Source: Luteitalea pratensis (GTDB lineage Bacteria; Acidobacteriota; Vicinamibacteria; Vicinamibacterales; Vicinamibacteraceae). From it: a stretch of DNA of 64,000 bases. Shown piece by piece: positions 1-64,000 of this stretch. The position numbers were made by a program, and so were the translations under genes. How positions within the stretch are numbered: position 1 is the stretch's first letter; each line of letters begins with the position of its first letter. The DNA is taken from the NCBI RefSeq assembly GCF_001618865.1, contig NZ_CP015136.1, positions 1,585,001-1,649,000 of the forward strand, written 5' to 3'. The notes under the pieces are model-generated. The model was not told the DNA's origin. It saw only the letters and a list, made by a program, of their open reading frames with translations, and ran no database searches.

Positions 1-1118
1 TCGCCCCTGGGGTCGGACCAGAAGTCCTTGTCGCCCGTCTGCAGCAAGAGCGGGCGCGGCGCGATCGAGGCGACAAGCATGTGCGCATCGACCGGGAGCG
101 TGTCGATGCGATCGCCGTAGTGCGCATAGTTGGCGGCGAACTGGTAGCCGTAGCGCGCGGTCATGTGCTTGACCGTTTCGCCGTACGTCCTGCGGCTCAG
201 CGCAGCGCCGCTCTCGCCTGAACAGCTCGCGATGACCATGGCGAAGCGTGTGTCCCTGGCGCCCGCCCACAGGACCGTCTTGCCGAGGCGCGAGACGCCC
301 ACGATGGCGACGCGATGGGCGTCGACGGCGGTGTCGGTCTCGAGATAATCCATCGCGCGGCTCAGGCCCCACGCCCATGCCGCGATCGTGCCCCACTCGT
401 CCGCCGCGGGCTGCGTCTGGCCAGGCTTCAGGAAATGCTTACGGATGCCCAGGGGCAGGCCCGCCGCGAAATCGGGCTCGATGTCGCCGTAGTACATCGT
501 CGCCACGCCGATGCCCTGCGCGAGGAACGGCGCGATGTCAAGCCGTCCCTGCGGACGCGGTGTCGCCGGCACGCGGACATTCTTCTCGCGATCCCAGACC
601 GTGCCTGGCCTGATGCCAGGGTCGTCGACGACGGCCGAGTTCGCGCTGAAGCTGATGTTGAGCAACAGGGGCACGGGGCCGCGGGCGTTCGCGGGAAGGT
701 AGATCAGCAGGTCGGCAGTCGGTGCGCCCGGGGCCGACGAAAAGACGATCGTCACCTGCCGGCGGAGGGCGATGCCGTTCAGCGCCGGCGTGCCCTTGTC
801 GAAGATCTCGAAGCGAAGGTCGGCGGGCCGGCCCGGGCTGCGGCCGAACTGCTGGTGCTCGAGGAGTCGCACGATCTCGGGGCGTCGGCTGGTCGTCCAC
901 GTTGTCGCGTCCCGCACGGCCGTGCCGTCTGCGAGCACGAACAGGTCGGGCAGCGTGTACGTGCCGGTCAGCGCCTCGTCGTAGTTGACGGGAATGCCGG
1001 CGACGACGGTCGGAGGCGCAGGCGTCTGGCCGGGGAGGACGGTCGCGGCCGACGCCAGCAACAGCGCGGACCACGCCAGGGTCGACGCGGCCCGCGCACG
1101 ACGATGGCATGGAGGCAC
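1..1118 (-). CDS. CE15 4-O-methyl-glucuronoyl methylesterase-like protein, C-terminus cut by window edge
   Basis: The reading frame runs off the left edge, so about 372 N-terminal residues are visible. After a basic N-terminus there is a hydrophobic signal stretch (ALLLASAATVLPG). The body carries blocks typical of carbohydrate esterase family 15: YYGDIEPDF, WAWGLSRAMDYLETD and the nucleophile elbow GVSRLGK around residue 276, where family members usually have GCSRxGK. Family members cleave the ester bond between lignin alcohols and glucuronic acid on xylan, outside the cytoplasm. The expected catalytic His lies beyond the window. The likely start is the GTG at 1118-1116, two bases after the stop of the upstream carboxylesterase, so the two are probably co-transcribed and coupled. 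An ATG eight bases further in is out of frame. Confidence in the family is high; the substrate is inferred. Confidence 0.85.
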   Translation of the reverse strand, partial: MPPCHRRARAASTLAWSALLLASAATVLPGQTPAPPTVVAGIPVNYDEALTGTYTLPDLFVLADGTAVRDATTWTTSRRPEIVRLLEHQQFGRSPGRPADLRFEIFDKGTPALNGIALRRQVTIVFSSAPGAPTADLLIYLPANARGPVPLLLNISFSANSAVVDDPGIRPGTVWDREKNVRVPATPRPQGRLDIAPFLAQGIGVATMYYGDIEPDFAAGLPLGIRKHFLKPGQTQPAADEWGTIAAWAWGLSRAMDYLETDTAVDAHRVAIVGVSRLGKTVLWAGARDTRFAMVIASCSGESGAALSRRTYGETVKHMTARYGYQFAANYAHYGDRIDTLPVDAHMLVASIAPRPLLLQTGDKDFWSDPRG

Positions 1119-1120
1119 GG

Positions 1121-2827
1121 CTAGGTCGTCGTCGGCAGGGCCTTGCGTGCTTCCCGATCGAAGTCGTTGCGCACCGTGCACACGTCGTCCAGGACGAGCG
1201 TCTCGCCCTTGCCGGAGGTGTACTTCGGCCAGGACGTGAGGCCGGCGCCGTTCGGATCACCCGACTTCATGAACTGGACCAGCGACGCCGACATCTTCTC
1301 GGCGAGGCGCCGCGGCCGTGCGCCGCCGCCGGTGTGCGTGAGCATCACGTCGGTGTTGTTCAACCAGAAGCAGATGTCGACGCAGTGGAAGGCGCCGATT
1401 CGCCCGTCGAAGAGCGGCGGTTGCCACGCGAACCAGCTCACGAACACCGGTGCCGTCTGCTTCGACTTGGCATCGGCGAGCGCCACGACGTTCTGCCGGT
1501 TACTGCTGACGGGCGACCAGATTTCGACCGGCTTCTTGTCGGGAAAGGCCTTCGCGTAAGCGTCCACGACCGCCATCGCGCGATCGCCGAGGCCCGGACC
1601 GAATCCGGCGCGCTCCTTCAGCCGCTCGGCGACCTCTGGCAGCGTCACCCCGAGCAGCGTTGCGTCGGTCCACGCCGGCGACTGCTCGTTGGCGGTGGAG
1701 CAGATGATCATCGGGATGGTCGCGGCCGTCGCGGCTGGGTCCGGCGCGTACGGATGTTGCGGCAGGATCGTGCCGTCCACCGACGGACTGAAGCCGGCCC
1801 GCAGTCCAGGGATCGCCGCACCCGACGCCGCCATCTCCGACGCCAGCTTGCGTTGCGCCCGCGTCGCGACCTCGAGGTACGCCTTCCACGGCAGCTCCTG
1901 CAGTTTGCCCATGTCGCTGGCGCTCAACCCGGCTTCGGCCAGCACGGAGGCCCCGAGCTTCTCGGCATAACCCTTGTCGCCGGCGCGCAGCGACGCGCCA
2001 CTCAGCACGACCGCCTTGTGGAACAGGCCACGTGCCGACGGCATTGCGGTGAGCGTGCACACCTTCGCGCCGCCGCCCGACTGGCCCATGATCGTCACGT
2101 TGCCGGGATCGCCGCCGAAGCTGGCGATGTTGTCGCGCACCCACTCGAGTGCGGCGACGATGTCGAGCATGCCGACGTTGCCCGACGCCGCGTACTTCTC
2201 GCCACCGACGCCGGCGAGATTGCAGTAGCCGAGCGGGCCGAGCCGGTGGTTGATCGAGCAGAAGACGACGTCACCGGAGCGCGCGAGGTTCTCGCCGTTG
2301 TAGCCGTCGTGCTCGATGCCGTTGCCATTGGTGTAACCGCCGCCGTGGATCCAGAACATCACCGGGCGCTTACGGCCGTCCTTCAGCGCCGGCGTGAACA
2401 CGTTGATCCGCAGGCAGTCCTCGCTGACGTCGTCGTAGTTCCAGTGGTCGCGGAACGACCCGAACTTGCTGGCGTAGCGGTTTTCCATGTTCTGCGGCGC
2501 GGTGTTGCCCCACCACAGCGCTTGATACACATCGGTCCAGGGCGCCGCTGGACGCGGTGGCATGAACCGGTTGGCGCCGGAGGTGTCGGCGCCATACGGC
2601 ATGCCGAGGAAGTGATGGATGCCGCGCAACACGTAGCCGCGGACCTTGCCGGTGGTCGTCTCGGTGACGGCGATGTCGTCGCCGATCAGGAGCACGGGCC
2701 CGTCCTGATCCGACTGCCTGCTCCGCGGAGCCTGGGCCGAACCAGCCGATGCGGTTGTCGCGCCGGCCGTGAGTGCGGCAGCACCAGTGCCTACGCGTTC
2801 GATGAACTGTCGACGATTGGTTCGCAT
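1121..2827 (-). CDS. Tat-exported type B carboxylesterase (para-nitrobenzyl esterase family)
   Basis: The start is taken at ATG 2827 because AGGAG lies seven bases upstream and the resulting N-terminus, MRTNRRQFIERVG followed by an Ala-rich stretch, is a Tat signal (RRQF). An upstream in-frame start would add 22 residues ahead of the signal. The mature protein has the carboxylesterase oxyanion loop WIHGGGYTNGNG near residue 159, the nucleophile motif GQSGGG near 247 (the family usually has GESAGG) and a late FHCVDICFWLNN block near 480 carrying the probable catalytic His. The length (568 aa) is normal. It hydrolyses carboxylic esters; the true substrate is unknown. Two bases separate its stop from the GTG of the CE15 esterase gene, which suggests joint action on plant cell wall esters. 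That pairing is inference. Confidence 0.88.
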   Translation of the reverse strand: MRTNRRQFIERVGTGAAALTAGATTASAGSAQAPRSRQSDQDGPVLLIGDDIAVTETTTGKVRGYVLRGIHHFLGMPYGADTSGANRFMPPRPAAPWTDVYQALWWGNTAPQNMENRYASKFGSFRDHWNYDDVSEDCLRINVFTPALKDGRKRPVMFWIHGGGYTNGNGIEHDGYNGENLARSGDVVFCSINHRLGPLGYCNLAGVGGEKYAASGNVGMLDIVAALEWVRDNIASFGGDPGNVTIMGQSGGGAKVCTLTAMPSARGLFHKAVVLSGASLRAGDKGYAEKLGASVLAEAGLSASDMGKLQELPWKAYLEVATRAQRKLASEMAASGAAIPGLRAGFSPSVDGTILPQHPYAPDPAATAATIPMIICSTANEQSPAWTDATLLGVTLPEVAERLKERAGFGPGLGDRAMAVVDAYAKAFPDKKPVEIWSPVSSNRQNVVALADAKSKQTAPVFVSWFAWQPPLFDGRIGAFHCVDICFWLNNTDVMLTHTGGGARPRRLAEKMSASLVQFMKSGDPNGAGLTSWPKYTSGKGETLVLDDVCTVRNDFDREARKALPTTT

Positions 2828-2991
2828 CGTGTCTCCTGGCTCGACTGGGGTGAGTGCGCGCCCATTGATCACAGCCTGCCGGCACGTTGTCAAGCCATCC
2901 AGCCGGACGGTTCAGCCTGGAGTGGTCCTTCTCACCACGGTCAGATTCCGCTGATGCCATTCGTTTGCCAGAAGATGCCGGCGTCCGAGTA

Positions 2992-3052
2992 CGTAGCCGT
3001 CGAGCTTGCTCGACGGGAAGCGCTGCCTGCGGGACAAGTCCCGCCGCCACGT
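2992..3052. repeat. REP-like palindromic doublet
   Basis: Two perfect hairpins stand in tandem: a 9-bp stem with a TT loop at 2997-3016 and a 7-bp stem (GCGGGAC/GTCCCGC) with an AA loop at 3029-3044. They are flanked by cgtag on the left and cacg on the right. The layout matches the longer element at 3938-4054, which also starts with gtag and ends with ctacg. The element touches the start codon of the downstream hydrolase, so it may influence translation or be part of the mRNA leader. Confidence 0.6.
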
Positions 3053-3856
3053 ATGACCATGATCACGACCATGACCACAGGCCACGCATCCATTCACGGC
3101 ATTCGGATGTACTACGAGGTACACGGCCGGCGCGACGGGGTGCCGCTCCTGTTGCTGCACGGCGGCGGCTCGACGATCGATTCGACGTTCGGCCGGGTGC
3201 TGCCGCTGCTCGCCGAGCATCGCCGTGTCATCGCCATCGAGGAACAGGGTCACGGCCGCACCTCCGATCGCGACCAACCGGTCACGTTCGACGCGTCGGC
3301 AGACGATGCGGCGGCGCTGCTGCGACACCTCGACGTTGTCGAGGCCGATGTCTTCGGCTTCAGCAACGGTGGCAGCGTCGCGCTTCAGGTCGCCATTCGT
3401 CACCTGGAGGTCGTACGCCGGCTCGTCTTCGCGTCCTCGCTCACTCGACGAGACGGCGCTCCACCGCAGTTCTGGCAGTTCATGCGGCAGGCAACGTTCG
3501 AGGACATGCCGCAGGCGCTCAAGGACGCGTTCCTGCGCGTCAACCCGGATCCGCAGCAGCTCAGGACCATGCACGACAAGGACGCGGCGCGGATGCGGAG
3601 TTTTGCCGACGTGCCCGACGAGGCGGTGCGGGCCGTACGTGTGCCGACGCTCGTCGTGATGGGCGATCGCGACGTCGCGACACCGGAACACGCGGTGAGC
3701 CTGTTCCGGCTGCTGCCGCAGGCACGGCTGCTGATCCTGCCGAGTGGGCACGGTCACTACCTCGGCGAGACATCGGCCGGCGAGGTCGACGGGACGTACG
3801 CCGAGCTGACCGTGCGCCTGATCGAGCGCTTTCTCGACGCCGACGGGGATGGCTGA
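3053..3856 (+). CDS. alpha/beta-fold hydrolase
   Basis: This 267-residue protein has the classic alpha/beta hydrolase order: LLLLHGGGSTIDS (oxyanion HGGG) near residue 33, FGFSNGGS nucleophile elbow near 104, VMGDRDVATPEHA acid near 205 and GHGHYLGE with the catalytic His near 235. There is no signal peptide, so it should be cytoplasmic. Starts at 3053, 3059 or 3071 are all possible because the N-terminus is Met/Thr rich (MTMITTMTTG); no clear Shine-Dalgarno decides it. REP-like palindromes lie directly upstream and about 80 bases downstream, so it looks like a single-gene unit. The substrate cannot be read from the sequence. Confidence 0.85.
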   Translation: MTMITTMTTGHASIHGIRMYYEVHGRRDGVPLLLLHGGGSTIDSTFGRVLPLLAEHRRVIAIEEQGHGRTSDRDQPVTFDASADDAAALLRHLDVVEADVFGFSNGGSVALQVAIRHLEVVRRLVFASSLTRRDGAPPQFWQFMRQATFEDMPQALKDAFLRVNPDPQQLRTMHDKDAARMRSFADVPDEAVRAVRVPTLVVMGDRDVATPEHAVSLFRLLPQARLLILPSGHGHYLGETSAGEVDGTYAELTVRLIERFLDADGDG

Positions 3857-3937
3857 ACCTCGCGGGCATCCGTCCGTGCGCCCGCGAGCGTAACGCTGAA
3901 TGCGGAAATGCGGAAATGTGGAGGACACTCGCCAAGA

Positions 3938-4054
3938 GTAGGCGCCGGACTTGTCCGGCGCGCTGCCCGCGGGACGACTTGTCCGCCGTAGCTTGGGCGA
4001 AGGCGGAAGTCCCGCGGGGCCGCAGGAGACTGCCGGACAAAGTCCGGCAGCTAC
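3938..4054. repeat. complex REP-like palindrome cluster
   Basis: The stretch holds a 9-bp hairpin GCGCCGGAC-TT-GTCCGGCGC (3942-3961), a longer interrupted palindrome whose arms are near 3967-3976 and 4010-4018 and which encloses gtagcttgggcgaaggcgga, and a 9-bp hairpin with an AAA loop (4030-4050). It starts with gtag and ends with ctacg like the element upstream of the hydrolase. It sits between convergent genes and may also terminate transcription. Its nature as a dispersed chromosomal repeat is inferred from the two related copies seen here. Confidence 0.6.
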
Positions 4055-4070
4055 GTGTGGACTGTGCGCG

Positions 4071-5078
4071 CTACCGGCTCACTCGCACGATGTCGTCGTC
4101 TCGCTGCGGCGGGGTACTCCCGTCGAACCGGAACCGTGCGTTGATCGCATAGATCGATTCTCCGAAGAACGCGGCCGTCGACGGGACGTCGAAGTTCGGA
4201 GACGTGACGTACCGCTCGATGGTGCCCGTCAGCCGATCGTCCGAGAGCTCGATCACGGCGATGCGGTTCGGGAAATTCTCGACCGAGTAGAGCGTCGAGC
4301 CGTGCAGCAGCAGTCCGTCCGTGAATGGGCTGCTGAACGGCGCATCGAGCAGCGCGATCTTCACCGATTCGCCCGTCACCGGATTGACGCGGAACAACTC
4401 GCTCGTGACGGTGTTGCCGATGATCAGCCAGCGGCCGTCGTCGCTGGCGACGATGCCGTTCATGTTCGGCAGGCCGCAGGGGTAGCCGGGCGGCGCGGGC
4501 ACGAACACGAAGGTGAAGTCGCCCGTCACCGGGATGGCTTCCACCGCCGACGGGGCAGGCAGGCGACCGCCAGGCCCCAGCGGCAGCTTGTACAGAGTGG
4601 CGCTGCACGAGTCGGTGAAATACGCCGCGTCGCGAGTGATCTCGACGTCATTGGCGAGAACAGGATTTGGCCCGGTAGTCGCGAACGGATACGACTCGAG
4701 GAGTGCGCCGGTCTCTGCGTCGTACACGCGGGCGCCGAACGTGCTCGCCGCGACGAATAGCGCATTGGTCCGTTTGTCGATCTCGAGCCCGACGGCCTGC
4801 GCGCCTGGAGCGGGTGATGCTGCGAGCTCCTCGACGGTACCGCTCCGATAGTCGCCCCGCAGCAGGCGGCCGGTGTTCAGGTCACCCGCATAGAAGCTGC
4901 TGCCGCGCCCCGTGGCGATGCCTTCCGGTGCGAAGCCCGCGGGCAGGGCGATGAGTGGTGGGAAAGCAGGACCGCTTGCGGCCAGTGGCAGCGTAGCGAC
5001 CAACAGCAGCGACCCGAACAGCGCACGCGCAGCCGCGGACCATACTCCTGACTTCCGGAAGCCGGAGCCGTTGGACAT
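4071..5078 (-). CDS. secreted SMP-30/gluconolactonase-like beta-propeller protein
   Basis: The ATG at 5078 is chosen because GGAGG lies about seven bases upstream and it gives a normal signal peptide (LFGSLLLVATLPLAASG). An in-frame start 30 codons upstream lacks this support. The 335-residue product shows repeating propeller-like strands: PEGIATGRGSSFYAGDL, AVGLEIDKRTNALFVA, ANDVEITRDAAYFTDS, NGIVASDDGRWLIIGNT and DGLLLHGSTLYSVENF. This spacing is typical of six-bladed SMP-30/NHL-type sugar-lactonase-like proteins, which often bind a metal in the central channel. The enzymatic activity is unknown. It stands alone between a REP-like cluster and the 3' end of an acyl-CoA ligase gene. Confidence 0.75.
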   Translation of the reverse strand: MSNGSGFRKSGVWSAAARALFGSLLLVATLPLAASGPAFPPLIALPAGFAPEGIATGRGSSFYAGDLNTGRLLRGDYRSGTVEELAASPAPGAQAVGLEIDKRTNALFVAASTFGARVYDAETGALLESYPFATTGPNPVLANDVEITRDAAYFTDSCSATLYKLPLGPGGRLPAPSAVEAIPVTGDFTFVFVPAPPGYPCGLPNMNGIVASDDGRWLIIGNTVTSELFRVNPVTGESVKIALLDAPFSSPFTDGLLLHGSTLYSVENFPNRIAVIELSDDRLTGTIERYVTSPNFDVPSTAAFFGESIYAINARFRFDGSTPPQRDDDIVRVSR

Positions 5079-5333
5079 CGCGCCCTCCTTCGTGACAGGC
5101 CTGACCTGCCAACACACAGGGGACTTCCGTGAAGCGGGAACAGCGTCATCGTGCCCCCCGTTGAACACGCTGTCAATGCTCGGGCTTTCAGGAGACCGCC
5201 GCGGCCGCGGCGTATTGGACGGAGCCTCCCGGCTGGACCGCGACGGCGATAGCCATGTTGCCTGGTTGTCGCAGACACCGTGAGGTCTTGTCCGGGCCTC
5301 GTCTGCACGTCCATGGCGGCGCCGCCTTTGCGA

Positions 5334-7091
5334 TCAGTCAGCCTGGCGAGCAGCGCCGCCCACGTCCGGATTCCCCGGATTCCCCGGATTCTCCTCGGAT
5401 TCGTCGCGGAGCGCCGCCGCGTGCGCCTCGCGCAGCTTGTACTTCTGGACCTTGCCCGATGCGGTCATCGGGAATTCCGACACGAACCTGACGTGGACCG
5501 GTACCTTGAAGCGCGCCAGGCGCTGGCGGCACCAGCGGATCAGCGCGTCTGCCTCGACGTCCACCTCGGGCTCGCCGGCCGCCGCGCCGGCGGGCACCGG
5601 TCTCGGCCGCACCGCGGCTGCCACCACCTCGCCGAAGAAGTCGTCCGCCATGCCGTAGACGTACGCGTCGGCCACGGCGGGATGCTCTCGAAGGCAGTCC
5701 TCGATTTCCCTGGGGGAGATGTTCTCGCCGCCGCGGATGAGGATGTCCTTGATGCGGCCCGTGATTCGGACGACCCCGGCGGCGTCGATGCTCGCCTCGT
5801 CGCCCGAACGGAGCCACCCGTCGGCATCGACGGCGGCACGCGTCGCGTCTGGGTCGTTGAAGTAGCCCTTCATCACGTTGTAGCCGCGCACGCACAGTTC
5901 TCCCGGTTCGCCCGTCGCGCGAACGGCGCCGCTGGCCGGATCCACGATCCGGACTTCCTGTTCGGGCAGGACGAGGCCGACGGTCTCTGAGCGATCGGCC
6001 ACCGACGCGTCGCGTGGTGTCATCGTGATCGCGGGTGACGCCTCGGTCAGTCCGTAGACGATGGTGATCTCCGGCAGGTGCATCTCCTGCATCACGCGTC
6101 GCATCAACGGCTGGGGACAGAGGGAGCCGGCCATGATGCCGGTCCTGAGCGACGTGAGGTCGAAGCGTCCGAAGTCCAGGTGCTCCAGTTCCGCGAGGAA
6201 CATCGTCGGCACGCCATAGAGTGCGGTGCACCGCTCACGCGCGATCGTGGCGAGCACCCGTGCCGGCTCGAACCACTCGAGCGGACAGATCGAGGCGCCA
6301 TGCGTGTAGGAGCCGAGCACGCCGATGACGCAGCCGAAGCAATGGAACAACGGGACGCAGAGGCACAGGCGATCCTCCGGCGTGTAGCCGAGCATGCGGC
6401 CGAGCACCTCGCCGTTGTTGACGATGTTACGGCTGGACAGCATCACGCCCTTGGGGAACCCCGTCGTGCCCGACGTGTACTGCATGTTGATCACGTCATC
6501 GACGCCGACGGCCGCACCGCGCGCGTCAACGACGGCATCGTCCACGCGCAGCGCGTCAGCGCGGAGCGCCTCGAACGGCGTGTATGCCGGCGGCGTCACC
6601 TCACCCGGACGGCCGATGAAGATCCGGCGCTCGAGGTCCGGCATGCCGACGCGTGTCGCACCGATCTCTTCGAGCGCCCCGAGGTAGTCGAGCCCCCGGA
6701 AGCCGCTGATCGTGACAATGGTGGCCGCCTTGCTCTGCCGCAGAAGGTAGTCGATGTCCCTGGCGTTCAGCGAGGTGTTGGCGGTCACGAGGACAGCGCC
6801 GATCTTCGCCAGCGCGAACTGCAGCACGACCCACTCGGGCACGTTGGTGGCCCAGACGACGACGCGTTCACCAGGCTCGACGCCGTGGGCGAGGAGACCC
6901 CGAGCGACGAGGCGCGCCTCCGCCTCGAGCTCGGCGAAGGTGTATCGCGGCCCGTTGTCGTACAGGAGCGCCGGCCGCGCAGGGAGCGCGGCGGCCAGCA
7001 GCGACAGCAGATTCCCGACCGTCACGTCACGGAACGGGGGGCGTGGAAGGCCGTACGCGGTGCGCGTAGGCGTCGTATGAGGGTCGGGCAT
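5334..7091 (-). CDS. AMP-dependent acyl-CoA synthetase (fatty-acid-CoA ligase type)
   Basis: The enzyme activates a carboxylic acid with ATP to an acyl-adenylate and then forms the CoA thioester. Visible motifs are the P-loop-like [12 protein letters not shown] near residue 205, YGLTEASP near 348, the hinge [20 protein letters not shown] near 449 and the C-terminal catalytic Lys region [10 protein letters not shown] near 550. Length (585 aa) is normal. The ATG at 7091 is preferred over a GTG three codons upstream because AGGTGA sits five bases before it. The ATG begins one base after the stop of the DUF1593 gene, so they share a transcript. The tail holds an [10 protein letters not shown] mini-repeat encoded by a tandem of ccccggatt. 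The substrate is not deducible. Confidence 0.9.
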
Positions 7092-7092
7092 A

Positions 7093-8550
7093 TTACTCAC
7101 CTGACGGCGTGACCGTGACGATCACGCGCCGATACCGTGTCAGCCGAGGCGTTCCATCGTCGGTCACCGCGAGAATGATGTGCATCGTCCCGGTGCCGGG
7201 CGGCATGACGCGTTCCGTGGGGACAGTGAACGAGGCCCTTGCCCGATCGAAGTCCTGAATCATGACCGGCTGGCCCGTGCGGCCGCTGGATGTCGTGAAG
7301 GTGCCTGCTTCGCCGTAGTAGAACCACTCGTACGACAGCGCGTCGCCGTCGGGGTCGGTCGAGCCTTCCGCATTCAGCTCCACACGCTCGCCAGGCCGTG
7401 CGGAGAACGCGTCCGCGTGCGACAGCTTCGGCACCGGCGGATGGTTGGCCTTCCCGTACGGCTCGATCGTCCAGTCCATGCGCGCGGCGAAGTCGTTCTG
7501 GTACGCGGCGCGCCAGCGCCAGATCGTCGCGTGGTTGCTCGTATGCCAGCGGCCGTCGGCACCGCGGACCTCATCGACGGCATCGGTCCAGAAGGGGCGC
7601 GTCTCCGGCTCCTGGAACCACCTCTGTGTCCGCGGCATGTACCTCTCGTAGCGGCCGCCCCACCCGCCCCAGTCCGGATGGTCCGGAACATTGAGGCCGT
7701 TGCCCACGAGACCGAGAAAGCTCGGCGTGTCGCCTTCCATCAGGAACTCGACCTGCGGGTACTGCGCGCCGAGTGGTCCCTTGCTGCGAATGTGCCGCCC
7801 GAGCCAGGGATTGTCGACGATGTCGAAGTCGGCGCCCGTGAAGCGTGCGTGGAAGTTGTCGCCGCTGATCCCGCTCCACGTCGCGAAATGGTAGGCGCCG
7901 CCCGCGTGGAGGCCAGGGCTCGCGATGTAGAAGAGGTCGGGGAACGTCTTCCGGATCCATGGTCCGCTGTCGTCCTGGTCGGAGATCGTGTAAACGCGGA
8001 GTTTCGAAACGAACCGGGCCAGATCGACCGGCGACCGCGTCGTTCGGACCTTCCACAGCGCCTGCGCAAGCACGTTCGGCCCGCCCCATACCGGGACCCA
8101 CAGCGGCCGGCTGTCTTCGCGATCGACCGCTGCAATCAGCGCCTCCGAGCCTGGCGAGTCCTTGCCGGCGCCGACGGCCGCCATGCCAAACGCGGGCAAC
8201 CCCTCACTGATGACCGACAGAAGACGCTCGGCTGTGGGGAAGCCCGGTTCGTGCGTCTCCAGGTTGTCGCGCACCTTCCCGTAGGCCTGCACGATCGCCT
8301 GAATGCGCAAGGCCGCGGTCTTGTCGCGCTGGTGGATCGACGTGGTCGCGACGAGGCCCTCGACCTCGAAGTGGTTCGCATACGTCAGGAACCGCACCAT
8401 CGACTGCGCATCGTCCGGCTCGTTCCCGATGTCGGTGAGAACGAACACGCGCGGCCTGGCCTCGACCGTCTGCGAGATCTGCGCCTGTGGTTCACCGACG
8501 ATGCCAGCGACGACGACGGCGATGAGGGCGCCAGCGTGGTGTCGTTTCAT
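7093..8550 (-). CDS. DUF1593 nucleoside-hydrolase-like secreted protein
   Basis: The start at 8550 gives a short cationic N-terminus and hydrophobic signal segment ([17 protein letters not shown]). The N-terminal domain begins with [20 protein letters not shown], the Asp-rich calcium-binding signature of the inosine-uridine nucleoside hydrolase fold as it occurs in DUF1593. A further Asp-rich patch is [14 protein letters not shown], and the C-terminal part ([20 protein letters not shown]) looks like an Ig/PKD-type beta domain. DUF1593 proteins are often found near polysaccharide-degradation genes and are thought to act on sugars or glycosides; the activity is not proven. The gene precedes the acyl-CoA ligase gene by one base. 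Confidence 0.85.
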
Positions 8551-8595
8551 GATTCGTGGCCTGCCTCGCCGGCCGCAGGGTATCTCGTCCTCCAA

Positions 8596-9450
8596 TCACG
8601 ACGCGAGCAGTCGCCTCAAGACCGTGTCGGCCGGTGTCAGCGTCACGCCGAATGTGCGTGCGTCTTCGCTGGCATCGATGATCACGTCCTGCTGCTCGAG
8701 GCTGGCTGCCAGGCCGCCGATCGCGGCATCGTGCGGCGGAGGCAGGCTCGGGACCGGCTGTCCCGGCTCGATGCTTCGCACAGGCACCGGACGTCCCAGG
8801 ATGGTGGCGGTCTTCTCGACGATGTCGCTCCACGAGATCGCGTCCGGCCCGCCGAGGAGGAGGCGACGATTCATGGCGGCGCCATGATTGACGGCACGGA
8901 CCGCGAACTCCGCCACGTCGTCGACGGCGATGAACGAATGCCGCGCCCGGCCGCCGCGCACGAGCGATACCGGCATCCCTGCAGCGAGCGCGCTGCCGAC
9001 GAGCAACCCGAACCAGACATCGAGAAAGATGTGCGGCGCGATGATCGTCCATGCCAGCCCACTTTCGCGAAGGTGATGCTCGGTCCTGGCCTTCGCGGCA
9101 AAGAGCGGGACGGGACTGCCCACATCGACGAACGCGACAGAGACGAATACGAACTGCCGAACGCCGGCTCGGCTCGCGACGTCGATCAGCGCGCGGTTGC
9201 CATCCAGATCGACGGAGTCGACGTTGTCTGCGCCGCCGCGCTGGGCCGAGTTCGCGGTGGTGATCACGGTGGTCACACCCCGGCAGGCGGCTGCCAGCGA
9301 GGCGGGGTCCTTCAGGTCACCCACGACGCTCTCGGCGCCTTCGAGCGTCGTGGGCTGCCGCACCAGGACGCGCACGGGCTCGCCGCGCGCGAGCTGCTTG
9401 CGCGCGATCATGCCACCGAGCATTCCACTGGAACCGACGACGAGGTTCAT
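8596..9450 (-). CDS. NmrA-like NAD(P)-binding atypical SDR
   Basis: Translation from the ATG at 9450, preceded by a GGGGGAG box, places the dinucleotide-binding motif GSSGMLGGMIA near the N-terminus (residues 7-17), as in atypical short-chain dehydrogenases of the NmrA type. RVLVRQPTTLEGAESVVGDL is the characteristic second strand and acidic turn. The catalytic YxxxK of classical SDRs is not evident, which is usual for NmrA-like regulators and reductases. Length (284 aa) fits. It is expected to be cytoplasmic. It lies 45 bases upstream of the DUF1593 gene on the same strand and could belong to that operon. Confidence 0.82.
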   Translation of the reverse strand: MNLVVGSSGMLGGMIARKQLARGEPVRVLVRQPTTLEGAESVVGDLKDPASLAAACRGVTTVITTANSAQRGGADNVDSVDLDGNRALIDVASRAGVRQFVFVSVAFVDVGSPVPLFAAKARTEHHLRESGLAWTIIAPHIFLDVWFGLLVGSALAAGMPVSLVRGGRARHSFIAVDDVAEFAVRAVNHGAAMNRRLLLGGPDAISWSDIVEKTATILGRPVPVRSIEPGQPVPSLPPPHDAAIGGLAASLEQQDVIIDASEDARTFGVTLTPADTVLRRLLAS

Positions 9451-9556
9451 GCCCGCTCCCCCCCGGATGGGCGAAGTGTAGCGGTGCTGCCATCGGCTGC
9501 CTAGTGGTTGTTCGATTGGTGCCAATCGACGTCATCACGATGGCCTCGTCCGGCGT

Positions 9557-10858
9557 ATGATCGCCGGCATTCCCATGCGACGGGACGCGTTGGTCACGGG
9601 CCGGTTCATCAACCGCATCTTGCTTGCAGCGGCGGTATTCGCGTCGATGGTCGCCACACCCGGAGCTGGCGCCGACACGCGCGTCATCTCACCTCCCGGT
9701 GTCCGCCTGGTCGGTCCTTACAGCCCGGGCGTGTTCGCCGGTGACTTCCTCTATGTCTCGGGGCAGGGCGGACGCAATGGCGATGGCCAGCTTCCCGACA
9801 CGATCGAAGGCCAGGTGCGCCAGGCGCTGCTGAACCTGAAGGCCATCGTCGAGGCGGGCGGGCTGACGCTGGAGCACGTCGTCTACAGCCAGGTCTACCT
9901 GACCGACATGGCGCATCACGACGTGATGGACCGTGTGTGGCGGGAGTTCTTCCCGGCGGCGCCGCCGGCGCGCGCGGTCGTGGGGGTCTACCGGCTTCCG
10001 ACCGACATCGCCGTCGAGATCAACGCCGTTGCCTATCGCGATCTCGGACGCCGGCAACCGATCAGGCCGGCCGGCACCCCGGCGTCGCTGTCGTGGTCGC
10101 CAGCCATCCTGGCCGGCAATCGATTGTTCCTGTCGGGATCGCTCGGTGCCGACCTTGCGACGGGCCGCGTGCCCGACGATCCTGCCGCGCAGGTGCAACT
10201 CGCGCTCGACAACATGCGACTGACGCTGGCGGCCGCCGGGATGGACTTCCGCCACATGGTCTTCGTCAATCCGTACCTCACCGGCGCGGCCTCGCGCCAG
10301 ATGAACGCCATCTACGCCAGGCACTTCGAGTTCGGCAACACGCCGGCGCGAGCCACCATCACGGTGACGAGCCTTCCAGGCGGCAATACGATCCAGTTCA
10401 CGGGCGTGGCGATCGCCGACCTGGTCTTGCGGCGAGCTTTCAGGCCGAAGAACATGCGGCCGAGCGCGACTGCCAGTCCGTGCGTCATGGCCGACGATAC
10501 GTACTATTGCTCGGCCAAGGGGCCGTTCACGCCCGGCCCGGCCGAGGGACCGGATCACCTTCAAGGCATCTGGGCGAGCACCGTCGAGGCGCAGGTGCGG
10601 CAGTCGATGCGGAACCTGCTCGACGGACTCGAGGAAGCGGGACTGACGCTTGCGAGTGTCGTGTCGGCCAGCGTGTACCTGGACGACATGAACGACGTCG
10701 CGCGCATGAACCGCGTCTATGCCCAGTACTTTCCCAGTTCGCCGCCCAGCCGCACGACGGTGGCGCAGGTGGCGCCGGCCGATCGCGGACCGCGCAACGA
10801 CGACACGTTTCCCGGCCTGGAGCAGATCTCGCTCGTCGCCGTGAGGGATGCACGATGA
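9557..10858 (+). CDS. secreted protein with three tandem RidA (YjgF/UK114) domains
   Basis: The 433-residue product starts with a signal peptide (RILLAAAVFASMVATPGAGA) and then has three copies of the RidA fold, roughly residues 40-165, 170-285 and 300-430. RidA proteins normally are single-domain cytosolic trimers that hydrolyse enamine/imine intermediates with an Arg and a Glu. Repeat 1 keeps both (PARAVVGV and VEINAVA). Repeat 2 keeps the Arg (ARATITV) but has Gln in the Glu position (IQFTGVA). Repeat 3 keeps the Arg (SRTTVAQV) with an uncertain Glu. One chain could thus form a pseudo-trimer with one complete site. The start could also be ATG 9575; neither has a good Shine-Dalgarno. A strong hairpin follows, then a PLP enzyme gene on the same strand. 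Confidence 0.85.
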   Translation: MIAGIPMRRDALVTGRFINRILLAAAVFASMVATPGAGADTRVISPPGVRLVGPYSPGVFAGDFLYVSGQGGRNGDGQLPDTIEGQVRQALLNLKAIVEAGGLTLEHVVYSQVYLTDMAHHDVMDRVWREFFPAAPPARAVVGVYRLPTDIAVEINAVAYRDLGRRQPIRPAGTPASLSWSPAILAGNRLFLSGSLGADLATGRVPDDPAAQVQLALDNMRLTLAAAGMDFRHMVFVNPYLTGAASRQMNAIYARHFEFGNTPARATITVTSLPGGNTIQFTGVAIADLVLRRAFRPKNMRPSATASPCVMADDTYYCSAKGPFTPGPAEGPDHLQGIWASTVEAQVRQSMRNLLDGLEEAGLTLASVVSASVYLDDMNDVARMNRVYAQYFPSSPPSRTTVAQVAPADRGPRNDDTFPGLEQISLVAVRDAR

Positions 10859-10905
10859 AAGCGAAAAGCAAACGCACTGAAAGGTAGCGGCCCGCCGAAA
10901 GGTAG

Positions 10906-10928
10906 CGGCCGGCTCTCCGAGCCGGCCG
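10906..10928. terminator. perfect GC-rich hairpin between RidA-like and PLP enzyme genes
   Basis: A 10-bp perfect stem (CGGCCGGCTC/GAGCCGGCCG) encloses a three-base loop. It is not followed by a T-run, so it may act as an attenuator, mRNA end stabiliser or repeat rather than a canonical intrinsic terminator. Two copies of ggtagcggcc lie just before it (10883-10892 and 10901-10910). Confidence 0.45.
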
Positions 10929-10949
10929 ATCCGCAGCTCAGGAGAACTC

Positions 10950-12611
10950 ATGCAGGACGACATCCAGTTCGACTCACAGCACGACGGCGTCACGCGGCGC
11001 GACCTGTTTCGGATCGGCAACGTCCTGGCGATGCCTGTGCTCATGGGCGCCGCGAGCACGCGCGTGGACGGCGCGGCGGCTGGTCCACTCAAGCCAGGGC
11101 CGGAGATCTACCAGTCCATCGGCGTCGAGCCCGTCATCAACTGCCGCGGCACGTTCACCATCATCGGCGGGTCGGTGGAACGCCCTGAAGTGCGTGCAGC
11201 CATGGACGCGGCCTCGCGCTATTTCGTGCAGATCGACGAGTTGGCTGCCGCGGTCGGCCAGCGGCTTGCCGAGTTGACCGGCGCCGAATGGGGCATGGTG
11301 TCGGGCGGATGCGCGGCGGGTCTCAAGCACGTCACGGCGGCATGCGTGACCGGGGGCAACCCCGAACGCCTGGTGCGCATCCCTGACCTCACCGGTTTCG
11401 ACAAGACCGAGGTCGTCAGCCCACGCTACTCGCGCAACGTCTACGACGCGGCGGTCCGCAACGTCGGCGTGACGATGATCACGGTCGAGACGATCGAGGA
11501 GCTCGAGCGCTCTCTTGGACCGAGAACCGCCATGATCTACCTGCTGGCCGGCGACGAGAGCACATCCGGGCCGATGTCGCTCGAGAACGTCGCGAAGGTC
11601 GCGCGACCGAAGAATATTCCCATCCTCATCGACGCCGCGGCCGAGGGACTGACAAGGCCCAACGTCCACCTCCAGGCAGGCGCGGACGTCGTCGCCTACA
11701 GTGGCGGCAAGGCACTGCGCGGACCGCAGTGCGCGGGGCTCCTGCTCGGTCGCAAGGACCTGCTGCTGTCGGCCTGGCAGGCGAGCGCGCCGCACCATGG
11801 TGCCGGCCGCGACAACAAGGTCGGGCGAGAAGAGACGCTCGGCATGCTGGCCGCCGTCGAAGCCTGGATGACGCGCGATCACGCGGCCGAATGGAAGACG
11901 TGGCTCGGCTGGCTGGACACCGTCGCCAAGCGCGTCTCGGCCATCCCCGGCGTCACGACCGGCGTGCGGGAGCCCAACGGACTCTCCAATCGGAGTCCCT
12001 CGCTGAGCATCACCTGGGATCCCGCGAAGCTGCACATCACCGGACCGGAACTCGCCGATCAACTCGCCCGGACGAAGCCGAGGATTGCCGTCGGCGCGGG
12101 TGGTGGACGCCCGGGCGCCGGAGCCGAGGGCATGACGTCGATTTCCGTGACCGCCTGGATGATGCAGCCCGGTGACGACAAGGTCGCCGCCGATCGCATC
12201 CACGGCGTGCTGAACGCGACGCGCGCCCCGCGAGTCACCGAGATGCGCGCCCCGTCGGTGAACGTCGCCGGCCGGTGGGACGTGGACATCACCTTCTCCA
12301 GCAGCCAGGGCCGGCACTCCCTGATGGTGGAGCAGGACGGCAACTGGCTACAGGGCGCGCATCAGGGCGACTTCAGCGCCCGCGACCTGACAGGAATGGT
12401 GGAGGGCAGCGACGTGGTCATCCGCAGCGTCGAGCGCCGCCCGGGCAGTTCGGTGACCTTCACGTTTTCTGGCACCGCGTCGGGCGACACGATGTCGGGC
12501 CAGATTCACATGGGTGAGTACCTGACCGCGACGTTCAAGGCCACGCGGCACAAGTACGGCGGACAGCGCACCCGAATCACCGTGCCGCAGGGGCCGCCAT
12601 TGGCAACCTAA
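10950..12611 (+). CDS. Tat-exported SelA-like PLP enzyme (aminotransferase class V fold) with extra C-terminal beta domain
   Basis: The start follows a good AGGAG and gives a Tat-type N-terminus (TRRDLFRIGNVLAMPVLMG). The catalytic domain resembles SelA/D-glucosaminate-6-phosphate ammonia-lyase-like PLP proteins: VINCRGTFTIIGGS, EWGMVSGGCAAGL, IPILIDAAAEG and the Schiff-base lysine in AYSGGKALRGPQ (K254). After about residue 430 comes an extra domain of roughly 110 residues (VAGRWDVDITFSSSQGRHS onward) with the alternating pattern of an antiparallel beta barrel, not part of the usual enzyme. Export of a PLP enzyme by the Tat route is plausible because cofactor is loaded in the cytoplasm. The preceding RidA-type gene fits functionally, since PLP lyases release the enamines that RidA hydrolyses. 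The substrate is unknown. Confidence 0.8.
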   Translation: MQDDIQFDSQHDGVTRRDLFRIGNVLAMPVLMGAASTRVDGAAAGPLKPGPEIYQSIGVEPVINCRGTFTIIGGSVERPEVRAAMDAASRYFVQIDELAAAVGQRLAELTGAEWGMVSGGCAAGLKHVTAACVTGGNPERLVRIPDLTGFDKTEVVSPRYSRNVYDAAVRNVGVTMITVETIEELERSLGPRTAMIYLLAGDESTSGPMSLENVAKVARPKNIPILIDAAAEGLTRPNVHLQAGADVVAYSGGKALRGPQCAGLLLGRKDLLLSAWQASAPHHGAGRDNKVGREETLGMLAAVEAWMTRDHAAEWKTWLGWLDTVAKRVSAIPGVTTGVREPNGLSNRSPSLSITWDPAKLHITGPELADQLARTKPRIAVGAGGGRPGAGAEGMTSISVTAWMMQPGDDKVAADRIHGVLNATRAPRVTEMRAPSVNVAGRWDVDITFSSSQGRHSLMVEQDGNWLQGAHQGDFSARDLTGMVEGSDVVIRSVERRPGSSVTFTFSGTASGDTMSGQIHMGEYLTATFKATRHKYGGQRTRITVPQGPPLAT

Positions 12612-12748
12612 CGCCTAACGCCTAACGCCGTTCCCGCCAACAGCCTGCGGCTTATGGCTCATGGGTTGCGGCTTACAGAGCCGGGCTTACGAACCCGGAA
12701 CCCGGAATCCGGTTTACGCGTGCCCGGTACCCGGTACCCGGTACCCGG
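12608..12748. repeat. short-period tandem repeats between convergent genes
   Basis: Three copies of the heptamer acgccta-type unit occur at 12608-12629, overlapping the stop region of the PLP gene. At 12723-12748 the unit cccggta is repeated three times. Between them lie degenerate gcggctta and cccggaa elements. No palindrome or spacer structure is seen, so this is simple-sequence DNA rather than a CRISPR. Confidence 0.6.
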
Positions 12749-12749
12749 C

Positions 12750-13991
12750 CTACGGCTGACGCGTCGCGGGCCGGCTGAACACGGCGCCGTGCGGGATGCC
12801 CTTGGCGTTCCCACCGTGCGGCCAGGTCTTGTCGTCCATCCGGAAGCCTGGCTCGGTGGCGCCGTCTTCGCGGAAGCGCGCGTCCCACGCGAGCTGGCCG
12901 GTCGCCGTGTCGAAGCGGGCGATCATCACCCGGTGCTGCATGCCCTTGTAGCCGGTCACCACGACCCGTCGCTGATCGGGCGAGATCGCGATCCAGTGCG
13001 GGACGTCATCGGGGCCCAGCGACACACGGCTCACTTCACGCGGCGCCGCGGGATTCGAGATGTCGAGACTGACGACGGCGCTCCAGGCGGGGACGGTGAC
13101 CAGGTAGTAGTGGCCGGCAATGACCGGGATGGCGCAGTAGGTCTCCTTCTTCTGCGGGAACGATGCGACGAGCCGTGCGGAGGGCGTGTCACCCGCCAGT
13201 CCTTCGACCAGGTACAGGCCGCAGTTGAATGTCGACACCAGCAGCGTCTTGCCATCAGCCATGAGTCGCGGCTCCGCGGTGAGCAAGCCCTCGTTGCCAC
13301 CGGGACCGTCCGGCAGCGCGATCGTGTGGAGCAGTCGCAGGTCCGCGAGACGCCACACCTGCAGGTTCCGGGAGGCTGCCGACGCCGAGTCCATGTCGGT
13401 CGTGGTCGTCACGATGCGATCGAGGCCAGCGACGATGCCGCCGCTGTAGACGCGCAGCCCAGGATCGGTGCCTGGTGCATCGGCCGAACTCGAACGTACC
13501 GGTGCGGCGGCGGGCGTCAGTTCCACGAGTCCGCCCGGACTCATCTTGCCCGCCTCGTGGCGCATCTGGAAGGTGGCCAGCACGTTGCCGTTCGGCAGGC
13601 GCAGGAACGAGTGCGGATGAGCGTAGCCCTCAACGTCACCGAACTGCTTCACGATTCGCGGCCGCGACCGATTGCCGAGATCGAAGACGAAGCTCTGGCC
13701 CGTCGCGAACCCGTTGGCGAAGAGCTGACCGTCGGCTGGCATCTCGTGCTCGGTGTGGTGCGGGCCGTTGGCGCGGCCAGGCACCGGCAGGGTGGTCACG
13801 AGGCGGCCGTACCGCTCCCCCCGGTCGCTGACGTCGAGGACCGCGAGGAAGTCCGGTTGCGCCTTGTCGGCAGACGCGGTCCAGAGGTACAGGTACTCGG
13901 CGGCCGGAGGAGACGCGGGCTCGGGCGCACGTGACGTACACGCGCACAGTGCGCCGAGCAGGAGAGCTGCACTTGATCTGGCCGTCACCAT
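12750..13991 (-). CDS. selenium-binding-protein (SBP56/methanethiol oxidase)-like lipoprotein
   Basis: With the ATG at 13991 the protein (413 aa) begins MVTARSSAALLLGALCACTS, a lipoprotein-like signal in which LCAC is the likely lipobox. The mature part opens YLYLWTASADKAQPDFLAVLD, followed by GPHHTEHEMPADGQLFANGF and DVEGYAHPHSFLRLPNGN, all reminiscent of the SBP56 beta-propeller with its His-rich copper or selenium site. The protein ends WPHGGNAKGIPHGAVF. SBP56 members include methanethiol oxidases; whether this one is catalytic is unknown. An alternative start at 14018 would add nine residues. It is divergent from the acyl-CoA ligase gene starting at 14122, leaving about 130 bases for two promoters. 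Confidence 0.75.
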   Translation of the reverse strand: MVTARSSAALLLGALCACTSRAPEPASPPAAEYLYLWTASADKAQPDFLAVLDVSDRGERYGRLVTTLPVPGRANGPHHTEHEMPADGQLFANGFATGQSFVFDLGNRSRPRIVKQFGDVEGYAHPHSFLRLPNGNVLATFQMRHEAGKMSPGGLVELTPAAAPVRSSSADAPGTDPGLRVYSGGIVAGLDRIVTTTTDMDSASAASRNLQVWRLADLRLLHTIALPDGPGGNEGLLTAEPRLMADGKTLLVSTFNCGLYLVEGLAGDTPSARLVASFPQKKETYCAIPVIAGHYYLVTVPAWSAVVSLDISNPAAPREVSRVSLGPDDVPHWIAISPDQRRVVVTGYKGMQHRVMIARFDTATGQLAWDARFREDGATEPGFRMDDKTWPHGGNAKGIPHGAVFSRPATRQP

Positions 13992-14121
13992 CGCGCCACG
14001 ATACACGAGATGCCGCATGGTCGGGCAATGGCCAGAGGATGGGCGAGGCGTAAGGATGACGTTGCCTAACGTCCAGGGCGGCGGTCCCGGACAGCTTGGC
14101 GACGTATGATGCCGTGACACC

Positions 14122-15705
14122 ATGGAAGTTCCGCTCACTCCGCTCGAGTTCATGCGGCGCACGCGCCGGCTGTACGCCAGCCGCGAGGGTGTCGTCGATG
14201 GCGCACAGCGGTGGACGTACGGTGCGTTCTTCGATCGATGCGACCGCTGGTCTGCGGCCCTGCAGCGTCTCGGCGTGCGGCCGGGCGATCGGGTCGCCTA
14301 CATCGCGCCCAACACGCACGCGCAGCTCGAGTCGTTCTACGCCGTCCCGCAACTGGGCGCCGTCCTCGTCCCGCTGAACTTCCGGCTGGTGGCCGACGAC
14401 TTCCGTTACCTCATTCAGCACAGTGGCGCGACGGTGGTGTGTGTCTCGGCCGCCTACCAGGCGAGCATCGACGCGATCCGCGACGACCTGTCCAACGTCG
14501 CACACTTTGTCGCCCTCGACTCTCACGGTCACGGGCCCGGCCCGCGCTGGCTCCAGTACGAATCCCTGATCGAGGAGGCGACCGGCGACTTCGTTCGGCC
14601 CGCCATTGCCGAGAACGATCTCCTCGCCATCAACTACACCAGCGGCACGACGTCTCGCCCCAAGGGCGTGATGATCACGCATCGCAATGCCTGGGTGAAC
14701 TCGGTCGGCATGCTCGCGCACACGCCGATGACGACCGCCGACTGCTACCTGTGGACGTTGCCGATGTTCCACGCCAACGGGTGGACCTTCACGTGGACGG
14801 TGACGGCGGCCGGTGCCCGGCACGTGTGCCTGCCGCAGTTCGATGCCGCGACCGTGTTTCGCCTCGCGAAGCAAGAGCAGGTGACGCGGTTGTGCGCAGC
14901 ACCGACCGTGTTGATCATGCTGGCAAATGCGCCTGCGGAAGCGAAGCAGGGCGCACCGCGCGGGCTCGGCGTGATGACTGCCGGGGCGCCACCGGCAGCG
15001 GTTACCATCCAGCGCATCGAGGATGAACTGGGCTGGGTCGTCACGCAGATCTACGGCCTGACCGAAACCGCACCGGCGATCAGCATCTGCGAGCCGCGCC
15101 CGGAGCACGCGGTGCTTTCCGGCGACGAGCGGGCCCGGATCAAGGCACGGCAAGGCGTGGAACTCATCACCTCCGGTGAGCTTCGCGTGGTGGACGACCA
15201 GGGCCGTGAGGTGCCCGCGGACGGCAAGAGCCCAGGTGAGATCATCGCCCGCGGCAATGTCGTCATGGCCGGGTACTACAACGATCCCGAGGCGACGGCG
15301 GCCTGCATGGGCAACGGGTGGTTCCATACCGGCGACGCGGCGGTCGTGCATCCCGATGGCTACGTGCAGATCACCGATCGGCTGAAGGACGTGATCATCA
15401 GCGGCGGCGAAAATATCTCGTCGGTGGAGGTCGAGGCGCTGCTGCTGCGGCATGAGGCGGTCCAGGAAGTCGCGGTGGTCGGTGTCCCGGACGAGACATG
15501 GGGTGAGTCACCGCACGCCTTCGTGGTGTTCAAGGCGGGCCGATCGGCGACCGCGGAACAACTCCAGGCCTTCTGCCGCGAGCACCTGGCCCACTTCAAG
15601 GTCCCGCACGGCTTCACACCGGTCGCGGAACTGCCGAAGACCGCGACCGGGAAAATTCAGAAATTCGTGCTGCGCCAGGGCCGACCCAACCTGTCGGCCC
15701 AATGA
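14122..15705 (+). CDS. AMP-dependent acyl-CoA synthetase, second paralogue
   Basis: The ligase (527 aa) has NYTSGTTSRPKGVMITHRN near residue 171, YGLTETAPAISICE near 310, DRLKDVIISGGENISSVEVE near 420 and TGKIQKFVLR near 509, covering the adenylate-binding, hinge and C-terminal lysine motifs of the acyl-CoA synthetase family. It is only distantly similar to the ligase at 5334-7091; the PMFHANGWTFTW block is typical of medium or long-chain acyl-CoA ligases. It is cytoplasmic. It lies 15 bases ahead of the M24 peptidase gene, so they are probably co-transcribed. Confidence 0.9.
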   Translation: MEVPLTPLEFMRRTRRLYASREGVVDGAQRWTYGAFFDRCDRWSAALQRLGVRPGDRVAYIAPNTHAQLESFYAVPQLGAVLVPLNFRLVADDFRYLIQHSGATVVCVSAAYQASIDAIRDDLSNVAHFVALDSHGHGPGPRWLQYESLIEEATGDFVRPAIAENDLLAINYTSGTTSRPKGVMITHRNAWVNSVGMLAHTPMTTADCYLWTLPMFHANGWTFTWTVTAAGARHVCLPQFDAATVFRLAKQEQVTRLCAAPTVLIMLANAPAEAKQGAPRGLGVMTAGAPPAAVTIQRIEDELGWVVTQIYGLTETAPAISICEPRPEHAVLSGDERARIKARQGVELITSGELRVVDDQGREVPADGKSPGEIIARGNVVMAGYYNDPEATAACMGNGWFHTGDAAVVHPDGYVQITDRLKDVIISGGENISSVEVEALLLRHEAVQEVAVVGVPDETWGESPHAFVVFKAGRSATAEQLQAFCREHLAHFKVPHGFTPVAELPKTATGKIQKFVLRQGRPNLSAQ

Positions 15706-15720
15706 ATACGCCGGAGCCTC

Positions 15721-17001
15721 ATGACCCTCTCACGCCGTCAGTTCTCCCGCACTGCCGGGCTCATCGCTGGTTCTCTCGTGGCAGTGCCCGCCGATGCGCA
15801 GACCCGCGACGATGCCCGTCGGGAGGTACCGGACGTCATCCGTGCCCTTTCTCCACTCCCCGGAGCGCCGCCCTACATCACCGACGACGAGCGTCGCGCG
15901 CGCATTGGCAAGGCGCGCCGCCTGATGGCCGAACAGGGGCTGGGCGCGATCGTGCTCGAACCGGGGACAACCATGGCGTACTTCGTGGACGTGCGCTGGG
16001 GCCTGAGCGAGCGGCCGTTCCTGCTGGTCATCCCTGCCAGGGGTGAACTCGCGTACGTGGCGCCCGCCTTCGAAGAGAACCGCGCGCGAGAAATCACGAA
16101 GTTCACCAACGATGTCCGCGTCTGGCAGGAAGACGAGGACGCGACGGCCCTCGTCGCGGGCATCCTGAAGGAGCGGGGCGTCGCCACCGGCAAGGTGGGC
16201 CTCGAGGAACGCGTCCGCTTCTTCATCGTCGACGGCCTGCGCAAGGCCGCGCCCGCGATCGAGTGGACCCTGGCGACGCCGGTCACGGCGGGCTGCCGGA
16301 TGATCAAGTCCGCGACCGAGATCGCGCTCATGCAGCACGCCAACGACATCACGATCGCCGCCTACAAGGCAGGGCTCTCGACGCTGCACGAGGGCCTGAC
16401 CCAGAACGAGTTGCGCGACAACATCACGGCGGCCTACCGCGCGCTCGGGGCGTCTGGGCCGATCGACGTCAGCTTCGGGGAGTACACGGCGTTCCCGCAC
16501 GGAAGCGTGCAGCCGCAGCGTCTCAAGTCGGGTGACGTCGTGCAGATCGACGACGGCGTCAGCTTCGGCGGCTACCAGTCCGACATCACGCGGACGGTGG
16601 TGTTCGGCACGCCGAGCAAGCGACAGGTGGACGTGTGGAATCTCGAGAAGAAGGCGCAGGCGGCGGCGTTCGCTGCGGCGCGCGTCGGTGCGACGTGCGA
16701 GTCGGTGGACGCGGCGGCCCGCAAGGTGATCAGCGACGCGGGCTTCGGGCCCGGGTACAAGGTGCCCGGCCTGCCGCACCGCACCGGCCACGGCATCGGC
16801 ATGGATGGCCATGAGTGGACGAACTTCGTGAAGGGGAACACGACCAGGCTCGCGCCGGGGATGTGCTTCAGCGACGAACCGATGATCGCGATCTACGGCG
16901 AGTTCGGGATTCGCCTGGAGGACTGCCTGTACATCACGCCCGACGGGCCGAAGTTCTTCACCCAGCCGAGCCCGGCGATCGATCAGCCGTTTGCGTCGTG
17001 A
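15721..17001 (+). CDS. Tat-exported M24 family metallopeptidase (Xaa-Pro aminopeptidase-like)
   Basis: The N-terminus MTLSRRQFSRTAGLIAGSLV is a Tat signal (RRQFSR). The C-terminal pita-bread domain shows the five metal ligands: two Asp in QIDDGVSFGGYQSDITRT (near residues 276 and 287), His in HRTGHGIGMDGHE (near 357), and two Glu in DEPMIAIYGEFGIRLED (near 387 and 400). The N-terminal creatinase-like domain is present, for a normal total of 426 residues. Such enzymes use two metal ions to cleave N-terminal residues next to proline, or creatine-like amides; the substrate is not resolvable. It is the last intact chromosomal gene before the tRNA-Leu scar. Confidence 0.9.
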   Translation: MTLSRRQFSRTAGLIAGSLVAVPADAQTRDDARREVPDVIRALSPLPGAPPYITDDERRARIGKARRLMAEQGLGAIVLEPGTTMAYFVDVRWGLSERPFLLVIPARGELAYVAPAFEENRAREITKFTNDVRVWQEDEDATALVAGILKERGVATGKVGLEERVRFFIVDGLRKAAPAIEWTLATPVTAGCRMIKSATEIALMQHANDITIAAYKAGLSTLHEGLTQNELRDNITAAYRALGASGPIDVSFGEYTAFPHGSVQPQRLKSGDVVQIDDGVSFGGYQSDITRTVVFGTPSKRQVDVWNLEKKAQAAAFAAARVGATCESVDAAARKVISDAGFGPGYKVPGLPHRTGHGIGMDGHEWTNFVKGNTTRLAPGMCFSDEPMIAIYGEFGIRLEDCLYITPDGPKFFTQPSPAIDQPFAS

Positions 17002-17012
17002 AGTCCGCCTTT

Positions 17013-17207
17013 CGCCAGAACAGCGATGGCTTGCCAACCGTAGCTCGCCGTCAGGCGAGGACTCGAGCCCGAGGGTCTGTGGACCGGTCCGCGGAGATGT
17101 TGGTCGAGGTCCGCCTTCGCGACTGCGTCGCTTCGACGGACAACCTTCGCCAGAACGGCGATGGCTTGCCAACCGTAGCTCACGTCAGGAGGGGACTCGA
17201 GCCCGGC
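17013..17207. repeat. two imperfect ~58-bp direct repeats
   Basis: Copy one (17013-17071) and copy two (17148-17205) share cgccagaac, gcgatggcttgccaaccg, tagctc, gtcagg and ggactcgagcccg with a few differences. The spacer contains gtccgccttcgcgactgcg, related to the gcgaaggcgga core of the REP-like cluster near 3990. No reading frame is preserved. The ggactcgagccc block resembles a tRNA T-arm, which is notable so near the true tRNA remnant, but no tRNA structure can be folded from it. Confidence 0.55.
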
Positions 17208-17279
17208 GCCCGAGGCGCGCAGCGCCGAAAGGCAAGGGCCTGAGGACCCTCTTCCGCGCCGAACGAACGTAGTGAGTGT

Positions 17280-17338
17280 TGGTGCGGAAGAGGGGACTCG
17301 AACCCCTACGAGATTGCTCCCGCCAGCCCCTCAACCTG
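17280..17338 (-). other. 3' half of a tRNA-Leu(CAG) gene; probable integrase attachment-site scar
   Basis: Read on the minus strand, the segment starts at CAG (17338-17336) in anticodon position, followed by an anticodon-stem 3' strand TGAGG, a long variable arm, a perfect T-arm AGGGG-TTCGAGT-CCCCT, the acceptor strand CTTCCGC, discriminator A and encoded CCA. The long variable arm and the acceptor strand (pairing with GCGGAAG) identify leucine. The 5' half (acceptor 5' strand, D-arm, anticodon stem 5' strand) is absent; similarity stops within the anticodon loop. This is the layout left by tyrosine-recombinase integration into a tRNA 3' end. No integrase gene was recognised nearby. An 11-bp inverted copy of the acceptor region (ccctcttccgc, 17247-17257) precedes it. 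Confidence 0.75.
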
Positions 17339-17944
17339 GACAGAAGCGTGGCGGATGACAGCAGATCGTAAAGAACAGGCGCGATTCGTGCACCTCGTTA
17401 GTCGTTCGCCGCCGTCCGTGGCGCGGTCCTCTGGAATCTGTTGCACAGACTTTGCACACGGCCCCTTTGGTGCTTGTGTGACTCGGGGAAACGCAGTCTC
17501 ATCTTCGAACACGCCACGTCGCCTCGCTGGGGCCGCATGCCGGCACTTGGGCGTCAGCACTGGGTGGACCATGAGGTGGGGCCGGCCTTGTGAGGAACAC
17601 CCGAAGCCCCCACCATTTAGCGGCTCCGCTTCACACGGAGCCTTGGAGACGTCCCTTCTCGTGATGCCGCGCTGTTGCCGTGCGCCCTACACCGCGTCCA
17701 TCGAGGAGGCGAAGCGTCTTGCGCGGACTCCCGCAGCTGCGACGGTGGGGACAATCGCCTCGGAGCGCTCCCATCCGGTTTTTCCCTCGCCAAGGTGGGA
17801 CCACTCGACGATGAAGTGAATGCGCCTGTCCGGCCGCCAACGCAGCCATCAGAACGGAATGTCGTCGGAGACGTCGAATCGGGAGTTGCCTGCGTAGCGA
17901 TAGAAGGACTTCAGTAACGCGGTCAGGCGCTGGACTCTCCCATC
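17339..17944. other. no recognisable gene
   Basis: This stretch directly inside the tRNA-Leu scar is visibly less GC-rich than the left part and contains only short open frames without recognisable motifs. It is the place where an integrase gene would be expected; no tyrosine-recombinase motif was found in any frame. Confidence 0.5.
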
Positions 17945-18085
17945 CTAGCTGACGAGAACCCGCGCGCGAAAGTGCGGATGTCCGCGGACACAGCCCCGTA
18001 TCCCTTCCGAGAACTCTTGCACAGCCAGCGGCCCGCAGGCCGGCACTAGGGCCAGCGTGACAAGCAACAACCGGACAGCTGCCAC
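17945..18085 (-). CDS. short secreted-protein remnant
   Basis: A GTG at 18085 preceded by AGGAG starts a 46-residue frame whose N-terminus, VAAVRLLLVTLALVPACG, looks like a signal peptide. The frame then ends early, so this is either a tiny exported peptide or the start of a decayed gene. It follows the fragment at 18099-18389 by 13 bases on the same strand. No family recognised. Confidence 0.35.
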   Translation of the reverse strand: MAAVRLLLVTLALVPACGPLAVQEFSEGIRGCVRGHPHFRARVLVS

Positions 18086-18098
18086 TCGGTCTCCTGTC

Positions 18099-18389
18099 TC
18101 AGCGATTGGCCGCGAGGATGTTGGGAATCGACCAGATCTCGTAGGTCGGCGTGATGCGAGCGCTAACAGCAACACGGACCTCATCGCGTGTGACGTCCAC
18201 GCTGAGAACACTTTCCGTTTCGATGCGCCGCTCGTAGTCGACCAAGAGCGACGAGCGAATCCCAGAGACCTGGATGCTTGGATTGGCAGGCGAGATGGTC
18301 GTCAGATGCCAGGCACCAAGGGGCGAAGAAGCAGGCTGAATGAATGCCACTCCGCGATCCGTCCAGCGCATCATCTCCGCTTCCGACAT
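18099..18389 (-). CDS. hypothetical protein, probable C-terminal remnant of a propeller-type protein
   Basis: The 96-residue frame ends TPTYEIWSIPNILAANR. The block RDEVRVAVSARITPTYEIW resembles the last blade and tail of TolB/WD40-like propeller regions found at the end of acidobacterial kinases and sensors, but this is only a pattern impression. There is no clear start signal. It lies in a decayed area and is probably a fragment of a once larger gene reading leftward. Confidence 0.35.
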   Translation of the reverse strand: MSEAEMMRWTDRGVAFIQPASSPLGAWHLTTISPANPSIQVSGIRSSLLVDYERRIETESVLSVDVTRDEVRVAVSARITPTYEIWSIPNILAANR

Positions 18390-19057
18390 CGTCGCGTCGT
18401 TCAGAACGAACGCACGGTGTCAAAAAAGCGCCGTGTCGTCATGTGCCGCCGCTGCCATGCACCAGGGCGTTAAACGCGGGCGTGGCCACACGCGACGCCG
18501 CAAAGGGGCTGGTGCTCGGGTCACCTTTCCGCGCGGAGAGCGAGCGGCGCGACCTTCTGCTTGCGGGCGCTCAAGGCCGTGACGGCGGCACTTGGGCGGT
18601 GCGACGAAACCGACGCGCCAATGTCGGCACACGTAGTGACGGCGACCAAATAACCGGGAAGCCTGCGCCACCGTCGGCGGCGGTCCATTTCACGACGCTC
18701 TCGCGTCGGAGGCAATTGCTGCAAGGCGCGGTGCACAACCGTTCGGCTAAAGGACCACTGCATCTGAACGCGCGACAGCACGGGACTTTCAGACGTGAGA
18801 CATCTGCGAGCCCAGGGATCTCCGTGCTGAACTGAAGGACCTGCGTCGGGGTGTTTCGGAAGTCGGGTTAGTCATTGCAGGTGACAATGCCCGCCTCAGC
18901 AGTACGAACGTGGCGACCAAGGAAGGTCGCGGCCCTCGAAGTCGAAGGCTATCCTCCCGGCCGCCAAGTCCGATCTTGCCATTCCCCGTTCGTTCAAAAG
19001 ACCTCAGCCACTGACGCTGACGCGCGCCGGATGCGATTAGCTCCTCACAGTGGCCGG
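18390..19057. other. no recognisable gene
   Basis: Only short frames without recognisable motifs or good ribosome binding sites are visible on either strand. Small pieces may continue the decayed gene ending at 18099, but the frames are too broken to support a call. Confidence 0.45.
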
Positions 19058-19279
19058 TTATTCTTGGGCGAGTCGCGGCGACCGCCCGCGGAGTTCGTCA
19101 ATCCGTTTAGATGCGTCGGCCTTTGAGAGGGTCGCGTCGAATTCTTCGCCCGTCTCCCGGCATAGCGTCTCCAGATAGGAGCGCTGGGCGTCCGTCATCG
19201 GCTCATCACCGGTCTTCCACTCGTCGGGATCGCGTTGAAGCCCCGGCTGTTCCGTATCGTGGGATCCTTGGTTTGTCAT
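19058..19279 (-). CDS. DUF3072 family small protein
   Basis: The 73-residue product carries the DUF3072 signature GDEPMTDAQRSYLETLCRE followed by LSKADASKRIDEL. Members are short, soluble, helical proteins of unknown function, common in soil bacteria and often next to stress genes. The whole family length is present, so the gene looks intact. The start ATG 19279 has only a weak upstream purine run. It lies back to back with the ligD remnant that starts at 19327. Confidence 0.8.
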   Translation of the reverse strand: MTNQGSHDTEQPGLQRDPDEWKTGDEPMTDAQRSYLETLCRETGEEFDATLSKADASKRIDELRGRSPRLAQE

Positions 19280-19326
19280 GGGCGAACAGATTGCAAAACA
19301 CGCGCCAGTTCCTCGGCAAAACGTCG

Positions 19327-20075
19327 ATGAGCACCTCAGCCAGATTCATTGAACCGATGCTCCTTCTGCGAACTGATTCCCTTCCCTCCGACCGGGCATG
19401 ACTCCACGAGCTCAAGCCCGACGGGTACCGCGCGGTTGCTTTCAAGCGGAATGAGGCCGTCCATCTTCGGTCGCGGAACGACTAACGACTTCAGTCCGCG
19501 ATCCCGGGGTCGTGAAGCGCTCGCCACGCTTCCGGCACAACACCGTGATTGAGGGTCAGAATTGCGTCGTCCGTCTTTCAATGCTCTACAGAAGTGCGGC
19601 TCGGCCTCAGCCCCGGTGTACAACGTGTTCGACGAATCGTGCCCACGGGACAGAACGTCATGCCGAGCCGCTCCGAAGCGCCGCGAGCCGCTCGATAAGA
19701 CGGCGCTGCCGACACTTCCGGACCCGGTCGGTACTCGGCACCGCTCAACGCCGACCTGTCGCTGTTAATTCAATCGGTGAAGGCCCACGGTTCGAAGAGC
19801 TCGTCGCCAAGCGTTGCAACAGCGTTTACGAGCCAGACCTGCGGTCAGGCGCTTGGATGAAAATGCGCGTGAACTGAGGGCGCGAGTTCGTCATCGGAGG
19901 CTACACACGCGGAACGAAGACGTTTGACGCGTTGGCGTTCGCGTACTTCCACGGCGGCAACTTGATCTAAGCGGCGAGCACGCGTAAGGGCGTCACGCTC
20001 GTCACGCAGCTGTTCCAGAAGTTCAAAGGACTTGAGATCCACGAGTACCCGTGCGCGTCGCGACCTCCTGAGCTG
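19327..20075 (+). pseudogene. ligD: ATP-dependent DNA ligase (LigD type) remnant, frameshifted and truncated
   Basis: The first frame reads MSTSARFIEPMLLLRTDSLP and then hits a stop. Beyond it the ligase continues with HELKPDGYRAVAFKRNE, containing the nucleotidyl-lysine motif KxDG, and VHLRSRND. Later pieces in other frames include GRPSFNALQKCGSASAPVY, LIQSV, YEPDLRSGAWMKMRVN, FVIGGYTRGTKTFDALAF and FQKFKGLEIHEYP, in the order found in LigD-type ligase domains. At least two in-frame stops and several frameshifts break it. The 3' oligonucleotide-binding domain is missing where the ppk gene begins on the other strand. Intact versions seal double-strand breaks with Ku. A second remnant lies at 39030-39284. 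Confidence 0.8.
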
Positions 20076-20084
20076 ACGCTGTCG

Positions 20085-22250
20085 TTATACAAACCGGAAA
20101 ATGGATCCGTATTCGATCTTGTCGGGAATCCGCGATCCCCAACGACGCCTGACCAAAGCGGCGGTCTGAGGCCGGTGCTGGCGGTGTGCGGGGCGGTCCT
20201 CCATAAGGCACCTCAGCCCGGGTCGCTCCGGCGCCGCGCGCGCCATGAGCACCTCCTGAACGCCCGGATCAGACGCATCGGGCCCCACCCGCGTGTAGCT
20301 ACCGTCGCTGTGCATCTCCCACGATTGCCGGTGATCGCTCAGGCCTTCGCTGAGGATTTCCCACAGTCGTTCCCGTGCGCCGCGGTCGTGGACCGGCGTG
20401 ACCGTCTCGACCCGGCACGAGAGGTTCCGAACCATCCAGTCCGCGGACCCGATAAGGAACTCGCCTGCGACTGGGTCATCGTGGCCGTTGGCGAAATGGA
20501 AGATGCGCGCGTGCTCGAGGAAGCGGCCGATGATCGAACGCACATGGATTCGCTCGCTGAGACCCGCGACGCCGGGTCGCAGGCGGCAGAAACCACGCAC
20601 GATCAGATCGATCGTGACACCCACCTCGGAAGCCGCGTACAGCGCACTGATGACGTCGGCGTCCTCCAGCTGGTCATCTGGGCCACGATCCGCGCCGGAC
20701 GTCCCGCCGCCACGTGTTCGATCCCTCGATTGATGCGATCAAGGAAGCCCTGGCGCATCGTCGCCGGCGCCACCAACACCGTCGGTAAGCCGGGACGCTC
20801 CGAACGCCCGGTCAAGTGATGGAACAGAGAGACCACGTCGGCGGTGATCGCGGCGTCGCACGTCAGCAGGCTGATGTCCGTGTAGAGCCGCGCGGTCTTG
20901 ACGTGATAGTTGCCGGTGCCGAGATGCACGTAGCAGCGCAGCCCGTCGTCTTCCTTGCGCACGACGAGGGCCATTTTTTGCATGCGTCTTGAGTCGCAGA
21001 TCACCCACGTTGACGTGGGCGCCGGCCCGTCCGAGCTCGGACGCCCAGTGCAGGTTCCGGGCTTCGTCAAACCGCGCTTTCAGCTCGATGACGCAGGCGA
21101 CCTGCTTGCCCATCTCCGCGGCCCTGATGAGCGAACGGACGAACGGCGTATCGTCGCCGACGCGATAGACGGTCATCTTGATGGCGACAGTACGCGGGTC
21201 TCGTGCCGCCGCGTCGATCAACCGTTCGACGCTGTGCTCGAAGCTTTCGTACGGATGATGCACGAGCACGTCGCCGGCTCGAACGGTCGCGAAGATGTCG
21301 TCCTCCTCCTGCAGCCGCACCGGCACACGTGGTTCCCACGGAGCGTCTCGAAGCGCGGGCAGGTCGAGCACGGCGAGCTCGAACAGATTGGCGTAGTCGA
21401 GCTCGCCAGCACACCGATAGACGTCCTCGTCTTGCAGTTGAAAATGCGTCGACAGCAGCTGGGCCATACCCGGGGTGGCTCCCTCGGCCAGCTGCAGTCT
21501 CACCACCGGTTCGAACCGTCGCTGCCGGATCTGCTCCGTGACTACCTCCCGAACATTCTCGTCCTCGTCGCCATCGAACTCCACTTCGGCGGTGACACGG
21601 AACAATGCGGCATCGCTGAGAGACATGCCGGCGTAGAGCTTCTCGGCGTTTTCGCGAATCACTTCGTGCAAGCGCACGAACACGTGTTCCCGAGCCGGCA
21701 CGTCCACCGACAGCCGGAGCCACTGTGGCAGCTCGTTGGGCACCTTCACTCGCGCATCAAACACCTCGTTCGTGCGGTCATCTCGAAGCGTGAACGTGAG
21801 AGACAACGACAGGTTGGAGAAGAACGGGAACGGCTGTGACGGGTGAATGATCAACGGCGTCAGTGCCGGCGACACCTGGTTGTCGAAGCGCAGACTCGCT
21901 TCCTCGCGTTGGCCGGGCGTGAGTTCGTGCCAATGCCGCAGATGCACGCCGTACGTCGAGAGCTCAGGGACCAGTCCGGTCCGGAAGTACTCGTCCTGCT
22001 CCGCCATGAGCTTGCGGATGTGGGCGCGGATCATCGCTAGGCGCTGTAGCGCGGCTTCTTCGGTGCGGTCCTGCAACAGCGCCATCCGTTTCATGAAGAA
22101 CTCGTCGAGATTGGCGCTGAAGATCGCGAGGAACTTGGCACGCTCGAGGAGGGGGGTACGTACATCGGTCGCCTCAGCGAGGACCCGGCAATTGAACTCG
22201 AGCCAGCCGACATCCCGATCCACCTGGGCGTGTTCCGATCGCGGAAGCAT
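20085..22250 (-). pseudogene. ppk: polyphosphate kinase 1, interrupted by two frameshifts
   Basis: The N-terminal part begins near MLPRSEHAQVDRDVGWLEFN and runs through FSANLDEFFMKRMA, HPSQPFPFFSNLSLSL and ELKARFDEARNLHWA to LKTHAK, which holds the autophosphorylated His. Here a run of six A (complement of 20971-20976) shifts the frame. The next segment, MALVVRKEDDGLRCYVHLGT to RIVAQM, is followed by a one-base loss near 20680. The C-terminal segment (LEDADVISALYA, then HARIFHFANGHDD with the second conserved His, and DWMVRNL) is in a third frame and ends at 20085. All PPK1 domains are otherwise present. PPK1 makes polyphosphate from ATP. The start is uncertain; in-frame codons exist up to 22499. 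Homopolymer errors could explain the first shift. Confidence 0.85.
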
Positions 22251-22535
22251 CCGCGTGGAGACTGCGGCAGGCACGTGGCGGCGCGTGCCGTTCGTCAGAT
22301 GTTCTCGAGACGGACTAGACGTTGATGGCAGGGCGGCGGAGCCCCGTGCGCGCCCGCTGGTCTTTCTTGGTGACACCTGATGTTCCACGACGCCTCTCCG
22401 CGAAACGAACGGTCGCTCAAGTGGGAGATTGCTGCGACTGGTGGGTGACGCCGCCTTGGGTTCGGCGCGCGACGAGCCCAGAACGAGCCATGCAACCACG
22501 CCGCGTTTAGGCTTCGCCTCATGGCCGCAAACCCT

Positions 22536-23225
22536 TCATTGCTTCGCGGCGTTCTCGAGAGTCCTGGCGGTGTCGAGGTGCTTTTGGACGACCGGGTACG
22601 CGTCGGCCGCCCACTGGTTGATCTTCATGGTGCTCTCGTTGCCGCTGTTGTCGGGACGAACTGCTGTGTCGCGCATGGCGGTCGTGGGCTCGGGCATCGC
22701 CTTGCTCTGCGTGCGGGCGGCGGCGGCCGTCTTCCAATCCGTGAGTGACTGCACATCGATGCGAGACTCCAGCTTCGCCGCAAGGTCCTGGTGGCCATTG
22801 ATCGTCGCCTGCAGGTACTCGCGGTCGAACTCGGGTCCTCGTTTCCCTGCTAACGCGTCGGCCGTCTCCCCGTGCTTCTCGGCGAGTTGCGTCGGCCATT
22901 CGATTGGCGATCCTGATACCACGCTTTTCAGCCTGGTACCGGCGGCGCCATGGTCGTCGATCAGCCGCTGTGCGAAAGACCTGACGTCAGGATTCGTCGA
23001 GTTGTCCAGCGCGATGCGGGCGAGTGCGATCTCCGCCATGTTCTTCATGACGACGTCGGCCACGAAGTCATCGTCGCTCCCGACGCTTGCCCCCGCGCCA
23101 CCGGCACCGACGGCGCCAGGACGGGCCCCAGGTTCGGCCGATGACGTCGGCGTCGCAGCTTCGCAGCCGCTGATGACGATCGTGATGACCGCCAACCCGA
23201 TTCGCGCAAGGTTGGTCTGTCGCAT
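22536..23225 (-). CDS. DUF4142 lipoprotein
   Basis: The ATG at 23225 has GGAGGG six bases upstream and opens a lipoprotein signal (LAVITIVISGC, lipobox ISGC). The mature protein has DDDFVADVVMKNMAEIALA, NPDVRSFAQRLIDDHGAA and GPEFDREYLQATINGHQDL, the ferritin-like helical bundle pattern of DUF4142. Such proteins sit in the envelope of soil bacteria and are commonly found with DUF892, catalase and other stress genes, as here. Function is unproven. It appears intact at 229 residues. Confidence 0.85.
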   Translation of the reverse strand: MRQTNLARIGLAVITIVISGCEAATPTSSAEPGARPGAVGAGGAGASVGSDDDFVADVVMKNMAEIALARIALDNSTNPDVRSFAQRLIDDHGAAGTRLKSVVSGSPIEWPTQLAEKHGETADALAGKRGPEFDREYLQATINGHQDLAAKLESRIDVQSLTDWKTAAAARTQSKAMPEPTTAMRDTAVRPDNSGNESTMKINQWAADAYPVVQKHLDTARTLENAAKQ

Positions 23226-23280
23226 TACACCCTCCGCACGCCCGTTAAAGCCGCCATCGAACCCTCCGTTGCCGCGCTCG

Positions 23281-23391
23281 CTAGACGGCCAACTGACACC
23301 CGCGCAGGACGAGAACAAGCACGACCGTCAGGACCAGTGAAGCGAGCACTGAGTCCACACACCCGAGGCGGTTGGAAAAGAAGAGAAACAC
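23281..23391 (-). CDS. 36-residue single-span membrane peptide
   Basis: From a GTG at 23391 the frame encodes an N-terminal FFSNRLGC box, a hydrophobic helix (LASLVLTVVLVLVL) and a short tail (RGCQLAV). The FFSNRxGC start plus one transmembrane helix is a recurring small-protein pattern in soil bacteria. No strong Shine-Dalgarno is seen. Function unknown. Confidence 0.5.
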   Translation of the reverse strand: MFLFFSNRLGCVDSVLASLVLTVVLVLVLRGCQLAV

Positions 23392-23569
23392 GCTTTCAGG
23401 CCTGCACGTTCCATTCCGCCGCACAACGTGAGGAGTTGCCGCCACGTGGAGTGCCGTGGAGTGACGAGTGGTCCCGCCTCGACGCCCTGGCAGTGACTCC
23501 GGCCGGCAGCCTCTGCGCGCATTGTGCGGTCGGCATGAGACGTGCTCTCCCCATCGGCGGAGGCGCACC

Positions 23570-23788
23570 ATGACGAAGCGAGATCTCTCTCAGCCGTTCG
23601 ACGCTCGACTCGAGGGGCAAGGCTCCGTAGCGGCAGGGCACGATGGCGTTCGACCAAATGCCGTTGAAGGCGATTCACCAACAGAGGGCACCGTGGACGG
23701 CCCCTTGGTTCCGCAGGCGTTGCCCGGCGGACCTGAAGGGGAACGCCCTGTCAAAGATGCGGCAGAAAGCGAACGAACCCACGCCTAG
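23570..23788 (+). CDS. small hydrophilic hypothetical protein
   Basis: The ATG is preceded by GGAGG at good spacing. The 72-residue product (MTKRDLSQPFDARLEGQG at the start) is hydrophilic, rich in Gly, Pro and acidic residues, with no hydrophobic core, and is probably disordered. No family recognised. It is followed by another small acidic protein on the same strand. Confidence 0.45.
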   Translation: MTKRDLSQPFDARLEGQGSVAAGHDGVRPNAVEGDSPTEGTVDGPLVPQALPGGPEGERPVKDAAESERTHA

Positions 23789-23921
23789 TCTGACGGCCTC
23801 GCGACCTTCCAGAGAATGGCCAACGACGCCGGAAGGACTGCTAGCAACACTCGATGAAACTGAGCTCCATTGGCAACGGCCATCACCGTACACAACCGCA
23901 TTCGAACGAAGAGAGCTTGTC

Positions 23922-24167
23922 ATGACCAATAGAACGCAGCCTGCCACGCCAGCGGGTGGACCACTGGGAGACGCCGGGGACGGCGATACCGGTGTCCCTG
24001 AGTTCGAGCAGGGGATCTCGAACCGGCGTGGAGACCGGGCGGGAGACACTGGTGCAGCTGTCGATGCGGAACGCGGCGAAGACGAAGTCGACCCCGAAAA
24101 CGACGAGGAGGACTTCGACGACGAACTCGAGGCCACCGAAGAGGACGACGCGGACAGCGGGTCTTAA
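23922..24167 (+). CDS. small highly acidic hypothetical protein
   Basis: A frame of 81 residues opens at ATG 23922 with GAGAG eight bases upstream. The C-terminal half is almost wholly Asp/Glu (EDEVDPENDEEDFDDELE and following), so the protein is probably disordered and may bind basic partners or metal ions. No family recognised. The frame could be read from farther upstream, but the chosen start has the only reasonable ribosome binding site. Confidence 0.5.
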   Translation: MTNRTQPATPAGGPLGDAGDGDTGVPEFEQGISNRRGDRAGDTGAAVDAERGEDEVDPENDEEDFDDELEATEEDDADSGS

Positions 24168-24693
24168 AGAACTAATTGTGTACTGTTGGCGGACGATTCT
24201 TTCCCGCGCTGCGCCAGAAGCCGTGCTGGACCAACTACGTTTGGCACGTGTTGCGCGAGTTGTCGTCAGGCTGCCAGCGGGCGCGGGTGCCTCGGCCATT
24301 GAGTGGGACACGTTGAAGGACGCATGACCACGACGTTCCGCCGGCAGCAACGCCATGACCATCGGGATCCGGGAACACGTCCGGCCACGCTCGCCCTCGA
24401 CGTCCGACACCCGCGTGTGACACGCTTGGCGCTTCACCACGGCCGCGGGCATGTCCGCGACTCTAATAGGCGTGGCGTGTGGCCAATCGTCACGCCGATG
24501 GGGTTGGCGGGACCAGTCGCAACAGCAGAGCAAAGTTCGTGGCTGGCCGCCCGCAGATCTGCGGTTCAATCCTCAGGTGATCGAGGAGGGCCCGTCGATC
24601 TCGTTCAAGGCGCTCCTGATCCGAGGCACGGCGTCCCCATCCGGAAAAATGACTGGAACCAGGTTGCCTGACACGAGGCGGGTACCTTAGGTT
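24168..24693. other. no recognisable gene
   Basis: Short frames only. None carries a recognisable motif or a convincing start. It separates the small acidic genes from the DUF1990 operon that reads toward it. Confidence 0.45.
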
Positions 24694-25098
24694 TCAGGCG
24701 TAACGAGATGCGACCGCCACGACCAACGCGTCCTCGAGCAGACCGCCCGCAGCGCTCGGTACGGGAAGGCGTCGCCGCACCTCGTAGGCTATGTGCGTGG
24801 CGACCACCGCGGTCGTGGCGCCGAGCACGGCACCCAGCACCACACACTCGCCCGCCTCGCGCGCCACGAGTACGCCGACGCCAGCGCCGATCAGCGCGCG
24901 ACCGCCCAGCGGTAGTGGATCGACGCGATTGCCAATGGAGGGCGACTTGTCGGCAAACATTTCTGTCGCGGCGGCGAGCAGTAACGGCGGCTTTGTCGCG
25001 CCGCCTCGCGCGGACGCGAGGGCGGCCAGTCCGGCCATGCTGCGCGCGCCGGTCACGGCGCTGAGTGCGAGGAGTTTGGTCAGGGTGGCGCGATTCAT
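24694..25098 (-). CDS. small membrane protein resembling DUF4126
   Basis: The 134-residue product has the pattern LLALSAVTGARSMAGLAALA at the N-terminus, GGRALIGAGVGVLVAREAG in the middle and further hydrophobic spans, giving three or four membrane helices as in DUF4126-like proteins. The start ATG overlaps the stop of the upstream DUF1990 gene (ATGA at 25095-25098), showing translational coupling. It is the third gene of a tight three-gene unit. Function unknown; the family assignment is tentative. Confidence 0.65.
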   Translation of the reverse strand: MNRATLTKLLALSAVTGARSMAGLAALASARGGATKPPLLLAAATEMFADKSPSIGNRVDPLPLGGRALIGAGVGVLVAREAGECVVLGAVLGATTAVVATHIAYEVRRRLPVPSAAGGLLEDALVVAVASRYA

Positions 25099-25781
25099 TG
25101 AAACCACTTCCGGTTCGTATGGTACGTGAACACCACATCGACGCCCTGGTGGGTAGGTCCAGCCGCGTCTCGCGGCGGCTGCCGTGTCGAGCCATAGTGC
25201 GCGAGCAGCCACAGCCGGTGATGGGCGAGGCGATGCCATTTCCGCTGGTAGTACCCCGACAACACGATGAAGCCGATCCGACTCCACCAGTTGGGGAACT
25301 CGCCCTGCTGCCATCGCGCTTCGATGCGAAAGCGGATCTGCCCCTGATCATTCCTTGTGAGCAGGAACCATTCGACGCCGCGCTCGAGGTGCCCCTCTAA
25401 CGTGTCGTCCCGAAAGCCGAAGACGTCGGCTTCATCCGTGACGCGATTGACGATCGCTGGACACAGATGATGCAAGCCGAGGACTTGGACCTCGAGGAGC
25501 ATGCACCTCCAGAGCAACGGCTCTGCCTGGTCAAAATGGGCCAGGACGATCGCGGGGGCCGAAAACTGGTAGTTCGCGAGTGCAGCACGCGCGCGCCCGA
25601 AGCGATCCTCCCCCTCCGCCTCGGTAGCGATCACTGCCTCGGAATAGAAGTGGTGCCACCCATGATCACCAGTCATCTCCTCTTCGTGGGCGCCGACATT
25701 GGAGGGGGAGTGGCGCGCCTGCTCGAGGCGCAGCTTGATGGCCGCGGCAGGCCAACTTCTCCACAGGCGCCATTCCGCCAT
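25095..25781 (-). CDS. DUF1990 family protein
   Basis: The 228-residue protein contains the DUF1990 hallmarks: FGFRDDTLEGHLERGVEWFLL and a C-terminal WWSRIGFIVLSGYYQRKWHRLA block. A start further inside at MTGDHGWHHFYSE (codon 36) is possible. It overlaps its upstream neighbour by one base (TGATG) and its downstream neighbour by ATGA, so the three genes form a coupled operon. DUF1990 proteins are soluble proteins of unknown function. This one and the next gene upstream may be a partner pair. Confidence 0.75.
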   Translation of the reverse strand: MAEWRLWRSWPAAAIKLRLEQARHSPSNVGAHEEEMTGDHGWHHFYSEAVIATEAEGEDRFGRARAALANYQFSAPAIVLAHFDQAEPLLWRCMLLEVQVLGLHHLCPAIVNRVTDEADVFGFRDDTLEGHLERGVEWFLLTRNDQGQIRFRIEARWQQGEFPNWWSRIGFIVLSGYYQRKWHRLAHHRLWLLAHYGSTRQPPRDAAGPTHQGVDVVFTYHTNRKWFQ

Positions 25782-26353
25782 CAGTCCCCGACCGCCAGGA
25801 AGGTCGGTGACTGGAGGGGATCATCGTCCTCCGGCAGCTCATCGACTGCGGTCGTGTCCGCGCGGATCGCGTCACGAATAGGAGCGCCGACCGATACAGC
25901 GGTGTTGTTTATGAAGTCGGTCCAGGTGTTGGTCTGCATTGCATCACCAATGGCGAGGAAGCCCAGGCGTGTCGCGCGCGAGGCGGAGCGCGCGCGGCTG
26001 CGAATATGGAAGATCACGTCGCCGGCGGCATTGCGATACGCCCCGAACGTGATGCGTCCGGCCTCCGGGTGTCCGGCGAGCGTGCCGAAGGTGATGCTCT
26101 GAGCATCCTCGTGTAGCACCCGTACGCGACAGGGCTGTCCCGGCACAATGCGGATGTCCAGCTCCGCGTCTCGTGTGACGCCGCGCGGTGCGATGAACTG
26201 TACGAGCGACGCGGGCGGGAGCTCACAGCAATGGGACTTCACGTGAGCCATAAGCTGGGACGGCGGCAACGGGCATCCCGCCAGCACCGCCCAGTAATCT
26301 CGCTGCAGCAATGGTCCCGCGCCGCGGGTCGCCGGTAGAAGACCGTCACTCAC
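25781..26353 (-). CDS. second DUF1990-like protein
   Basis: The protein has ITFGTLAGHPEAGRITFGAY followed by DVIFHIRSRARSAS, closely matching the pattern GTLxGHPExGEExF of DUF1990, while its N-terminal part (LLQRDYWAVLAGCPLPPSQL) matches the start of that fold. GTG 26353 is chosen because the preceding codons read into the intergenic region shared with the divergent gene at 26401; the frame itself is open farther upstream. It begins the three-gene unit that ends at 24694. Confidence 0.65.
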   Translation of the reverse strand: MSDGLLPATRGAGPLLQRDYWAVLAGCPLPPSQLMAHVKSHCCELPPASLVQFIAPRGVTRDAELDIRIVPGQPCRVRVLHEDAQSITFGTLAGHPEAGRITFGAYRNAAGDVIFHIRSRARSASRATRLGFLAIGDAMQTNTWTDFINNTAVSVGAPIRDAIRADTTAVDELPEDDDPLQSPTFLAVGD

Positions 26354-26400
26354 ACGGTAAGACGTAGCAAAGGTGGTGACCTGCTTGCATTGCCGACGGC

Positions 26401-26691
26401 ATGGCCGAACTCGAGGCGAACCCCGCGGCTGAGGCGTCCATGACCGCGGCACCGTCACCCGTGCTGCGGCCGGAGCATGCGGAAAGTGATGTCGCCCGGC
26501 TGATCGAGCAGCAAACCGCGAAGGTCCCGTCGCACTGGTTCCTGATCGGGGCATTCAGCGCGATGGGGATATCGCTGGCGCTGGAACTCGCCGGCCGACA
26601 GCGAGCCAGCCGGTTCATCGGCCAGTGGCCGGCACCGCTGCTGATCATGGGGATGTACAACCAATTCGTGAAGACGCTCGGCACACGCTGA
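26401..26691 (+). CDS. small membrane protein of unknown function
   Basis: The 96-residue product has a soluble N-terminal helix (ESDVARLIEQQTAKVPSHW), one clear membrane helix (FLIGAFSAMGISLALELAG) and a second weaker hydrophobic segment (GQWPAPLLIMGMYNQF). It is divergent from the DUF1990 operon, about 50 bases away. It looks intact; no family name can be given with certainty. Confidence 0.6.
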   Translation: MAELEANPAAEASMTAAPSPVLRPEHAESDVARLIEQQTAKVPSHWFLIGAFSAMGISLALELAGRQRASRFIGQWPAPLLIMGMYNQFVKTLGTR

Positions 26692-26831
26692 GCAAGCGTC
26701 GCCCACCAGGCGACGACGGATGACGGCGAGCGCCTGAGTCGGCCACTCCGACGGTAGTGACCGGTGTCTGAGGTTTACCCCAGATGGATACGCGGGCGAC
26801 GCTCGGATTCGGTTCGGTCTGCCTCAGGACT

Positions 26832-28457
26832 TCACGGGTGACCGGTGCCGTGCCCCTCACCGACCACGAGAAACTTCAGCAGGTAGGCGATGGGATTGCC
26901 TTCGAAGTAGGCATGAGGGATGGTGCCAATCTCGTCGCGAATGTACAGCAACAACGCTGCGATGGCATTCGGGACCGCCGGACTCACACACCGCAGCACC
27001 CAATGCGGGCCGACGTACACGCCTTGCACGCACAGCTGATCGCTGAACGCGGACGCGTCACCTGGCTGCACCTCGTTGAAGAGGACGCGCTCGTCGGGCA
27101 CGAGGTGGTGGCTGTCTTCGGCCTCCTCCAGCTTCTGTTGGTACTCCGCGACGTCGCCCGCGTCAGGGCTGTTCGCGATGACCCGGATTGGTGCACCCGC
27201 GGCTTCACGCAGGAACACCTGCAGGGCATCAGTCTGTACTGAATGGATGCGTAGCTCCGTCGAACGCAGCACTCGAGATATCAACGACGTCAGGACGATG
27301 GAGACGATGAAGATGACGGCAATCTTGAGACCCCCCGGCGGACCCCATTAGGACCAGCACTCCGGTTGCATATGCGCCCCCTTGGGCGTTGACATCCGCC
27401 TTGAAGAGAATCGTGACCAGGTAGGCCACTGCCGTAAAAATCATCACCAGCGGCCTGTGCGCCTTCGCCCACTCCGGCCGACGCACCGGCGAACCACAGA
27501 ATCGCTACGGTGCTCAGGTCATAGACCGTCCGGAACGCCTCGCCGAGATGTTCATGGGCGATGTAGGCGAGTGCGCGGCCGTATGCCGGACCACCCTCCG
27601 CGAAGGCGGCAGGCGGAATGCGCAACGTCGTGACCACGCTACTCGCCGCAAGTAGGACGCTCATCAGCACCGCTGCCGCGGTCAACAGCTTCTTCGTCTT
27701 GCGAATACGGCCCTGTGGATGCTGCTCCGGGTCGCCCGGGTCGCGTTGGACCAACGGCATGACGGCGACGCCGGTCTCGAAGCCTGACAGGCCGAGTGCC
27801 AACCGGGGGAAGAGCAGCGCCGCCATCACGACCATCGATGTGGGATGTCCATGTGCTCGGGTAGCCGCGGTCCACCATGCCGACCATCGCGTCGGCTCCT
27901 GCCACAGGTGCAGAAGTCCCCACGCCAAGACGACCAGGTTCAGGAGCATGTAGACCGCCACGATGGGCACGGCGAGTCCCACGGCTTCGCGAAATCCCCT
28001 TAAGGAACACGGCTGCAAGCGCAGCGAGGAGGAGCAGGGTCAGCATCACGGGCTGCTTCGTCCAGCCCGGCATGAAAGGATTTTCGAGGAGGTGAGCCGT
28101 CGCATCTGCCGCCGAGAGCGTGATCGTGATGATGAACCCGGTCGCGGCGAACCCGAGGAGGCACAGCACCAAGGCCTTGCCGCGCCAACGGGGCAGCAGC
28201 GCTTCCAGAATCGAGATACTGCCTTGCCCATTTGGGGCTGAGCTGCGCCGCGCCGATACATCGGCAAGGCACCGAAGAGTGTCAGCAGCAACAAGATCAG
28301 GGTCGCCAGCGACCGGCGGCGAGGAACGCGATACCCGGTTGGTAGCCCAACGTGGAGAAGTAGTCCACGCCCGTGAGGCACATGACCTTCCACCAGGCCG
28401 ATTGATGAACGTCCGGTGGTGGCGCATACGCCCCCTCCGGCTCGGGGATGCCTTCAA
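26832..28457 (-). pseudogene. APC superfamily amino-acid permease, multiply frameshifted
   Basis: Successive pieces in alternating minus-strand frames form one permease: [19 protein letters not shown], then [144 protein letters not shown] and a C-terminal soluble tail ending near 26832. At least five frame changes are needed. The order is that of a typical twelve-helix amino-acid permease with a cytosolic C-terminal domain. It cannot produce a functional transporter as given. The substrate is unknown. Confidence 0.85.
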
Positions 28458-28532
28458 GAAACCAATCGATCAGAAACCTAAAGCAACCGCGATGTCACGC
28501 GGCCGAAGGTGCGTGCCCTGCCCGCCGTTCCC

Positions 28533-29549
28533 TCAGACATGGACGTCGCCCTTGCGCGACCCGCTCACTACGAGGATCGTCGCGTCGTCCCGACCGCGCA
28601 CGAAGTCGCGGCTGAGGACGCCGGCGATCACCGCCGGATGCCGCAGCAGCAGGCCCGGGTACGGGTCGAACGACCACCGGCTGGTAATCCCGTCCGAGTG
28701 CATCAGCAAGACACCCGGCGCCGGCATCACGTGCGCGTACGTGGAGACATGGCTGCGGATCTGGACGCCGACCGTCCCGTTCTCGCTGGCAAGACCGCGG
28801 CTGCGTTCGCTGCTGACCAGGCTCCCGGCGATGTTGCCGATGCCGGAGTACTGCACGTCTCCCGACCGGGCGATGATCGCCCGCGCCAGCGCCGCGCCAC
28901 GACTCCCTTTGAGGGACCGATGCGCCAGCTGGTAGAACTGCTCCGGCGTGGCGAACGGTTCGTCCTCGAAGGCGCCACCCGCGAGGCGCGCGGCGACAGC
29001 CGCCTCGGGCCCATGGCCGAGGCCGTCAGCCACCATCACGGCGATCTCCTGCCCGCGCTCGACGCTGCGCCAGGTGTCGCCGCAGACCTCCTCGCCCGGA
29101 AACGGCAGGCAAACGGCGCCGACCGTGAACCCGGTGGACGGCGCCGTGCTGGTGGCGATCCGCGACACGATCACCGTGCCCTTCCCTGGCGTCGAGTGGA
29201 CGTCGAATTCATCCGACAGCCGCTTCACGGCACCCAACCCATTGCCCGGCGTACCGACGGTCGAGAATCCGTCCTGCAGGCATCGCTGCACGTCGGTCAT
29301 CCCGGGGCCACCGTCCACCGACAGCAGTTCCAGCCAGCCGGACGCCCCGTGCGATATCACCTGCAGCAACATCCGGCCGTCGCGCGCGTGGCGCACGAGG
29401 TTGGTCGCCAGTTCGGTCGCGACGATCGCGGCATCACCCCGTCGTGACGGCGACAGCGCCAGCGTGTCCGCCATCCGCGAGATGGCACGACGGACCTCGC
29501 CGATCTGGCTCCGGTCCGACACCGGAATGCACAGCTGCAGGGGGTCCAT
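28533..29549 (-). CDS. SpoIIE/PP2C phosphatase with N-terminal HATPase (RsbW-like) domain
   Basis: Starting at ATG 29549 the protein (338 aa) has an anti-sigma-type ATPase domain (VATELATNLVRHA with the N-box, SVDGGPGM, GNGLGAVKRLSDEF) at residues 1-140 and a SpoIIE-like PP2C phosphatase domain (VMVADGLGHGPEAAVAAR, GVLLMHSDGI, RDDATILVV) from about 150 to the end. This arrangement fits partner-switch stress signalling, where the phosphatase removes phosphate from an anti-anti-sigma factor. Its ATG overlaps the stop of the rsbT-like gene by one base (TGATG), so both are co-translated. No RsbR/RsbS stressosome genes are adjacent. Confidence 0.85.
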   Translation of the reverse strand: MDPLQLCIPVSDRSQIGEVRRAISRMADTLALSPSRRGDAAIVATELATNLVRHARDGRMLLQVISHGASGWLELLSVDGGPGMTDVQRCLQDGFSTVGTPGNGLGAVKRLSDEFDVHSTPGKGTVIVSRIATSTAPSTGFTVGAVCLPFPGEEVCGDTWRSVERGQEIAVMVADGLGHGPEAAVAARLAGGAFEDEPFATPEQFYQLAHRSLKGSRGAALARAIIARSGDVQYSGIGNIAGSLVSSERSRGLASENGTVGVQIRSHVSTYAHVMPAPGVLLMHSDGITSRWSFDPYPGLLLRHPAVIAGVLSRDFVRGRDDATILVVSGSRKGDVHV

Positions 29550-29929
29550 CAATTCCACCGGACGATGGTCACCGTCGTCCCCCGTCCGAGGACGGACTCG
29601 ATCGAGAAGTGGCTGACGAGGCGCTTGGCGCCCGGCAGGCCAAGCCCCATGCCCTTGCCCGATGTCCAGCCGTCGTTCATCGCCTGCGCGACATCGGCAA
29701 TCCCCGGCCCCTGGTCGTTGAACTGCAGGCGCAGGCCCTTGCGGACGCCCTCGGCCAGCAACTCGCAAACCATCGTGCCACCAAGGCCATACACGACGGC
29801 GTTGCGTGCCAGCTCGCTGGTCGCGGTGACCATCTTGGTCTGATCGACCAGCCGGAACGCCAGTTGTTGGGTCAGACGTCGCACCGTTTGTCGCGCAATG
29901 ACGACGTCCTGCGCCGATCGGAGCGGCAT
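29549..29929 (-). CDS. rsbT: RsbT-like switch kinase (anti-sigma regulatory factor)
   Basis: From ATG 29929, with an AGGACTGAG box upstream, the 126-residue product is a compact HATPase: TSELARNAVVYGLGG (N-box), FNDQGPGIADV (G1) and GKGMGLGLPGAKRLVSHF (G2). This is the size and motif set of RsbT, the Ser/Thr kinase that is released from the stressosome and activates the downstream phosphatase. The open frame extends upstream, but those codons have no domain. Its coupling to the SpoIIE-type gene supports the assignment. The symbol is by family resemblance. Confidence 0.8.
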   Translation of the reverse strand: MPLRSAQDVVIARQTVRRLTQQLAFRLVDQTKMVTATSELARNAVVYGLGGTMVCELLAEGVRKGLRLQFNDQGPGIADVAQAMNDGWTSGKGMGLGLPGAKRLVSHFSIESVLGRGTTVTIVRWN

Positions 29930-30212
29930 GGACTCAGTCCTGATCGCAACGGGATGGCAACCGGCTGGTTCGATGGGAGTGGCGCCAGCTACCGGCGTCA
30001 CCAAATCGGCCCAGAACAGCGCACTCTGGTCCCGGAAGCGAATCGGTCGGGGTGGAGACATCGATGTCGCTCCCAAGCGAAGAGTAAGCCACTCACAGCG
30101 AGCAAAAGACCGCGGCAAAGGGTTAAGACGCTGGTCCCTGGAATGATTTCGCTGGCGCGCTGAGCCACGTCAGAGCAGCGACGGAGCTTCTCGGCAGCTG
30201 CAGGCCCGCCCC

Positions 30213-30471
30213 TTACCGCTTCTTCGCGGCCCTCTTCACCACCCGCCGTCGGTCGCCCTGGTCGCCGTGCCCAGGCATCACCGCGGTCTTCGCGGCGCGC
30301 TGTCGGTCAACGCTCAACGACCGGCTCACGTCGTCCATGTCGGACCACGTCCCATCACTGGCGCGTTTCACGAACCGCTTGTCCGTGCCGGTCGATCAGC
30401 TCACGCTTCGTCGTCGATCGCTTCGCAATCTTGTTCGGACTCGTCTTGGCCACTCGTGCCTCGTTTCGCAT
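30213..30471 (-). pseudogene. small Lys/Arg-rich hypothetical protein with a one-base frameshift
   Basis: The N-terminal frame encodes MRNEARVAKTSPNKIAKRST, then TKRELID. After a single-base shift near 30382 it continues TDKRFVKRASDGTWSDMDD and SRSLSVDRQRAAKTAVMPGHG to a basic tail KRAAKKR and TAA at 30213. The pieces join smoothly into an approximately 85-residue basic protein (KRELID-TDKRFVKR), which suggests a recently broken gene or a sequence error. Function unknown. It lies just downstream of the BrkB-type gene on the same strand. Confidence 0.55.
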
Positions 30472-30489
30472 GAAGGTCTACAACCAGCA

Positions 30490-31527
30490 TCACCGCGTGC
30501 GATTCCACCGCCTCGCCAGCAGCATCGCGCCAGCGACCATCGCACCCAATCCTCGTTTCGGAGGTGGCGGCGGGGACGGTGGCGTTGGCACCTCGGGCGG
30601 CGCGTCGCCCTGTCGCTCTCGGAACGCTCGTGCGGCGCGCGCGCCGAGAAGCCGTGTCCCCTGCGCGTTCTTCTGTCCTGGCGCCTTTCCGTACGGCGAG
30701 GCGTGTTCGATTTCGGCGTTCAACTCGGCGCCAGTCAAGATGGCGATGCCGGATACGTAAAACCAGAGCAAGACGACGATGACCCCACCAACGGTGCCGT
30801 AGGTCGCTTCATAATCCGTAAAGTTCGACACGTACACCTTGAACAGCAGTGAGATCACGAGCCAGAGCAGCGTGGCGGCGACGGCACCTGGTGTAATCCA
30901 CGCCCAATCCTGGTCCGCGTCAGGCCCGAAGTAGTACATGAGGCCAATCCCCGTGGTCACCAACGCGAACACGAGTGGCCACTGCAGTACGAGCCACGCC
31001 CACTCGAAGGGCGCCCCCCAGCCCGTCCTCTGTCCAAGCCATCCCGCGACGGTCGGTCCGACGAGAACCAGTGACAACGCAATCAGGACGATCGCTGCGA
31101 CACCCAGCGTCAGCCCGATGGCGACCAGGCGCACTTTCCACCAGGGCCGACCTTCGTCGATGTCGTAGGCGCGATTCAGCGCACCGACGATCGAGACGAG
31201 CGCCGCCGAACTACTCCACAACGCACCCGCAACACCGACGGTGAGCAACCCGCCGTTCTGGTTGTTGGCGAGTCGTCGCAGTTGCTCTTGAATCAGTCCG
31301 AGGACCTGCGCTGAGACAAACGGGCCGAGGGACCGGCCGATATCGTCGCTGAGGTTCGACAGCGGAAAAAAGCTCGCGAGCGCAAGCAGAAAGAGGATCG
31401 CCGGAAATAGCGCGAGGAAGAAATAGTACGACAGCTGAGCTGCTAGACCGAGCACGTCGTCATCTATGACTTCGCGCCACGTGCGACGCGCAAGTTCTGA
31501 CTTTGAAAGCGATCCTGTCTCGAGCAC
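30490..31527 (-). CDS. YihY/BrkB family inner-membrane protein
   Basis: The 345-residue protein has the family pattern: a cytosolic N-terminus, LGLAAQLSYYFFLALFPAIL as first helix, SSAALVSIVGALNRAYDI, and further helices ending in GGVIVVLLWFYVSGIAILTG. The C-terminal tail is basic and contains a polyproline run (PPSPPPPPKR). The start is GTG 31527. Family members are broadly distributed, uncharacterised membrane proteins once mislabelled as RNase BN. It appears intact. Confidence 0.9.
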   Translation of the reverse strand: MLETGSLSKSELARRTWREVIDDDVLGLAAQLSYYFFLALFPAILFLLALASFFPLSNLSDDIGRSLGPFVSAQVLGLIQEQLRRLANNQNGGLLTVGVAGALWSSSAALVSIVGALNRAYDIDEGRPWWKVRLVAIGLTLGVAAIVLIALSLVLVGPTVAGWLGQRTGWGAPFEWAWLVLQWPLVFALVTTGIGLMYYFGPDADQDWAWITPGAVAATLLWLVISLLFKVYVSNFTDYEATYGTVGGVIVVLLWFYVSGIAILTGAELNAEIEHASPYGKAPGQKNAQGTRLLGARAARAFRERQGDAPPEVPTPPSPPPPPKRGLGAMVAGAMLLARRWNRTR

Positions 31528-32150
31528 ACGAGGGGGAATGCAAGGCCCGAGCCGTGATTGGCGACAAGTGCGTGCGACCGATCAGAACCTGGCTTCAGCG
31601 CCTGAACGTCGGCGTCCGAGGCGGAGGCGGCATCCGACCCGAGAGTGACGTCAACCGTGGTCGCGCGCGAGGCGCAGGTAGCCGAATAAGCTTTTGGTCA
31701 CTCATTCCGTACTCCTTGCTGCCAAGGGCGTCCCGACTGCGTCAGCGATCGCCGCAAATTGTTCCAACATCAGACGACATGCAGCTGGAGCGCGCGCTGG
31801 GGACGTCTACCTTGAAGGGTCGCTCTGCGCAACGCGCACGGTCCGCTCCTCAGCCACTCTCGCCAGTCTCCCGGCGCGATCTCGACTGCGCTCGCACGGC
31901 TGCGTCTGCATCTGGGCCTTGCGTGCAGCCACGCTGTGTTGGTTTGCATGGAGCTGTAGGACCTCACTGCGGGAAGTTTCGCCGACCATCATCCCGGCTT
32001 CCAACATCAACCACCTGTAGGCACGCAGGCGCGCGGTCCACTTCTTGCTCTTGGCACAGTCATGTTCCGAGCGGTTACGGCTCGCGGTGAACCGCAACGG
32101 CCACGGTCGCTCGCGCGGCCGGAACCATCGCACGACAACGGAGGAAAAGC
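31528..32150. other. intergenic stretch, no convincing gene
   Basis: Between the divergent BrkB and secreted-protein genes only short frames appear. One minus-strand frame of about 36 codons (start MSDQKLIRLP near 31706) has an excellent AAGGAG at good spacing but a low-complexity Pro/Arg tail, so it may be the start of a decayed gene. The rest shows nothing recognisable. Confidence 0.4.
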
Positions 32151-32993
32151 ATGAAGCGCTCATTTCACTTTGTGACCGCGTTTACCGTGGCGGCTAGCGT
32201 GACGGCACTGGCTCAACAGCAGGGTGCGTCGACGGCCTCGCCGGCCGCGGGGGCCGAGACTTCTAAAACTCAGCAAACCACACTGCAAGGGTGCCTCCAG
32301 TCGGGCACGGGCACGAATTGGAAGAGCAGCCAAGGCACGTCCCCGGGCAGTGCCGGGTCCACCACCAGTAGCACCGGAAGCACGGCGACAGGCAGCACCA
32401 GCACGGGCAGCACCGGAGCGGCCGGCAGCACCGGCGCGACGGCAGAGACCCAGGGCGCCACCGCGCAGAGCGGACAGGACGCGGGGGCTGGTCGCACCGC
32501 TGGATATGCAGCCTCGGCTGGGGCCGGCGGGTACATCCTGCGCGTGAGCGGAGACGGCGGTGGCGCACGCACCGGCATGCCCAGCGCGACGGCGGGCCAG
32601 ACCGACGAGAGATCCGCAGCCGGCCAGCAGGGAGGTCAGGTCTATCACCTGATGGCAGATGCCTCGACCGACTTGTCCAAGCACGTCGGTCACGAAATCG
32701 AGGTGACAGGCTCGCTGACGTCGACTTCCGCGGGTCACTCCGGAATGTCGCAGTCGGGCGTGACTGGTGGCACCGCGACGACGGGTGCCGGCGCCACCGG
32801 TGGCGGTAGTGGCAGCAGCGGCTACGCCGGCCCAGGTACGTCGGGCAGCGGGAGCACGGGTAGCGGCGCAGCTGGCGGTGCGAGTGCAGCCCCGGGCGGC
32901 ACGGCTGCCATGGGTGCCATGGCCTCGCAAACAGGGATTGCCGGCACACTGCGCGTGACCAATCTGAAGATGATTGCCTCGACCTGTAAGTAG
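32151..32993 (+). CDS. secreted Gly/Ser/Thr-rich low-complexity protein
   Basis: A GGAGG ribosome binding site precedes the ATG. The protein (280 aa) begins with a signal peptide (FHFVTAFTVAASVTALAQ), then alternates folded blocks (TTLQGCLQSGT, YILRVSGDGGG, YHLMADASTDLSKHVGHEIE, GTLRVTNLKMIASTC) with long Gly/Ser/Thr/Ala linkers. The blocks joined together resemble a small exported beta-barrel module that recurs in acidobacterial genomes (LxGCL ... VGHxVEVTG ... MIASTC), here split by linker expansions. Two Cys frame the domain. A strong terminator follows. The function is unknown. Confidence 0.7.
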   Translation: MKRSFHFVTAFTVAASVTALAQQQGASTASPAAGAETSKTQQTTLQGCLQSGTGTNWKSSQGTSPGSAGSTTSSTGSTATGSTSTGSTGAAGSTGATAETQGATAQSGQDAGAGRTAGYAASAGAGGYILRVSGDGGGARTGMPSATAGQTDERSAAGQQGGQVYHLMADASTDLSKHVGHEIEVTGSLTSTSAGHSGMSQSGVTGGTATTGAGATGGGSGSSGYAGPGTSGSGSTGSGAAGGASAAPGGTAAMGAMASQTGIAGTLRVTNLKMIASTCK

Positions 32994-33012
32994 CGCGGCC
33001 CGGGAATACGCA

Positions 33013-33042
33013 AAGGCCGTCCCAAGATGCTGGGACGGCCTT
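33013..33042. terminator. intrinsic-terminator-like hairpin
   Basis: A 12-bp perfect stem (aaggccgtccca/tgggacggcctt) with a six-base loop lies 20 bases after the stop of the secreted-protein gene. The stem ends in TT and is followed by cact rather than a T-run. It could serve both strands. Confidence 0.75.
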
Positions 33043-33085
33043 CACTCGCGACCTTCGAAGTTTGCAATGTCAGGCTGATCCCCGA

Positions 33086-33220
33086 CTAATTCCCACACCT
33101 CGTCGCGCTTGTCATGATCTCGCCGGTCACGCCCCAGAGATGAAGGCGGAGCAGCGACTCGTTGCAGGACTTGCGCACGTTGAAGTGCCAGTCCTCGGTC
33201 GAGTGGGCTTTTGCCCTCAT
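33086..33220 (-). CDS. possible 44-residue small protein
   Basis: ATG 33220 follows GGGAGG at short spacing and opens a 44-codon frame starting MRAKAHSTEDWHFNVRKSC. The alternative frame of the same DNA (ending ELVGDQPDIANFEGRE) also looks protein-like, so the region may instead be a frameshifted remnant. No family recognised. Confidence 0.3.
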   Translation of the reverse strand: MRAKAHSTEDWHFNVRKSCNESLLRLHLWGVTGEIMTSATRCGN

Positions 33221-33328
33221 CAACCTCCCGCGAAGCTCGGAAGCCTTCTAACCGTGAGGAGTGCCACACGACGCGCCTGTGCGCGTTGACAGCGTTCCCC
33301 GCGTGGCCCCATGTCGGTCGGTCGGCTG

Positions 33329-33817
33329 TCAGGCGTTGGCTGAAGCGTTGACGTCGCTTGTGGCCAACTGCGTCAGCTTCTCATCTGTGAACTTCTCCTC
33401 CTCGAGGGTCTCCTCGAGGAGCTCGGCGGCTTCCGCAAGGCCCAAGGTGCCGGCCCACGCCACCAGCGTGCCGTACGCGGCAATCTCGTAGTGTTCTACC
33501 CGCTGCGCTTCAGCGATCAAGAGGGCGTCGGTGGTCGCCGAAGGGGGAGCGTTCAGGGCTGACTCGCCCTCCTTGAGAATGCCGGCGATACCGTCGCAGT
33601 GTTGGCGCCGGGGTGTCTCATTCACGAGCGCAAACACTCGGTCAAGGCGGTCGACATGCCCCTGCGTTTCCTTGGCATGCATTTCCACTGCGGCTCGTAG
33701 CTCAGAGGAGCTGGCCGCAGCCGCCACCGCGGGCAGTGCCTTCAAGAGCTGGTGTTCAGCGTCGTAGGAATCGCGCAACTCTTCCAGAAATAGTTCTTGC
33801 AAAGTGGTTTGGTGCAC
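33329..33817 (-). CDS. DUF892 (YciE-type) ferritin-like protein
   Basis: The GTG at 33817 is preferred over an in-frame codon 21 residues upstream because GAGGAA precedes it and the product then starts exactly at the domain (TTLQELFLEELRDSYDAEHQ). The helical bundle has EMHAKETQGHVDRLDRVFAL, HCDGIAGILKEGE, AQRVEHYEIAAYGTLVAWA and LLEETLEEEKFTDEKL, with Glu/His positions compatible with a di-iron site. Family members are stress-induced in enteric bacteria. A paralogue lies at 37501-38094. Confidence 0.88.
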   Translation of the reverse strand: MHQTTLQELFLEELRDSYDAEHQLLKALPAVAAAASSSELRAAVEMHAKETQGHVDRLDRVFALVNETPRRQHCDGIAGILKEGESALNAPPSATTDALLIAEAQRVEHYEIAAYGTLVAWAGTLGLAEAAELLEETLEEEKFTDEKLTQLATSDVNASANA

Positions 33818-34740
33818 TCGTGTGTTCCTCGCGGGTGTTTGGGGAAGCCCCGCGTGGAAGTGCAAGTTTGTTGCCGCCACTGGCCTCGATTGCTTGGAGC
33901 TTCACGGGAAGTCGCCGTCGATGCGGCAGGCTTCTGATACGGCCCGCGAATCCGCCGCGTGAGGACGCACAGACTCGAGGACCCAGGTCTGTTGCGGGTG
34001 AGCAGTGCAGTCTTCATGGTGCGCGCATCAACTACGTATGCAGCGTGATCCTGCGTGCAGCGCGCGCACTGCGGCGATAGCGGTTTCAGGCCGCGCCGTG
34101 GCTCAGCCGATCTCCTCGGTCTACACGTCACGTTCGTAAAGCCCGGCTGGACCTCAAGCGGCACGATAGCTCTCAGCCATGTCGGTGCGCGCGCTTCAGC
34201 ACCGGCGGTCGAGCTCATGTGCGACGCGCGATGTTCCCACCAGACGACCTGAAGAACGAGGACAGGACCGTGGCCGCTGTGCAGGCGGCCCAGTCCGCCG
34301 ACCTGTCCGCGCTCGAACGTGCCAGCCGGGTCCCCGTCTCGCAATTGACCGTCGGAACGTGGTCTCCAATGCGGATGATCGATCAGGAGTCAGTGACTCG
34401 TGATCCGAGTGGACAAGCCACGCGGCAGCTGTGTATTGGCCTCGTCTTGAAATAGCCATCGTGTGGTCGCCACGTGCTGACGATGAGCGCGAGCGGCGGC
34501 CTGTCCTTGGTTACTGCAACGTGTTCGATTGACACGCAGGGCAGCGAGCAGTCTCCGCAACCATCCGGCCGCGCCGATCCTCGTTGTCGAACGATCTGCG
34601 GCAGAAATTGCAGGCGAGCGCGTCATTCACGCCTGCCCAAGGATCTCAAACAGACGTGAGGTGCCGGAACCCCGAAGGCTGGTACGCAAAATGCTGCATT
34701 GACACACCTATGGATGTCGCTCTGTACGATCGCCCCCCCT
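33818..34740. other. no recognisable gene
   Basis: About 900 bases hold only short frames with no recognisable domain, no strong start sites and no clear repeats. The right part (from about 34590) probably contains eroded upstream codons of the alcohol dehydrogenase remnant that follows. Confidence 0.45.
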
Positions 34741-35049
34741 CCCTGGCCGATTCCCGGCGTCTATGGCGGCTGGCTCGACAAGTTTCCCTTGGGCGCCGCA
34801 TTCGCGAAGGGGCTGACGCTGAAGATGGGGCAGACCCACATGCACAAGTACATGCCCATCTTGCTCGAGCGTATTGACCGCGGCGAAATCGATCCCTCCA
34901 TCATCATCACGCACCGGATCGGTCTCGAAGATGCGCCGGCCATGTATCGCACGTTTCGCGACAAACAGGACGCGTGCATCAAGGTCGCCATGAAACCCGG
35001 CGTGACGGCGCCCGACCATACAGATCCCCCGTCTTCTCGGCAGCAGTGA
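34741..35049 (+). pseudogene. C-terminal fragment of a zinc-dependent alcohol/formaldehyde dehydrogenase
   Basis: The frame reads [20 protein letters not shown], then [40 protein letters not shown] and a tail [12 protein letters not shown]. This is the final third of the zinc-dependent dehydrogenase subfamily that includes glutathione-independent formaldehyde dehydrogenases. The catalytic zinc domain and most of the Rossmann domain are missing; a homopolymer of C at 34733-34739 marks the break. It ends seven bases before katE. Confidence 0.8.
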
Positions 35050-35056
35050 TCCGCAT

Positions 35057-37459
35057 ATGGCCAAATCATCTCGACCCGCAATGACCGCCAGAAACACGAG
35101 CACCGTACGTCATAGCCGAACGACCGCGAGCGGTCCGGCCGAGCCAGACGCGTCAGGTGCTGGCGACATCCTCGCCGAGAAAGCGGCAGGCACGCAGGAG
35201 CTCGCGTCGGCGTTTCCTTTCAACCCCAACAAGGCGGCCGAATATGATCCGGACGCGGCGCTCGCTCCTCCTGAGGGGCCGTCCGTCAGGCCCGCCGATC
35301 CGATTGTCGGGGCTAGTACGGTCACGGAGCGGAACGGTTCGGACAAGGTCGGCAGCGGTAGTCCCAACATCGGGCAGAATCCGACCGTTGGTCCGCTCGA
35401 TCGCGTACGCGTCGATTCAACCAACCGCGTGCTCACGACCAACCAGGGCGTGCCTATCGCCGACAATCAGCACTCGCTGAAGGCAGGCCTGCGGGGACCG
35501 ACCCTCCTCGAGGACTTCATCCTTCGCGAGAAGATCACGCACTTCGATCACGAGCGTATCCCCGAGCGGATTGTGCACGCGCGCGGCTCCGCGGCGCACG
35601 GCGTCTTCGAGTGTACCCAGGCGATTCCCGAGTTCACGCGCGCATCGCTCCTTGGCGAAGTCGGGAAACAGACCCCGGTCTTCGTCCGCTTCTCGACCGT
35701 GCTCGGCGAACGCGGCTCGACTGACACGGCGCGGGACGTGCGTGGGTTCGCGGTCAAGTTCTACACCGACCAAGGCAACTGGGATCTGGTGGGCAATAAC
35801 ATCCCGGTCTTCTTCATCCAGGACGCGATGAAGTTCCCCGACCTCGTGCACGCCGCCAAGCCCGAGCCGCATTTCGCCATGCCGCAGGCGGGAACAGCCC
35901 ACGACACGTTCTGGGACTTTGCGTCGCTGATGCCGGAAATCACCCACATGCTGATGTGGGCGATGTCGGACCGCGCCATCCCGCGCAGCTATCGGACGAT
36001 GCAGGGTTTCGGCGTCCATACCTACCGCCTGGTCAACGATGAGGGCGAGTCGCACTTCGTCAAGTTCCACTGGAGCCCGAAGGCAGGCACGCATTCGCTG
36101 GTCTGGGATGAGGCCGTCAAGATTTCCGGGGCGGACCCGGATTTCCATCGCCGCGACCTGTGGGAAGCCATCGAGGCGGGGGCGTACCCGGAATACGAGC
36201 TGGGGCTGCAGGTCTTCACCGAAGAGCAGGCGGAGGGCTTCAGCTTCGACGTCCTCGACGCCACGAAGATCGTCCCGGAGGAGCTCGTGCCGATCGTGCC
36301 AGTCGGCCGGATGGTCCTGAACCGGAATCCGGACAACTTCTTCGCGGAGACCGAGCAAGTGGCGTTCTGCGTGGCGCACGTCGTGCCCGGCATCGACTTC
36401 TCCAACGACCCGCTGCTGGCCGGTCGCATTCATTCGTACGTCGACACACAGATTTCACGGCTCGGCGGTCCGAACTTTCACGAAATCCCGATCAACGCGC
36501 CGATCGCCCAGGTGCACAACAACCAGCGTGACGGGATACACCGCCAGGCGATCCATCGGGGCCGCGTCTCTTACGAGCCGAACTCGCTCGGGGGCGGCTG
36601 TCCCTTCCAGGCCGGCGCCGCTGGGTTGGTCTCCTTCCCGGAACCTCGAGAGGCCGACGACCACAAGGTTCGCGGGAAGGCGGAGCGATTCGCCGACCAC
36701 TACACGCAAGCGACGTTGTTCTGGAACAGCCAGACTGACGTCGAAAAGCAACACATCATCAACGCGTTCCGGTTCGAGTTGTCCCGCGTCCAGACCCCCG
36801 CCGTCCGCGAGCGCATGGTCTCGGGCCTGATGCATGTGGACGCTGACCTGGCACAAGCCGTCGCGACAGGGCTCGGGATCCGGGAGATGCCCACCCCGAT
36901 GCCCAAGGTGATGACGCGCGAGCTCACGCCCGAAGTGACCGCATCGCCCGCCTTGTCACTGTTCGCCAGACCCGGCGACGGCAGCATTCGCGCCAGGCGG
37001 ATCGCCATCGTCGTAGCCGATGGCTGCGAGGCAGCCTCGCTCGTCGCGCTCGCCCAGCGCCTCACCGCCGAAGGTGCCGTCGCCCGCTTTGTGTCCACGG
37101 CGCTCGGCGCGGTGGAACCAACATCAGGCGATGCCATCGAAGTGGACGTGAGCCTCGAAGCGGCGCCATCGGTGCTCTACGACGCGATGGTGCTTCCTGC
37201 TGGCGCTGACGCCGTACGTCGGCTGCAGACCGATGGGCGCACACTCGAGTTCATCAAGGATCAATACCGCCATTGCAAGCCCCTGCTGGCCTTCGGCGAG
37301 GGTGCACAGCTGCTCACCGCGTGCGGGATCGAGACCGACGCGGCCGACCCCGGCCTCATCGTGGCGACGACCGATGCGACGGACGCGACTGACGCCTTCG
37401 TCGCGGCACTGGCCAAGCATCGGCACTTTGCTCGGGAGACCGATCCACCGCGCGTGTGA
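35057..37459 (+). CDS. katE: large-subunit monofunctional catalase (HPII type) with C-terminal DJ-1/PfpI-like domain
   Basis: The 800-residue protein decomposes hydrogen peroxide. The catalytic His is in [17 protein letters not shown] (near residue 175), the catalytic Asn in [20 protein letters not shown] (near 249) and the proximal heme Tyr in [18 protein letters not shown] (near 460). The N-terminal 100 residues are a low-complexity extension. From about residue 650 a flavodoxin-like domain ([20 protein letters not shown]) follows, as in E. coli HPII. Start MAKSSRPAM lacks a strong Shine-Dalgarno; internal starts are possible because the N-terminus is variable in the family. It is followed 41 bases later by a DUF892 gene, suggesting an oxidative-stress unit. 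Confidence 0.95.
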
Positions 37460-37500
37460 GATGCGCGCTTGTTCACGATCAACACAGAGGAGATTCGACC

Positions 37501-38094
37501 ATGGCTGAAGCAGGCACGCTCCACGACGCATTCATCGACGAACTGCGCGACACGTATGACGCCGAGAAACAGTTGACCAAGGCGCTGCCGAAACTGGCAA
37601 AGGCAGCCTCCGACCCGACGCTGCGCCAGGCGTTCGAAAGCCACCTCGAGGAGACGCGCCGCCAGATCGCACGGCTGGAACAGGTCTTCGAGAGCCTGGA
37701 CGAAAAGGTCCGCGGAAAGCACTGCGACGGGATCGCCGGGATCATCGAGGAAGGCAAGGCCGTCATGGAGGAAGACTTCGACGAGACAACAATGGACGCT
37801 TGCCTGATTGCGTCCGGCCAGCGCGCCGAGCACTACGAGATGGCCGCCTACGGCACGTTGGTTGCGTGGGCGACCGCGATGGGCCACACGGACGCGGCGC
37901 GCCTGCTGCAGGAAACCCTCGACGAGGAGAAAGCCGCGGACGAGAAGTTGTCGTCGCTGGCCGAGGGCGGGATCAACCAGGCTGCCGCAGGAGCGGGGCA
38001 GCCCGACGAAGAGGAAGACGAGCCCGCCGCCGTCGGTGCTGGCGCGAAGAAGACGGCTGCGGCGAAAGCCAAAAAAGCCGGCGCGAGGCGCTAG
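37501..38094 (+). CDS. DUF892 ferritin-like protein with basic Ala/Lys-rich tail
   Basis: A clear GAGGAG precedes the ATG. Residues 1-160 match DUF892: TLHDAFIDELRDTYDAEKQL, HCDGIAGIIEEGKAVMEED, QRAEHYEMAAYGTLVAWATA and LLQETLDEEKAADEKL. The remaining tail is acidic (DEEEDEPAA) and then basic (KKTAAAKAKKAGARR), like histone-type tails that bind DNA. This tail is absent from the paralogue at 33329-33817. A role in protecting DNA from peroxide together with KatE is plausible but inferred. Confidence 0.88.
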   Translation: MAEAGTLHDAFIDELRDTYDAEKQLTKALPKLAKAASDPTLRQAFESHLEETRRQIARLEQVFESLDEKVRGKHCDGIAGIIEEGKAVMEEDFDETTMDACLIASGQRAEHYEMAAYGTLVAWATAMGHTDAARLLQETLDEEKAADEKLSSLAEGGINQAAAGAGQPDEEEDEPAAVGAGAKKTAAAKAKKAGARR

Positions 38095-38336
38095 CACAGG
38101 TGGCGTCGTGGTCTTGATCCGGCCCTCGCCGCGGAGCCGGGCTCGGCCTTGGCCAAACGCTTTGCCCAAGATGCTCCCGGTCGTCGGCACGGCGCTCCTG
38201 CCGATCGACGTCATAAATGATCCCGCTCGACGGACGTCGCCGGGGGCCACTCCGGCACGTTCGGCTTCTGACACCTGCTCGTCGAAGTGGACCGCGGCGC
38301 ACGACAGAGCTTCAGTCTACGAGCAAGGAGGCTCAT

Positions 38337-38996
38337 GTGAAGTGGTTTCGTGATCGCGCATTGACGCTGGTGCTGATGGCGATGTTTCTGCTCTCCCTCG
38401 CCGCACAGATAGTCACGGGCCTGTCCGAATACAACGCCACACAACGCGAGCACGGCGCGCCACTCGTGAGCAGCACCGGCTACCTGGCGACGGGGCATCC
38501 ATGGGAAGCCCTCTTTGAGAACTGGGAGAGCGAATTCCTGCAGATGGCCGTGTTCGTCTTGCTGACGACGTGGCTCGTACAGAAGGGTTCGCCGGAATCG
38601 AGACGACCGGGCGCGAAAGAGCTCGTGGACACGGATCCCCGAGACTTCGCACACGATCCCGAGGCTCCGTGGCCAGTCAGGCGGGGCGGCTGGATCCTGC
38701 GGCTCTATGAGCATTCGCTCGGGCTCGCATTCATTCTGCTGTTCCTGCTGTCGTGGATCGGCCATGCGCTCGGCGGCTCTTCGGACTATGCCGCCGAGGC
38801 AGTCCTGCACCATCAGCCTCAGCCGACGTTCACCGACTATGTCACTTCGTCCCGTTTCTGGTTCGAGTCGTTTCAGAACTGGCAGAGTGAGTTCCTCGCT
38901 ATCGCGGCGATGGTGTGGCTCGCCGTCTACCTTCGACAACGATGGTCGCCGGAATCCAAACCGGTGCACGCACCGCATGCCGAAACGGGGCGTTGA
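38337..38996 (+). CDS. DUF6766 family membrane protein
   Basis: The GTG at 38337 has AGGAGG at ideal spacing. The 219-residue product has an N-terminal helix (LTLVLMAMFLLSLAAQIVTG), then GHPWEALFENWESEFLQMAV, a soluble loop, a second helix (LGLAFILLFLLSWIGHALGG) and a repeat of the first motif (FWFESFQNWQSEFLAIAAMV). The duplicated ExxxNWxSEFL motif is characteristic of this family. Function unknown; often found with stress genes. It appears intact. Confidence 0.85.
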   Translation: MKWFRDRALTLVLMAMFLLSLAAQIVTGLSEYNATQREHGAPLVSSTGYLATGHPWEALFENWESEFLQMAVFVLLTTWLVQKGSPESRRPGAKELVDTDPRDFAHDPEAPWPVRRGGWILRLYEHSLGLAFILLFLLSWIGHALGGSSDYAAEAVLHHQPQPTFTDYVTSSRFWFESFQNWQSEFLAIAAMVWLAVYLRQRWSPESKPVHAPHAETGR

Positions 38997-39029
38997 AGGC
39001 AGAAGCGCCACTCCACGATGGAGTTAATT

Positions 39030-39284
39030 CATCGAGGCGATGACTTCGCCGTCGATCACTGTCTCATCAGGCAGCTTCGGAGGCCCTGGACGACCGCCGG
39101 ATAGCGGATGCTGAAATCGTTGTCGTTGCGGGACCGAAGATGCAAGAATCCGCGCGTCTTGAAGGCAATGGCCCGGTAGCGTCCAGCTTCAGTTGATACT
39201 CCCAGTGGGCGGCTATTTCGGCAACGCATCCGTCCGCAGCAGCAGCATCGGCTCGATGAAACGAGCTGTCACCTTCCGGGGCAT
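39030..39284 (-). pseudogene. ligD: second LigD-type DNA ligase remnant
   Basis: On the minus strand the frame opens MPRKVTARFIEPMLLLRTDA and stops at once (LPK stop). After frame changes the continuation is WEYQLKLD-YRAIAF (the KLDG active-site lysine, with one G lost from the glycine codon), FLHLRSRNDNDFSIRYPAVV and LPDETVIDGEVIA. This is the same N-terminal ligase segment as in the remnant at 19327-20075, but a different sequence with different breaks. It ends abruptly near 39030. Confidence 0.8.
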
Positions 39285-39457
39285 GGGCGCGAGTCTATCG
39301 GATCGCAGTTCTACAAATCGCGCAGCGGACCCGACGATCGGCGACACCGGCGCGAGACATCTCGGAACGCTGCACGAGGCCAGTGCGACCAAACGCGCCG
39401 GACCGGCGTCGACGTCGACGTCGATTCGACCTGCCCACTGGACGGCCATCTCAGTGG

Positions 39458-40336
39458 CTACCGGGCCTTCGGCAACGTCACGTTGAACGCCGTCCCCTCA
39501 TTGGTCGACGAACGCACGTCAATTTGTCCACCGTGCGCCGACACGATCGCCCGCGCTATGAACAGGCCCAAGCCGATGCTCTGCGACCCGGCCTCGGCGG
39601 CTCCGCGAGTAAGCGGTTCGAACACCAAGGGCAGGAGCTCCGAGGGAATGGGCGGGCCGCCGTTGTGCACGGCCAGCGTTACCGAATCGTCCTGCTCCGA
39701 AGCAGTGAGGGTGATGGGCGTTCCACTGCCGTGCTGTATCGCGTTTCCGACCAGGTTCGAAACGACCTGCGTCAGCCGGTCCGTATCCCATTCGCCCGAC
39801 AGATCACCGCTCGCGCGCGACTGCACGACTGCCTCGGAGTGGCCCGCGCGAATCTCCATCATCGCTTCCTCGCAAACCTGCTGAAGGTTTGCGGGCCGCC
39901 GCTTTAGCGGAATTGACCCACCTAACCTCGTCCGGGTCAGGTCCAAGAGATCGCCAGTCATGCGCCCCATGCGTTGCGCGCTGCTCATCACGCTCGTCGC
40001 GACCCGAGCGCGTCGTTCTGGATTGTCGTCGGGCGCGGCTAGAAGCGCGGCGCCGGCCGTGATCGCGCCAAGCGGAGTGCGGAGGTCGTGACTCAGGACA
40101 CCGATGAATTGATCGCGGAACATGTCGGTCTGCACCGCGAAGCGGTCCATCGACTCCGTCATCGTCTCGTCAATCGCTTCATTGAATCGCCGGACATCGG
40201 TGAGGTCTGAGTGCCCGCTTTCCTCATACAGCCGCAGCACGGTCGCGCGGAGAGCTCGAAACTCCGCGAGCACCGACCGGAACGTGAACCCGTGGTGGAT
40301 CCGATCATCGGCGTGAAGCTTCCCGGAGGCTTCCAT
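39458..40336 (-). CDS. sensor histidine kinase (cut from its RsbRD-like N-terminus by a frameshift)
   Basis: The frame carries a His-kinase core: QFIGVLSHDLRTPLGAITAG (H-box, His near residue 84), DRLTQVVSNLVGNAIQHG (N-box), HNGGPPIPSELL and GLGLFIARAIVSAHGG (G-boxes), ending with FNVTLPKAR. The first ~60 residues (RSVLAEFRALRATVLRLYEE) belong to the N-terminal RsbRD-type sensor helix bundle whose beginning lies in another frame at 40305-40547. One indel near 40320-40335 separates them. The kinase module may still be made from ATG 40336, but the intact protein would start at 40547. No response regulator lies next to it. Confidence 0.8.
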   Translation of the reverse strand: MEASGKLHADDRIHHGFTFRSVLAEFRALRATVLRLYEESGHSDLTDVRRFNEAIDETMTESMDRFAVQTDMFRDQFIGVLSHDLRTPLGAITAGAALLAAPDDNPERRARVATSVMSSAQRMGRMTGDLLDLTRTRLGGSIPLKRRPANLQQVCEEAMMEIRAGHSEAVVQSRASGDLSGEWDTDRLTQVVSNLVGNAIQHGSGTPITLTASEQDDSVTLAVHNGGPPIPSELLPLVFEPLTRGAAEAGSQSIGLGLFIARAIVSAHGGQIDVRSSTNEGTAFNVTLPKAR

Positions 40337-40547
40337 GGTCGCCTCCGCCTTGTGATTTGAGGGACTGCTCGGCAGACGTCTGCCCGATGCTCATGTCGTG
40401 AACGACCGCCGTGAGGATGTCCGCGGCGTGGTCGCGCACCTCGACATCGGTCATCTCCGGGCCCGGTGGCATCAGCGTTCGGGCGAACACGGCAAAGTCG
40501 CTGATGATTTGTTCGTGGTGCTCATGGATGAACGCACTCAGTGACAT
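40305..40547 (-). CDS. N-terminal RsbRD-like piece of the frameshifted histidine kinase
   Basis: The 80-residue frame starts MSLSAFIHEHHEQIISDFAV and continues VRDHAADILTAVVHDMSIGQ, the helical N-terminal domain seen in RsbR-like stressosome proteins and some soluble histidine kinases. It runs out of frame at GSLREASRR where the kinase frame picks up EASGKLHADD, so the two are halves of one gene. Without repair it would yield an orphan sensor fragment. Confidence 0.7.
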   Translation of the reverse strand: MSLSAFIHEHHEQIISDFAVFARTLMPPGPEMTDVEVRDHAADILTAVVHDMSIGQTSAEQSLKSQGGGDHGSLREASRR

Positions 40548-40819
40548 GGTGTGGCTCCGCCAGTGCGAAACACCGATGGAATAGAGGGAACGATAGGAAC
40601 CTTAGCAGTGGACCCAGCTAAGAGCAAACTCGCGCGCATCGAATCGATGAACGATTCGGTGTGCTCGGCCTGGAGCCAGCGCGAGGGTGGCGGTCGCCGA
40701 CAAGTCGGTCCGTTCTCCGAGCTCAGGTGGCGCTGAAGGGTGCGGCACCGCTACACGCGCTCTGTCCGAGAACCAATGGCAGGGGCGAACGCTTCATTTC
40801 CAGACGACACGATCCCGGG

Positions 40820-41219
40820 CGTGCCCGGCTACCCTTGGCGGATGTCGCGGTGTCCACGTCGGTGGAGTCGACCAACGGTGTACCGCTGGTGGTGGAACGT
40901 GCGATGTGGTGGCCCGGTGACGGCAACAGCTGGCACGAGGCGCACAACTCGAGCGGCGCCATTGAGACCGGCGTCGCGGGCGATGGGGAAAGGCGAGGTC
41001 GGAGGGGCTAGACGTACGTGCTGGTCGCCAACACCTCGACCTACGCCGGCCGCGCGAAGCTCACGCTGTACTTTGAGGACGGGCAAACGCTCGAGCACGT
41101 CTACACGCTGCTGCCGAAGTCGCGCATGACCGCCGCCATCGGGCAAGACTCGGTGCGCCGGTTGCGGGGAAGCGCTTCAGTGTGATCGTCGAACGACCAC
41201 CCGGTGCTTCGGAGCGTTT
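40820..41219 (+). pseudogene. remnant of a repetitive beta-rich surface or secreted protein
   Basis: Pieces in three frames line up: ARLPLADVAVSTSVESTNGV, PLVVERAMWWPGDGNSWHEA, then TYVLVANTSTYAGRAKLTLY and TLEHVYTLLPKSRMTAAIG, and finally KRFSVIVERPPGASE. The pattern (VVERAMYW ... TYVLVANPS ... V) occurs in tandem modules of large secreted proteins of acidobacteria. A stop at 41009 and two frame changes break it. No function can be assigned. Confidence 0.6.
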
Positions 41220-41221
41220 AG

Positions 41222-41547
41222 GTGCGCTTCGTCGTCGACGCCCAACTCCCGCCCGCCCTCGCTCGCCGCATCGCCGCGGCCGGCCACCTCTGCGAGCACG
41301 TTGCGGATTGCGGGGTCTTGACGGCTCCGGATCCGACCATTCGCGCCTACGCCAATGAAGTCGGTGCAGCCATCATCACGTAGGATGAAGACTTCGCCAT
41401 ACACCTGCTGCTGCACGGTGGACCTGCAGTGGTGTGGCTTGGCTTGGCAACACGCGCCGTGCCGCCTTGCTCGCCCGAGTCGAAGCCGATCTGGGGCGCA
41501 TTGTGGCCGCGCTCCAGAGCGGAGAGACGCTCATCGAAGTCGTATGA
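41222..41547 (+). pseudogene. DUF5615 PIN-like toxin with in-frame stop and frameshift
   Basis: From a GTG the frame reads RFVVDAQLPPALARRIAAAG and TIRAYANEVGAAIIT, then TAG where intact relatives have a Lys or Thr codon before DEDF. It resumes DEDFAIHLLLHGGPAVVWL, and after a shift reads LGNTRRAALLARVEADLGRI and GETLIEVV to TGA 41547. The PIN-like acidic residues (Asp in VVDAQLP, DEDF) are recognisable. DUF5615 proteins are VapC-related toxins usually preceded by a DUF433 antitoxin; none is seen here. The gene lies beside the TOTE-type helicase gene, tail to tail. Confidence 0.75.
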
Positions 41548-41636
41548 CGTCATGGCTAGACGATCCTGCGACACCGCTGAACGTGATCGCGCCGTGCGGC
41601 AGCACTTTGCCCGCTGCGAGTGTGAGGTCCTCACCC

Positions 41637-44510
41637 CTACGCTTCCGGGTCACGCCGAGCGGCGAGTGCTCGCAGGATATCGTCGAGCACCGTGTCCAGT
41701 TCCTTGCCCACATCCTCGGCGAGGAAGCGCAGGACCAGGTACCCACTCTCCTGAAGCAGGCGATCCTTCCGCCGGTCGCGTCGATACGCCACCGGATCCG
41801 CGAGGTGCTGCGCGCCATCCAGTTCGACGGCCACGCGCGCGTCGGTGCACAGCAGATCCACCTCGAGGCGTGCCATTCCGTCGAATGCGACGGGTAGCGA
41901 CTCGTTGACGGTGAATCGTCCCCGCGTCTCGGGTAGCGACTGCAGTCGTCGATAGAGGAACGCCTCGGTGGCGCTGCGGGCGCGATCGGCGCCCTCGGCG
42001 TCTGCCGACACGTCGCGCGCCGCATGGACGAACAGGCTGGCCAGCGGGGTGTCGACCCCGTCACGCACGAGTCGTCGGACGCTGCCAGAGTAATCGCGCT
42101 TCCAGACCGGGTCCGATGGCAGCACGACATCGCCCGGCCATCCGGGGATCGCACTGGCTGGCAGGAGCACTGTATAGCCCACGGCCTCGTAGCCGCGGCA
42201 CCGCCGATCGAACATGCGCGCGAGCATCGGCACATCGAGGTCTGCGTAGTCGAAGATCTGCACCTCGCGCTTGCCATCGGCGAGTCGATGCAGGCGTCCT
42301 GCATACTGCGCGATGGTCCCGCGCCACGACACCGGCAGCGTGAGGAACAGCGTGTCGAGGCGCGCATCGTCGAACCCCTCACCGATGTACTTCCCGGTGG
42401 CAAGGATGACCCTGGGCGCGTCGTGCGGGATCGCCGCCAGCCGTTCCATGAGGGCCCGCCGCTGCTTCTTCCGCATGCCGGCTCTCAGAACGACGAGGTG
42501 CTCGACGTGCGACCCGAGGTCGCGTTCGAGCCGGTCCAGATGGTCGTTCCGTTCCGTCAGCAGCAAGGGAGACCGCCCCATGCGAACGGCCTCGAGCACA
42601 TCCTCGCAGATGCGCCTATTGCGGGTTCCGTCCTCGACCAACTCCTGGTAGAGCGTGTGGAACTCCACCCGCTTGTCGGTGTCGGGCGGCCGTGCCGATC
42701 GGAATGATGTCGGCTGGACGCGCACGTAGTGCTCGAAGGGCCGCGCGGCCGCTTGTGCCCGGGCGCTGACGTGATGCCTGACGGGCCCACACTGCATGGT
42801 GATGATCGGGTGATGGCCGTCCTTGCGCGCGACCGTCGCCGAGAGCCCGACGACGTACCTGGCCTTCGCCTGGCGGACGACCTGCTCGAAGCTGTGCGCC
42901 GACAGGTGATGGCACTCATCCACGATCACGTGGCCGTAGTCAGCGACGCGATCGTCGACGACGCCCTTCCGGGCCAGGCTCTGGATGAGCGCGACGTCGA
43001 GCAGGCCGGTCGGCCGGTTCATGCCGCCGCCGATTCGCCCAATCGACTTCGGCTCGATGGCGAGGAAGGCTGACAGGCGCTCGACCCACTGATCCTGCAA
43101 CTGACGCCGATGCACCAACACCAGCGTGTTGACGCGGCGTTGCGCGATGAGCCACGCCGCGACGACGGTCTTGCCGAATGCCGTCGTGGCGGCGAGTACT
43201 CCCGTGTCGTGAGCGATCATCGCAGTGGCGGCGGCCCGCTGCTCAGGGCGCAACTCGCCCTGGAATGCCACGTCGAGCGGTCCGCCCCGGCGACGCTCAT
43301 CCCGGACGGTGGCGCGAACGCCGAGACCGTCCAGCAACTGGCGGACGTCATCCAGACATCCTCGTGGCAGCGCGATATGCTGCGCGTGGTCCTCGGCGCA
43401 CGCGATCACTCGCGGCGTGTCGTGCGTCGACAGCCGCATCGCCTGGGCCTTGTAGAACTCCGGATTCTGGAAGGCCGCCAGCCGCAACAAGTGATTCCGG
43501 AGGCCGGGAGGCAGCGCGTCCTTCGCGACATACACCTGGTTGGCGAGGATCAGTTCCAGCGTGGCCGGCAACGTGCCAGCGACCGCGGTCGATCCTCGCC
43601 GTTTCGATGGTGGTGCTGTCCACGGCGTCGCCTCATCCTCGTCCTCAGGCGGCAGCCGCACGCCGATGACGCGGCCGTGGCGTTCGGCGTTCTGGACGAC
43701 CGCTTCGACGCGAGTGCGCGGCGCCTTACGAACGCGCGCGAGGTACGCCCATTGATCGGCCACCGGCTCGAGGTCGTCGGTGAGGAAGACCGTGTGGCCC
43801 AATGCGCGTGGTTGCCGCTGCAGCGGCAGCGCGATCAGGTTGCCGAAGCCGCCCTTCGGAAGCGTGTCCTGATTCGGGAAGAGGCGGTCGTACGAGTCGA
43901 AGCCCATGTCCGGGCGCGACTCCATGGCCTCGGTCAGGAGGTGCGTCCCGAGCCGGCGAGCCAGGGCAGCCGGAAGCGCTTCATCAAAGAAGATCCAGAC
44001 GTGTGCGCCCTGGCCCGACCGCGAACGCTCGATGGCCGCCGGCACGTCCAGTGCCCTGCAGGCGTTGGCATACGCCAACGCATCGTCTCTCCAGGTCGTC
44101 TTGTCGAAGTCTGCAGCGAGGAAGAAGCAGGTCTCGTCCAGGAGCAGGGGATACACCCCAGCGACAAAGGGCTGGCCCGCGGCGTCTTGACCGGACAAAT
44201 GCCACCGGATGACCTCGTCGGTCACCGGGAGAAACCGTCGATGGGCACACTCCGCGCACTTGATGCGCGGCTTCTCGCAGATGCCCCGCACCCACTCATG
44301 GGCACAGGCGGGTGCGTAGCCGGATCGCCCGGTCTTCCGGCTCTCGAAGCGGCGAGGGTAGACGTCGTCCCTGCCACGGAAGAGCGAGCGGAACACGGCG
44401 ATCTTGGCCGAGGCAGGCGCCAGACGATCAACGGCGACCCGAGCATCAGCCCTTGGCGTGTTCGATTCCATGGCCATCACCGACGGCGGCGCGATGCGTT
44501 TCCGCCCCAC
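41637..44510 (-). CDS. TOTE-type primase/SF2 helicase/DUF559-like nuclease fusion
   Basis: This 957-residue protein joins three modules. Residues about 35-260 form an archaeo-eukaryotic primase of the type described in TOTE conflict systems: a Cys cluster (C69, C78, C85, C88), the catalytic LAADFDK (133-137) and SGQGAHVWIFF (165-175). Residues about 410-790 are an SF2 helicase: TTAFGKTVVAAWL (Walker A near 443), DECHH (motif II, near 530) and QYAGRLHR (motif VI, near 736). The C-terminus (about 840-957) resembles DUF559/Vsr-like nucleases: EVDLLCTDARVAVELDGAQH, then YRRDRRKDRLLQESG. The GTG start at 44510 has GGAGG three bases away, inside the tRNA-Arg-like scar; ATG 44474 is an alternative. 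No internal breaks are present despite the decayed surroundings. It is expected to act on DNA in the cytoplasm; a defence role is inferred. Confidence 0.85.
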   Translation of the reverse strand: MGRKRIAPPSVMAMESNTPRADARVAVDRLAPASAKIAVFRSLFRGRDDVYPRRFESRKTGRSGYAPACAHEWVRGICEKPRIKCAECAHRRFLPVTDEVIRWHLSGQDAAGQPFVAGVYPLLLDETCFFLAADFDKTTWRDDALAYANACRALDVPAAIERSRSGQGAHVWIFFDEALPAALARRLGTHLLTEAMESRPDMGFDSYDRLFPNQDTLPKGGFGNLIALPLQRQPRALGHTVFLTDDLEPVADQWAYLARVRKAPRTRVEAVVQNAERHGRVIGVRLPPEDEDEATPWTAPPSKRRGSTAVAGTLPATLELILANQVYVAKDALPPGLRNHLLRLAAFQNPEFYKAQAMRLSTHDTPRVIACAEDHAQHIALPRGCLDDVRQLLDGLGVRATVRDERRRGGPLDVAFQGELRPEQRAAATAMIAHDTGVLAATTAFGKTVVAAWLIAQRRVNTLVLVHRRQLQDQWVERLSAFLAIEPKSIGRIGGGMNRPTGLLDVALIQSLARKGVVDDRVADYGHVIVDECHHLSAHSFEQVVRQAKARYVVGLSATVARKDGHHPIITMQCGPVRHHVSARAQAAARPFEHYVRVQPTSFRSARPPDTDKRVEFHTLYQELVEDGTRNRRICEDVLEAVRMGRSPLLLTERNDHLDRLERDLGSHVEHLVVLRAGMRKKQRRALMERLAAIPHDAPRVILATGKYIGEGFDDARLDTLFLTLPVSWRGTIAQYAGRLHRLADGKREVQIFDYADLDVPMLARMFDRRCRGYEAVGYTVLLPASAIPGWPGDVVLPSDPVWKRDYSGSVRRLVRDGVDTPLASLFVHAARDVSADAEGADRARSATEAFLYRRLQSLPETRGRFTVNESLPVAFDGMARLEVDLLCTDARVAVELDGAQHLADPVAYRRDRRKDRLLQESGYLVLRFLAEDVGKELDTVLDDILRALAARRDPEA

Positions 44511-44514
44511 ATTC

Positions 44515-44562
44515 CTCCGGAGCCAAAGTCAGAGGTTCGAATCCTCGCGCCGATCATCACCA
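44515..44562 (+). other. probable 3' remnant of a tRNA-Arg(CCG) gene (att scar)
   Basis: The sequence reads CTCCGGA (an anticodon loop with CCG), GCCAA, AGTC and the T-arm AGAGG-TTCGAAT-CCTCG, whose GGTTCGAATCC box is the tRNA consensus; ACCA occurs at 44559-44562. The 5' half is absent and the acceptor strand is not conserved, so this is a degenerate scar, not a tRNA. The 3' end points right, away from the island. The opposite strand of the anticodon loop supplies the Shine-Dalgarno of the helicase gene. Confidence 0.5.
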
Positions 44563-44775
44563 AGCGCAAGGCCTACGGCGTGCACTGGTTCCTCCATGCC
44601 GACCCTGTTGTGGTGCGCTGCGGTGCCATGCTGCTCGGCCGTGATGCCGCCGGCCTGGAACGTGTCGAAGCTGGAGGTTCGCTGAACTCGCAATAGCAGC
44701 GAGATGCCGACGCGCGGCATCATGCAACGCGTAGTGGACTCGTCCACCGATCGCATCACGCGCGGGGGTGGACGC

Positions 44776-46974
44776 TCACGGCTTTCCGTTGGCGCGCACG
44801 TACTGGACGGCGCGCTCGAGTACTTCATCCCGTCCCGCGCGAATGCCGGCGATCGTCGGCCGCACTTCGATGTCGGGTGTGACACCAATCCGTTGCAGCT
44901 GCGTGCCATCGAGCTTCGACACCGCCGTGGCCGTCATGCCGATCTGAATGCCACCGGGCACTGCGAAGTTCGAGCCCTCCCCGTTCGCGCCAGCAGTGGC
45001 AGTGCCAACGAAGCGGGTACCGTGAACGGCTCGCAACGTCTGCGCAGTCGCTTCGGACTGACTCTGGGCCCGATCGTCGATCAGCATCACCGTTCGGCCC
45101 TGGTACGGCGTGCTGCTGGGTGTCAGCTCGATGACGCTACGAAAACTCTGGACCGTCTGCGACCCCGGCTCGAACGCAATCGGAATCGATATCGTGGCCC
45201 CGTCTATTCGGGTCCGGTTGGTCAGCTTGGCGGCAATCGCTGAGCGCGTATTGTTGGGGTAGCCGCGCATGTCGAAGATGATGGCCGACGTGTTCTGCAC
45301 GCTCGCGAACGCGCTGTCGACGTCGTGCGGCTGCAGCACTCGCAGGTCGATGTACCCGATGTTCTCAGGCAGCACCGTGACTGCCGAGCCAGGGGTCGGC
45401 GCCCAGGAGCGCGCAAGGAAGTCGCGCCTGCGCGGGAGGGCTGTGTCCTTTTCACTCCCGTCGCGCTTGAGCAGGCGGATGCGGGCAAGACTGCCGTCGG
45501 CACCGCGCAGCAACCGGTTCACGGCGTCGCGGCGAAGCGCCTGCGGCGTTGATGCACTGATATAGCGGGTCAGTGTCGCGAGACGCGATTCGGCCGGCTG
45601 ACTGTCGACCGCCAGCACGACGTCCCCGATGGAGACGTCGCCGAGGTCCGCCGATGGATCGGTGATCGCCACGACGACCGGTCGGCCCTCGACAGGCCTC
45701 AAGGCAAGAGCCGGTGCGGCCGGGCCCCAGAACTCGTTCAGCTCACCGCTGCCAACGACAGCGTGCGTGTCGCCGACATGCCCAATCATTTCTGCCATGG
45801 CCAGGTGATACGCCCGCGCATCGTGCGCGGCCATCACCTTCGGCACGGTCTCTTCAAGTACCGCATCCCAGTCCCGCTCCATCAGGCTGCGATATGGATA
45901 GAGCCACTCGAAGACGGCCCAACTGCGGAACACTGCCAATAGGCGCAGTGGTTCGCTCGGGAATGCCACGTCGCCATACGCAAGCTCTGGACGCTTGACC
46001 TCATACGCCGACCTGGCCGTTCGTCGCGTTGCCCGCGGGATGGACTTGCGGGCGGCGTCGAACGCCACCGCCAGGGCGTCGGGCGGCGAGACTGCATCCG
46101 CCAGCAATCCGACGGTGCCGTCGTGGTGGAGCATTTCTGATGTGCGCACAACGGCGGACAGGTTCTCCCCCAACGACATCCGGTAGTGGCGTGCGTATCC
46201 ATGACGCGCGAACGCACGGTCATCGATGGACTGCTCGGAGACGATCCAGCCACGGCCCACATCCTGGAGCGCTGCCGCGAGCAACGGCAAGGCGTGTCCG
46301 TCCCGAACGACGAAGACCGCGCGGATATCAGAGGCCCCTGTCGTCGTTGGGCTCAGCGGGGCCGAGCGTGTCACCAGACCGGAGAAGAACGGTGTGTCCG
46401 GTGCGCCCCGGATCGGGATATTGCCGGCATGCAGGCGGAAGCGATGCGCCGGGTGGGGAAGCGGTTCATTCGAAAACCAGCGGGCATCCCACAGCCAGGG
46501 ATGCACGGCGCCAGGGCGAAGGTCGAAGATCACCGCGTCGGCTTGGCCGAAATGTTCCCGGACGGCCGTCGCGGTGTCCAAGGGGTCACCCGCGACAGGA
46601 CCGCTGGTCACGAGCAGCACTCGTCCACGCCGCTCGACCGAAGAAAATCCATAGTTCGGCACCGCCGGTTCGGGGACGTCTTCGCCGACTCTGGTGAGCG
46701 AATCGTCGAGACTCTCGAGCATGCCGCGCACAGCGGCGGCGTACTCCTCGGTGGAACGAGCCGCCTGCACCCGGGGAATGGCTTCGAGAAGTACCGTATC
46801 CCAGTCACCCGGATTGGCGTCGCTCACACCTGGGTGGAAATACTTGACGGTCGCCCACAACCTGCCGAGCGCAACCAGCCTGGCCACCCCGGTGTCTGGC
46901 TCAGCATACCGAGCGGCAAGAGCAGGCGCACACAGAAGCGCCAGCACACACGCGTGCGTCGCAACTCGTCTCAT
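44776..46974 (-). CDS. S41 family peptidase with duplicated N-terminal domains
   Basis: From ATG 46974 the protein (732 aa) has a signal peptide (ATHACVLALLCAPALA). RLVALGRLWATVKYFHPGV near the N-terminus and RLLAVFRSWAVFEWLYPYRS near residue 355 are related blocks, so the N-terminal helical domain is duplicated. A PDZ-like region (DLGDVSIGDVVLAVDSQPAE) precedes the tail-specific protease domain, with IGYIDLRVLQPHDVDSAF, IIFDMRGYPNN and the nucleophile region DDRAQSQSEATA (Ser near 636). The conserved Lys is not obvious. It likely acts in the periplasm on protein C-termini. This is the first intact gene right of the tRNA-Arg-like scar. Confidence 0.85.
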   Translation of the reverse strand: MRRVATHACVLALLCAPALAARYAEPDTGVARLVALGRLWATVKYFHPGVSDANPGDWDTVLLEAIPRVQAARSTEEYAAAVRGMLESLDDSLTRVGEDVPEPAVPNYGFSSVERRGRVLLVTSGPVAGDPLDTATAVREHFGQADAVIFDLRPGAVHPWLWDARWFSNEPLPHPAHRFRLHAGNIPIRGAPDTPFFSGLVTRSAPLSPTTTGASDIRAVFVVRDGHALPLLAAALQDVGRGWIVSEQSIDDRAFARHGYARHYRMSLGENLSAVVRTSEMLHHDGTVGLLADAVSPPDALAVAFDAARKSIPRATRRTARSAYEVKRPELAYGDVAFPSEPLRLLAVFRSWAVFEWLYPYRSLMERDWDAVLEETVPKVMAAHDARAYHLAMAEMIGHVGDTHAVVGSGELNEFWGPAAPALALRPVEGRPVVVAITDPSADLGDVSIGDVVLAVDSQPAESRLATLTRYISASTPQALRRDAVNRLLRGADGSLARIRLLKRDGSEKDTALPRRRDFLARSWAPTPGSAVTVLPENIGYIDLRVLQPHDVDSAFASVQNTSAIIFDMRGYPNNTRSAIAAKLTNRTRIDGATISIPIAFEPGSQTVQSFRSVIELTPSSTPYQGRTVMLIDDRAQSQSEATAQTLRAVHGTRFVGTATAGANGEGSNFAVPGGIQIGMTATAVSKLDGTQLQRIGVTPDIEVRPTIAGIRAGRDEVLERAVQYVRANGKP

Positions 46975-47292
46975 GGTGGGCAAAGTGTACGCTCGAGGAG
47001 CGCAACCTTGGCCCAGTCCGCCGCGCCGGCGAGAGCGGACGTCTGTCGGGTGCGCTCTCAAGCTCGCGAAGTCACCGGACAATCACCGCTCGCGATGCGC
47101 CCGTGACGTCATCCCAGCCCTCGCACCTTTGTGAAGGTGTCCACGAGTTCAAGCGCACCCCCGCCCCGGGACTGTCAGAGTCGACACGGGAGATTGTGGA
47201 CAATCCGCGGCGGCTCGACGCTGTTGGGGGTTGTCCCGTACATCGCGTCGAGCCAGGTTTCAACTCGGAGCGTGTGCCCTCGGCGACCCTGG

Positions 47293-47688
47293 CCGACGCA
47301 CCGCGAGACACCCGAGCAACGCGTGCAGTTCTACGAACGGATGGTCGAGGAGGTGACGTCCCTGCCGGAGGTGCAGGATACGGACGTCATCACTGACCTT
47401 TTCGTGAGCAGCGACGCGGAGGTCGCCGTGTTGTTCGACACAGGCAGCGGCGTCGGCTCTGACCGCGTGCGGCTTCGCCTCGACGAAGCGAGTGGCAGTG
47501 CATTGAGCACCGTGCAGGTGCCAGTGCTGCGCGGCCGTTCGTTCACCGCTGCCGACACTTCGAGCAGCCCACCCGTCGCGCTGATCAACAGTGCCCTGGC
47601 GCGGCTGTGGAACGGGGAGACTCCCCTGGGCCGCCGGTTGAAGTTGGCCGATCTGTGCGACACTCGGCGCGAGCCACCTCTTCCATAA
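47293..47688 (+). pseudogene. fragment of a MacB/FtsX-type ABC permease (periplasmic core domain)
   Basis: One frame reads TPEQRVQFYERMVEEVTSLP, SDRVRLRLDEASGSALSTVQ and VLRGRSFTAADTSSSPPVAL, NSALARLWNGETPLGRRLKL. This is the MacB-like periplasmic core domain found in the large duplicated permeases common in acidobacteria. All membrane helices and the rest of the protein (normally about 800 residues) are absent. The frame upstream of 47293 is not protein-like. Confidence 0.75.
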
Positions 47689-47805
47689 GGGGTTCAGCGG
47701 ACATACACCTGCGCAATCAGCACGATCGCGCTCACTCGAAAGGACGCAAGCATTGTCTTCGCCGACGGTGACCCCGCCGCCAGTGCCCGGGTCTGCTCCG
47801 TGTTG

Positions 47806-49188
47806 ATGACGAGCCCCAGGCCAGCGTCGGCCAGCGAAGCGACGGCGCCCATGCGCGGCATTCTCGGCCAGCCGAAGGGGCTCTACTACCTCGCCGCCAC
47901 CGAGGCATGGGAGCGGTTCTCGTACTACGGCATGACCGCCCTCGTCGTGCTGTACATGGTCAATCAGCTGCTGCTGCCGGGCCGCGTCGAGAACATCGCA
48001 GGCTTTGCCGGGTTTCGCACTGCGCTCGAAAGCGTGTTCGGGCCGATGTCGACGCAAGCGCTCGCGTCACAGATCTTCGGACTCTACAGCGGCTTCGTGT
48101 ACTTCACGCCGATGCTGGGCGGCTGGATTGCCGATCGCTTCATCGGCCAGCGCAACGCCGTCGTGATGGGCGCCGTGCTGATGAGCGGCGGCCACCTCGC
48201 CATGGCATTCGACCGCAGCTTCCTCATCGCCCTGGTGCTGTTGATCCTCGGCAGCGGACTTCTGAAAGGCAACATCTCCGCCCAGGTCGGCGCGCTGTAC
48301 GCCGTCGACGACGCAGCCAATCGCGTGCGGGCCTATACCGTCTTCTCGATGGCCATCAACATCGGCGCGGTGTTCGGGCCGATCGTCTGTGGATTGCTGG
48401 CGCAACGCTACGGCTGGCATACCGGGTTCGGCGCGGCCGCGCTGTTCATCATGATCGGCCTGGGGACCTATCTGGCCGGTTACCGTCATCTGCCGGCGCG
48501 AACCGAGCGCGCGGTCAGCGCCAAGCGTGCGCTGACGTCCAGCGAGTGGCGGCGGGTCCGGGCCATTTGCGCGGTGCTCGCGATCGTCGTGCTTCCTGCG
48601 ACGTCCTACCTCCAGTGTATGAACACGGCAGCGGTCTGGACGCAGGATCACGTCACTCTCGAGCGCGCCGGTTTTGTCATCCCTGTGCCGTGGTTCAACG
48701 CCGTGGATGCGGCGTTCTCGATCCTCGGCGTGCCAGTGGTCTTTGCAATCTGGCGCTGGCAGGCCGATCGTCGCGCCGGCATCGAACCTGGCGATCTGGA
48801 GAAGATCGGCCTGGGTGGGTGGCTGGTCGCCAGCGCCAACCTGATCCTGGTGGCGGCGATTCTGGCGCTCGGCAACGACGGGCTGTCGCCGGTCTGGCCG
48901 TTTCTCTATTTCGCGATGATGGGCTTCTCGTTCCTGTTCTACTGGCCGGTGACGCTGGCGCTGGTCTCGCGCGCCGCGCCCGCGCCGGTGAACGCGACGA
49001 TGATGGGCGTGGCGTTCCTGGCGCTGTTCGCGGGCAGCAACATCATGGGGCGCCTCGGCGGGCTCTATGAAGCGCTGTCGCCCGCGATGTTCTGGGGCCT
49101 GCACGCCGCAATCGCGGCGGCGGGCGGCGTGGCAGTGCTGGTCTTCGGCGACGCGATCACGCGGGTGCTGAGCACGGACGACGCCTAG
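47806..49188 (+). CDS. POT family proton-coupled oligopeptide transporter
   Basis: The 460-residue membrane protein has the family signature near the N-terminus, ATEAWERFSYYGMTALVVLY (the ExxERFxYY motif that couples protons), followed by FTPMLGGWIADRFIGQRNAV and GLLKGNISAQVGALY. About 12-14 hydrophobic helices can be counted. It should import di- and tripeptides into the cytoplasm. Start ATG 47806 is chosen; a GTG two codons before it is possible and neither has a strong ribosome binding site. Confidence 0.9.
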   Translation: MTSPRPASASEATAPMRGILGQPKGLYYLAATEAWERFSYYGMTALVVLYMVNQLLLPGRVENIAGFAGFRTALESVFGPMSTQALASQIFGLYSGFVYFTPMLGGWIADRFIGQRNAVVMGAVLMSGGHLAMAFDRSFLIALVLLILGSGLLKGNISAQVGALYAVDDAANRVRAYTVFSMAINIGAVFGPIVCGLLAQRYGWHTGFGAAALFIMIGLGTYLAGYRHLPARTERAVSAKRALTSSEWRRVRAICAVLAIVVLPATSYLQCMNTAAVWTQDHVTLERAGFVIPVPWFNAVDAAFSILGVPVVFAIWRWQADRRAGIEPGDLEKIGLGGWLVASANLILVAAILALGNDGLSPVWPFLYFAMMGFSFLFYWPVTLALVSRAAPAPVNATMMGVAFLALFAGSNIMGRLGGLYEALSPAMFWGLHAAIAAAGGVAVLVFGDAITRVLSTDDA

Positions 49189-49268
49189 ACGGGCCGATAA
49201 CATCAGCGGAGTATCTGCGTCCACGCCGTTGCTCATGCTGACGACGATCCAGCCCTGCGCCCTGGCAA

Positions 49269-50516
49269 GTGCGGGCGACGTGTCCCAAGCCGGTGAATCT
49301 GGAGTCGCATCGGCCGCCGGCCGATTCTGGCGTTCGGCAACTCGAACGGCGACATCCAGATGCTGCAGATCGCGGGCGCAAGAACGGACCGACGTTGCGC
49401 CTGCTGCTGTTGCACGACGACAACGAGCGCGAGTCGCCTACGTGTCGGGCACTGCGGTGGGATGGCCGGTTGGTCGGGACGCTGCACACGAACCAGCACG
49501 GCGAGAAGCAGTTCGTCTATGACGCCGCCTGGCTCCGCGACGAGGATGCGCCGCCGCTGTCGCTGTCCTTGCCCAAGCGCGACGTGCCCTTCAAGCGGCG
49601 CGAGTGTCGGCCGTTCTTCGCGGGACTGTTGGCCGAGGATCTGCAGCGCGACGCCGTGGCTCACGCGTTGGGCGTTTCCCGCGGCAACGACTTCGCGTTG
49701 CTCGACGCGCGTGGCGGTGACGTGGCCGGTGCGCTCATGTTGCTGCCGGATGGCACCGCACCGCCCGAGTCCCACAGTGACATACCGTCTCGGCCGCTCG
49801 ATGATGCGGCCCTCGTGGCGATCCTCGATCGTCTGCCGAGCAGGCCATTGCCTGCTGGACAGGACGGGTTGCGCCTATCACTCGCCGGCGCGCAATCCAA
49901 GTTGCCCGTCGTGTTGGTCGAGGGGCGCGTGGCGTTGCCTGCGCCCGGGCAACCGACGACGCACATCCTCAAGCCTCCCATCGCCAGATTTCCGGGAACC
50001 ACCGAGAACGAGGCGCTCGTGATGCAACTCGCTGCCGCGTGCGGCCTGCCGACTGCTCGCGCAGAGGCCCGGGCAGTGGCACAGCGGCTGTACCTCCTTG
50101 TCGAGCGGTACGACCGGCGCGTGGACGACCAGGGCCGCGTGCGACGCCTGCACCAGGAGGACACCTGTCAGGCCCTCGTTATTGTCCCTGAGCACAAGTA
50201 CGCCGCCGAGGGCGGCCCGACGTTTCCGGCGATGTTCGCGCTGCTGCGACGTGCCACGCAGCAGCCGGCGCTGGCGGTGCTCGCGTTTCTGGATGCCGCC
50301 ATCTTCAACGTGATCGCCGGCAACGCCGATGCGCACGGCAAGAACTTCAGCCTGCTGCATGCCGGAGGAGCCACCCTGGCGCCGTTCTACGACCTGCTGT
50401 GCACGTTGGCCTATCCCGACCTGTCACCGCGATTCGCGATGAAGGTCGGGGGACATGGCCTGCGCAGTAGGCGGCGCGTTCTCTCTCACTTGGCTCGTTG
50501 TGCTTTGCTCCGTTAG
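49269..50516 (+). CDS. hipA: HipA-like Ser/Thr kinase with chimeric N-terminus and truncated C-terminus
   Basis: From about 49452 the frame is HipA: WDGRLVGTLHTNQHGEKQFV, LRLSLAGAQSKLPVVL (P-loop-like), THILKPP (ATP lysine), HQEDTCQAL and the catalytic loop FNVIAGNADAHGKNFSLL, then FYDLLCT. After FAMKVGGHG the sequence turns into unrelated residues and ends, so the last helical subdomain is lost. The first ~60 residues come from another gene: KPVNLESH and GPTLRLLLLHDDNERE belong to a HAD-family phosphatase whose LAFGNSNGDIQMLQ block is in a different frame at 49322-49366. HipA normally phosphorylates a tRNA synthetase and is inhibited by HipB; no hipB is adjacent. It may be inactive. Confidence 0.7.
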   Translation: MRATCPKPVNLESHRPPADSGVRQLERRHPDAADRGRKNGPTLRLLLLHDDNERESPTCRALRWDGRLVGTLHTNQHGEKQFVYDAAWLRDEDAPPLSLSLPKRDVPFKRRECRPFFAGLLAEDLQRDAVAHALGVSRGNDFALLDARGGDVAGALMLLPDGTAPPESHSDIPSRPLDDAALVAILDRLPSRPLPAGQDGLRLSLAGAQSKLPVVLVEGRVALPAPGQPTTHILKPPIARFPGTTENEALVMQLAAACGLPTARAEARAVAQRLYLLVERYDRRVDDQGRVRRLHQEDTCQALVIVPEHKYAAEGGPTFPAMFALLRRATQQPALAVLAFLDAAIFNVIAGNADAHGKNFSLLHAGGATLAPFYDLLCTLAYPDLSPRFAMKVGGHGLRSRRRVLSHLARCALLR

Positions 50517-50786
50517 CTACTCCATGCGTCAGCCGCGCTGATGGAGCTCACAAGGGTCCACATCCCGTTGCTCATGATGGTTGGCGCCAAGCATGGTCCT
50601 GGCACCCACCATGGTAGATTGCTGTTGTTTCGAACGAATTTGCGAAAGAGCTTTGGCCTCCGAGCAAAGCTCGCGGGGCGTTTCGCGAAAGCCGAGGCCG
50701 CACGCAGAGGGCCAGCCCGGGGCGTTCAATTCCATGACGCATCGCCGTATAGAGTTTGGATGGGCGCCTCACTGCGCTGATCGCCT

Positions 50787-51509
50787 ATGGAAATCACCGC
50801 GAACACTGTCGGTGTCCAACTAGCCAACATGTTGCGCCTCGGCGCCTTGATGTTGTTGTGCCTGGCGATGAGCGTCACCTGCGCCCGTGTGCTTCGGCCC
50901 GGCATGAACTCGGACTGTGCATGGCCGCCCGAGACGGTCGATGTGCTCGACCTCTCGAATGCCGCAGATGCACGGCACCTGGTGGTCGACGCGGAGTTGA
51001 TCGACGAGTTGGTCGATCGGTACCGCTTTCACCCGACGGTTGAGCAACGCCGCCAGTGCGAGACGCGCCTTGTCGCCACCGTCGCACACGTGCACGGCTT
51101 AGGCGTGGGTGATGTCGCGCAGGCGCGGCTGCGGGTGTTCGACCGAGGACTGAATCTCCCGGTCATCCTTCCCATGGTGGCGATGTTCATCGGAAGCGCG
51201 CGGCGAGTCACTCGATGGATCCAGGAGCGGTTTGGAGAAGACCCACTGATGAGGGTCGTCAGCCTGAGCGTCGCGTCGATTGGGCTGAGCGGATCCTTCG
51301 TGCTGGTTGGGGAGTTGTGGACTTCGGTGCTGCAGATGATTCGGGTGGGAAGTCAGCACGTCGGCGGCCGCGTCGACAGGCTGCCGTGGCTGCAGCATCA
51401 GCCACTCATCTTCGTCCTCGGCCTCGGGCTGTTCTGGGTCGTTTACTCGGTGACCCTGGCAGCTGCCCGTGGTCGCCAAGACCCCAGAGCTGCTGAACGC
51501 TCGCACTAG
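50787..51509 (+). CDS. hypothetical membrane protein with two or three helices
   Basis: The 240-residue product has an N-terminal hydrophobic segment (LRLGALMLLCLAMSVTCARV), a soluble Asp-rich region (ADARHLVVDAELIDELVDRY), LPVILPMVAMFIGSARRVTR, VSLSVASIGLSGSFVLVGEL and a C-terminal helix (PLIFVLGLGLFWVVYSVTLA). No recognised family. The start at 50787 lacks a good Shine-Dalgarno; ATG 50829 is an alternative that would begin directly at the first helix. Confidence 0.6.
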   Translation: MEITANTVGVQLANMLRLGALMLLCLAMSVTCARVLRPGMNSDCAWPPETVDVLDLSNAADARHLVVDAELIDELVDRYRFHPTVEQRRQCETRLVATVAHVHGLGVGDVAQARLRVFDRGLNLPVILPMVAMFIGSARRVTRWIQERFGEDPLMRVVSLSVASIGLSGSFVLVGELWTSVLQMIRVGSQHVGGRVDRLPWLQHQPLIFVLGLGLFWVVYSVTLAAARGRQDPRAAERSH

Positions 51510-52040
51510 CTAACGCATGACGAAGGTCGCGCCGTCCATCGGCACCTGCGAAACGACATCAAGTACCAGCGGTGCTGCCCGCTTCATCCGGCCAGCCTGA
51601 TTGAGACGGTGAGCATCGCGGAGCGCGCACAGCGCCATTGGGACGATCTTCTGTCGGTCCCCATAGTGCCGGACGCATCGACATACGCCAGCACAATGCG
51701 CGCGCGCAATGCGTGGGCTCGATCAACACGCGCCCTCTTGGTCAAGCGCACGAGCCCACGAACAGCTCCAGCCCGGCATACGAGGTGAGCGCGCGGTCGG
51801 CGAACTCCAGCTGGAGATCCCCGTTGACTCGCGCGCGTAAATCGGTTCTGCTTCGTCTCGCGTACGGTGGCCTTTCGCGAGTGGCGTGAAGAGGTGGGTG
51901 GCACCTCCCCTTCAACCACGACGGAAGGCCCCCTTTCAATGACCATGCGTCGGCACCGCCACGCTTTCTGTCACATCAGGGCCAACTGAGAGCGACACGG
52001 AAGGTGACATGAGCGACGGCTCCGGCGCAGAGGCTCGGCT
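51510..52040. other. no recognisable gene
   Basis: Short, stop-rich frames on both strands with no recognised motif. It may hold the promoter of the ion-channel gene that starts at 52041, but no element can be named. Confidence 0.45.
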
Positions 52041-53174
52041 GTGAGCGAGGGCGGCCGACTTCGCGACATGGCGTCGTGGCGCGACACCTTGCTGAGCGTG
52101 CTGACGGCGTGGAATCGCCACCAAGTCTGGAAGATCCTGACCGCCATCGTGGTGATCTGGATCGCCAGCGGCACCGCGCTCCACTTCGCGGAGCGTGGCA
52201 CGAATCCAGCGTTCGGGACGTTGCGCGAGTCACTCTGGAACGTCTGGGTCACGCTGTTCAGCGGACTCAACAACGCGCCCGACTCTCCCGTGGGGCGGCT
52301 CGTGGTTTCCGTCGTGCTTGTCGTCGGTGTCGCCCTGGCTGGTCTGTTCACGGCGAGCGTGGCGTCCATCCTGGTCGAACGCTCACTAAGGAGTCGTGAG
52401 GTGACGAATCTTGAAATGTCCGACCATCTGGTGCTCTGCAACTGGTCGCCGCGGGCTCTGGACTGGATACGCGAAGTGCACAGCGGTATCGTCACCGACA
52501 ATCGGCCAGTCGTGATCGTTCACGACACACCCGACGAAGTCGTGTTGCCTGACAAACAGGATGAACCCGCCTTCAACGACGTCTATATCGTCAAGGGTGA
52601 GCCAGCCAACGAAGTGATCCTGCGCCGCGCCAAGGTTGCGCAAGCGCATTCGGTCGTCATCCTGTCGGATGACCGCCAGGAACAGCACGCCGACGGCAAG
52701 ACCATCGTGTGCTGCATTGCCGTCAAGAACGTCTGCGTGCAAGAGCGCCAGCCCAACATCGTCGCCGAGTGTCAGGACCCGAAGTATCGGCTGCACATGC
52801 GCAAGGCCGGTGCCGATGAAGTGATCTCGGCCGCCGATTTCGGATTGCGGCTGATGGCACGGGCTTCGCTCTTTCATGGCATGACGCGCGTCTATCAGGA
52901 GCTGCTCTCGATCCGGCGCGACGCCAACGAGATGTACATGGTGCCGGTGCCGGCCCAACTGGTCGGGATGGATTTCGTCGCCGCGGCAAGCGCGTTCCTG
53001 CCCGATCGAACGATGATGAAGGCGTGCCTTCTCATCGGGCTCTATCGCCGTGACAAGATGATGCTCAACCCGGTTGGCACGGAAGCGGGACCGTTGTGCG
53101 AAGGAGATGAGCTGATCTTGCTGAGCCAGACTCTGCCGGACCTCTCACAGCTGAAGCCGCCCGACTCCCCATAG
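52041..53174 (+). CDS. ion-channel protein with TrkA-N-like NAD-binding domains
   Basis: GTG 52041 has AGAGG seven bases upstream. The protein (377 aa) has helices VWKILTAIVVIWIASGTALH and LVVSVVLVVGVALAGLFTAS with a pore-loop-like ESLWNVWVTLFSGLNNAP between them. A cytosolic part follows beginning MSDHLVLCNWSPRALDWIRE, the strand and loop of an RCK/TrkA-N-like Rossmann domain. The final VGTEAGPLCEGDELILLSQ is a TrkA-C-type segment. This layout is that of two-helix ligand-gated potassium channels. Whether it conducts potassium, and which ligand it binds, is unknown. It looks intact. Confidence 0.8.
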   Translation: MSEGGRLRDMASWRDTLLSVLTAWNRHQVWKILTAIVVIWIASGTALHFAERGTNPAFGTLRESLWNVWVTLFSGLNNAPDSPVGRLVVSVVLVVGVALAGLFTASVASILVERSLRSREVTNLEMSDHLVLCNWSPRALDWIREVHSGIVTDNRPVVIVHDTPDEVVLPDKQDEPAFNDVYIVKGEPANEVILRRAKVAQAHSVVILSDDRQEQHADGKTIVCCIAVKNVCVQERQPNIVAECQDPKYRLHMRKAGADEVISAADFGLRLMARASLFHGMTRVYQELLSIRRDANEMYMVPVPAQLVGMDFVAAASAFLPDRTMMKACLLIGLYRRDKMMLNPVGTEAGPLCEGDELILLSQTLPDLSQLKPPDSP

Positions 53175-53184
53175 CGTCTGCCAG

Positions 53185-53326
53185 GACGCTGCCCCAGAAC
53201 TGACCACCCGAGGTATTGCGTAAAGAACGCACTCGAGCGGGCCACATCCGTCACCTGATAACGAACGCCGTGAACGGCCTTGACGAATGCGTGTGGTGCG
53301 GTCTCGTGGGTGACGTCCTGCATCAT
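53185..53326 (-). pseudogene. N-terminal fragment of a VOC (glyoxalase-like) protein
   Basis: From ATG 53326 the frame reads MMQDVTHETAPHAFVKAVHG, then VRYQVTDVARSSAFFTQYLG and WSVLGQ. The pattern VRYQVxDVxRSxxFFTxxLG is the first beta-alpha-beta unit of VOC-family metalloenzymes. The sequence then departs, so only about 45 residues remain. Confidence 0.6.
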
Positions 53327-53351
53327 GGCGAACGCTCTCGTTCTCTACTGC

Positions 53352-53460
53352 GTCTGAAGCCACTTTTCTCATCGTGCAGCAGGAAGGCAGCCCGCTCGAG
53401 GGGTGACAGCCGATCGAGCGTCAAGAGCAGCGCGATGGACAGATCCCCGGCCAGCTCCGT
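53352..53460 (-). pseudogene. fragment of an ECF sigma factor (SigJ-like)
   Basis: A minus-strand frame reads ELAGDLSIALLLTLDRLSPL and ERAAFLLHDE, the start of sigma region 4 in SigJ/ECF41-like factors. Everything before region 4 and the DNA-binding helix after it is missing. Only about 35 residues are visible, so the assignment rests on this one block. Confidence 0.5.
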
Positions 53461-53610
53461 CCGAGGTACGCACTGACGGCCCACAACTCATCCGAGCACT
53501 CGGCGGATGCTTGTTCTGGACGGTCGAAGTCGTCCGGCGCATCGGCGTACGGTCTTTGTTGTCCTGGCGCTGATCCTGAGTGTCGTGGTTCTGGCGGATC
53601 AGACCCTTCG

Positions 53611-53790
53611 TGCGCGCTCACCGGCGGCGTGCATACGCCAACGATGACTCCGGCACTGCCGGTGTCGCCGGACATGCTCGCCGAGCAGGGCATCGCGGCG
53701 GCACGGGCTGGTGCGGCGATTCTTCACGTACACGCCCGAGATCCGCGCGACGGCAGGCCAACGCCCGATCCGGCGGCCTACATGCGTGAA
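53611..53790 (+). pseudogene. N-terminal fragment of a BKACE (3-keto-5-aminohexanoate cleavage) protein
   Basis: The frame reads CALTGGVHTPTMTPALPVSP, DMLAEQGIAAARAGAAILHV and HARDPRDGRPTPDPAAYM, the first barrel strands of the beta-keto acid cleavage enzyme family, including the HxHxR metal-site motif (HVHAR). The remaining four fifths of the family length is absent. It is a relic, closely following the VOC and sigma fragments. Confidence 0.75.
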
Positions 53791-54063
53791 GTTGGCGGTT
53801 CCCGGCAGCGTCACGGTGCGGCCGGCCGACCCGTGTCGTTGCCGAAGTCGTAGAGGCGGGAGCGCAGCCCACCCTTGCCGCCCCACACCGGGTCGGCTGC
53901 TACGCAGCGCCTTTCCTGCGCACGAAGGTCAACCAGGTGAGGCGCGCGGGCTCGGACATGTACCACGCAAGGGGGGCGCTCGATTCATCAATGCAGGCGG
54001 GGCCTGCCAACGAACTGGCATCTCTTTGGCCCCAAAGGGCACGCTTATACTGCAGGAATCTCC

Positions 54064-57000
54064 GTGCAGCTTGACCGCCCTACACAGATAGGCCCGTACG
54101 AGGTCCGGAATCGCCTGGGCAAGGGCGGGATGGGCGTGGTGTACCTCGCGTACGATCCCGCGCTCGACCGGCTGGTCGCGGTCAAAGTGCTGCGAGTGCT
54201 CGACGAGGACATCCGGCGCCGCTTTCTCAAGGAGGCGAAGTTCGCGGCGCGCGTCCAGCATCCCAACATCGTCAGCATCTATGGGGTCGGGGAACACGAA
54301 GGCAGCCCGTACATCGCGATGGAGTACATCGCCGGGCAAACGCTCGCGGACGTCATCCACGGCGGTGGCCGAGTCGGGATCAGCCGGAAGGTCCAGTGGC
54401 TGTGGGAACTGGCGAGCGGCTTGGAGTATGCCCACCGCCACGGCATCGTCCATCGCGACGTAAAGCCGTCGAACCTGATGATCGGCAGGGATTCCGGCCT
54501 GCTCCGGTTGCTCGATTTCGGGATCGCACGTGACCACGAGTCGGATGCCACGATGAGCGGGGTGGCCATCGGCACCCCCCATTACATGTCGCCCGAACAG
54601 GTCACCGGACAACCGGTCGACGCCCGGAGCGACGTCTTTGCCTTCGGTGCCGTTGCCTACGAATTGCTGTCGGGTCAGCGCGCCTTCGATGGCGCGCACG
54701 CGTTCGAGATCACCAAGCACGTCCTCGAGAACGAGCCGGTGCCCCTCACCGAACTTGTCAACGGGCTGCCTCTCGAACTCGTGAGGCTGATCGAAGGCTG
54801 CTTGGTCAAGTCGCTGGAGAGCCGCACGCCCTCGCTCACGCCGGTACTGAGCAGTCTGCGTTGGATCGTGCGTTCGCTGGAAGGCGCGGACGACTCCACG
54901 GTGATCCGTCCCACCCCGACAGCCGGCACCGCGTCCTCGCACAATCGCGCCAACCGGCAGGAGCGGCGACAACAACAGGTGGCGTCGAAGGTGGCCCACG
55001 CCCGGGCCGCCCTCGAGGCCGGATCCATCGACAAGGCTCTCGAGGCGGCCGACGAGGCGGCGATGCTCGACGAGCACGACTCGGCCGTGCACGCGCTGCT
55101 CCGCGATCTCGAGCGTGCACAGCAAGCGCGCGCGGCCGAGTCACAGCTCCTAGCCGCGCAGCGGGCTCTCGACGACGGGGAGCCGACCGATGCCGAGGGC
55201 ATCCTGGCCGCCCTCGAAGGCCGGCTCGTTACCGATGCCCAACGCGAACGCTGGCAAGCCCTGATCTCCGAGAGCATTCAGCGTCAGCGGGCGACGCGCT
55301 GCCATCGGGACATCGAAGCCCTGCTTGACCAGGGTCATGCGGCCGCAGCGGTGTACCGCTTCGACGCGGAGCCGCCCGAGGTGCAGGCCGACCCCGTGCT
55401 CCTGCAGACACGTGACGCCATTTCCGCGATTCGCTCGGAACAGGCCGCGCGAGAGGCGCAGGAGCGGGCCCATCGCGAAGCGCAGGAACTGGAGGCTGCG
55501 CGTCGAGAACAAGCCGAACGGGAACGGCTGGCCCGTGAGGCCGCCGCCGCGCAGGAAGCGGCCGCACGCGCTGCGCGCGAAGCGCAGGAACGGGCTGCGC
55601 GCGAGGCGCAGGAACGGGAGTCGGCGCGGCGCGAGCAGATCGAACGGGAACGGCTGGCGCGCGAGGCCGACGCGCAGGAAGCGGCCGCACGCGCGGCGCG
55701 CGAGGCGCAGGAACAGGCCGCGCGCGAAGCGCAGGAACGGGCTGCGCGTGAGGCGCAGGAACGGGAGGCGGCGCGACGCGAGCAGATCGAACGGGAACGG
55801 CTGGCGCGGGAGGCCGCTGCGCAGGAAGCGGCCGCACGCGCGGCGCGAGAGGCGCAGGAACGGGCTGCGCGCGAGGCGGAGGAACGGGAGGCGGCGCGGC
55901 GCGAGCAGATCGAATGGGAACGGCTGGCGCGGGAGGCCGCCGCGCAGGAAGCGGCCGCACGCGCGGCGCGAGAGGCGCAGGAACGGGCTGCGCGCGAGGC
56001 GCAGGAACGGGAGGCGGCGCGACGCGAGCAGATCGAACGGGAACGGCTGGCGCGGGAGGCCGCCGCGCAGGAAGCGGCCGCACGCGCGGCGCGAGAGGCG
56101 CAGGAACGGGCTGCGCGTGAGGCGCAGGAACGGGAGGCGGCGCGGCGCGAGCAGATCGAACGGGAACGGCTGGCGCGGGAGGCCGCCGCGCAGGAAGCGG
56201 CCGCACGCGCTGCGCGAGAGGCGCAGGAGCAGGCCGCGCGCGAAGCGCAGGAACGGGCCGCTCGTGAGGCGCAGGAACGGGAGGTCGCGCGGCGCGAGCA
56301 GATCGAACGGGACCGGCTGGCGCGGGAGGCCGCCGCTGGGCAGCCAGTCGCCGTTCGGGAAGCGGCGGACCAGGAAGCCGACACGCAGGACGCCGATACG
56401 CAGGACGCCTCCGCACACACCGCGCCCGCCGCCGCTGGAGAGGACCGGGTTGCGCACGCCGCGCACGTCCCCGCGTCCGGCTCGCGATCCGGTTACTCGC
56501 GATCCGGTTATCTGCCGGCCGCAACGCGGCGGCTTGACGGAATCGCGGCCATTGCCGCCTTGGCACTCGCCGTTGTCATGGTGGCCGGCTACATGGTCTG
56601 GCTGCGATCGACTCCATCTCCTGCGTCGCCGCCGATTGCGCGTGAATTACCGCAGGCGACGACATCGCTCGTCCCGGACGCGCCGGTGACGAGTTCCGTT
56701 CCGGTCGACCCGGCAGCGACGACAACGGTTGCGCCTCAGACGCCTCTCCCAGAACCGGTTCCACCGCCAGCGCCAGCGAGCGATGCGGTGCCTCGCGCGT
56801 TGAAGACCGCAGAAGGGTTGCGGCGAGCGGGTCAGCTCGAGCGCGCAATCGCGTCGCTCGTCCCCGAAGCCCTGGCCACACCGGCGGGCGCCCAGCTTGC
56901 CGCCGACGTGATCGTCGATGCCGAGCGTCGCATGGCGGCCGCCCGACGGGCCGCGGACACGCGCGGAGCCGGTGATTCGCCTGTCTATGCAGAGGCGCGC

Positions 57001-57564
57001 CGGCACCAGCAGCAGGCGGAGGCCGCCCGCACGAACCGAGGTCAAGCCGCCGCCGCGGTGCGTTTGTTCCTCGAAGCCGTGGGCGAATACGAGCGAGCGG
57101 TGCCGCGACCGCCCTCGCCCCCTCCGTCTTTTCTCGCGAAGGACAGGACCGAGGAGCCGCCACCGGTGGTCACTCTTCCGAAACCCGAGACCACGCCCGC
57201 GCCGGAGGCTCCGAAGGCGCCGTCGCCCGCCCCGGCCAACCCGGAACCCTTGATCCTCGCCCAGCTCGACGCGTTCGAACGGGCCTACGAGTCGCGCAGC
57301 GTGGCTGCCGTCGAGGCCGTGTGGCCAGGCATGCCCGACGCATGGCGGCAGGGCCTGCAGAAGAGCTTCCGGGACTACTCGGAGGTGGAATGGCGATTCA
57401 CCGGCCGGGCCATGACCGTCAAGGGCGACGCCGCCTCGGTCCTCGCCGACGCCGTCGTGACGTCGGTGTCCGGCGGGCGGCGACTTGTCACTCCCCGGCG
57501 CTACGAGTTCGTGCTTCGCGCCCGCAACAATGTCTGGACCATCAGCGACGTCCGTCTAAGGTGA
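54064..57564 (+). CDS. large transmembrane Ser/Thr protein kinase with repeat-rich coiled-coil linker
   Basis: GTG 54064 has AGGA seven bases upstream. Residues 10-270 are a Hanks-type kinase: GKGGMGVVYLAYD (P-loop), VAVKVL (Lys 41), GIVHRDVKPSNLM (near 130), LLDFGIARD (near 151) and IGTPHYMSPEQV. A helical, TPR-like region (about 295-455) leads into a highly charged Ala/Glu/Arg coiled coil (about 458-757) built from 41-residue repeats. A membrane helix (AALALAVVMVAGYMVWL, near 830) follows, then a Pro-rich extracytoplasmic part and a final domain of about 105 residues (LDAFERAYESRSVAAVEAVW onward) resembling SnoaL/DUF4440 folds. The kinase would be cytoplasmic, with the C-terminal domain outside. 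Such kinases phosphorylate regulators; the target is unknown. Confidence 0.9.
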   Translation: MQLDRPTQIGPYEVRNRLGKGGMGVVYLAYDPALDRLVAVKVLRVLDEDIRRRFLKEAKFAARVQHPNIVSIYGVGEHEGSPYIAMEYIAGQTLADVIHGGGRVGISRKVQWLWELASGLEYAHRHGIVHRDVKPSNLMIGRDSGLLRLLDFGIARDHESDATMSGVAIGTPHYMSPEQVTGQPVDARSDVFAFGAVAYELLSGQRAFDGAHAFEITKHVLENEPVPLTELVNGLPLELVRLIEGCLVKSLESRTPSLTPVLSSLRWIVRSLEGADDSTVIRPTPTAGTASSHNRANRQERRQQQVASKVAHARAALEAGSIDKALEAADEAAMLDEHDSAVHALLRDLERAQQARAAESQLLAAQRALDDGEPTDAEGILAALEGRLVTDAQRERWQALISESIQRQRATRCHRDIEALLDQGHAAAAVYRFDAEPPEVQADPVLLQTRDAISAIRSEQAAREAQERAHREAQELEAARREQAERERLAREAAAAQEAAARAAREAQERAAREAQERESARREQIERERLAREADAQEAAARAAREAQEQAAREAQERAAREAQEREAARREQIERERLAREAAAQEAAARAAREAQERAAREAEEREAARREQIEWERLAREAAAQEAAARAAREAQERAAREAQEREAARREQIERERLAREAAAQEAAARAAREAQERAAREAQEREAARREQIERERLAREAAAQEAAARAAREAQEQAAREAQERAAREAQEREVARREQIERDRLAREAAAGQPVAVREAADQEADTQDADTQDASAHTAPAAAGEDRVAHAAHVPASGSRSGYSRSGYLPAATRRLDGIAAIAALALAVVMVAGYMVWLRSTPSPASPPIARELPQATTSLVPDAPVTSSVPVDPAATTTVAPQTPLPEPVPPPAPASDAVPRALKTAEGLRRAGQLERAIASLVPEALATPAGAQLAADVIVDAERRMAAARRAADTRGAGDSPVYAEARRHQQQAEAARTNRGQAAAAVRLFLEAVGEYERAVPRPPSPPPSFLAKDRTEEPPPVVTLPKPETTPAPEAPKAPSPAPANPEPLILAQLDAFERAYESRSVAAVEAVWPGMPDAWRQGLQKSFRDYSEVEWRFTGRAMTVKGDAASVLADAVVTSVSGGRRLVTPRRYEFVLRARNNVWTISDVRLR
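55440..56335 (+). repeat. 123-bp (41-codon) in-frame tandem repeat array
   Basis: The marker gagcagatcgaa recurs at 55633, 55780, 55903, 56026, 56149 and 56296, giving periods of 147, 123, 123, 123 and 147 bases. The two 147-base units each contain one extra 24-base AREAQEQA-type octapeptide module. Units are nearly identical at the DNA level, which indicates recent expansion or ongoing homogenisation. The 8-residue AAREAQER module is itself repeated inside each unit. Long stop-free frames on the other strand and in another frame result from this composition. Confidence 0.9.
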
Positions 57565-57642
57565 CCAGCGCGGTTCGATCCGGGCCCGCCTGTCGTTGAC
57601 TGTCATGAAGGATGCGACCATCCCGGTCGTGGAGCTCTCACG

Positions 57643-58926
57643 ATGCCCCTGTATCGAATGGTGACCGGCTGCACGCTGTTGATCCTCGGACTCACGTCCA
57701 GTGCCAACGCGCAGACCGTCGCGCCGGCCGGGACCGCACGGGCGCTGTTCGAGCGTATCTTCTTCATCGGCGGAGACACTGGAACCCAGTCGTCAGATAT
57801 CTCCCGCGCGCAGGCCGTCGAGACCGCCGACCTCGTCGCCGACGGCGTGGCGGTTGCGGCAGGCACTGCCCCACGTCTTTCGTCCGCGGGCTTCAGCTTC
57901 ACCATCGACAATGTCACGGGCGAGCCCAAGCTGCGCAGCAACTCCTTCGGCTCCCTCTACGTCGAACGGGCGCTCACCAACGGACGCGGCGTCTGGTCGC
58001 TGGGGTTCTCGTACCAGCGAGCGTCGTACGACCAGGTACAGGGCCAGTCGTTCGAAGGCATCCCGGTCTGGGAGGAGCGCGGTACCTTCCCGGACGGCGA
58101 ACAGATCTTCTCCGGCTACTACGCGGTGTTCGACGTCGATACGGATGTCGCGATGACCGCCTTCAGCTACGGCATCACCGATCGGCTGGACATCGCCGCG
58201 TCCATCCCACTGATGCACGTTGATGTCCAGGGTCAGGGTGTCCGACGCTACCAGGTCCGACGCGATTGGCTGATCGATCCGGGACTCGAGGCTGGGTATC
58301 CCGGCGGTGAGGGAGAAATCGAGATCACGAGCGGGACGGCCACCAGCACCGGGTTGGGAGACATCGGGCTGGCGGCGAAGTTCGGTCTGACGTCGAGCGA
58401 TCGCGGCGGGGTGGCCGTCGTGGGGGAAGTCAGGTTGCCGACAGGCGATCACGACAATTTCCGTGGCGCCGGCAAGACGACCATCCGCGGCGGGCTGGTC
58501 ACGTCAGCAATGCTTGGCAACAGTACGGCTGTTCACGGCAACGCAGGCTTCACGGGCGCTGGCGCCGCGAACGGCTTCACCTACGCTGCCGGCATCGACC
58601 AGGTGCTTCTCGGAAGCCGACTGACGGTGTCGTTCAATCTCATCGGCGACGTCTTGCAGGACATGCCGACCAGTCTCGATGAGATTGTGGTGCTCCACAT
58701 CCCCATTCCCCAGCCGCCCGGCCCGCGTGACCGCGACGTCACGGTGCGGCAGTTTGCGTTCCTCGACACGGGTGCTGTCTCGATGATGCGGGGAGCTGTC
58801 TCGGCCAAGTTCCACCTGGTCAACCAGTGGTTGCTCGTCGGCAGCGCACTGTTCCGCATGAACGACAACGGGGTGCAGGCCAAGGTCGCCCCGATGATCG
58901 GGCTCGAGAAGACCTGGACCCGTTGA
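57643..58926 (+). CDS. outer-membrane beta-barrel protein (MetA-pathway/transporter-like)
   Basis: The 427-residue protein has a signal peptide (GCTLLILGLTSSANAQ) and then alternating amphipathic strands such as SLYVERALTNGRGVWSLGFS, AFSYGITDRLDIAASIPLMH, GLGDIGLAAKFGL and VVGEVRLPTGDHDNFRGAG, ending with an aromatic strand LEKTWTR. This is the pattern of outer-membrane channel proteins annotated as phenol-degradation MetA-like. No enzyme motif is seen. It follows the kinase gene by 78 bases. Confidence 0.7.
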   Translation: MPLYRMVTGCTLLILGLTSSANAQTVAPAGTARALFERIFFIGGDTGTQSSDISRAQAVETADLVADGVAVAAGTAPRLSSAGFSFTIDNVTGEPKLRSNSFGSLYVERALTNGRGVWSLGFSYQRASYDQVQGQSFEGIPVWEERGTFPDGEQIFSGYYAVFDVDTDVAMTAFSYGITDRLDIAASIPLMHVDVQGQGVRRYQVRRDWLIDPGLEAGYPGGEGEIEITSGTATSTGLGDIGLAAKFGLTSSDRGGVAVVGEVRLPTGDHDNFRGAGKTTIRGGLVTSAMLGNSTAVHGNAGFTGAGAANGFTYAAGIDQVLLGSRLTVSFNLIGDVLQDMPTSLDEIVVLHIPIPQPPGPRDRDVTVRQFAFLDTGAVSMMRGAVSAKFHLVNQWLLVGSALFRMNDNGVQAKVAPMIGLEKTWTR

Positions 58927-59029
58927 GGGCTGCGTCCCGGCGGCGCACTCTCCTCGAGGGTGAACCCGCTGAGGTCGCCGGTGGAACGTCAATCTGGCGG
59001 CGCCATCCAGGCGTGAGCCGAAAGCTGTC

Positions 59030-59644
59030 CTATTTCGTTTCAATCTCCACGAGGTCGACCCGTTCGGTGGCATCGCCGACGGACACGCGGCTTCCTGGCA
59101 GGTGCCACGCGAATTCGCCAGGCGTCCGGCCGGCGACGACAACGGCAAGCCAGCCGCGCCGGTGCGTATGCGCCGGCAACGACTCGCCGGGCCCAAGCTG
59201 GACACGGCTGACCCGAACGTGCTCGTTCTCGACCTCGACCACATGCCGCGCGACATCGTCGTCGGCGCTGGTGTCGGCTGTCGGTGTGGCGCCGAACAGT
59301 TCGACGTCGAGGATTCGCACCGCTGACGTCCCGACGTTCACGACCCGGTGCTCGTACGGAGGCGAGGCCGAGTAGAAGACCACGCGACCCGTCGGTACCG
59401 TCTGCGGACGCCCCTCGCCGCCAACCGGATCGGTCCTGGTCGTGCCGCCCGCGATCCTGATGGCGACGTTGTGCAGCGAATGCCGATGAAACAGGCTTGC
59501 CACTCCGGCGGGGAAGCCCACGTCGAGCACCCGCACCCACGTGTTCTCGAAGGCGACATGGTGGTGCGGCTCCTTCTCGACCGGAACGACCGATTGGGCC
59601 AGCGTCAGCGATCCCGCGAGCACGGCGACGGCGAGGCTCTTCAT
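59030..59644 (-). CDS. secreted bicupin-like protein
   Basis: The N-terminus MKSLAVAVLAGSLTLAQSVV is a signal peptide. Two cupin halves follow: HHHVAFENTWVRVLDVGFPA with FHRHSLHNVAIRI, and VVEVENEHVRVSRVQLGPGE with LPAHTHRRGWLAVVVAG. The His residues (HRH, HTH) could bind a metal. It lies nine bases after the DUF481 gene on the same strand, so they are probably co-transcribed. The activity is unknown. Confidence 0.78.
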   Translation of the reverse strand: MKSLAVAVLAGSLTLAQSVVPVEKEPHHHVAFENTWVRVLDVGFPAGVASLFHRHSLHNVAIRIAGGTTRTDPVGGEGRPQTVPTGRVVFYSASPPYEHRVVNVGTSAVRILDVELFGATPTADTSADDDVARHVVEVENEHVRVSRVQLGPGESLPAHTHRRGWLAVVVAGRTPGEFAWHLPGSRVSVGDATERVDLVEIETK

Positions 59645-59653
59645 CGTTCCGGC

Positions 59654-60670
59654 TCAGAACTTGAAACCGAAGCCGTTCGACCAGCCGTAGTCGTTGCTCG
59701 AGAAGCCCGCCGCCGGCTTGCTGTCGTAGTTATCGAAGAGCCCGAACCGGAAGTACCAGTCGCCCGGCAGGTTGAAGTCCACGTCCAACCGATACGTCAA
59801 CCGGTAGCGGCTGGAAATCGTCAGGCTCGGGTAGTAGTTGAAGCGGGTGATGACGTCGGCCACCTTGAGCCTCTCGGTCATGAACTCCGTGCCGATATAG
59901 GCCTCTGCCGAGTCCTCGTTGGGCAGCGCCGGGTCGGTGAAATTCTCATTGGTCCAGGCCACCCCGGCGCCCAGAGCCAGATATTGCGCTGACGAGCGCA
60001 GGAGATAACGACCGGCACCTGCCCCAATGGTCGACCGCAGGCTCAGGCCCTGTTCTTCGGAGTTCAGGAAGTCCTGTCCCGTGTTGACGTACCAGCGGCT
60101 GCCCAGGAGGCGCCGGAAGTCGTTGCCAAGGTCCCAGCGGCTGGTCTCGGGAGCGTTTGCCTGCGAGTTCCTGAAGACATTGGCAAACAGGACATCGACG
60201 TGGTGCTCATCGCGGTAGGAGAGGTTGGTCCCCAGCGAGAGCTGCTTGGCCGAGTTGGTGCGCGTCATGCTGTAGCCGAAGTCGAGGCCCGAGTCGAATC
60301 GCGACCAGAACGTTCGCTCGAAGGGCTGCACCATGGACACCTCCGGGAGTTGCACTCGCGTGTCAGCGACCTGCACGACGGCCTTCTGTTCGGGGACGGG
60401 CTTGAGCGAACCTGACACGCGCTTTCCGTCGAATGTCTCGAGCAGGAACTGCCTGTCGCTTTCGATCGACGCGATCTTCCCCCACTTGATCTTGAAATCG
60501 GCATCCGAGTAATCCGTCGCGAGCGTCAGCACGTCCTTCGTGACGCCCTTGATCTCACCGACCAACCTGTCACCAGCCGTCGTCACGACCACGTCCTGCG
60601 CGGCGTGCGCCGCGACTGCGGCGCTCGTGATTACGGCGAACCAGACCGCGACTGCCACCCTGTGACGCAT
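59654..60670 (-). CDS. DUF481 outer-membrane protein
   Basis: The ATG at 60670 is chosen for its GGAGAA six bases upstream; it gives a clear signal peptide (VAVWFAVITSAAVAAHA). The N-terminal part (DVVVTTAGDRLVGEIKGVTK) is the small beta module usual in DUF481 proteins. The rest is a beta barrel (WSRFDSGLDFGYSMTRTNSA, YLALGAGVAWTNENF) ending in the aromatic FGFKF typical of outer-membrane proteins. Function unknown. First gene of a two-gene unit with the cupin. Confidence 0.85.
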   Translation of the reverse strand: MRHRVAVAVWFAVITSAAVAAHAAQDVVVTTAGDRLVGEIKGVTKDVLTLATDYSDADFKIKWGKIASIESDRQFLLETFDGKRVSGSLKPVPEQKAVVQVADTRVQLPEVSMVQPFERTFWSRFDSGLDFGYSMTRTNSAKQLSLGTNLSYRDEHHVDVLFANVFRNSQANAPETSRWDLGNDFRRLLGSRWYVNTGQDFLNSEEQGLSLRSTIGAGAGRYLLRSSAQYLALGAGVAWTNENFTDPALPNEDSAEAYIGTEFMTERLKVADVITRFNYYPSLTISSRYRLTYRLDVDFNLPGDWYFRFGLFDNYDSKPAAGFSSNDYGWSNGFGFKF

Positions 60671-61069
60671 GCTGTTCTCCATCGCACTGAACTGGGGCAC
60701 GTGACGCCGCCACCGGATCCGTCCCGTCGGTTGCGCGCGCCGAGGATGCCCGAGCCAGGCACGTCGCGTCCACTGGACGTTGAGCGAGACGCGCCATGTC
60801 TGACGCCAGCGGCCGCTCGACCAACCGTCGAGTCAGCCGCCCACGGGCTCGTCGAGGAGCGTCGGCGGCAGGGGAGAGTGAGCCCTGACGATCCCGGATC
60901 GACAAGCACTGAGTGGTGGACGGGGCCGCCCTGGCGCAGGCCGGCACTCCGATACGCCTGCGCCGACGCGGATGGCAACCGCGCCCGCGCCTGAAGGCGG
61001 GGATGCTAGCATTCCTCCCAAGGTCAATCAGTACATGGGGAGCGCGGTCGCGTCATCGGGCACGAAGCC
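60671..61069. other. intergenic region between divergent genes
   Basis: About 400 bases separate the DUF481 and histidine-kinase genes, which diverge. It should hold promoters for both. No recognisable operator, riboswitch or small gene was found; the frames on either strand are shadow-like. Confidence 0.5.
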
Positions 61070-62920
61070 GTGAGCAGCAGGCTGGCCTGCGCGGCGCTGG
61101 CGTGCGGGCTACTGTGGCTCGGGGCGTCGCCGGGTGCTGCGCAGCCGGCGGTCCAGCAGATCCTGGTGCTGCAGTCGTTCGCGCGCGGCAACCTGACGCT
61201 CGACCACTTCACCGGCAACTTCCGTGTCGACCTCGACCAGATCGCCGGCAGGCCCGTGAATGTCGTGCAACTCGTCGTCGGCCCGACGGGGTTTGTCGGC
61301 GCGGCCGAACAGGCGGTCGTCGACTACATCCGGTCCACGTTCGCCGGCCAACCGAGGCCAGACCTCATCGTGACAGTTGGCGGCCCCGCGGCGGTATTCG
61401 GGCGCAAGTATCGGCAGCAACTCTTTCCCGAAGCGCCGATCCTGTTCGCGTCCGTCGACGAGCGATATCTCCGCAGCGCGCCACTCGGCGAGAACGAAAC
61501 CGCAGTCGCGGTCATCAACGATTTCCCCCGGCTCGTCGACGACATCCTGCACGTGTTGCCAGAAACCAGGCACGTGTTCATGGTGCTGGGATCCGGCTCG
61601 CTCGGGAAGTTCTGGCGCCCGGAACTGGAGCGCGAATTCCAGCGATTTCGCGGGCGCCTGACATTCATCTGGTCCGACGAACTGTCGCTGGCAGAAATCG
61701 TCCGGCGATGCGCGAACCTGCCAGCACACGCAGCAATCTTCTACCTCAGCTTCAACTCGGATTCGCAGGGTGGCGCGTATGCGGACGAGCGCGTCATGGC
61801 AGACCTTCGCGCCACGGCGAATGCGCCCTTGTTTGCGGGAATCAATGTGTTCCTCGGATCGGGGGTGGTTGGCGGGACGATGATGTCCATTGACGCCCTG
61901 AGTCGCAGCTCGGCGGAGGTCGCCGTCCGACTCCTGAATGGCGAATCGCCTTCACGGGTTCGGGTACCCCCGCAACCCACAGGTCCACCGATATTCGACT
62001 GGCGCGAGTTGCAGCGGTGGGGTATTGGCGAGAGCCGGCTGCCAGCGGGCAGCGTCGTGCGATATCGGGCGCCCAGCCCGTGGCAGCAATACCGGTTCAC
62101 GGTACTTGGCGTGCTTGCCGCGCTCGTTGTCCAGTCGTTGCTGATTGGCGGGCTCCTGTTCGAGCGCCGTGCCAGGCAGCGGGCGGAAATCGAAAGCCGG
62201 AAGAACCTGGCCCTCGCCGCTGACGCAAGTCGCCGGCAGACGATGTCGGCGTTGACCAGTTCGATCGGGCATGAGCTCGGCCAGCCGCTCACGGCCATCC
62301 TGCACAACGTCGAGGCGCTGCAGATCCTGGTATCGGCCAATCGCGCGACATCCGACGACATGGGCGAGATCGTCGCCGACATCCAGGCGGAAATCGTGCA
62401 GGCCACGCAGATCATCGATCGCCATCGGACGATGCTGCGCAGTCATCAACTGGAGAAGAAGCCGGTCGACCTGCACGCCGTCATCAAGGCCAGCCTGGCC
62501 CTCGTCGCGCACGACATGCGCGCGCGGCATATCGAGGCCACCGCGCACATGTCCTCGGATCCCTGCGTCATCGTTGGCGATCCGGTACTCTTGCAGCAGG
62601 TGCTCGTGAACCTCGTGGTCAACGCCATGGACGCGATGGCCGAGACGCCGCCGGCGCGGCGTCGCCTCACGATCCGGAGCGAAGTCCGTGCCGCCGACGT
62701 CGAAGTCTCCGTGCGCGACACGGGAACCGGTCTGCCGACGCACATCAACGGCAAGCTGTTCGCACCATTCGTGACGACGAAGACGCACGGCCTCGGAATC
62801 GGCCTGACGATCGTCCGGACGATCGTCGACGCGCATGGCGGCACCATCGAGGCCCACAACAATCCGGACGGGGGCGCGACGTTTGCCGTCACGTTTCGCT
62901 GCAACGGAACGTCCGGCTGA
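61070..62920 (+). CDS. sensor histidine kinase with periplasmic ABC-substrate-binding-like sensor domain
   Basis: The start is a GTG with little ribosome binding site support. After a signal peptide (LACAALACGLLWLGASPGAA) comes a periplasmic domain (residues about 30-325: VQQILVLQSFARGNLTLDHF, RPDLIVTVGGPAAVFG, ETRHVFMVLGSGSLGKFW) of the ABC transporter substrate-binding type. A membrane helix (FTVLGVLAALVVQSLLIGGL, near 345) leads to the kinase: SSIGHELGQPLTAILHNVEA (His near 401), LLQQVLVNLVVNAMDAMAE, DTGTGLP and GLGIGLTIVRTIVDAHGG. It probably senses a small molecule in the periplasm. No response regulator is in the window. Confidence 0.88.
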   Translation: MSSRLACAALACGLLWLGASPGAAQPAVQQILVLQSFARGNLTLDHFTGNFRVDLDQIAGRPVNVVQLVVGPTGFVGAAEQAVVDYIRSTFAGQPRPDLIVTVGGPAAVFGRKYRQQLFPEAPILFASVDERYLRSAPLGENETAVAVINDFPRLVDDILHVLPETRHVFMVLGSGSLGKFWRPELEREFQRFRGRLTFIWSDELSLAEIVRRCANLPAHAAIFYLSFNSDSQGGAYADERVMADLRATANAPLFAGINVFLGSGVVGGTMMSIDALSRSSAEVAVRLLNGESPSRVRVPPQPTGPPIFDWRELQRWGIGESRLPAGSVVRYRAPSPWQQYRFTVLGVLAALVVQSLLIGGLLFERRARQRAEIESRKNLALAADASRRQTMSALTSSIGHELGQPLTAILHNVEALQILVSANRATSDDMGEIVADIQAEIVQATQIIDRHRTMLRSHQLEKKPVDLHAVIKASLALVAHDMRARHIEATAHMSSDPCVIVGDPVLLQQVLVNLVVNAMDAMAETPPARRRLTIRSEVRAADVEVSVRDTGTGLPTHINGKLFAPFVTTKTHGLGIGLTIVRTIVDAHGGTIEAHNNPDGGATFAVTFRCNGTSG

Positions 62921-62926
62921 GGCTCG

Positions 62927-64000
62927 CTACCTGTCCATCCGATTCGGACTCAGAAGCTCCAGGTACGCGACGATGTCGTCGACGTCATCGTCTGTCAGCA
63001 CGATGCGACCGCCCAGGGTGCGCGAACCCACCGGGTCCTGTTCCTCCGTGAAGTTGAAGAACCGCTGGTAGTGGGCGACAGCGTCACGCAGAGTCTTGGC
63101 GCCGTTGTCGTGGAAGTATGGCGCCGTGTCCTTGACGCCCCACAGCGTCGGGATCTTGAACGCACCGGCAAGGAAGGCGCGCGGCAGGTCGGAGGGTGGC
63201 GGCGTTGGCGGTGAGGGGCCGAGGATCACCCCGACATCTGGCGAGCGGACCGTCACCACCGGGTTGATCCGGTCATCGATGACCCACGTCCGGATCGGAT
63301 TGCCGGGTTGATTGACGAGCGTGACGCCCGTGTTGAAGAAGCGGGCCCCCACCGGCGGACGACCGTTGCCGAAGTCCGAATGCGCCTGGTTGGACATGTT
63401 CAGCATCGGGCCGCTGTGACACAGGGCGCAGATGCCGTCCTTGGAAGGAGGCGCAAAGGGCGCATCCACGAGGAACCTGCGCCCGCGCTGCTCGGCTGGG
63501 CTGATTCCCGGCGGCAACTCGGGCGGCGGACCACCAGCTGCGAATTGCCTGAGCGCACTTGAAGAGAAGAAGTGGGCGTCGCGGCGCTCGAATTCCGCGA
63601 TCGCCTCGAGTTGCGCGACCGTCGGTTCCACCGTGCCCTGGTAGTGGTCGTGAATCGCTCCCAGTGCCTGCTCCTGGAGCGTGGCTGCTCGTGCATCGTG
63701 CAGCAGCACCCGGTCAAGGGCTGGCGTGTTCCGGGTCGACGGGATACCGCGAAAGACGGTGACGTGGGTCGCACCACGGTCGTCCGCCATCGTGATCCAC
63801 GGCGGCAGCGGAATCGAGAAACGGATCGTGGCATGCGCCTGGACTCGGGTCGTGCCGACGCCGTCCTCGTCGAGCGCGTCGTGCAACAGGAACGGGTCGT
63901 CCGGGTTCGCCTTGTTGATGATCTGCTGCACGTCGGCCAGGGTAAGCGTTCCGCTGTCCTTGGCATGACACGTGCGGCATGTCCGCCCATTGCCGCCGAA
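62927..64000 (-). CDS. diheme cytochrome c peroxidase-like protein, N-terminus beyond window
   Basis: The frame is open to the right edge, so the start is not visible. Two heme-binding motifs are seen: CRTCH at 63965-63979 and CALCH at 63416-63430. Downstream blocks LAGAFKIPTLWGVKDTAPYF and HDNGAKTLRDAVAHYQRF, then LTDDDVDDIVAYLELLSP, are typical of the C-terminal domain of the cytochrome c peroxidase/MauG superfamily. The protein should be periplasmic. Whether it reduces peroxide or has another oxidation role cannot be said. It ends six bases from the convergent histidine-kinase gene. Confidence 0.85.
   Translation of the reverse strand, partial: FGGNGRTCRTCHAKDSGTLTLADVQQIINKANPDDPFLLHDALDEDGVGTTRVQAHATIRFSIPLPPWITMADDRGATHVTVFRGIPSTRNTPALDRVLLHDARAATLQEQALGAIHDHYQGTVEPTVAQLEAIAEFERRDAHFFSSSALRQFAAGGPPPELPPGISPAEQRGRRFLVDAPFAPPSKDGICALCHSGPMLNMSNQAHSDFGNGRPPVGARFFNTGVTLVNQPGNPIRTWVIDDRINPVVTVRSPDVGVILGPSPPTPPPSDLPRAFLAGAFKIPTLWGVKDTAPYFHDNGAKTLRDAVAHYQRFFNFTEEQDPVGSRTLGGRIVLTDDDVDDIVAYLELLSPNRMDR

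Follow-up and report, generated by a model that had tools for sequence, protein, structure and literature searches.

The gene at positions 41637..44510 of the window, the 64-kb stretch of Luteitalea pratensis DNA analysed here, encodes a widespread and conserved variant of the Prim-Pol–helicase proteins, and the function assigned to it is a candidate one only. It is probably a mobile, stand-alone DNA-processing gene directed against foreign DNA, whose biochemistry we infer, and can be regarded as a probable candidate for DNA defence or DNA repair. The fuller reading, in which a self-contained DNA-processing enzyme is carried as cargo by small tRNA-targeting islands in some genomes and most likely acts on foreign DNA, is given close to an even chance. 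Foreign DNA is proposed as the target because the context is mobile, the distribution is patchy, nuclease tails are exchanged between relatives and some neighbours are of toxin–antitoxin or defence type. The features of the locus are as follows.

41222..41546, plus strand: decayed PIN-like gene (DUF5615) that converges on the 3' end of the main gene, in-frame stop at 41381-41383
41637..44510, minus strand: AEP–SF2 helicase–DUF559 gene, a 957-aa open reading frame from a GTG, full frame without stops
41652..41975, minus strand: DUF559/Vsr-like nuclease domain (residues 846-953), from PF04480, structure and invariant residues
42171..43265, minus strand: XPB/RadD-like SF2 helicase (residues 416-780), from Pfam, structure and invariant motifs
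43266..43565, minus strand: domain ahead of the helicase (residues 316-415), from the 6p4f_C alignment (model residues 316 to 776)
43701..44405, minus strand: AEP-TOTE primase domain (residues 36-270), from PF22548, a structure match and invariant residues
44247..44306, minus strand: Cys cluster C69, C78, C85 and C88, invariant in the 58-row alignment
44495..44558, plus strand: att-like scar, a tRNA-Arg(CCG)-like 3' half with about 19 bp of element-side sequence

Architecture of the protein

The first-pass annotation had described an intact, three-module protein of 957 residues, which is confirmed by the open reading frame, the Pfam matches and the structure matches. The likelier start is probably an ATG, at residue 12 (about 44477) or residue 14 (about 44471), because in five uncut relatives a candidate start, picked by hand, precedes the KIALFRS motif by 9-20 residues. 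The G+C content of the gene is 67.5% compared to 65.9% for the window, and its composition gives no clear foreign signal. A full-length AlphaFold2 model with 58 aligned sequences as input reached a mean pLDDT of 82.7 and a pTM of 0.62, so that the fold of each domain can be used, with less trust in how the domains are placed relative to one another. The 58 rows, used for both the tree and this first structure, comprise the window copy, 41 of the 57 relatives that carry the nuclease tail and 16 of the 23 others, cut, broken, duplicate and otherwise unneeded rows being excluded.

The N-terminus, on which the three-module reading had been made to depend beforehand, matches the AEP-TOTE family PF22548 over residues 36-270 (322 bits where the cut-off is 27, E 2.7e-96, positions 2-229 of the 230 in the profile). 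D134, D136, S165, H170 and D208 are invariant in the 58-row alignment; we take D134/D136 to be the catalytic Asp pair and S165...H170 to be the Ser...His motif. The Prim-Pol of Marinitoga CAPP (7nqf_B) aligns with this region over 204 residues (Z 26.3, rmsd 2.1; VIA-align 2), and 7nqf, 7nqd and 7nqe all match the primase fold with Z about 26. The best PADLOC match of the protein is the CRISPR-associated PrimPol model (4.9e-90). The four invariant cysteines, which together with the PF22548 match bear out the proposed primase with a Cys cluster, may bind zinc; the cluster is missing from three relatives as read from their sequences (L011, L028 and L030).

The helicase, which had been described by its DECHH motif, is recovered by a ResIII match (residues 419-561, 3.6e-19 in Pfam), by the motif D531-E-C-H534 and by XPB structures. 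K447, R739 and R742 are, like the motif, invariant in the 58 rows. The second lobe is weak by sequence (Helicase_C at 643-743, with 0.033, falls below the Pfam cut-off), yet the XPB structure alignments extend through it. Model residues 290-796 align with XPB 7egb_6 (Z 35.4, rmsd 4.1, 416 aligned; VIA-align 2) and residues 316-776 with XPB 6p4f_C, which belongs to an XPB–Bax1–fork complex (Z 29.9, rmsd 4.2, 390 aligned); INO80, SNF2-type and RadD chains are also among the matches. In the model, residues 316-415 appear to occupy the place of the XPB damage-recognition domain. The nearest solved helicases are XPB and RadD by sequence and XPB first by structure, and the XPB helicase equivalog NF045503 gives 49.6 bits against a cut-off of 610. 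By this score the motor is XPB-like and not an XPB.

The tail matches PF04480 (DUF559) over residues 881-949 (1.4e-13, Pfam), and E883, E896, D898, R910, R913, K915, D916 and Q920 are invariant in the 43 tail rows. When modelled alone (pLDDT 86.8), the C-terminal 158 residues align with 3hrl (Z 13.0, rmsd 2.0, 94 aligned), I-Bth0305I (Z 11.7), Vsr 1cw0 (Z 10.2, rmsd 2.2, 100 aligned) and Bax1 6p4w_D (Z 8.0, rmsd 3.1, 98 aligned), the last being a middling value, and mitoribosome chains score between those tail matches. Furthermore, a sequence profile built from the 43 tails retrieves 3hrl at 8.6e-9. The PD-(D/E)xK-like fold anticipated for the C-terminus is thus matched by the Vsr-type nucleases 3hrl, I-Bth0305I and Vsr, and the tail is a predicted nuclease with a Vsr-type, PD-(D/E)xK-type fold. 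The three-module reading thus withstands both refutations that had been proposed for it, the one by the N-terminus and the one by the C-terminus. In three relatives this position is taken by a PLD tail (PLDc_2, PF13091, 7.8e-12 to 1.7e-13), and other relatives end without any tail.

These likenesses bear on an accessory role in repairing DNA or tolerating damage. The protein would then be an excision-type machine in a single chain: its XPB-like motor would open DNA at lesions, the Vsr-like nuclease would nick and the Prim-Pol would fill or re-prime the gap. Such a role draws support from the ranking of XPB and RadD as the closest solved helicases, from XPB–Bax1, which PMC7293015 presents as a repair helicase–nuclease, and from Vsr, itself a repair endonuclease; it sits less well with a tail that is exchangeable with PLD. 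Taken with the distribution and the setting of the gene, repair is a serious alternative, albeit on the unlikely side.

Distribution and selection among relatives

Any match to the protein is found in 125 of the 297 genomes of the phylum, many of them helicase-only, and a primase–helicase–tail protein is encoded at seven loci in these genomes (L004-L010), one of which is cut at its 5' end. GTDB contigs were scanned with a tailed query alignment, which found at least 556 relatives, and the 80 best of them were taken. The tail is present in 57 of these 80, a share that the tailed query biases upward; L075 and L101, counted as untailed, are cut by contig ends and their tails may lie beyond. By their record titles the relatives, almost all of them MAGs, belong to Acidobacteriota, Verrucomicrobiota, Planctomycetota, Lentisphaerota, Pseudomonadota, Myxococcota and Riflebacteria; some of these phylum labels may be binning errors.

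In a core-domain tree obtained by a quick search without bootstrap, a single branch (SH-aLRT 100) separates the tailed rows (42 of 58) from all others. One change of state, a gain or a loss, is enough to account for the tail, which marks a widespread subfamily instead of a local fusion. The all-in-one protein had been suggested to be an under-described variant; the open literature searched contained no description joining this primase type with DUF559, which agrees with that suggestion, whereas the variant proves to be a widespread subfamily with a single tail change and is not local. Phylum labels change 17 times on the tree against a minimum of 8, which makes transfer between lineages likely, and binning errors and paralogy can add changes. 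Nearer to the window, the AEP-TOTE domain occurs in 12 of 59 relatives beyond the window's genome, in several as fragments only, and in none of the four other members of the genus. This very patchy presence counts against repair.

Wherever dS was below 1, that is in two pairs of relatives and in the nuclease of a third pair, dN/dS was 0.07-0.27, while dS was saturated or near saturation in most other pairs. Each domain tested is under purifying selection in the relatives, which would also suit repair; the selection claimed for the gene is supported at the level of the family, the window row being in none of the pairs.

Decay has to be weighed against this. The frame is broken within the contig in L052, L065, L070, L090, L091, L093 and L105, some of which may be assembly errors, and AEP-TOTE fragments occur among the relatives; in the window, a decayed DUF5615 gene adjoins and the att scar is truncated. 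The window copy could accordingly be seen as a relic with a genuine domain match that no longer works. Its frame is full and free of stops, and it retains the family-invariant residues, which makes a relic very improbable. The decay that had been attributed to many neighbours holds for the DUF5615 gene with its stop and not for the catalase, DUF892, DUF6766, S41 protease and HipA genes, which give complete or nearly complete Pfam matches.

A phage origin was rejected. None of the phage records extends over 80% of the protein, and the 25 listed of 1,032 phage-record matches fall in the helicase region, two of them with a little of the tail as well, and leave the primase unmatched. An IMG/VR pattern scan of 2.9 million contigs gave 8 relatives, one of them tailed. 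Among 264 plasmid records, one covers 80% of the protein, and the tail alone has six weak matches.

Genomic setting and mobility

The att-like edge reported for the gene was borne out. The scar at 44495-44549 matches 6035216-6035271 (56 bp, 91%) and 6017866-6017917 (52 bp, 90%), and each of these remnants contains the 3' half of a tRNA-Arg(CCG) whose intact gene is at 6073514-6073587. They lie in tandem downstream of this tRNA, at distances of about 38 and 56 kb, with 17 kb between them. About 19 bp on the element side of the scar are common to these two other genomic copies, and because the match includes this stretch, the window scar derives from the end of a related element. It adjoins the 5' edge of the gene, 4.4 Mb from the intact tRNA-Arg(CCG). 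Within the 64-kb window there is no tRNA and no 5' half of the tRNA was found, a gapped search for a partner att site returned the known scar and a weak piece at 50646 only, and the other island limit was not located. An empty site was sought by way of the S41 protease on the right, to which 39 relatives gave no hit at E 1e-50.

Neighbour gene calls and the tRNA and T-arm counts cover 56 of the 57 tailed loci (L081 is left out), and the T-arm scan adds the window. A full tRNA lies within 1.5 kb of 6 of the 56 tailed genes, and this zone, which makes up 23% of the flanking bases, holds 6 of the 11 tRNA positions when the four in L058 are taken as one (p 0.025 compared to the rest of the same loci). 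The significance depends on the distance chosen, since p is 0.26 at 500 bp, 0.095 at 1,000, 0.025 at 1,500 and 0.020 at 2,000. T-arm scars alone, three near and four far, give p 0.18, which is not significant. The tRNA-edge positions at some loci argue against repair. By a hand count that is not relied on, 8 of 10 tRNAs or T-arms within 2 kb read against the gene (chance about 0.055), many contigs having little 5' flank.

The row nearest to the window on the tree, L037 (76% identical over the core), has its gene in a 4.5-kb unit between a tRNA-Ser and a 22-bp exact repeat of the tRNA-Ser 3' end. This unit also holds a DUF433 antitoxin-like gene, and a third, weaker copy of the repeat lies 3.3 kb beyond it. 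Both L037 and the window have small convergent genes of toxin–antitoxin type on the 3' side. A unit common to the two is not supported, as outside the gene their DNA gives chance-level short matches only, the flanks remain unaligned and the 107-aa open reading frame of L037 has no Pfam match. The untailed L112, on an Aminicenantes chromosome, lies in an element of 5.8 kb that is bounded by perfect 45-bp repeats of tRNA-Met and contains a recombinase (PF00589) split in two open reading frames, an AbiEii gene and the primase–helicase.

The contents of L112 favour a role in island replication or maintenance, in which the primase–helicase would copy the excised element and the nuclease would nick or resolve it. 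According to PMC5862659, integrated elements can have replication modules made of AEP proteins and helicases. Untailed relatives are close to recombinase trios in 4 of the 8 plasmid loci viewed, which suits element maintenance and counts against defence. Among tailed genes the picture differs: PF00589 has at most one match in 82 neighbours, six recombinase queries match only L038 and L044, and the simple gene caller found no integrase-size gene beside the gene in the L037 unit. In addition, relatives on viral contigs are few (the eight in IMG/VR), and an XPB-like SF2 motor is not known as a typical replicative helicase. Replication is an unlikely main role.

No partner gene was found at a fixed place among 2,870 open reading frames clustered around tailed and untailed genes. 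Of 80 loci, no neighbour cluster takes in more than 8 around tailed or 7 around untailed genes, at scattered distances, and a fixed operon partner was rejected on these grounds. Pfam was run on 82 hand-chosen neighbour sequences of tailed genes, called by a simple caller (one, L082:6216-7517, came from the clustering), and the counts cover the 25 commonest of 106 families with no control set. They include SNF2 and ResIII (4 each), AbiEii, DUF4143, AAA_14 and Helicase_C (3 each), and Fic, PIN and SLFN_AlbA_2 (2 each), as well as the ordinary DUF1501 and PAS_4 (also 2). The 25 PADLOC models listed (DpdE, ZorD, DrmD, BrxH, HmaA and DrmA among them) each match 4 of the 82. Nearest to a neighbour pattern come AbiEii, which is immediately upstream in L045 and L054 and preceded there by AbiEi-type genes (one just below the cut-off), and SLFN_AlbA_2/HATPase_c_4 proteins near the genes of five loci (four Pfam-scanned, one with AlbA_2 under the cut-off). 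These neighbours suggest accessory islands and are no proof of a defence island. The left side of the window copy is a stress-type cluster (catalase, DUF892, PPK) and not a defence island, a setting that would suit repair.

Proposed action and comparison with described systems

In the preferred reading of an enzyme acting on foreign DNA, the motor would bind duplex DNA beside a single-strand junction such as a fork, a gap or processed incoming DNA, the Prim-Pol would bind or prime the exposed strand, and the nuclease would cut close to the junction; priming or gap synthesis would be an extra step or serve for sensing. Helicase and nuclease may act like the archaeal XPB–Bax1 pair, in a single chain with a polymerase added, because XPB 6p4f_C and Bax1 6p4w_D match both halves. 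Observations that count against defence are that each neighbour family reaches at most 4 of 82, that the left side of the window is stress-type and that no phage or plasmid assay was found. A bolder and rather unlikely version envisages a single-polypeptide, integrase-less mobile immunity gene that senses DNA topology and not sequence. Here, the XPB-like motor and the Prim-Pol would jointly recognise the unprotected fork or gap of an invader, priming would mark the strand laid bare, and this strand would be cut by the Vsr-like nuclease of the fusion. Among relatives the prime-and-pump core would stay constant while the cutter is swapped (Vsr-like, PLD or none).

The gene had been assigned to the TOTE conflict systems, named for TPR, OB, TBP and Effector (PMC12458937). 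This membership was rejected, as a Pfam search that a very divergent TBP could escape finds the TBP domain PF00352 in none of 16 genomes (the genome of the window and 15 that stand for as many of the 57 tailed loci), with four archaeal controls positive, and no neighbour recurs at a fixed place. For TPR and OB components, the Pfam view of the neighbours takes in the 25 commonest of 106 families. The likeness to TOTE resides in the primase domain alone, by the name of its Pfam family.

ICETh2 of Thermus thermophilus (PMC7693054, PMC9751324) is similarly a small element at a tRNA 3' end with a Prim-Pol and a helicase, and some strains have a toxin–antitoxin pair (PMC7693054). In contrast to the window protein, its Prim-Pol and helicase are separate genes, and a fused nuclease does not appear in the available parts of its description. 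The T. thermophilus Prim-Pol was once reported to be a barrier to environmental DNA (PMC7693054), an effect that is confounded by addAB mutations, since according to PMC9751324 every Prim-Pol mutant also had lost addAB.

With the DUF559/Vsr-like endonucleases (3hrl, I-Bth0305I and Vsr) the tail has its fold in common, and the motif residues are kept in the 3hrl alignment, whereas here the domain is fused to a motor and a primase. Archaeal XPB–Bax1, thought to incise one arm of forked DNA (PMC7293015), likewise combines an XPB-like motor and its preceding domain with a nuclease of the same broad fold; the window protein differs in being one chain instead of two, in having a DUF559/Vsr-like nuclease instead of that of Bax1 and in the added Prim-Pol.

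The closest described relatives are the Prim-Pol–helicase proteins of CAPP_A type 3 (PMC8211822). Proteins of this kind are common in bacteria without CRISPR, and Prim-Pol followed by helicase is the most prevalent architecture among non-CRISPR CAPP relatives, according to the same source; an assigned job for them was not found in the literature searched. The tailed clade gives the family an assayable output, DNA cutting, and lets one ask whether its members defend, repair or replicate mobile DNA. The NCBIfam model PrimPol_Msp (NF040561) scores 68.7 bits against a cut-off of 200. As to the operonic Cas1/Cas2 of CAPP_A type 3, no cas family was found among the subset of window open reading frames scanned. 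The window protein shares with CAPP_A type 3 the Prim-Pol fold and the order of Prim-Pol and helicase, and adds a C-terminal Vsr-like nuclease, absent from the available CAPP description, so that primase, motor and predicted nuclease are united in one chain.

Surroundings of the gene in the window

The left part of the window holds a tRNA piece at 17291-17307 (-), which consists of the T-arm and acceptor end and terminates in CCGCACCA. No full tRNA was found at this remnant, which is possibly a further att scar on the left side of the island, the putative mobile element carrying the primase–helicase gene. Two other segments of the window, 50827-51504 and 18884-19337, are 85% and 83% identical to L119:8197-8869 and 8951-9391, respectively, which neighbour each other and adjoin the tRNA-Arg(CCG) island elsewhere in the same genome. 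Pfam gives no match for the 240-aa ORF at 50787-51509. The window also contains a cluster of stress type:

20739-38996: polyphosphate kinase, two DUF1990 proteins, SpoIIE-like, BrkB, two DUF892 proteins, catalase and DUF6766

Tails and recurring neighbours

In the relatives L027, L029 and L031, a PLD-like nuclease tail replaces DUF559. A SLFN_AlbA_2/HATPase_c_4 type protein lies close to the primase–helicase, both tailed (with DUF559) and untailed, at five loci (L044, L064, L095, L106 and L116), the first four of which were covered by the Pfam scan of these proteins.

Viral, element and plasmid settings

The tailed gene is present on a viral contig (L138:4002-8417), where AbiEii is encoded some 0.9 kb downstream of it. 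The untailed form occurs in a 5.8-kb tRNA-Met element flanked by 45-bp perfect repeats:

L112:6740-12583: untailed primase–helicase together with AbiEii and a recombinase whose reading frame is split

Three consecutive tyrosine recombinases are found near the untailed gene at L122, L123, L127 and L129, that is, on four of the eight alphaproteobacterial plasmids viewed.
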